From a virus: a stretch of DNA of 23,474 nt. The notes below the pieces were generated by a model. The model searched no databases. It saw only the letters and a program-made list of their open reading frames with translations, and had not been told where the DNA came from. The DNA lies in the IMG/VR virus record IMGVR_UViG_3300017763_000198, positions 1 through 23,474 of that record. The stretch is one strand, 5' to 3'. Both the position numbers and the translations under genes were made by a program. This document shows positions 1-23,474 of this stretch, piece after piece. The stretch's first letter is position 1; every line of letters begins with the position of its first letter.

Positions 1-2
1 TA

Positions 3-1892
3 GATGAAGAATTTAAAAGAAGAGAACAAGGTTATTGGTTCTATAACAACGGTCTTGCTACTTATATTACTGGTACTCATTACATGTACCTACAATGGTC
101 AAAGATCGACGTTGGGGCACCAGCTTTTAGAGAAGCAAATAGATTATTCTATATATTTTGGGAAGCATGTAAAGCAGATACGAGATGTTACGGGATGTGC
201 TATCTTATAAACAGACGATCTGGATTTTCATTTATGTCCTCAGCGGAACTTGTTAACCAAGCAACAATATCTAGTGACTCCAGATTCGGTATACTTTCTA
301 AATCTGGATCAGATGCTAAAAAAATGTTTACAGATAAAGTCGTACCAATATCCGTTAACTATCCGTTTTTCTTCAAACCAATCCAGGACGGTATGGATCG
401 TCCTAAAACAGAACTTGCATACAGAGTTCCAGCTTCGAAGCTTACTAGAAGGAAGCTTGAGAGCAATGAGCAACTAAAAGAATTAGACGGACTTGATACA
501 ACTATTGACTGGAAAAATACTGGTGACAACTCTTACGATGGTGAAAAGCTAAAACTATTAGCTCATGATGAAAGTGGTAAGTGGGAGAGACCTGACAATA
601 TATTAAATAATTGGAGGGTTACAAAAACTACATTAAGACTAGGATCAAGAATCGTAGGCAAATGTATGATGGGCTCAACTTCAAATGCATTAGATAAAGG
701 TGGAAACAATTTCAAAAAACTATACTATAATTCAGACGTTACAAAAAGAAATAGAAATGGACAAACTTCTTCTGGACTCTATGCTTTGTTCGTCCCTATG
801 GAATGGAACTACGAAGGATTCATGGATTCTCACGGATCACCTGTTTTCATTAGAGAAAAAAATCCAATCAAAGGAGTCGACGGTTATGACATTACAACAG
901 GCGTTATTGAGCATTGGGAAAACGAAGTTGAAGGATTAAAATCTGATCAAGACAGTTTAAATGAATATTACAGACAATTCCCAAGAACAGAGCAGCACGC
1001 TTTTAGAGATGAGTCTAAACAAAGTTTATTTAATCTAACTAAGATATATCAACAAATAGATTATAACGATGAAGTTAATAATCTAAGTAGAGTATCTGTA
1101 GGTAGTTTTCAATGGGTCAATGGTGTTAAAGATACTAGAGTAGTTTTTATGCCTAATAAAAACGGTAGATTTAAAGTTTCTTGGGTTCCAAATATTAATT
1201 TACAAAATAATGTTATAATTAAAAACGGCTCAAAATACCCTGGAAATGAACAAATAGGCGCTTTTGGTTGTGATAGTTATGATATATCAGGAACTGTAGA
1301 TGGTAAAGGTTCTAACGGATCGTTGCATGGTTTAACAAAGTTTTCTATGGAAGACGCACCACCTAATCACTTTTTTTTAGAATATATATCAAGGCCACAA
1401 ACTGCTGAGATATTCTTTGAAGATGTTTTAATGGCATGTGTATTTTATGGTATGCCAATATTATGTGAAAACAATAAACCTAGATTACTGTATTATTTCA
1501 AGCGTAGAGGATATAGAGGGTTTTCAATGAATAGACCCGATAGAGTTTGGAATAAATTATCTACAACTGAAAAAGAAATTGGTGGAATACCTAATTCAAG
1601 TGAAGACATTAAGCAAGCACATGCAGCCGCTATTGAGTCTTATATAGAAACTCATATAGGTTACTCTAACGAGGAGTATGGTGACATGTTTTTTCAAAAA
1701 ACACTAGAAGATTGGGCTACTTTTGATATAAACAACAGGACAAAGCACGATGCTTCTATAAGTTCTGGTTTAGCAATAATGGCTTGTAATAAAAACAGGT
1801 ACACACCTGTTTCTACTATTGTTAAGAAAAACATTAACTTGGGTATAATGAAATATAATAACGAAGGAAGTTTATCTAAAATAAAAAAATAA
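3..1892 (+). CDS. terL: Terminase large subunit, 5'-truncated by window edge
   Basis: This is the DNA-packaging motor: an ATPase domain followed by an RNase H-like headful nuclease. The frame is open from base 3 with no start codon, and residues before the ATG at 84 (such as GYWFYNNGLATYITG) read as good coding sequence, so the true start lies upstream and 84 is internal. Visible motifs: an atypical Walker A, INRRSGFSF (207-233); Walker B, LLAHDE, with Asp at 567 and Glu at 570; a coupling motif, GSTSN, shortly after; nuclease acidic residues Asp at 1272 (FGCDSYD), Glu at 1467 (LCENN) and Asp at 1749 (KHDAS). At least 629 codons are present, so probably only about 100 residues or so are missing. 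The stop TAA directly abuts the portal ATG. The full motif set and the adjacent portal make this call firm. It resembles terminases of marine Bacteroidota phages, from memory only. Confidence 0.93.
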   Translation, partial: DEEFKRREQGYWFYNNGLATYITGTHYMYLQWSKIDVGAPAFREANRLFYIFWEACKADTRCYGMCYLINRRSGFSFMSSAELVNQATISSDSRFGILSKSGSDAKKMFTDKVVPISVNYPFFFKPIQDGMDRPKTELAYRVPASKLTRRKLESNEQLKELDGLDTTIDWKNTGDNSYDGEKLKLLAHDESGKWERPDNILNNWRVTKTTLRLGSRIVGKCMMGSTSNALDKGGNNFKKLYYNSDVTKRNRNGQTSSGLYALFVPMEWNYEGFMDSHGSPVFIREKNPIKGVDGYDITTGVIEHWENEVEGLKSDQDSLNEYYRQFPRTEQHAFRDESKQSLFNLTKIYQQIDYNDEVNNLSRVSVGSFQWVNGVKDTRVVFMPNKNGRFKVSWVPNINLQNNVIIKNGSKYPGNEQIGAFGCDSYDISGTVDGKGSNGSLHGLTKFSMEDAPPNHFFLEYISRPQTAEIFFEDVLMACVFYGMPILCENNKPRLLYYFKRRGYRGFSMNRPDRVWNKLSTTEKEIGGIPNSSEDIKQAHAAAIESYIETHIGYSNEEYGDMFFQKTLEDWATFDINNRTKHDASISSGLAIMACNKNRYTPVSTIVKKNINLGIMKYNNEGSLSKIKK

Positions 1893-4298
1893 ATGCAAAT
1901 AAATACTAACAACGGTAGTTCTTTTCCTGATCAGGTAGTACCTGATGAAGTCAAAGAAAGCTTAGATTACGGCAGGCAAGTTGGTAGAGCAATTGAGGGA
2001 GATTGGTTTAGCGGTACTAGAACTGGAGTGTCCGGTAGATTTAATACTAATTTTAATAATTTTAGAAATCTAAGATTATATGCAAGAGCAGAACAGTCTG
2101 TACAAAAATACAAAGATGAATTAGCTATAAACGGAGATTTATCTTACTTAAATTTAGATTGGCAACCAGTACCTATAATACCAAAATTTGTAGATATAGT
2201 AGTTAATGGCATGGATGGAAAGCTTTATGACATAAAAGCTTATGCACAAGATCCAGAGTCTATAAAGAAAAGAACTGAATATGCTGAAACAATATTAAGA
2301 GACATAGAGGCAAAAAAACTAATAGATCAAATAAAAAATGTCACAGGCATGAATATGTATTCTACGTCTAACCCTGAAGATCTACCTCAAAACAGAGAAG
2401 AACTAGATGTTCATATGCAATTGACATATAAGCAATCTATAGAAATAGCTGAAGAAGAAGCCATAAATAATACTTTAACTTTTAATAAGTTTGAACTTAC
2501 TAGAAGAAGGATGGCTGAAGATTTAGTCGTATTAGGCATAGGGGCTGTTAAAACTTCTTTTAATTTATCAGAAGGGGTTACTGTAAAATATGTTGATCCA
2601 GCGGATTTAGTGTATTCATATACAGACGATCCTAATTTTCAAGATATATGGTACGTTGGTGAAGTTAAATATATAAGTCTAAATGAACTTAAAAAAGAAT
2701 TTCCTCACTTAACAGATGAGGAAATGGAGCGTATACAGCAATACCCTGGCAATTCTAGTTACAATTATCAATTTAATGGTAGAAAAGATAACAATAGCGT
2801 AGCAGTACTTTATTTTGAATATAAGACTTACCAAAATCAAGTATTTAAAATAAAAGAAACAAATACAGGTTTAGAAAAAGTTTTAGAAAAACCTGATACT
2901 TTTAATCCTCCTAAGAACGATAAATTCGATAGAGTATCTAGGTCAATAGAAGTTTTGTATCAAGGGGCAAAAGTTTTAGGTCATGACATGATGTTAAGTT
3001 GGAAGTTGGCGAAAAATATGGTAAGGCCAGATTCTAATTTAGTTAAAGTTAATATGAATTATAACATATGTGCTCCTAAAATGTATAAAGGTCGTGTAGA
3101 GTCATTAGTTGGAAGAATGACAGGTTTTGCTGATATGATACAATTGACTCATCTAAAATTACAGCAAGTGTTATCTAGAACGGTCCCAGACGGCGTTTTC
3201 TTAGATGTGGATGGATTAGCTGAAGTAGACTTAGGCAATGGCACTAATTACAACCCAGCTGAAGCGCTTAACATGTATTTCCAAACTGGTAGTATATTAG
3301 GTAGATCTATGACTCAAGATGGTGGAGCTAACCCTGGTAAAGTACCTATACAAGAGCTACAATCAGGCTCAGGTGGAGCTAAAATACAATCTCTTATACA
3401 AACTTATCAGTACTACTTGCAGATGATGAGAGATGCTACTGGATTAAACGAAGCTAGAGACGGAAGTCAACCAAACAAAGATTCTTTAGTAGGCTTACAA
3501 AAGCTTGCAGCTGCCAACTCGAACACTGCTACTAAACATATAGTTCAAGCTAGTTTATATTTATCAGCTAGGACGTGTGAAAATATTTCTTTAAGAATAT
3601 CTGATATGTTAGAATACCCTTTAACAAAAGAGGCCTTAAAATCTAGTATAAGTTCTTATAATGTAGGAACACTAGAAGATATGTATAGTTTAAACATGTT
3701 TGAGTTTGGTATATACTTAGAATTAGTTCCAGATGAAGAAGAAAAAGCACAGTTAGAACAAAACATACAAGTAGCATTACAGCAGCAGTCTATAAACCTA
3801 GAAGATGCTATAGAAATAAGAGATATTAAAAACTTAAAGTTAGCTAATCAATATATAAAGATTAAAAGAAAACAAAAAGCTGCTGAAGATCAACAAAAAA
3901 ACCAAGCAAATATACAAGCGCAAGCACAAGCAAATGCTGAGTCTAGTGAGAGGGCTGCTTTAGCTGAAATGCAAAAACAACAAGCTCTAGCTGAAACAAC
4001 ATTACAAATAGCTAAAGGTAAGTCTGAATTTGAAATAAATAAAATGCAGCAAGACGCTGAATTGAAAAAACAAATGATGGAAATGCAATTTATGTTTGAC
4101 AAGCAATTAAAGCAGATGGAATTGGATAGATTAGGAAATAAAGAAACTATGATAGAAGATAGAAAAGACGCTAGAACTAGAATTGAAGGAACACAGCAAA
4201 GCGAAATGATAAATCAAAGAAACTTAAATTTACCACCTATAGATTTTAAACAAGGTGGTGGAATGCAAGACTCTATGCCAGATGGAATTTTAGAGTAA
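1893..4298 (+). CDS. Portal protein
   Basis: The portal forms the dodecameric ring at one capsid vertex, through which terminase pumps DNA and to which the tail attaches. The 801-residue length, the position directly after terminase (zero-base spacing) and before scaffold and capsid genes, and the mixed alpha/beta core support this. The central part includes a VKYVDPADLVYSY stretch typical of portal wing regions and a later G/A-rich conserved segment (around residues 470-560, including RDATGLNEARDGSQP). From about residue 658 to 770 the sequence becomes a long Q/A/K/E-rich helix with heptad character, predicted to be a coiled coil extending from the crown or barrel into the capsid. It ends in a short Pro/Gly-rich tail. 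The start is fixed by the TAA-ATG junction. Portal is by far the best fit by size and order; no single catalytic motif exists to prove it. Confidence 0.88.
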   Translation: MQINTNNGSSFPDQVVPDEVKESLDYGRQVGRAIEGDWFSGTRTGVSGRFNTNFNNFRNLRLYARAEQSVQKYKDELAINGDLSYLNLDWQPVPIIPKFVDIVVNGMDGKLYDIKAYAQDPESIKKRTEYAETILRDIEAKKLIDQIKNVTGMNMYSTSNPEDLPQNREELDVHMQLTYKQSIEIAEEEAINNTLTFNKFELTRRRMAEDLVVLGIGAVKTSFNLSEGVTVKYVDPADLVYSYTDDPNFQDIWYVGEVKYISLNELKKEFPHLTDEEMERIQQYPGNSSYNYQFNGRKDNNSVAVLYFEYKTYQNQVFKIKETNTGLEKVLEKPDTFNPPKNDKFDRVSRSIEVLYQGAKVLGHDMMLSWKLAKNMVRPDSNLVKVNMNYNICAPKMYKGRVESLVGRMTGFADMIQLTHLKLQQVLSRTVPDGVFLDVDGLAEVDLGNGTNYNPAEALNMYFQTGSILGRSMTQDGGANPGKVPIQELQSGSGGAKIQSLIQTYQYYLQMMRDATGLNEARDGSQPNKDSLVGLQKLAAANSNTATKHIVQASLYLSARTCENISLRISDMLEYPLTKEALKSSISSYNVGTLEDMYSLNMFEFGIYLELVPDEEEKAQLEQNIQVALQQQSINLEDAIEIRDIKNLKLANQYIKIKRKQKAAEDQQKNQANIQAQAQANAESSERAALAEMQKQQALAETTLQIAKGKSEFEINKMQQDAELKKQMMEMQFMFDKQLKQMELDRLGNKETMIEDRKDARTRIEGTQQSEMINQRNLNLPPIDFKQGGGMQDSMPDGILE

Positions 4299-4310
4299 TT
4301 ATTAATTATT

Positions 4311-4320
4311 ATATTATATT
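4311..4320 (+). repeat. Two ATATT units abutting the scaffold start codon
   Basis: The 22-base leader of the scaffold gene consists only of A and T. It ends in two tandem copies of the pentamer ATATT touching the ATG. The same design recurs with three copies before 7292 and one before 18624. Confidence 0.7.
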
Positions 4321-5409
4321 ATGTCAGAAGAAATAAAAGAAACAGCCGGAGGTGAGTTAACTCAAGGAGAGATCAAAGTGAAAAAACAAGTTAAAAAATT
4401 AACAAAAAAAGATACTCCAATAAAAATAGAGTTTAACAAAGCTGAAAAAGCCGAAAACAAAGTAACAAAATTAAATCTACAAAAAGAAGACAAAACTAAA
4501 GAAGTTAAAGAAGATGTTATTGTAGAAATTACTGAAAACGTTGAAGAGCCAGAAGTAAAAAAAGAAATTAAAGATAAAATCGTAGAACTACCAAAGGGGT
4601 TAAATAAATTAGTTGAATTTATGGAGGAAACTGGAGGTACAATAAAAGACTACGTTAGATTAGATACAGATTTCTCTAGCGTAGATGAAAAAGTTTTATT
4701 AAAAGAATATTATAAAAGCACTAAACCACATCTAAACGAAGAAGAAATTACTTTCATAATGGAAGATAATTTTGGAATTGATGAGGATCTGGATGAAGAG
4801 CGAGATATAAAAAAGAAAAAACTCGCTTTTAAAGAAGAAATTGCAAATGCCAAAACCTTTCTGGAAGACACTAAGGATAAATATTACGAAGAGATCAAGT
4901 TGAGACCTAACGTAACCAAAGATCAAAAGAAGGCTATGGACTTTTTCAATAGATACAACAAAGTACAAGAAAAAGCAATACAACAACAGCAAGAGTTTAT
5001 TGACACAAGTACAGAATATTTCTCTGAGAATTTCAAAGGTTTTGAGTTTAACGTAGGAGAAAAAAAGTTCAACTATAATGTCAATAATGCTCAAGATTTA
5101 GCTAAGGATCAATCTAAAATATCCGACTTTACCAAGATGTTCTTGAATGAAGATGGATCCGTATCTGATTACAAAGGCTATCACAAAGCTATGTATGCTG
5201 CTAGAAACGCTGACACAATCGCTAAGCATTTTTATGAACAAGGTAAATCCGATGGAATTAAAAATATGGTTGATAAATCTAAAAATATAGAAACAGCATC
5301 GCGACCTAAAAATAACGGTGATATTTTTATTGGTGGGTTAAAAGTTAAAGCTATTTCTGGCAAAGACAGTACTAAGTTGAAAATACAAACAAACAAAAAT
5401 AAAAACTAA
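4321..5409 (+). CDS. Head scaffolding protein
   Basis: This is probably the internal scaffold that directs capsid assembly and is then lost. The 362-residue protein is strongly charged and mostly helical. Residues 1-90 are Lys/Glu-rich and low in complexity, likely disordered. A conserved-looking helical core follows (LVEFMEETGGTIKDYVRLD near residue 100). Further acidic and lysine-rich helices run through about residue 230, and a basic, flexible C-terminus ends in TNKNKN; basic C-termini are how several phage scaffolds bind the capsid protein. It lies between portal and major capsid protein, the classic place for a scaffold in podoviruses. No protease signature is visible, so it appears to be a separate scaffold and not a protease-scaffold fusion. 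Function is assigned from position, charge pattern and length. Confidence 0.78.
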   Translation: MSEEIKETAGGELTQGEIKVKKQVKKLTKKDTPIKIEFNKAEKAENKVTKLNLQKEDKTKEVKEDVIVEITENVEEPEVKKEIKDKIVELPKGLNKLVEFMEETGGTIKDYVRLDTDFSSVDEKVLLKEYYKSTKPHLNEEEITFIMEDNFGIDEDLDEERDIKKKKLAFKEEIANAKTFLEDTKDKYYEEIKLRPNVTKDQKKAMDFFNRYNKVQEKAIQQQQEFIDTSTEYFSENFKGFEFNVGEKKFNYNVNNAQDLAKDQSKISDFTKMFLNEDGSVSDYKGYHKAMYAARNADTIAKHFYEQGKSDGIKNMVDKSKNIETASRPKNNGDIFIGGLKVKAISGKDSTKLKIQTNKNKN

Positions 5410-5419
5410 AAACTAAAAA
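5406..5419 (+). repeat. Two CTAAAAA units before the capsid start codon
   Basis: Two tandem heptamers CTAAAAA lie across the scaffold stop codon (TAA at 5407-5409) and run to the base before the capsid ATG. They form an A-rich leader of the kind favoured for strong initiation in Bacteroidota. There is no Shine-Dalgarno sequence. Confidence 0.65.
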
Positions 5420-6916
5420 ATGAGTTTTACACAAACTGGTAGTTTTCCAGCGTCAATAATTCCTTCACAAAAGAGAATGGCGTTAGAGTCTAACTATCTT
5501 AATTTCAACGATGATGTGACAGGTGATGGTACCGGTCTAAACTTCGCACAACAATATCTACCTGAGCTTTACGAAGCAGAAGTAGAAAGATACGGGAACA
5601 GGACTTTGTCTGGTTTCTTGAGAATGGTAGGAGCTGAAATGCCTATGACTTCTGATCAAGTAATTTGGTCTGAGCAAAATAGATTGCATGTAGCTTATAA
5701 AGGTTTAACAAATGCTGGTATTACTGGTGCTGGTCCTTTTAGTTGTTCACCTGATTTAAGTGGACAAACTCCTGCTGCTACAACTTCAGCAATTAGAATT
5801 GGTCAAACAGTTTTATTTTCTGATGAAGCTACAGGTTTAATAGTTCAAAAAGGTTTAGTATTAACTACACTTGAAGCTGGTGGAGTTGGAACTGGAGTAA
5901 CTGGTTTTACATTTGAACTATATGGAACAAATACACTAAATCCTGCTTTAGCTGGAACTCCTAATGTAAATATATTTGTTTACGGTGCTGAGTTTAAAAA
6001 AGGAACACCTGGTATGGACGGTTCTATTGAGCCATCTTTTACTCAGTATTCTAACAGACCTGTAATCATAAAGGATAAGTACGAAATCAATGGTTCTGAT
6101 ACTGCTCAAATTGGGTGGATTGAAGTTGCTACTGAAGATGGAACATCTGGATACTTATGGTATTTAAAATCTGAGTCTGAAACTAGATTACGTTTTGAAG
6201 ATTACCTTGAAATGCAAATGGTTGAAGGTGAAAATGCAAAAGAAGCTGATGGTACAGTGACTAGATTAAGTACTGCAGGTTTTTTAGGTTCTGAAGGTTT
6301 ATTTGCTGCTATCGAAGCAAGAGGTAATGTATACTCTGGTTTTGCTGGTGCTGCTGCTCCTGGTTCAGGTGCTATGGGTGATTTTGATGAAATTCTTAAG
6401 AACTTAGATAAGCAAGGTGCTATTGAAGAAAATATGTTATTTTTATCAAGATCAACATCTCTTGATTTTGATGATATGATTGCTGCTATGGCAGGCGGAG
6501 GTTATGCTTCTACTGCTTCTGCATCTTATGGTTTATTTGACAACGAACAAGAAATGGCATTAAATTTTGGATTTTCAGGATTCAGAAGAGGTTCTTATGA
6601 CTTCTACAAGACTGACTGGAAATACTTAAATGACGCTTCTACAAGAGGACTAGACAGTGAGATCGATGGTGTTTTAGTTCCTGCTGGAACTTCAACAGTA
6701 TATGATCAAATGTTAGGATCTAATATTAGACGTCCTTTCTTACATGTAAGGTATAGAGCGTCTGAAACTGAAGATCGAAGATTCAAAAACTGGATTACTG
6801 GTTCAGTTGGTGGAGCTTACACTTCTGATTTAGATGCAATGTCTGTACACTTCTTATCTGAAAGATGTTTAGTAACTCAAGCTGCTAATAACTTCGTGTT
6901 ATTTAAAGGAGCTTAA
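5420..6916 (+). CDS. Major capsid protein
   Basis: This is the main shell protein, probably HK97-fold. The 498-residue protein follows the scaffold with only 10 bases between them. It has an N-terminal arm (MSFTQTGSFPASIIP), then a helical P-domain-like section around LPELYEAEVERYG (48-59). A Gly/Ala/Thr-rich beta region follows at about residues 97-195, likely an insertion domain. A strongly conserved-looking block begins at NRPVIIKDKYEINGSD (212-227) and continues to YLWYLKSESETRLRFEDYLEM (245-265). The next block is EGLFAAIEARGNVY (292-305) and then DKQGAIEENMLFLSR (330-344). From memory, these blocks match capsid proteins of uncultured marine phages. Codon choice is cleaner than in the neighbours (many GGT, GCT, ACT codons), as expected for the most abundant virion protein. 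The terminator at 7242-7269 follows one small gene later. Confidence 0.9.
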   Translation: MSFTQTGSFPASIIPSQKRMALESNYLNFNDDVTGDGTGLNFAQQYLPELYEAEVERYGNRTLSGFLRMVGAEMPMTSDQVIWSEQNRLHVAYKGLTNAGITGAGPFSCSPDLSGQTPAATTSAIRIGQTVLFSDEATGLIVQKGLVLTTLEAGGVGTGVTGFTFELYGTNTLNPALAGTPNVNIFVYGAEFKKGTPGMDGSIEPSFTQYSNRPVIIKDKYEINGSDTAQIGWIEVATEDGTSGYLWYLKSESETRLRFEDYLEMQMVEGENAKEADGTVTRLSTAGFLGSEGLFAAIEARGNVYSGFAGAAAPGSGAMGDFDEILKNLDKQGAIEENMLFLSRSTSLDFDDMIAAMAGGGYASTASASYGLFDNEQEMALNFGFSGFRRGSYDFYKTDWKYLNDASTRGLDSEIDGVLVPAGTSTVYDQMLGSNIRRPFLHVRYRASETEDRRFKNWITGSVGGAYTSDLDAMSVHFLSERCLVTQAANNFVLFKGA

Positions 6917-6945
6917 TTAATTATTAACATTTAAAAAATAAGAAA

Positions 6946-7227
6946 ATGGGACATATAAAAATAGCAAAAGCTGATGGTAAATTTGATGTAGTATCAGCTG
7001 ACAACGTGTTGAGTGTTAAAGAAACTAATACCAACGACGATATACAAATAGTATATACTAACGGTTATGGAGCAGTAATCGCAGCTTCTGGCGCGCTTGG
7101 TGCTGATGATGTGTTTGCGGTAACTAAAGCTATAGATCTAATGGATGGCACTTCTGGGCCTGCTCCATTATTGAAACTTAGTTCACTAGTTACTGGAGTT
7201 AATGGTGAAGCAGTGTTAGTGCCTTAA
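6946..7227 (+). CDS. Small head-associated protein, function unknown
   Basis: This 93-residue protein is encoded 29 bases after the capsid gene, before the terminator, so it is almost certainly co-transcribed with the capsid protein. It looks like a small beta-rich domain: HIKIAKADGKFDVV, then a strand-turn pattern through IQIVYTNGYGAVI, then a short helix (DDVFAVTKAIDLM). It has no signal peptide, membrane segment or cysteine. Position and size suggest a capsid decoration or minor head protein, but no family motif proves it. The A-rich leader (TTTAAAAAATAAGAAA) marks the start. A decoration role is inference; 'conserved phage structural-region protein' is the safe call. Confidence 0.72.
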   Translation: MGHIKIAKADGKFDVVSADNVLSVKETNTNDDIQIVYTNGYGAVIAASGALGADDVFAVTKAIDLMDGTSGPAPLLKLSSLVTGVNGEAVLVP

Positions 7228-7241
7228 GCATAAACAATAAT

Positions 7242-7269
7242 AAGATCCCGCTTCGGCGGGGTCTTTTTT
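7242..7269 (+). terminator. Strong intrinsic terminator after the capsid block
   Basis: A 10-base-pair stem (7242-7251 with 7256-7265, one G-T wobble) closes a TTCG tetraloop and runs into T residues through 7269. The GC-rich stem stands out sharply from the AT-rich surroundings. It follows the capsid gene and its small companion and lies only 22 bases before the next start codon, so it probably lowers expression of downstream genes by partial termination. Confidence 0.93.
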
Positions 7270-7276
7270 AATTATT

Positions 7277-7291
7277 ATATTATATTATATT
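7277..7291 (+). repeat. Three ATATT units abutting a start codon
   Basis: Three tandem ATATT pentamers lie between the terminator and the ATG at 7292. This leader differs from the scaffold leader essentially by one extra repeat unit. Confidence 0.7.
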
Positions 7292-8086
7292 ATGGAAACA
7301 AAAGAAAAGAAAAAGCCTGCGGCTAAAGCCCCAGCAACTCCTGAAGTAAAAAAAGATACTTGGGAATATAAAGATAGAAATTATTACTTAATAAAAGGCT
7401 CACCTTTAACTCATACAATACCTAGTAAACACACTAGGAGATTTCCTTTAGTCTGGTTTGATGCAGAAAAAGGTTACGAAAGAGAGTTAAGATACGCTAC
7501 AAATCAAAAAAGTATATTTGTAGACGAACAACAAGGTCAAGTTACATTAAAGCATATTGTTTTTAATTCTGGCATATTGGCAGTTAAGAAAGAGCAAAGA
7601 AATTTACAAGAATTTTTAGCTAAGCACCCTCATAGAAATATCATATTTAGAGAGCATGATAAAATTGTTCAAGCTACAGATGAAGTTGGTGATTTAGAAA
7701 TTCAACTATTAGCTATGAACGCTGCTTCTGAAATGGATATTGACTTTGCAGAAGCTATTTTAAGAGTAGAGCTAGGGTCTTCAGTAACAAGCATGAGTTC
7801 TAAAGAAATAAAAAGAGATATATTACTATTTGCTAAGAGTAATCCTGAGTTATTCATAGATCTAGCTAATGATGAAAATGTTCAATTGAGGAATGTTGGT
7901 ATTGTAGCTGTTGAAAATAACATAATAAAGTTAAGCGGAGATAATAGATCTTTTTCTTGGGCAAGTAATGATCGTAAATTAATGACAGTTCCTTTTGATG
8001 AGAATCCATATTCAGCTTTAGCTGCATGGTTTAAAACAGATGAAGGCGTTGAGGTTTTTAAATCAATAGAGAAAAAACTCAAATAA
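7292..8086 (+). CDS. Conserved phage protein of unknown function
   Basis: This 264-residue protein lies between the head genes and the head-tail junction genes. Residues 1-22 are Lys/Pro/Ala-rich and probably disordered. A compact region follows: YYLIKGSPLTHTIPSKHTRR (31-50), LVWFDAEKGYERELRYATNQ (53-72) and HIVFNSGILAVKKEQRNL. The second half is helical, with KEIKRDILLFAKSNPELFIDL near residues 171-191 and a C-terminal WFKTDEGVEVFKSIE. I recall similar proteins next to structural genes in uncultured marine phages, always without a function. No catalytic motif, membrane segment or signal peptide is visible. It may be a minor head protein or an assembly factor; that is speculation. It starts 22 bases after a strong terminator, so its transcription depends on read-through or on a promoter overlapping the terminator. 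Confidence 0.82.
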   Translation: METKEKKKPAAKAPATPEVKKDTWEYKDRNYYLIKGSPLTHTIPSKHTRRFPLVWFDAEKGYERELRYATNQKSIFVDEQQGQVTLKHIVFNSGILAVKKEQRNLQEFLAKHPHRNIIFREHDKIVQATDEVGDLEIQLLAMNAASEMDIDFAEAILRVELGSSVTSMSSKEIKRDILLFAKSNPELFIDLANDENVQLRNVGIVAVENNIIKLSGDNRSFSWASNDRKLMTVPFDENPYSALAAWFKTDEGVEVFKSIEKKLK

Positions 8087-8123
8087 AAGTAATAACTAAA
8101 ATAAACAAGTGATATTATAAATA

Positions 8124-8228
8124 AGCACGGTGCTGTAATTTACTGAAGCAGTATGGTAAATAAAAATACATACGTTTCATATGTTATAACCTCAAGGATT
8201 AACGTATAGGGTTATGCACATTTACCAT
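8124..8228 (+). ncRNA. Candidate structured RNA or cis-regulatory element
   Basis: Several exact inverted repeats nest or cross here. They are AGCA/TGCT (8124-8127, 8131-8134); TACTG/CAGTA with an AAG loop (8141-8145, 8149-8153); ATGGTAAAT/ATTTACCAT (8153-8161, 8220-8228), nine pairs closing a 58-base interior; ATACGTT/AACGTAT (8170-8176, 8201-8207), seven pairs; and ATAACC/GGTTAT (8186-8191, 8210-8215), six pairs. The last two cross, giving a possible pseudoknot. The strand is assigned from its neighbours. In AT-rich DNA some pairing is expected by chance, so confidence is modest. The right-hand arms overlap the ATG at 8214, which might control the short ORF there. Confidence 0.35.
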
Positions 8229-8333
8229 GAAGCTACGGTAGAAGTATTTTACATCGCTGTGTGGACAAAAGGTGCTCCTCTTTTGGAAGATGTTTTAGAA
8301 AAAGTAAGGATTATTGATATTGACGAGGATTGA
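8214..8333 (+). CDS. Possible 39-residue small protein
   Basis: A short ORF from ATG 8214 to TGA 8331-8333 encodes an acidic peptide (MHIYHEATVEVFYIAVWTKG, then PLLEDVLEKVRIIDIDED). Its composition looks like a real small domain: amphipathic strands followed by a helix. The frame stays open upstream to 8190. Against it: its TGA stop differs from the TAA of all 13 completed genes here, and it lacks the A/T-only leader seen elsewhere (GGATTAACGTATAGGGTT precedes the ATG). It could be a small gene, the remnant of one, or incidental to an RNA element. No function can be proposed. Confidence 0.33.
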   Translation: MHIYHEATVEVFYIAVWTKGAPLLEDVLEKVRIIDIDED

Positions 8334-8387
8334 ATTTTTTGATTTTTTTTGATTTTGATTTGAGCTATAAGTATTTACTACATTGAC

Positions 8388-8409
8388 CACTAGCGGAGTG
8401 CCTTTTTTT
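8388..8409 (+). terminator. Weak hairpin with T-run upstream of the tail genes
   Basis: CACT (8388-8391) can pair with AGTG (8397-8400) around an AGCGG loop. Two C residues follow, then seven T residues (8403-8409). The four-pair stem is weak and sits only 15 bases before the next ATG, so this may be an attenuator or simply a chance structure. Confidence 0.28.
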
Positions 8410-8424
8410 AAATAATAAATTAAA

Positions 8425-9177
8425 ATGGCAATAAACGTAAACACAGTATATACTACGGTGTTAAGTATTCTTAACAAAGAACAAAGAGGATATTTAACTC
8501 CATATGAGTTTAATCAATTAGCTACGCAAGTGCAATTAGAAATATTTGAAAAGTTTTTTGAAGACTACAATCAGTATATACGAATGCCAAAAACAGATGT
8601 AGAGTTTGCTTCTAGGGTAGACCACATAAGAAACGAGTTTCAAGTTTTTCAAGAAAGTGGTAATGCTTCTAGCCATTCGGCTAATACTTACACGCAGCCA
8701 GTTAATTTACATAGGTTTGGTTCAGTAAATTATAATAAAGGTTTTAATTCTCCAGAAATAGAAATAGTTAGCGCTAGGGATTATACTGAACAAATTCTGT
8801 CTCCATTGACAACACCTACATTAAACTTTCCTATAGCTAAATACAAGCAAGACAAAGTAACTGTATTTCCAACTGTTACAAGCACATACACAAATAACGA
8901 TGTAACTTTTAATTACATTAGAAAACCTAATGACGTCGTTTGGGGATATGGAGTTGACCCTACTCTTGGAAATTACGTTTGGGATGGTACACCTGGCTTT
9001 TCATTATCGCCTGTCATACCAAGTACTGGATCTGTTAATTTTGAAATAAGTTCTTCTCAACAAACTGAGGTTATACTTTCTATTTTAAAATATACTGGTG
9101 TAGTAATAAGAGATCCTCAAATAATACAAGCAGCAAGTCAAGAACTAGCAAGCAACGAAGCAAATACTAAAAGATAA
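8425..9177 (+). CDS. Head-tail junction (ring/adaptor-like) structural protein
   Basis: This 250-residue protein is encoded at the start of the junction and tail block. The N-terminal half is helical (VNTVYTTVLSILNKEQRGYL, residues 5-24, then EFNQLATQVQLEIFEKFFEDYNQ), typical of this family as I recall it from marine phages. The middle is beta-rich with FPIAKYKQDKVTVFPTV near residue 135. The C-terminus is a helix (IIQAASQELASNEANTKR). It directly precedes a second adaptor-like gene with only five bases between them. In crAss-like podoviruses several ring proteins connect portal and tail, and this gene's size and place suit one of those. The exact ring cannot be told from sequence. The leader (ATAATAAATTAAA) supports the start. 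Confidence 0.72.
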   Translation: MAINVNTVYTTVLSILNKEQRGYLTPYEFNQLATQVQLEIFEKFFEDYNQYIRMPKTDVEFASRVDHIRNEFQVFQESGNASSHSANTYTQPVNLHRFGSVNYNKGFNSPEIEIVSARDYTEQILSPLTTPTLNFPIAKYKQDKVTVFPTVTSTYTNNDVTFNYIRKPNDVVWGYGVDPTLGNYVWDGTPGFSLSPVIPSTGSVNFEISSSQQTEVILSILKYTGVVIRDPQIIQAASQELASNEANTKR

Positions 9178-9182
9178 TAAAT

Positions 9183-10334
9183 ATGGGATTAATAAACGAA
9201 ACAAACGCTCAATATTACTCTGGTCAACAAATTTTTTCAGACTTAAGCGCGGCAGTAGATCCTACATTTAAATGTACATTTGACACAAAAGTAGTTAGTG
9301 CTTTTGATAGTTTAGGTAATCAAATACTTCCAAGTTCTAATTACAATATATATATAAATGGAAGTATACAAAATCAAGATCTATCATATGTGTCTAACGA
9401 TTTAACAAATACATTAACATTAAGAGGTACTTACACTGGAAGCGTGTACGTACAATTAAATATACCTGCTGTAGAAGATAATTATGGAAGCTATGAATAC
9501 ATAAGCTTAAAAGATATAGTAAACAACTTTATGGTTGCTTATGTTGGTATGGACAAATTAATACCTAGGGTAAAAAGATCTGATGTTATATTTCATGCTA
9601 AAAGAGGCTTGCAGGAGTTTAGTTATGACACTTTAAAAAGTATAAAATCACAAGAACTAACAATACCTGCTAGTTTAGGATTACCCATACCTCAAGATTA
9701 TGTTAACTATGTTAGATGTTCTTGGGTAGATAGTTCTGGAGTTCAACACATAATATATCCTGTAAATAATTTAACATCATCGCCAAATGAATTACCAATT
9801 CAAGACGAGGATGGCATACCTACTCAAAATTATTTTGGTGGAAATAACCTAGCTTCTCAGTCTTTAGTAGAGCAAAGATGGGATTCTGCAAACGACAGCG
9901 ATATAACTGGACAAATAGATGACAATGACCCCAATGTATTTAGCACAGATTGGTGGAAATTTACTTATGGACAAAGATATGGTTTAGAGCCTCAAACTTC
10001 ACAAAGTAATGGTTGGTTTCAGATAAATGAAAGAAAGGGTAAATTTACTTTTTCTAGTGATTTAGCAGGTAAGATTATAGTTTTAGAATATATATCAGAT
10101 GGATTAGCTTATGATATTGATTCTAAGGTGCCTAAGATGGCCGAGGATGCGTTATATGCTCATATTAATCATTCTATACTATCCACAAAAGCAAACACCC
10201 AAGAATACATTGTTCAAAGATACCAAAGAGAAAGATCAGCTAAGCTAAGAAATGCAAAAATAAGACTTTCAAATATAAAATTAGGGGAAATAGTTCAAGT
10301 TATGAGAGGTAAGTCTAAATGGATTAAACATTAA
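9183..10334 (+). CDS. Tail tubular protein A-like adaptor
   Basis: This 383-residue protein probably forms a ring between portal and tail nozzle. Residues 1-95 are beta-rich (an Ig-like or beta-sandwich head with YINGSIQNQDLSYV). From about residue 100 comes an adaptor-like part: LKDIVNNFMVAYVGMDKLIP, then RSDVIFHAKRGLQEFSYDTL and LPIPQDYVNYVRCSWVDSSG. The C-terminal part has GKIIVLEYISDGLAYD followed by a long helical stretch (PKMAEDALYAHINHSIL, then RYQRERSAKLRNAKIRLSNI), matching the helix-sheet-helix layout of T7 gp11 and P22 gp4-type adaptors. It lies five bases after the previous gene and four before the large tail gene, so the three are likely translated together. Assignment rests on layout and order, not on an alignment. 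Confidence 0.72.
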   Translation: MGLINETNAQYYSGQQIFSDLSAAVDPTFKCTFDTKVVSAFDSLGNQILPSSNYNIYINGSIQNQDLSYVSNDLTNTLTLRGTYTGSVYVQLNIPAVEDNYGSYEYISLKDIVNNFMVAYVGMDKLIPRVKRSDVIFHAKRGLQEFSYDTLKSIKSQELTIPASLGLPIPQDYVNYVRCSWVDSSGVQHIIYPVNNLTSSPNELPIQDEDGIPTQNYFGGNNLASQSLVEQRWDSANDSDITGQIDDNDPNVFSTDWWKFTYGQRYGLEPQTSQSNGWFQINERKGKFTFSSDLAGKIIVLEYISDGLAYDIDSKVPKMAEDALYAHINHSILSTKANTQEYIVQRYQRERSAKLRNAKIRLSNIKLGEIVQVMRGKSKWIKH

Positions 10335-10338
10335 ATAA

Positions 10339-13300
10339 ATGGCTAACGCAAGAAATACTTTTATAAAATCCAAGATGAATAAAGATCTTGACGATAGATT
10401 ACTTTCCAAAGGTGAATATAGAGATGCAGAAAATGTTCAAGTAAGTAGATCTGAAGGAGAAGATGTTGGCGCTTTAGAAAATGTATTGGGTAATAAGTTT
10501 TTGACTAATTGGTCTTTATCAGCAGAATATAATATCGAGGTTATAGGTTATGTTAAAGATGATGCTAATGATAGAGCTTTTTTTATAGCAACAAATTATA
10601 CAGATACTTCTAATGATAGATTAAGTAATTCAGCACCTTATGGAGCGCTTTGCTACATTCTACTTTTTAACAACAAAGGTCTTACTAACGCTGATAAATA
10701 TAAAACATTAGTTCAAGGTAGATTTTTAAACTTTTCTAAAACACATCACATTCATGGTATTGATCTAATAGAAGATCTTTTATTTTGGACAGATGATCGT
10801 AATCAACCTAGAAAAATAAACGTAACTAAAGCTATAGCAGATAACACTTATTATACAAATGAAGATCAAATATCTGTTGCTAAATATTTTCCATATAAAG
10901 CTCCGTTATTATTTGATGAAGTTACTTTAACAGCTACTTTTCAATCAGATAATATATCAGTCAATTATAGTAACTGGGGTGTAGCAGCTTCTGAATATGG
11001 TAATTTAAACAAGCTATATGCTGGCATGCAAGTTTCAGGTTCTCCTTTAACTTTTATTAGAACAGTAACAAAAACTGGATCTAGTAGAGGTTTTACTTTG
11101 TCTCAAGTATCAGCTGGTCCTCTTTTTCCTTCAACAGGACAGTTGACATTCATTGGTCCTTCTTCTAAGATGGTAACAGAAGAATTTTTACCACCTAGCA
11201 TATTTGGAGTAACAACAGGAAGTCCAAAAGGAGCAACAACTACAACTTTAGAAACTCTATCAGTTAGCGAAAACAAGATATTTGAAAATATGCAGGTTAC
11301 TTTTATTACTGGTGAAAAAAGAATCATTGATACAGTAACTCCAGACGCAACTGCAGATGAGGTTACTATAACATGGACGGGAATTTTAAATAGTAATCTT
11401 TGGACCGCACTTGAACCTACCGATCCAGATGAAAGTACAGTTAGAATAAGTTGGCCTAATCCCAACTATGTTAGTACTTGGCCTGGTGATGAAGATTTTT
11501 TAAAAGATAAGTTTTATAGATTTGCATACAGATTTCAGTTTGACGATGGAGAGTATTCTTTAATATCTCCATTTACTCAACCAGCTTTTATACCTATTAA
11601 TAATGGTTATATACCTTCTAATATACCTAACGGTCAAGGCCAATCAGGTGGTTCTACAAATCCAGATTTAAAAGTAAATCCAGATTCGTTATCTCCTTTA
11701 GCTGTCAGCACTATAATGGCTAAGTTTGAAAATTCAGTACAGCAAGTGAATATTAGGTTACAATTACCTGATGAAGAAAGATACATAAATAGCAATTACA
11801 AAATAACACAAATTCAAGTACTATCTAAAGAATCAGATGGATTAGCTATAAATGTCATAGAAGAAATAAATCTAGCTGACTTTTCAACTACTTCTACAGA
11901 TAAGTTTTATGATTATAGTTATCAGTCTAGAAAACCTTTTAGAGTTCTTCCTGAGAGAGAGACTTTGAGAGTGTTTGACAAGGTTCCAATTAGAGCAAAA
12001 TCTCAATCAGTTGTAGGTAATAGAGTTGTATACGGTAATTTTATAGATAAACACTCGCCTCCAGCAAATTTAGACTATTTCGTAAATGTAAGTGAAAAAC
12101 TTGAATCTGCTTCTTCAGCTGACACTTTTATTCCAACTAGAAGTGGTAACGTTTTTGTAGGAGCACCAAGTGGATATACTACAAACTCTTACTCTTCTTA
12201 TCCTACCCACACTGTTAAACAAAATAGAACTTACCAAGTGGGTATTGTTTTATCTGATAGATATGGTAGACAATCTGATGTAATACTATCTTCAATAACT
12301 TCTTTTGCAGAATCAAATGATAGTGGCGAAACTGTATTTGATGGTTCTACATTTTATAACCCATTTGGTTTAAAACAACCATCAACAGTAAACCAAGCTA
12401 ACGAAGTTCTTCCAGGTACTTGGAGAGGTGAAAGTTTAAAAGCTTTATTTTCTTCAACAATACCAGCGACAAGCACAAACGAAGGTTATCCTGGTTTATA
12501 TAAGAGCGGAGAGTATACCGGTGTAGTTGCTACTAATAGCACACAAAAAATAATTTTCTTATCTTCGTTAGATTCAAACGTAGCTGTAGGTGATATAGTA
12601 ACCGGTACAGATAGTGGTGGTGTTTTTGTTGATAGCATAACAGCGGTAAATACAAGTGGTACTGCAATAACGGTAAACAACAATCACACACTTAGTGTTA
12701 ATGATGTTATAACCATATCTGGACCTGAAAATAAACTAGGCTGGTATACTTATAAATTTGTAGTAAAACAACAACAGCAAGAATATTATAATGCTTTTTT
12801 AGGAAACATTTGTAAGTTAGATACCTCTGCTGAAATAAGAAATGGAACTCTAGCAGGTACTTTTTCTACTGTTTATATGACTAGCTTAATAAGTGACAAC
12901 GTTAATAAAATACCTGCTGATTTAGGCGTGGTTTCTCCAGAACAAAATCAATTTGGAACTAGTGATACACAATTAAACTTAAGAGTGGGTTCTAATGGTG
13001 GAAGATCTGATTCATCAGGCAACGCTGTATATGATCCTCAGCAATCAAAAAGTGGTAACTCTTTAATCTCTATAAACGGTTATGGAAAAGTTTTAGATTT
13101 AGGTTTAGCACCTTCACAAACTATTCCTACAACAGATGGTTTATTTCAAAGCAGCTCTAATCCTCCATGCATATTAATACAAGATGGAAGTGATGCAGAG
13201 ATAGGTAATCCTCTAAACTCTATTGCAGAAACTTTTTCTGTAGTAGAGATAGTACCTCCAACATCTAGACTTGAGATTTATTGGGAATCGTCTACATCTG

Positions 13301-13386
13301 GTTTAGTTTCAGAATTAAATCAATGGATTGAAGATGGGTCAACTAGCGGGCCAGTTGTTCCAGAAGAAGTACCTGTAGTAGAATAA
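10339..13386 (+). CDS. Large tail nozzle/muzzle-like protein, N-terminal part
   Basis: This 1015-residue, almost wholly beta protein follows the adaptor with a four-base gap, the place of the T7 gp12/P22 gp10-type nozzle that forms the tail tip. The N-terminal motif KGEYRDAENVQVSRSEGEDV (24-43) and the later ALENVLGN are typical of this family. HIHGIDLIEDLLFWTDDRNQ (137-156) followed by PRKINV looks like a beta-propeller blade. Repeated Thr/Ser/Gly-rich strands fill the middle. LEIYWESSTSGLVSELN (978-994) near the end reads as a final beta domain, followed by an acidic Pro/Glu/Val tail. In related phages I recall this continuing straight into the sequence encoded by the next gene, so the two genes may be halves of one protein. 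It ends TAA, 14 bases before the next ATG and in a different frame. Confidence 0.78.
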   Translation: MANARNTFIKSKMNKDLDDRLLSKGEYRDAENVQVSRSEGEDVGALENVLGNKFLTNWSLSAEYNIEVIGYVKDDANDRAFFIATNYTDTSNDRLSNSAPYGALCYILLFNNKGLTNADKYKTLVQGRFLNFSKTHHIHGIDLIEDLLFWTDDRNQPRKINVTKAIADNTYYTNEDQISVAKYFPYKAPLLFDEVTLTATFQSDNISVNYSNWGVAASEYGNLNKLYAGMQVSGSPLTFIRTVTKTGSSRGFTLSQVSAGPLFPSTGQLTFIGPSSKMVTEEFLPPSIFGVTTGSPKGATTTTLETLSVSENKIFENMQVTFITGEKRIIDTVTPDATADEVTITWTGILNSNLWTALEPTDPDESTVRISWPNPNYVSTWPGDEDFLKDKFYRFAYRFQFDDGEYSLISPFTQPAFIPINNGYIPSNIPNGQGQSGGSTNPDLKVNPDSLSPLAVSTIMAKFENSVQQVNIRLQLPDEERYINSNYKITQIQVLSKESDGLAINVIEEINLADFSTTSTDKFYDYSYQSRKPFRVLPERETLRVFDKVPIRAKSQSVVGNRVVYGNFIDKHSPPANLDYFVNVSEKLESASSADTFIPTRSGNVFVGAPSGYTTNSYSSYPTHTVKQNRTYQVGIVLSDRYGRQSDVILSSITSFAESNDSGETVFDGSTFYNPFGLKQPSTVNQANEVLPGTWRGESLKALFSSTIPATSTNEGYPGLYKSGEYTGVVATNSTQKIIFLSSLDSNVAVGDIVTGTDSGGVFVDSITAVNTSGTAITVNNNHTLSVNDVITISGPENKLGWYTYKFVVKQQQQEYYNAFLGNICKLDTSAEIRNGTLAGTFSTVYMTSLISDNVNKIPADLGVVSPEQNQFGTSDTQLNLRVGSNGGRSDSSGNAVYDPQQSKSGNSLISINGYGKVLDLGLAPSQTIPTTDGLFQSSSNPPCILIQDGSDAEIGNPLNSIAETFSVVEIVPPTSRLEIYWESSTSGLVSELNQWIEDGSTSGPVVPEEVPVVE

Positions 13387-13400
13387 TAAAAATAAAAATT

Positions 13401-15140
13401 ATGTCAGCAATAGTAGAAATAGATTTTTTTAATAGTTATGTAGTTCGTAGAGCTGCCGCTGTTGAATCAACAGCTCAAAAATGGTTTTCATGGGCACCTT
13501 ATTTTATGTGGAAATCAAGTTTTGACATAAGTTTAGATAGTCAAGTTTCTTCTTATGTTAATTGGTATTTTGAAGAGTCTAGAATTAGAGCTGGTTTTAA
13601 TAACGTATCTACAGATCAAGGTGTAAGGGCTTATTTGGATGAAGAATACCCATTACAACAAAGAAGAATTAGTACTTTAATTTACTCTGGCGTTTATAAC
13701 TCTAGAACAGGTATAAATCAAACTAATGTATTTTCTGTTGGCGATGCTATAACAAAGTCCTTAGATCCAGTCTATGGATCAATACAGAAGACTTATGCAG
13801 AAGAAACAAACTTAATTGTATTTCAAGAAAACAGAATACATAGGGCATTAATAGATAAAGATACTATATATACAACTGAAAGTGGTACACAAACACAAGC
13901 AGGTCAAAATGTGATAGGTCAGTTTGTACAATACAAAGGAGAGTATGGAATAAGTAAAAATCCAGAATCTTTTGCAATATATAACTATAGGAAGTATTTT
14001 GCTGATAAAAACCGTAATGCTATAATGAGGTTGTCTAATGATGGACTTACTGAAATAAGCATGTATGGTATGAGAGATTACTTTAGAGATGAATTAGCAG
14101 AAATACCTAGTAATTACTATTCTGTTTCAGTTAATGGAGCTACTAGTGCTGGTTTTACTATTTCGGCTGGAGGAAATGCCGGAGAGACATATGTAGATAT
14201 TCAAAAAACAAGTATACAGGATTATACTATGATCTCAGCTGGTATGCAGTTTGTTGATAACGGTGTTACTGTAGACGGTTATATTACTTCTATAATAAGC
14301 ATAAGTAACGTTGATTGGAGAGTTTTTTATTCAAAACCTTTTGCTGGACTTTCAAGTGGTGGAGTATTGACTGCTTCTTACGAGGTAATAGGACAAATTA
14401 AAGGAGGTTGGGATACACACGCTAAAAATTATTTAGTTTCTCTACAGAAAAGCCCAAACCAAGCAACTACTGACGATGCTAGTTTTAAAACTTTAACTTT
14501 TGACGAAGAGATAAATGGGTGGGTTAGTTTTCTTACCTTCAAGCCTAATCAAATGTTTAGCTTAATTAACAAGTTTTACACTGTAGGTAAATCAGATAGT
14601 ACTACAATTTCACCAGCAAATAGTAGCGCTGAACTATATGTTCATTATGCAGAACCTAATTTAAATAATAGAGGTGTTTTTTACGGCATTAGAAAACCAT
14701 CTAATGTTACCTTTGTATTCAACCCAGAGCCTGATGTAGTAAAAAACTTTAACACTATATCTTACGAAGGAAGTAATGGCTGGGAAGTAAATTCTTATAT
14801 ATCTGGTTTTACAGGTCAAGATCTTAATACAGATGGAACTTCTTACAGTCAAAATAATGATAAGATATTATCAATAAAAAGTTATGATGAAGGTTTGTAT
14901 ACTGACTTGAACACTGGACAACCTTTTAGAGCTGGGTTTGACAGGAAAGAAAATAGATACGTTGCTAATCTAGTTAACAACTCGACTCCTACAGCTGATG
15001 AAATTATATTTGGTAATAAGATGAGTGGAATTAAAGGATATTTCGCTACAGTAAAAATTCAAACAGACGATACAACTCAATTAGGTGGACCAAAAGAATT
15101 ATGGTCTGCTGCCACTGGTTTTGTAATATCGTCATATTAA
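13401..15140 (+). CDS. Tail nozzle/muzzle-like protein, C-terminal part
   Basis: The 579-residue product is beta-rich and probably part of the short tail. The key block is residues 150-230: IDKDTIYTTE (151-160), GQFVQYKGEYGISKNPESFA (173-192) and KYFADKNRNAIMRLSNDGLT (198-217), followed by EISMYGMRDYFRD. I recall this as the C-terminal half of very large tail proteins in marine and crAss-like phages. Upstream, ESRIRAGFNN and QRRISTLIYSGVYN also fit. The start has a good leader (AATAAAAATAAAAATT), so it is likely translated as its own protein. It is in a different frame from the 1015-residue gene before it, so simple stop-codon read-through cannot fuse them. Interaction with the preceding product is inferred from family and adjacency. 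Confidence 0.77.
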   Translation: MSAIVEIDFFNSYVVRRAAAVESTAQKWFSWAPYFMWKSSFDISLDSQVSSYVNWYFEESRIRAGFNNVSTDQGVRAYLDEEYPLQQRRISTLIYSGVYNSRTGINQTNVFSVGDAITKSLDPVYGSIQKTYAEETNLIVFQENRIHRALIDKDTIYTTESGTQTQAGQNVIGQFVQYKGEYGISKNPESFAIYNYRKYFADKNRNAIMRLSNDGLTEISMYGMRDYFRDELAEIPSNYYSVSVNGATSAGFTISAGGNAGETYVDIQKTSIQDYTMISAGMQFVDNGVTVDGYITSIISISNVDWRVFYSKPFAGLSSGGVLTASYEVIGQIKGGWDTHAKNYLVSLQKSPNQATTDDASFKTLTFDEEINGWVSFLTFKPNQMFSLINKFYTVGKSDSTTISPANSSAELYVHYAEPNLNNRGVFYGIRKPSNVTFVFNPEPDVVKNFNTISYEGSNGWEVNSYISGFTGQDLNTDGTSYSQNNDKILSIKSYDEGLYTDLNTGQPFRAGFDRKENRYVANLVNNSTPTADEIIFGNKMSGIKGYFATVKIQTDDTTQLGGPKELWSAATGFVISSY

Positions 15141-15151
15141 ATTAAATTAAA
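15137..15151 (+). repeat. Three TTAAA units spanning a stop and start
   Basis: Three tandem TTAAA pentamers run from the stop codon of the tail gene to the first base of the ATG at 15151. This is another short tandem repeat serving as an A/T-only leader. Confidence 0.65.
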
Positions 15152-15558
15152 TGGAATTTATAGCAAGAAAAATTGAAGAAAAAGATTATGATTTACTAGT
15201 TCGCTGGTGGAAAGAATGGGGCTGGGATGCAGTGCCTAAAGACATGTTGCCAAGCAATGGTGATGATGGTATAATGTTAGAAAAAGATGGTAAACCTATA
15301 ATAGCAGGTTTTATATATTTTGGTTATGACAATATAGCTTGGTTAGATTACATAGTAGCAGATAAAAAAGCTGAAAGAATAACTAGGGCTAAATCTTTAA
15401 TAAGATTACTAGAAGTTGTTGAAGAAGTAGTAAAAAAAGCTGATAAAAAATATATTATAACAGTTACCGATAATAAAAGTTTAATATCTACATTTGATAA
15501 AAACAACTGGTACGTAGATAAAGATCCTTTACATAAGGTAGTTAAAATAATAAGATAA
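15151..15558 (+). CDS. GNAT-family N-acetyltransferase-like protein
   Basis: This 135-residue protein resembles small phage GNAT acetyltransferases, which use acetyl-CoA to acetylate an amine. Supporting features in order: RKIEEKDYDLLVRWWKEWGW (6-25); the loop DMLPSNGDDGIMLE (31-44); the central strand pair GKPIIAGFIYF (47-57) and IAWLDYIVAD (62-71); and the basic KKAERITRAKSLIRLL segment (72-87), where GNATs hold the acetyl-CoA pyrophosphate. A strict Q/RxxGxG/A motif is not evident, so activity is uncertain. It lies between tail and ejection genes with 10-base gaps on each side and is clearly part of the late operon. The substrate is unknown; a host protein, a virion protein or a cell-wall amine are all possible. 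Confidence 0.72.
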   Translation: MEFIARKIEEKDYDLLVRWWKEWGWDAVPKDMLPSNGDDGIMLEKDGKPIIAGFIYFGYDNIAWLDYIVADKKAERITRAKSLIRLLEVVEEVVKKADKKYIITVTDNKSLISTFDKNNWYVDKDPLHKVVKIIR

Positions 15559-15568
15559 ATTAATAAAT

Positions 15569-16135
15569 ATGGGATGTCAAGATAATAATGATGCACTCGA
15601 CCAACAAGAAGAAGACAGAAGAATTGCGATTCAAGCACAAAGAGAAAAAGGTGTTAAATTAATAAAAGCTAAACAAAAGGCTTTAGATAATTTAGTAAAA
15701 AATAGGCAACCAGCTATAAACCCATATGCTGGTATGACTAATCAAATGGCTAATTTAGGCGTTGCTACACAAGCATCGGAGTTTCAAGCAGAACAAACTG
15801 ATATAGCATTAGCAAACACCTTAGACACTATGGCTGCTAGTGGTGCAGGCGCTGGCGGCGCTACAGCTTTAGCTCAAGCAGCACTACAAAGTAAAAGAGG
15901 AATATCAGCTTCGTTAGAACAACAAGAGAAAGCTAATCAAGATAAGGCAGCAGCTGGAGCGCAGCAACTGCAAGCTAAACTGGCTGAAGGAGAAAAATAT
16001 AAATTTGAAACTACAGAGAATAGAGAGCAACAAGATATAGACAGAGCCGCTACTCAACTAGACAACACAGAGCAACAGGTTCAGGAGAATTTAAACGCGT
16101 TACAGACATCATATATAAACGAAGAACAAGCTTAA
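15569..16135 (+). CDS. Small internal virion (ejection) protein
   Basis: This 188-residue protein is nearly all helix and rich in Ala and Gln. An N-terminal charged helix (DQQEEDRRIAIQAQREKGVK, residues 11-30) leads to NPYAGMTNQMANLGVATQAS (51-70), then EFQAEQTDIALANTLDTMAA. An Ala/Gly-rich middle follows (SGAGAGGATALAQAALQSKR, 91-110), and a long Gln/Glu coiled-coil C-terminus. The composition and its position first in the ejection block resemble T7 gp14-type internal core proteins, which enter the cell envelope during infection. I recall close look-alikes in marine phages. The protein begins MGC but has no hydrophobic stretch before the Cys, so it is not a lipoprotein. Function is from context and composition. 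Confidence 0.72.
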   Translation: MGCQDNNDALDQQEEDRRIAIQAQREKGVKLIKAKQKALDNLVKNRQPAINPYAGMTNQMANLGVATQASEFQAEQTDIALANTLDTMAASGAGAGGATALAQAALQSKRGISASLEQQEKANQDKAAAGAQQLQAKLAEGEKYKFETTENREQQDIDRAATQLDNTEQQVQENLNALQTSYINEEQA

Positions 16136-16145
16136 TATAAAAAAA

Positions 16146-18614
16146 ATGAGTTATAGTAAACCTAAACAGATAAGCACCGGAGCACTAGAGTTAAACAGAA
16201 CTCTACTTAAGGAAACATTAAAAGATGGTGATCAACAAGAAGCCAATAGACAGGCTAGAAACACACAAAATATTAGTGCGCTAGTAAACACAGGCCTATC
16301 TTTAGCTACGCAATCTATAGCTCCTAAAGCCGATGCTTTAAGTGAGTTAAACAAAGATTATAGTAAACAAACTCAAAGATTATATAACAAAGTTGGCTCT
16401 TCTGACTATGATACAGGTTTTGAAGGAACCGACAAAAAGGCGGATGTTTTTATGAATGGTTTAATAGATGACTATTATAGAATAAAAAATAGCATTAAAG
16501 ATATGAAAGACCCTAGTCTAGGTCAACAAGATCTAGCTACAATAGAAAACATGGTTAATCAATATGGTGAGGGTGTTGTTAATATACGTGCTTTTAATTC
16601 AGAGATACAAGCAGCTAGTAAGGCTGATATAAATAGTGGAAAAAAATTAAGCAATACGGGAGCTCCAGCAGCTCAATTGCAAATAATAAGAAAAATATCT
16701 GCAGGAGGTCCAGAAGCTGAAGATATTGAATTTAGAAGAGAAGGTAGCAATATACTTCTATATGATAAGACAAGTAAACAAACTTTAAATATAACCGAAT
16801 TTAATAGGGCTCAAAAAGCAGGAGAGCAGTATTTAAAATTTGCAATACCAACTGAAGAGACTACAAGTGGTTTTTTTAAACAAAAAATTGAAAACAAAAG
16901 TGAAGGTGGAACTTTTTTAGAAAAATATACTACTAAGACTGATGAAGGTGGTTATAAAATGACTACGCAACAGCAAGAAAATTATAAAAACGATATAATG
17001 GGTAAAGAACCTGGCTCTGAATACGCGACTGGAGGAATGTTTGAAGGTTTGTTGACTGGAGATGGCAACGTAGCTGAGAGTATTTGGGAAGATCAAATGT
17101 TTGAATCAGGAGCAACTAAAGATCTAGGCCAATGGCCTACAGGTGAGGAAGATGGCAGTGTTTATTCTGGTAAAACTTCAGACGAAATAATAGCTGCAGC
17201 AAAAAGACCTAATGCAACTCAAGAGGAAAAAGAACTTTACAAGCTTTTTTATAAAGATTATTACGAGCCTGCATTAAATTTTTTAGCTGATCAATCTTTA
17301 CAAGGTGCTAACGAATTACAAATTACACTAGACGAAGAACAAGAAGAAAATACACAAGGTCAAAAACAAGAAGAAGAAATAGTTAATAATGAACAAACAG
17401 GTGCTGGTGGTATTGAAGTAAATGATAATAAAACAGGTAATACTGAAGTAATTAAAGAAGAAACTGTAGTTGTTGAAGAAGATAAAAAAGGTGTTAATAA
17501 AGCTTTAAAAACAGACGTTGGTGACGGCAATGATTATATTAGAAAAATGTTTAATTATGAAAACACATCTGGTAATAGTTCAGGTGGTGGTGTAGGTAAT
17601 TACGGTTTTACTGGATCGGGAGATAAAGGAGCTGCATTGAAAAAGCTATATGATAAAGCCGAAGGTAGTTCTGAAGAAAAAGGTATTAAAGTAGTTAATG
17701 AATACATAATAGGAACTTCCCCTGATCAAAAAGCAGGTGATTATGGTACTACAATATTAGCAGACTTAGGTATGGACAGAAAAACTTATGATGAGTTACC
17801 TGAAAATATTAAAGAACAATTAGTAGACTGGAAATTTAATACGGGTAGAGGATCTACTGATTTAATAGCTATAGCTAGTGGCATAGAAATAGATGGTGAG
17901 AAGTGGGATGGCACCAAAGCTTTTGAAAATAACTCACCAACGACAGATCAAATCAAAGATGTAGATTATTCTAAATTAACACCTACGGCATTGTATGATG
18001 CTAGACAAGAGTTATATAAGAAAAGAATAGAAGGCATGGAGAAGATGCTTAAAGAAGATCCGGATAATGAAAAATTAAAAAAAGGTTTAAAATATGCTAA
18101 AGATGGTTATAATAACTCTCAAATAAATAGATTAAAAGTAAAAGAAAGCAACGGTGACACATCAGAGGGCGTTAGCTTAAACCAAGAAGCTGATGAGATT
18201 TTTAATGATGATAAGAAAGATGAAAAAGAAAAAGCTTCATCTTATACAACATTAATGAAACCAGAAGAAATAAAAGTAGTTGATAGTTTTAGCGTTGTAA
18301 ATACTGGAGAAAACAAAGCTAATATACTTAGAGATGGCAAACCTATAACTAGTAACAAGAATGGGGTAACTGTAACTGGATTAAGAGCTGAGGGTAATAA
18401 TGTTGTTGTGGATGCTAATATACTTGGTTTAAAAGGCACTGGAGATTTAGGTAGTTTTAAAATCGAAGGCAATAAAGTTATTTTTAATGAAGGTAGTGAT
18501 TACAACAAGTTAGAAGGAAAAGATAAAGTTGATTTTGATACATTTAAAAGAGCTATGGAACTAGATATTAACTATGCTTTAGAAATACAAAAACAAATTA
18601 AAGGTGAAGCTTAA
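16146..18614 (+). CDS. Internal virion protein with muramidase-like region
   Basis: This 822-residue protein lies between the small helical ejection protein and the giant ORF. The first ~270 residues are helical and polar (PKADALSELNKDYSKQTQRL). Residues ~395-455 are an acidic, Gln/Glu/Val-rich linker. From about 460 to 650 the sequence resembles a lysozyme or muramidase: MFNYENTSGNSSGGGVGNYG (468-487), with Glu472 as candidate acid; YDELPENIKEQLVDWKFNTG, with Asp561; a downstream LIAIASG; and LYDARQELYKKRIEG followed by GYNNSQINR, reminiscent of the closing helices of GH108/GH24-type enzymes. The C-terminus is a small beta-rich domain (NGVTVTGLRAEGNNVVVDAN) and a helix. A peptidoglycan-cutting ejection protein would fit, as in T7 gp16, but the enzymatic call is by motif resemblance only. 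Confidence 0.75.
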   Translation: MSYSKPKQISTGALELNRTLLKETLKDGDQQEANRQARNTQNISALVNTGLSLATQSIAPKADALSELNKDYSKQTQRLYNKVGSSDYDTGFEGTDKKADVFMNGLIDDYYRIKNSIKDMKDPSLGQQDLATIENMVNQYGEGVVNIRAFNSEIQAASKADINSGKKLSNTGAPAAQLQIIRKISAGGPEAEDIEFRREGSNILLYDKTSKQTLNITEFNRAQKAGEQYLKFAIPTEETTSGFFKQKIENKSEGGTFLEKYTTKTDEGGYKMTTQQQENYKNDIMGKEPGSEYATGGMFEGLLTGDGNVAESIWEDQMFESGATKDLGQWPTGEEDGSVYSGKTSDEIIAAAKRPNATQEEKELYKLFYKDYYEPALNFLADQSLQGANELQITLDEEQEENTQGQKQEEEIVNNEQTGAGGIEVNDNKTGNTEVIKEETVVVEEDKKGVNKALKTDVGDGNDYIRKMFNYENTSGNSSGGGVGNYGFTGSGDKGAALKKLYDKAEGSSEEKGIKVVNEYIIGTSPDQKAGDYGTTILADLGMDRKTYDELPENIKEQLVDWKFNTGRGSTDLIAIASGIEIDGEKWDGTKAFENNSPTTDQIKDVDYSKLTPTALYDARQELYKKRIEGMEKMLKEDPDNEKLKKGLKYAKDGYNNSQINRLKVKESNGDTSEGVSLNQEADEIFNDDKKDEKEKASSYTTLMKPEEIKVVDSFSVVNTGENKANILRDGKPITSNKNGVTVTGLRAEGNNVVVDANILGLKGTGDLGSFKIEGNKVIFNEGSDYNKLEGKDKVDFDTFKRAMELDINYALEIQKQIKGEA

Positions 18615-18618
18615 AATT

Positions 18619-18623
18619 ATATT
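18619..18623 (+). promoter_or_regulatory. Single ATATT leader before the giant ORF
   Basis: The nine bases between the preceding stop and the ATG at 18624 are AATTATATT. There is no Shine-Dalgarno sequence, but one ATATT unit touches the ATG, matching the multi-copy versions before 4321 and 7292. This supports the chosen start. Confidence 0.55.
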
Positions 18624-21600
18624 ATGACTAGAAGAGAGTATTTACAATCCTTAAAAGATCAAGGTAAAACTAAAGAAGAAGCTATTGAATTAACAAAGCA
18701 ATGGGAGATTGACAATAAACCAACAACAGAGGTGGAAAAGCCTCAGGCCACTGCAACGGATGCTGCACCTGTAGTGGCAAGTCCTACAGGCAGTACGGAA
18801 TCCAAGCCGGAAGATACTTCTTTGGTTTTACCAAAAGAAGACACTGAACAGCTAAAACAAAAACCTGAAATTTCTGATCCACCTAAAAAATATGTTGCAT
18901 CTAAAAATCAAGTGGGCATACCAAAAGGTGAAGAAATAGATATTTTAGAAGAAATAGATATTGATAGTAAGAAGTTTAAAGAAGCTAAAGTATCTTTTGA
19001 TATAGACAAAGACACCCAGCAGCAAGTAAAACCTTTTGACTATACAGCTTTTGAAGAGCAAAAGAAAAGAGACTTTGAAAGAGGAGCAAGAAAAATATCA
19101 GAAAGAGATGCTTATGATCACTATAAAAATACAGGTGGTGATATTGATATATCGTTATTTAAAGAAAAAGATTTAAAAGGCAAAGGTGAATTGGATGTTT
19201 CTAAAAATCTTGTAAAATTAAAAAAGCTTGATAAAACATCAAAAGATTTTGTTGACGAAGATGTATTTAAAATAGAAGATGAAGTTATAAAAGGAAGTGT
19301 TCTTAGAGATCAAGGTAATTTTTACATACCAGTATATCAAACAGGCACAGATGCAAATGGTAATCCTATTCTTTTTGAAGGAAAACCAGTAGCTATCAAA
19401 GATGAAGAACTAAATGCTTATATATATAAAGATGCTGGGGTAATTACTCAAAAAGACAACATACTGCCTGGTGTTGAAGTTACTGCTAGTCAAGCTCAAG
19501 ATTTATCTTTATTAGATATAGATGAAGAAGGTCATTTAAGCAAATTAAAAGATTTAAATAGTAAAATAAAAGATGCAACAGACAAAAAAGAAATAGAAAA
19601 GCTCCAGCAAGAAAAAGAGACAGAGATAAGAAGGTATGACAATCTAGTTAATCAAAACGCTTTAAGAGCTTCTAATAGAAACTATTTAAACAGAAACACA
19701 GAAAATATAGGAGAGGAAAAAGAAATCCCTAATATTCAAAACGTACTACCAAACTCTGGAACTAAATATTACAAGTTTGATAACGATAGTGGTGAGTTTG
19801 AGATAAAAGGTAGAGAAAATGATTTTCATCAAGTTTGGAATCCTTTTAGTGATAAAATGGTCTATGATGGAGCTAGGTTTTTATCTAGCGAAAACCCTAG
19901 AGATATAGCAACTAAATTAAATAATAATTATTTAAACCACGGTTTAGGAACTATAGTAGATGGTAAAGAAGTTATAACTTATAAAAACCCTGTATTTAAG
20001 GAAAATGGAGATATAGATTATAACGCAACTCTAGAGGCAAACGGTTTAGAGCCTTTAAAAGATTATTTAAAAAGTGGATCGCAACAAAGAAACGCTTTCA
20101 ATGTAGCAATGCAGAAAGAAGGATTATCTTCAAGTTTAACACTAGGTAAAAAAGATATAAATATATTTCAAAGTAAAGAAACTCCTGAAGACATAGCTAA
20201 TTATATGAAGTTTGTTAAAGACAATGCTGCTGAATATACATATGATGGAAAAGGAGCATTACCAAGGTATTACGAAGGGAGTGATAAAGCAATTAAACAG
20301 CAAAATAGAGAGATAGATGATAAAGAAAAAGGCTTAGTAAATAAAATACAAGATGAGCAAAAAAAAGGAGAAGAGATTATAGATAAATATAAAGAAAATA
20401 ACGCAAAAAGTGAAAGCCTTGCTAAGAACGTTACTAACAAGCTAGAAGCTACTAAAAGCGAGATAGAAGATATAAATAAAGCTTATGTAGATAATGTAAC
20501 ATCTAAAAGAGAAGAACTAAAAATAGCTGTTACTGAAAATCCAGATAATGCAGACGCTTTAGTAAAAAGGTATCAAAAGTGGGAGGACAAGCAGGAAGAA
20601 AAAAGATTAGATAATGTTAACGGTTTAATTGATGACTACACTGATCTTTATGAAAAAGAAAAAGAACAAATAGATGTTTTAATACAGAAAAATAAAGACT
20701 TAGAAGTTGAGACAGGTAGAATATCTTTTAATATAGAATCATATTTAAACAATTACGAAACACTAGAAGGCTTAAAAGCTGTATTAAGATATAAGAATAA
20801 CGACAGGGTTGCTAGAAAACAAAATCAAGAATTTTCTGGTAATCCATTTACAGAAATATACGATGTTTTTGCTACTCAATTTGTAGATACTCAAGCTGGT
20901 TTTAATGATATAATGCGTGATTTTGCTAGAGGAATAAACAACGTGGGCAATTCAATGGGCTTAATATCTGAAGGAGAATATAACGCTAATTTAGCTACTT
21001 TCAAATCACAAGAAGCCACCATGGAGTCAACTAAAAAAGCAATAGTTGATAAGCTAGTAGGTATAGGAAATGATGAAAAATATTCTCAAAAATTTGCAGA
21101 CAGCTTAGTAGGTGGAACTATAGTTGCATTTACTCAAATGGCAGCTTCTGCTATGGGTGCTCCACTAGGTGGGCTAGGTGCTGGTTTCTTTTTAAGCAGC
21201 ATGTCTCAAAGTAATGTTGCAAATCAAAACAGACAAAAAGAGTATGTAAAAGAATTAATGGAAAATGGCGTTAGCAGAAAAGATGCTATTAAAAGATACG
21301 AAGAGTCATACCCAAAGTCTAGGCAGATGTTATATGCTTACACTCAAGCAGCTGTAGAAGGTGCTTTGTCTCATTTGTCTGGTAAGATTTTAAGTGGTAA
21401 AATACCAGGTAAAACATCAAAAGATATGGTTAATAATATAACTAATCATGTGCTAAGAAAGTTAACTAACGGTAATGTAACTGCTAGAGAAGTTCAAATA
21501 GCTGTTAATAAGTACTTAGGTGATAGTGCTGCTAAAGTGATTAGAGGTGGTAAAAAATTTACAACTTCAGGTTTATTAGAAACAATAGAAGAAACTACTC

Positions 21601-23474
21601 AGTTTTATAGCGCTATACAAATAGACGAGTGGTTTCAAAACTCTACTGGTGATGATATAAATTTTGATATACCAGACTTTGACAGTCCTGAATTTAAAAA
21701 GCAATTAAACCATATGATGCAAGTGTCTTTTCTATCAGGCGCTGGTGGTACTGCTTTTACTATGGCTTCAAGCCCAAGCGAAGCTATACTAAGTGATTAC
21801 GAGAAAAATACTACATTTCAAGAAAGACAGCAAACAGATAAGTTATATGAGTTTTATGCTAATACGGCTAGAGATGCAGATGCTTTGCAAAATGAAATAA
21901 GTAAAATATCTTCTGATAACACACTTAGTGACGCTGATAAAAAACAAAAAATTCAAGATGCAAATGAAACTTATAATCTTTATAATGAAATAGACGACGG
22001 TTTGAATGGTAGAGCTCAGATGCAAATAGCAGCCCTGCTTCAACGTAAAAAAGCATTAGAAAATAAAAAGAAAAATTTAGCTAAAGGTTCTACTGGTAGA
22101 ATAGATAAACAGATAGAAGCTATAAATAACGAAATGGCTGATGTTTCTGGTGATAGTAACAATGCTAAAGTAGATAAAGATAAGACTGTATCATCACTAG
22201 AAGAAGCTCTTGTGATAAGCACAGAAGAAAAGGTGAATCTAGATAATAAAGATATAGAAAAAGTAATAAGAGATGAAAATCCAAATCTTACAGAGGAAGA
22301 AGTACAAGAGCAAGTAGAAGCTAATAAGATAGATTTTGATCCTAAGCAAACTGCAGTAAGAGTATTTTCACCAGCAGAAGCTCAGTCTATAGCAGATGAA
22401 TATGGTATAGACGTAGATCAATTAGTAGACGAAAACGGAGAGTTTAGAAACGAAGGTAGTTATATACCTTCAAAAGGAGTAATATTATTATCACAAAACG
22501 CAGCAGAAGGAGTTGATATTCACGAGGGAACTCACTTATTTACTGACATTGCTTTTTCAAAATTAGAAAATAAAAATATAGTTTATGCGCTTGCTGATAA
22601 AGTTATGAACGAAATGCGAAAGCAAAATCCAAAAGCAGCAGCAGCATTAGAAAGACAATTAGATAAATATAGAGAAGACGAAAACTATGATGGTAATGCG
22701 GTAATGCAAGAGGTTATGCCTTTCTATACTCAGTTAAGAGAAATGGGTCTTTTTGATACAAACAATTCTGTTTCTAGACAGCTAAAGAGAGGAATTAGAA
22801 GACTCTATCAAAATCTAGGTATGAAACTAGATATTAACGAAAACAATATATTAGAAGTATTAAATGATTATGCTGACAACTTAAAAGAAGGTAATGTAAC
22901 TAAAGCTCAAAAAAGAGCTGTAAAAGGAGAGGTTGATATTGATCAAGATCTAAGAACTAAAGGTGAAGTTTTAGCTCAAGAAGAATTCAAATCTCTTGCA
23001 GAAGATAATATAAAGGAACAACCTACTCTTTCTACATCTAAAACTACTAGAGTTGTACCAATAAAAGAACCTGCTAAACAACCTGTTAAAATGGTTGCTT
23101 CTAAGCCTATAAGTGTTGATACTAGATCTATGTCTAATTCTTTTGATCAAAACATTACAGAAGACTTAGTTACTAATGAAGATTTTAAAAATAGTGAAGC
23201 AGCTATAGACGCTTTTGAAAACATAGAAAATAACTCTCAATTTAATAACTATATAAATCAATTAATAAATAGAGATAATAATTTACAAGGATTAGACTCT
23301 GAGGTTAAACAAGAGGTTAATAGAAAGATAAAAGAAAACTTACAGCTTAGAGCTTTAAATAATTTTAAACCTATAGTAGATGGAAATAAAAGAAGTTTAT
23401 TTAGCTATTTGTATGGTAAAGCAGATCAAAGAGGTTTAGGTGGTATTGCTCAGAAAGCTTTATTAGATGTTAAA
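18624..23474 (+). CDS. Giant ejection/polyvalent protein with HEGTH metallopeptidase motif, 3'-truncated
   Basis: An uninterrupted frame of 1617 codons runs from ATG 18624 to the window end without a stop, so the C-terminus is missing. Residues 1-25 (MTRREYLQSLKDQGKTKEEA) are helical; residues ~35-75 are a Pro/Thr/Glu/Ala linker with unusually high GC; to ~520 a mixed, repeatedly charged region with no recognised fold. Residues ~550-710 form coiled coils (NKIQDEQKKGEEIIDKYKEN). At ~828-858 there is a hydrophobic Gly/Ala/Met segment (GGTIVAFTQMAASAMGAPLG). LLETIEETTQFYS (~980-995) recalls phage ejection proteins. HEGTH at residues 1300-1304 (22521-22535) is an HExxH zinc site, and Glu1363 (MQEVMPFY) could be the third ligand. 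The end, SLFSYLYGKADQRGLGGIAQ, resembles a motif of giant phage internal proteins, so it likely continues far. A gp16-like ejected enzyme is the best fit. Confidence 0.85.
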   Translation, partial: MTRREYLQSLKDQGKTKEEAIELTKQWEIDNKPTTEVEKPQATATDAAPVVASPTGSTESKPEDTSLVLPKEDTEQLKQKPEISDPPKKYVASKNQVGIPKGEEIDILEEIDIDSKKFKEAKVSFDIDKDTQQQVKPFDYTAFEEQKKRDFERGARKISERDAYDHYKNTGGDIDISLFKEKDLKGKGELDVSKNLVKLKKLDKTSKDFVDEDVFKIEDEVIKGSVLRDQGNFYIPVYQTGTDANGNPILFEGKPVAIKDEELNAYIYKDAGVITQKDNILPGVEVTASQAQDLSLLDIDEEGHLSKLKDLNSKIKDATDKKEIEKLQQEKETEIRRYDNLVNQNALRASNRNYLNRNTENIGEEKEIPNIQNVLPNSGTKYYKFDNDSGEFEIKGRENDFHQVWNPFSDKMVYDGARFLSSENPRDIATKLNNNYLNHGLGTIVDGKEVITYKNPVFKENGDIDYNATLEANGLEPLKDYLKSGSQQRNAFNVAMQKEGLSSSLTLGKKDINIFQSKETPEDIANYMKFVKDNAAEYTYDGKGALPRYYEGSDKAIKQQNREIDDKEKGLVNKIQDEQKKGEEIIDKYKENNAKSESLAKNVTNKLEATKSEIEDINKAYVDNVTSKREELKIAVTENPDNADALVKRYQKWEDKQEEKRLDNVNGLIDDYTDLYEKEKEQIDVLIQKNKDLEVETGRISFNIESYLNNYETLEGLKAVLRYKNNDRVARKQNQEFSGNPFTEIYDVFATQFVDTQAGFNDIMRDFARGINNVGNSMGLISEGEYNANLATFKSQEATMESTKKAIVDKLVGIGNDEKYSQKFADSLVGGTIVAFTQMAASAMGAPLGGLGAGFFLSSMSQSNVANQNRQKEYVKELMENGVSRKDAIKRYEESYPKSRQMLYAYTQAAVEGALSHLSGKILSGKIPGKTSKDMVNNITNHVLRKLTNGNVTAREVQIAVNKYLGDSAAKVIRGGKKFTTSGLLETIEETTQFYSAIQIDEWFQNSTGDDINFDIPDFDSPEFKKQLNHMMQVSFLSGAGGTAFTMASSPSEAILSDYEKNTTFQERQQTDKLYEFYANTARDADALQNEISKISSDNTLSDADKKQKIQDANETYNLYNEIDDGLNGRAQMQIAALLQRKKALENKKKNLAKGSTGRIDKQIEAINNEMADVSGDSNNAKVDKDKTVSSLEEALVISTEEKVNLDNKDIEKVIRDENPNLTEEEVQEQVEANKIDFDPKQTAVRVFSPAEAQSIADEYGIDVDQLVDENGEFRNEGSYIPSKGVILLSQNAAEGVDIHEGTHLFTDIAFSKLENKNIVYALADKVMNEMRKQNPKAAAALERQLDKYREDENYDGNAVMQEVMPFYTQLREMGLFDTNNSVSRQLKRGIRRLYQNLGMKLDINENNILEVLNDYADNLKEGNVTKAQKRAVKGEVDIDQDLRTKGEVLAQEEFKSLAEDNIKEQPTLSTSKTTRVVPIKEPAKQPVKMVASKPISVDTRSMSNSFDQNITEDLVTNEDFKNSEAAIDAFENIENNSQFNNYINQLINRDNNLQGLDSEVKQEVNRKIKENLQLRALNNFKPIVDGNKRSLFSYLYGKADQRGLGGIAQKALLDVK
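18721..18810 (+). other. GC-rich linker segment within the giant ORF
   Basis: By hand count 51 of 90 bases are G or C (about 57%), while the surrounding gene is roughly one-third GC. The segment encodes the Pro/Ala/Thr/Glu linker containing EVEKPQATATDAAPVVASP and uses codons rare in this window (GCC, ACG, CCG, TCC, GTG). It stays in frame. Confidence 0.75.
22521..22535 (+). other. HEGTH zinc-binding motif
   Basis: Codons for His-Glu-Gly-Thr-His lie within VDIHEGTHLFTDI, preceded by a beta-strand (VILLSQNA) as in gluzincin-type peptidases. This is the clearest catalytic signature in the giant ORF. Residues 1300 and 1304 would bind zinc and Glu1301 would be the catalytic base. Confidence 0.75.

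Follow-up and report, generated by a model that had tools for sequence, protein, structure and literature searches.

Proteins that podoviruses eject into their hosts can carry cell-wall enzymes, the enzyme of T7 gp16 being a transglycosylase. Zinc-peptidase domains recur in particle-carried phage proteins. In phage N4, gp52, gp51 and gp50 act as ejection proteins and gp50, the virion RNA polymerase (vRNAP), is itself ejected (PMC12633501). The core of the polyvalent metallopeptidase (MPTase) domains comprises an HExxH helix and a following helix with the glutamate that serves as third zinc ligand (Iyer et al. 2017, PMC5512222). Self-processing of the giant protein has been put forward for this domain type, with P1 DdrB, which is processed before packaging, as a precedent; N4 vRNAP is packaged unprocessed (PMC5512222). 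The cargo proteins of phi-crAss001 are kept in capsid and tail and are thought to be ejected, and ejection from N to C terminus was proposed for its cargo protein gp45 (PMC10172136).

The locus analysed here, a stretch of viral DNA of 23,474 nucleotides (IMG/VR record IMGVR_UViG_3300017763_000198) that we call the window, holds a late gene block which runs from terminase through portal, capsid and muzzle genes to a giant open reading frame (ORF) as its last gene:

3..1892, + strand: terminase large subunit (TerL), 5' end cut (PHROG 6681, E 3e-148)
1893..4298, + strand: portal protein (PHROG 6547, E 7e-141)
5420..6916, + strand: virion structural protein (PHROG 13704), probable major capsid protein (MCP) by gene order
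10339..13386, + strand: muzzle-like tail protein, N-terminal part (Pfam crAss_MUZ)
13401..15140, + strand: muzzle-like tail protein, C-terminal part (Pfam crAss_MUZ_C)
15151..15558, + strand: conserved 135-aa ORF (PHROG 17252)
15569..16135, + strand: conserved 188-aa ORF, candidate small ejection protein in the N4 gp52 slot (homologues in most related contigs)
16146..18614, + strand: variable 822-aa ORF, candidate medium ejection protein in the N4 gp51 slot (by position only)
18624..23474, + strand: giant ejection-type ORF, first 1,617 codons, cut by the window edge

TerL and portal match those of Elemovirus, of Cellulophaga and Tenacibaculum podoviruses and of the Manatee Spring podovirus MW202828, and the phage itself is probably a podovirus with Elemovirus and the Cellulophaga Pervagoviridae as relatives. 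A large protein closes the late block in elemoA (3,694 aa), MW202828 (3,859 aa), phi38:1 (1,691 aa) and phi19:3 (1,871 aa), and in phi46:3 the block closes with one of 1,439 aa and then one of 626 aa; the exception among the genomes examined is Gundel_1, with no such giant downstream in the stretch read. In elemoA, phi38:1, phi46:3 and phi19:3 the annotation in this slot reads structural or virion structural protein; the MW202828 protein is labelled 'reticulocyte binding/rhoptry protein', which is probably wrong. The last three genes of the window (188 aa, 822 aa, giant) follow the order of N4, in which portal and capsid protein are succeeded by gp52 (small), gp51 (medium) and gp50 (giant). 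The location of the giant in an ejection block, claimed in a first, sequence-only reading of this DNA, is supported by synteny with virion and ejection proteins.

Many homologues of the 188-aa protein have Gly/Ala-rich hydrophobic N-termini. The 822-aa ORF, whose counterpart in the related contig G001 (L002) measures 628 aa, matched no PHROG or Pfam family. Of nine related contigs in genome bins, seven come from Bacteroidota, bin assignment of phage contigs being uncertain, and the host is therefore probably a member of this phylum. The muzzle-like protein is encoded by two adjacent ORFs in the window lineage and by one long ORF, to which both halves match, in phi38:1, elemoA and phi19:3. At 8087-8424 the window has a gap of 338 bases, where G001 has two more ORFs (239 and 195 aa) that lie between the 264-aa and 250-aa genes or overlap the latter; gene loss in the window lineage is possible, and an Rfam search of the window, including this gap, returned nothing.

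The giant reading frame is real and no sequencing artefact. It is open without a stop for 1,617 codons from 18624 to the window edge, as the sequence-only reading had described it. The same giant, with 96% amino-acid identity, is open through the same region in the independent contig L002, where it reaches a length of 1,911 aa. L114, the next closest relative, aligns over residues 307-1617, with 34% identity over residues 323-1617 by BLASTP. Between window and L002, dN/dS is 0.14 over the whole ORF and 0.088 over residues 1240-1430; the ORF is thus under purifying selection, and a stop codon hidden by a sequence error, which the same reading had named as a possible flaw, is not plausible. Because the complete ORF of the relative L114 (L294) has 3,331 aa, after which a convergent ORF follows, we estimate the full giant at about 3,300 residues, of which the window would hold about half. 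The N-terminus evolves fastest, with a dN/dS of 0.36 in residues 1-350 and 0.00-0.12 elsewhere.

Window and G001 (L006) share 70-88% nucleotide identity from TerL to the 822-aa gene and 96.0% over the whole giant (18615-23474), and the identity changes inside the first ~100 bases of the giant ORF. This pattern suggests that phages exchanged the giant gene as one module, at a time that is recent relative to the divergence of the rest of the block. A chimeric assembly as the cause of the identity jump is argued against, since the identity is 96% and not 100%.

Within the visible half, the following features were located:

21105..21194, + strand: hydrophobic Gly/Ala segment, residues 828-857 (Kyte-Doolittle peak 1.34 over 19 residues), a candidate membrane segment
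22341..22886, + strand: zincin-like metallopeptidase domain, residues 1240-1421 (conservation; AlphaFold2 mean pLDDT 85.1), with a well-predicted core at about 1240-1375
22521..22535, + strand: HEGTH motif, residues 1300-1304 (motif in 65/70 dereplicated syntenic giants)
22710..22712, + strand: Glu1363, predicted third zinc ligand (E in 62/63 aligned domains)

The sequence-only reading had pointed to the hydrophobic segment and had placed HEGTH and Glu1363 exactly where they stand in the translation. To follow them across the lineage, we gathered related phages through the conserved 188-aa and muzzle-C proteins and then extracted their syntenic giants, because the giants themselves diverge beyond the reach of BLAST: owing to this fast divergence, tblastn of the whole giant found no match in 50,697 phage records, nor in 30 contigs found via the portal protein. 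HExxH occurs once each in 47 of 52 syntenic giants of a first set (0.12 expected by composition) and exactly once in 65 of 70 giants of the joint set, dereplicated at 60% identity (0.36 expected); in shuffles of the window giant the expectation is 0.00. In an alignment of 63 domains, for which HExxH was the selection criterion and Glu1363 was not, the Glu1363 column holds E in all rows except one, which is misaligned or has no Glu. A glycine 22 residues ahead of HExxH is kept in 54 of these domains, and the column seven residues after Glu1363 has E or D in 55, with Q in the window. These residues are retained in domains that mostly share 10-22% identity with that of the window (L114: 41%). A chance occurrence of HExxH in a long, helical structural protein might be suspected from so short a motif with no database family match; it is contradicted by the 65/70 count and by the independent Glu1363 column, and we consider it extremely improbable.

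In most of the giants that lack HExxH, the first His is exchanged for Glu or Gln at the equivalent position, and the third Glu is still there. Five natural variants without the first zinc-ligand His are L123, L170, L171 and L215 (EE[IL]FH) and L140 (QEVGH); they are possibly inactive or bind an altered metal. Such losses in a few lineages show that the domain is dispensable or open to a new use, and since the Cellulophaga giants have no HExxH either, activity is not universally required. That five giants keep the domain without this His, and that encapsidation in N4 depends on the region containing the MPTase (PMC5512222), would also fit a zinc fold with a purely structural role, e.g. one needed for packaging of the giant, and no peptidase activity. 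This is improbable, however, as most giants by far retain the general-base Glu together with all three ligands. The giant of MW202828 (L004:741-12320) has two HEFGH motifs, at 1615 and 2500.

An AlphaFold2 model of the window sequence, computed with the 63-domain alignment, has the order b-a-b-b-a(HExxH)-a-a-a(Glu): the elements b(5-9), a(11-21), b(39-42) and b(47-51) precede helix 58-71, which contains HEGTH, and Glu1363 is located at the helix break 118-123/125-134. The motif thus lies within a helix, with Glu1363 at a later one, and the order of elements ahead of the motif fits the three-stranded sheet with N-terminal helix of the polyvalent MPTases. Foldseek gave no significant match of the domain model in the PDB or a viral set; zincins recur among the top 20 PDB entries (anthrax lethal factor, collagenase G, PPEP-3, IrrE/PprI; E 0.2-3.4), and the viral list holds polyvalent and crAss-like structural proteins at probabilities of 0.6-0.9 but E above 0.03. 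An earlier prediction of 301 residues had yielded no useful fold match, and the trimmed core performed better, still below significance. A profile search against PDB sequences returned nothing meaningful.

The domain is unmatched by any Pfam, PHROG or NCBIfam model, and a search for PF18818 (MPTase-PolyVal) was negative in all 42 records at E <= 1. PF18818 alone does not, to our knowledge, cover all 12 clades of polyvalent MPTase. With hhalign, the window domain matches a profile of the N4 vRNAP C1 domain (12 sequences, in which HExxH and Glu are themselves invariant) with a score of 43.5 and E 1.3e-5, HExxH lying on HExxH, over only 60 columns up to HExxH and not into the Glu helix. Since 60 motif-keeping column shuffles reach at most 27.9, the likeness to N4 C1 exceeds that of the motif itself. 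By its working and probable ancestry, the domain would be a zincin-like MPTase of the polyvalent/N4 kind outside PF18818, and it appears to form a new subfamily, absent from the standard family libraries. Taken together, HExxH and Glu conservation, the model and the N4 profile make the proposal of the sequence-only reading, a zinc metallopeptidase with Glu1363 as third ligand, well-supported: the giant probably carries a zincin-type domain with an intact active site, in which the two His and Glu1363 would hold the zinc and Glu1301 would activate water.

In an alignment of 17 giants, the invariant columns are those of both His, the two Glu and a single Gly, together with some of a C-terminal block; column identity runs at 0.1-0.4 through the N-terminal part and at 0.5-0.7 beyond about residue 2350 of L114. 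The latter region includes a HAD phosphatase domain (DFDDT), matched by PHROG 415 under the name polynucleotide kinase, at residues about 2366-2550 of the L114/L294 giant; as a query this region found no match among PDB sequences. Of 48 giants longer than 2,300 aa, at least 32 have the HAD domain. Several of the others end at a locus edge beyond which it may follow, and we predict it in the window's own giant beyond the window edge. P-loop kinase families (AAA_33, zeta toxin) were matched in two of the 17 giants; together with HAD, such a kinase would resemble a polynucleotide kinase-phosphatase. The family thus seems to consist of polyvalent proteins, with a variable, hydrophobic N-terminal part, MPTase, a variable middle, HAD and a conserved C-terminus. 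A polyvalent giant, the parallel drawn in the sequence-only reading, is found in the relative L114 (complete form L294), where MPTase and HAD lie in one polypeptide; the half covered by the window contributes the MPTase only. What surprises is an apparently near-universal domain with a conserved active site in a lineage whose giants otherwise keep almost nothing of their first half in common.

As the best overall explanation, to which we assign a probability of roughly 0.7, the giant is a packaged and ejected member of a three-protein cassette and bears an active zincin-like peptidase. The giant (~3,300 aa) and the 188-aa and 822-aa proteins would form an ejection cassette in the order of N4 gp52-gp51-gp50, and we infer that the giant is stored in the virion, enters the cell after the smaller ejection proteins, binds zinc and is active. 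If ejection runs from N to C terminus, the catalytically intact peptidase in mid-giant would reach the cytoplasm behind the membrane-active segment, and its position after this hydrophobic segment therefore favours a cytoplasmic role over one at the wall. A T7 gp16-like enzyme that opens the cell wall or envelope for DNA passage would be in keeping with the known capacity of ejected podovirus proteins, but phages of this group have wall peptidases encoded by genes of their own close to the block (M15 peptidase, D-Ala-D-Ala carboxypeptidase, L-Ala-D-Glu peptidase), and a Pfam search of the visible half and of complete relatives found neither a wall-binding domain nor a match to a wall enzyme. 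With the domain placed in mid-protein, we regard such a wall enzyme as unlikely.

For the action of the peptidase in the cytoplasm, we tentatively put self-cleavage first: the enzyme may cut the N-terminal membrane or channel part off the C-terminal enzymatic part, which includes HAD in relatives. Self-processing was not among the options raised in the sequence-only reading. Cleavage before ejection is weakened by the unprocessed packaging of N4 vRNAP. Nearly as likely, and likewise to be held with reserve, the injected peptidase could cut one or more host proteins early in infection, such as a defence sensor, a regulator or an envelope protease. A host target would be consistent with an active site kept constant amid drift elsewhere in the domain, with the steady C-terminal block, with the recent exchange of the whole gene, whose break lies at the gene start, and with the proposed role of polyvalent MPTases as effectors (PMC5512222). 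The drift, however, equally fits a co-evolving self-cleavage site, and PADLOC found no defence-related family match. A broader scenario, in which almost every genome of a large Bacteroidota podovirus lineage is accompanied into the host by a module-swapped giant that has a fast-diverging zinc peptidase as its sole near-universal enzyme, directed at a host protein to counter defence and paired with a HAD (polynucleotide-phosphatase-like) repair domain, is conceivable but doubtful.

The lineage keeps the peptidase domain in almost every member, and because the domain is missing from standard family libraries, many such genes are probably still labelled hypothetical. A culturable relative with the domain (Flavobacterium phage elemoA) and the natural ligand-loss variants make the cleavage question testable.

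Among known systems, the parallel with T7 gp16 that was first drawn is not supported: searches of the visible half and of complete relatives found no cell-wall enzyme domain, and Pfam found no lytic transglycosylase domain in the window giant or complete relatives. With the phi-crAss001 cargo proteins gp45/gp46, the giant shares a virion block with a muzzle protein, but homology to them is not shown, and PMC10172136 mentions neither zinc nor a peptidase. The Elemovirus and MW202828 giants occupy the same slot, have 3,694 and 3,859 aa and HExxH motifs in each, yet a pairwise comparison with the window giant gave nothing significant, and for its N-terminal half no homology to the Cellulophaga giants was found. 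Like the polyvalent MPTases, the window domain has, in the model, strands ahead of an HExxH helix and a Glu on a later helix, and it sits midway along a giant phage protein that in relatives bears further enzyme domains; it differs in being unmatched by PF18818, and no ArdC-N was found. Unlike N4 vRNAP, whose MPTase is C-terminal of the RNA polymerase (RNAP), the window family carries it N-terminal of HAD; no RNAP domain was matched in the window half or in complete relatives, where a remote one could be missed, and a scan of the giant for RNAP-type DxDGD/DFDxD motifs gave scattered acidic matches and no convincing catalytic motif. With gp50 of N4 (Schitoviridae), the window giant shares its place at the end of an ejection cassette in which a small and a medium gene precede the giant one, and an HExxH domain whose preceding strand region resembles that of C1, the part over which the two align.
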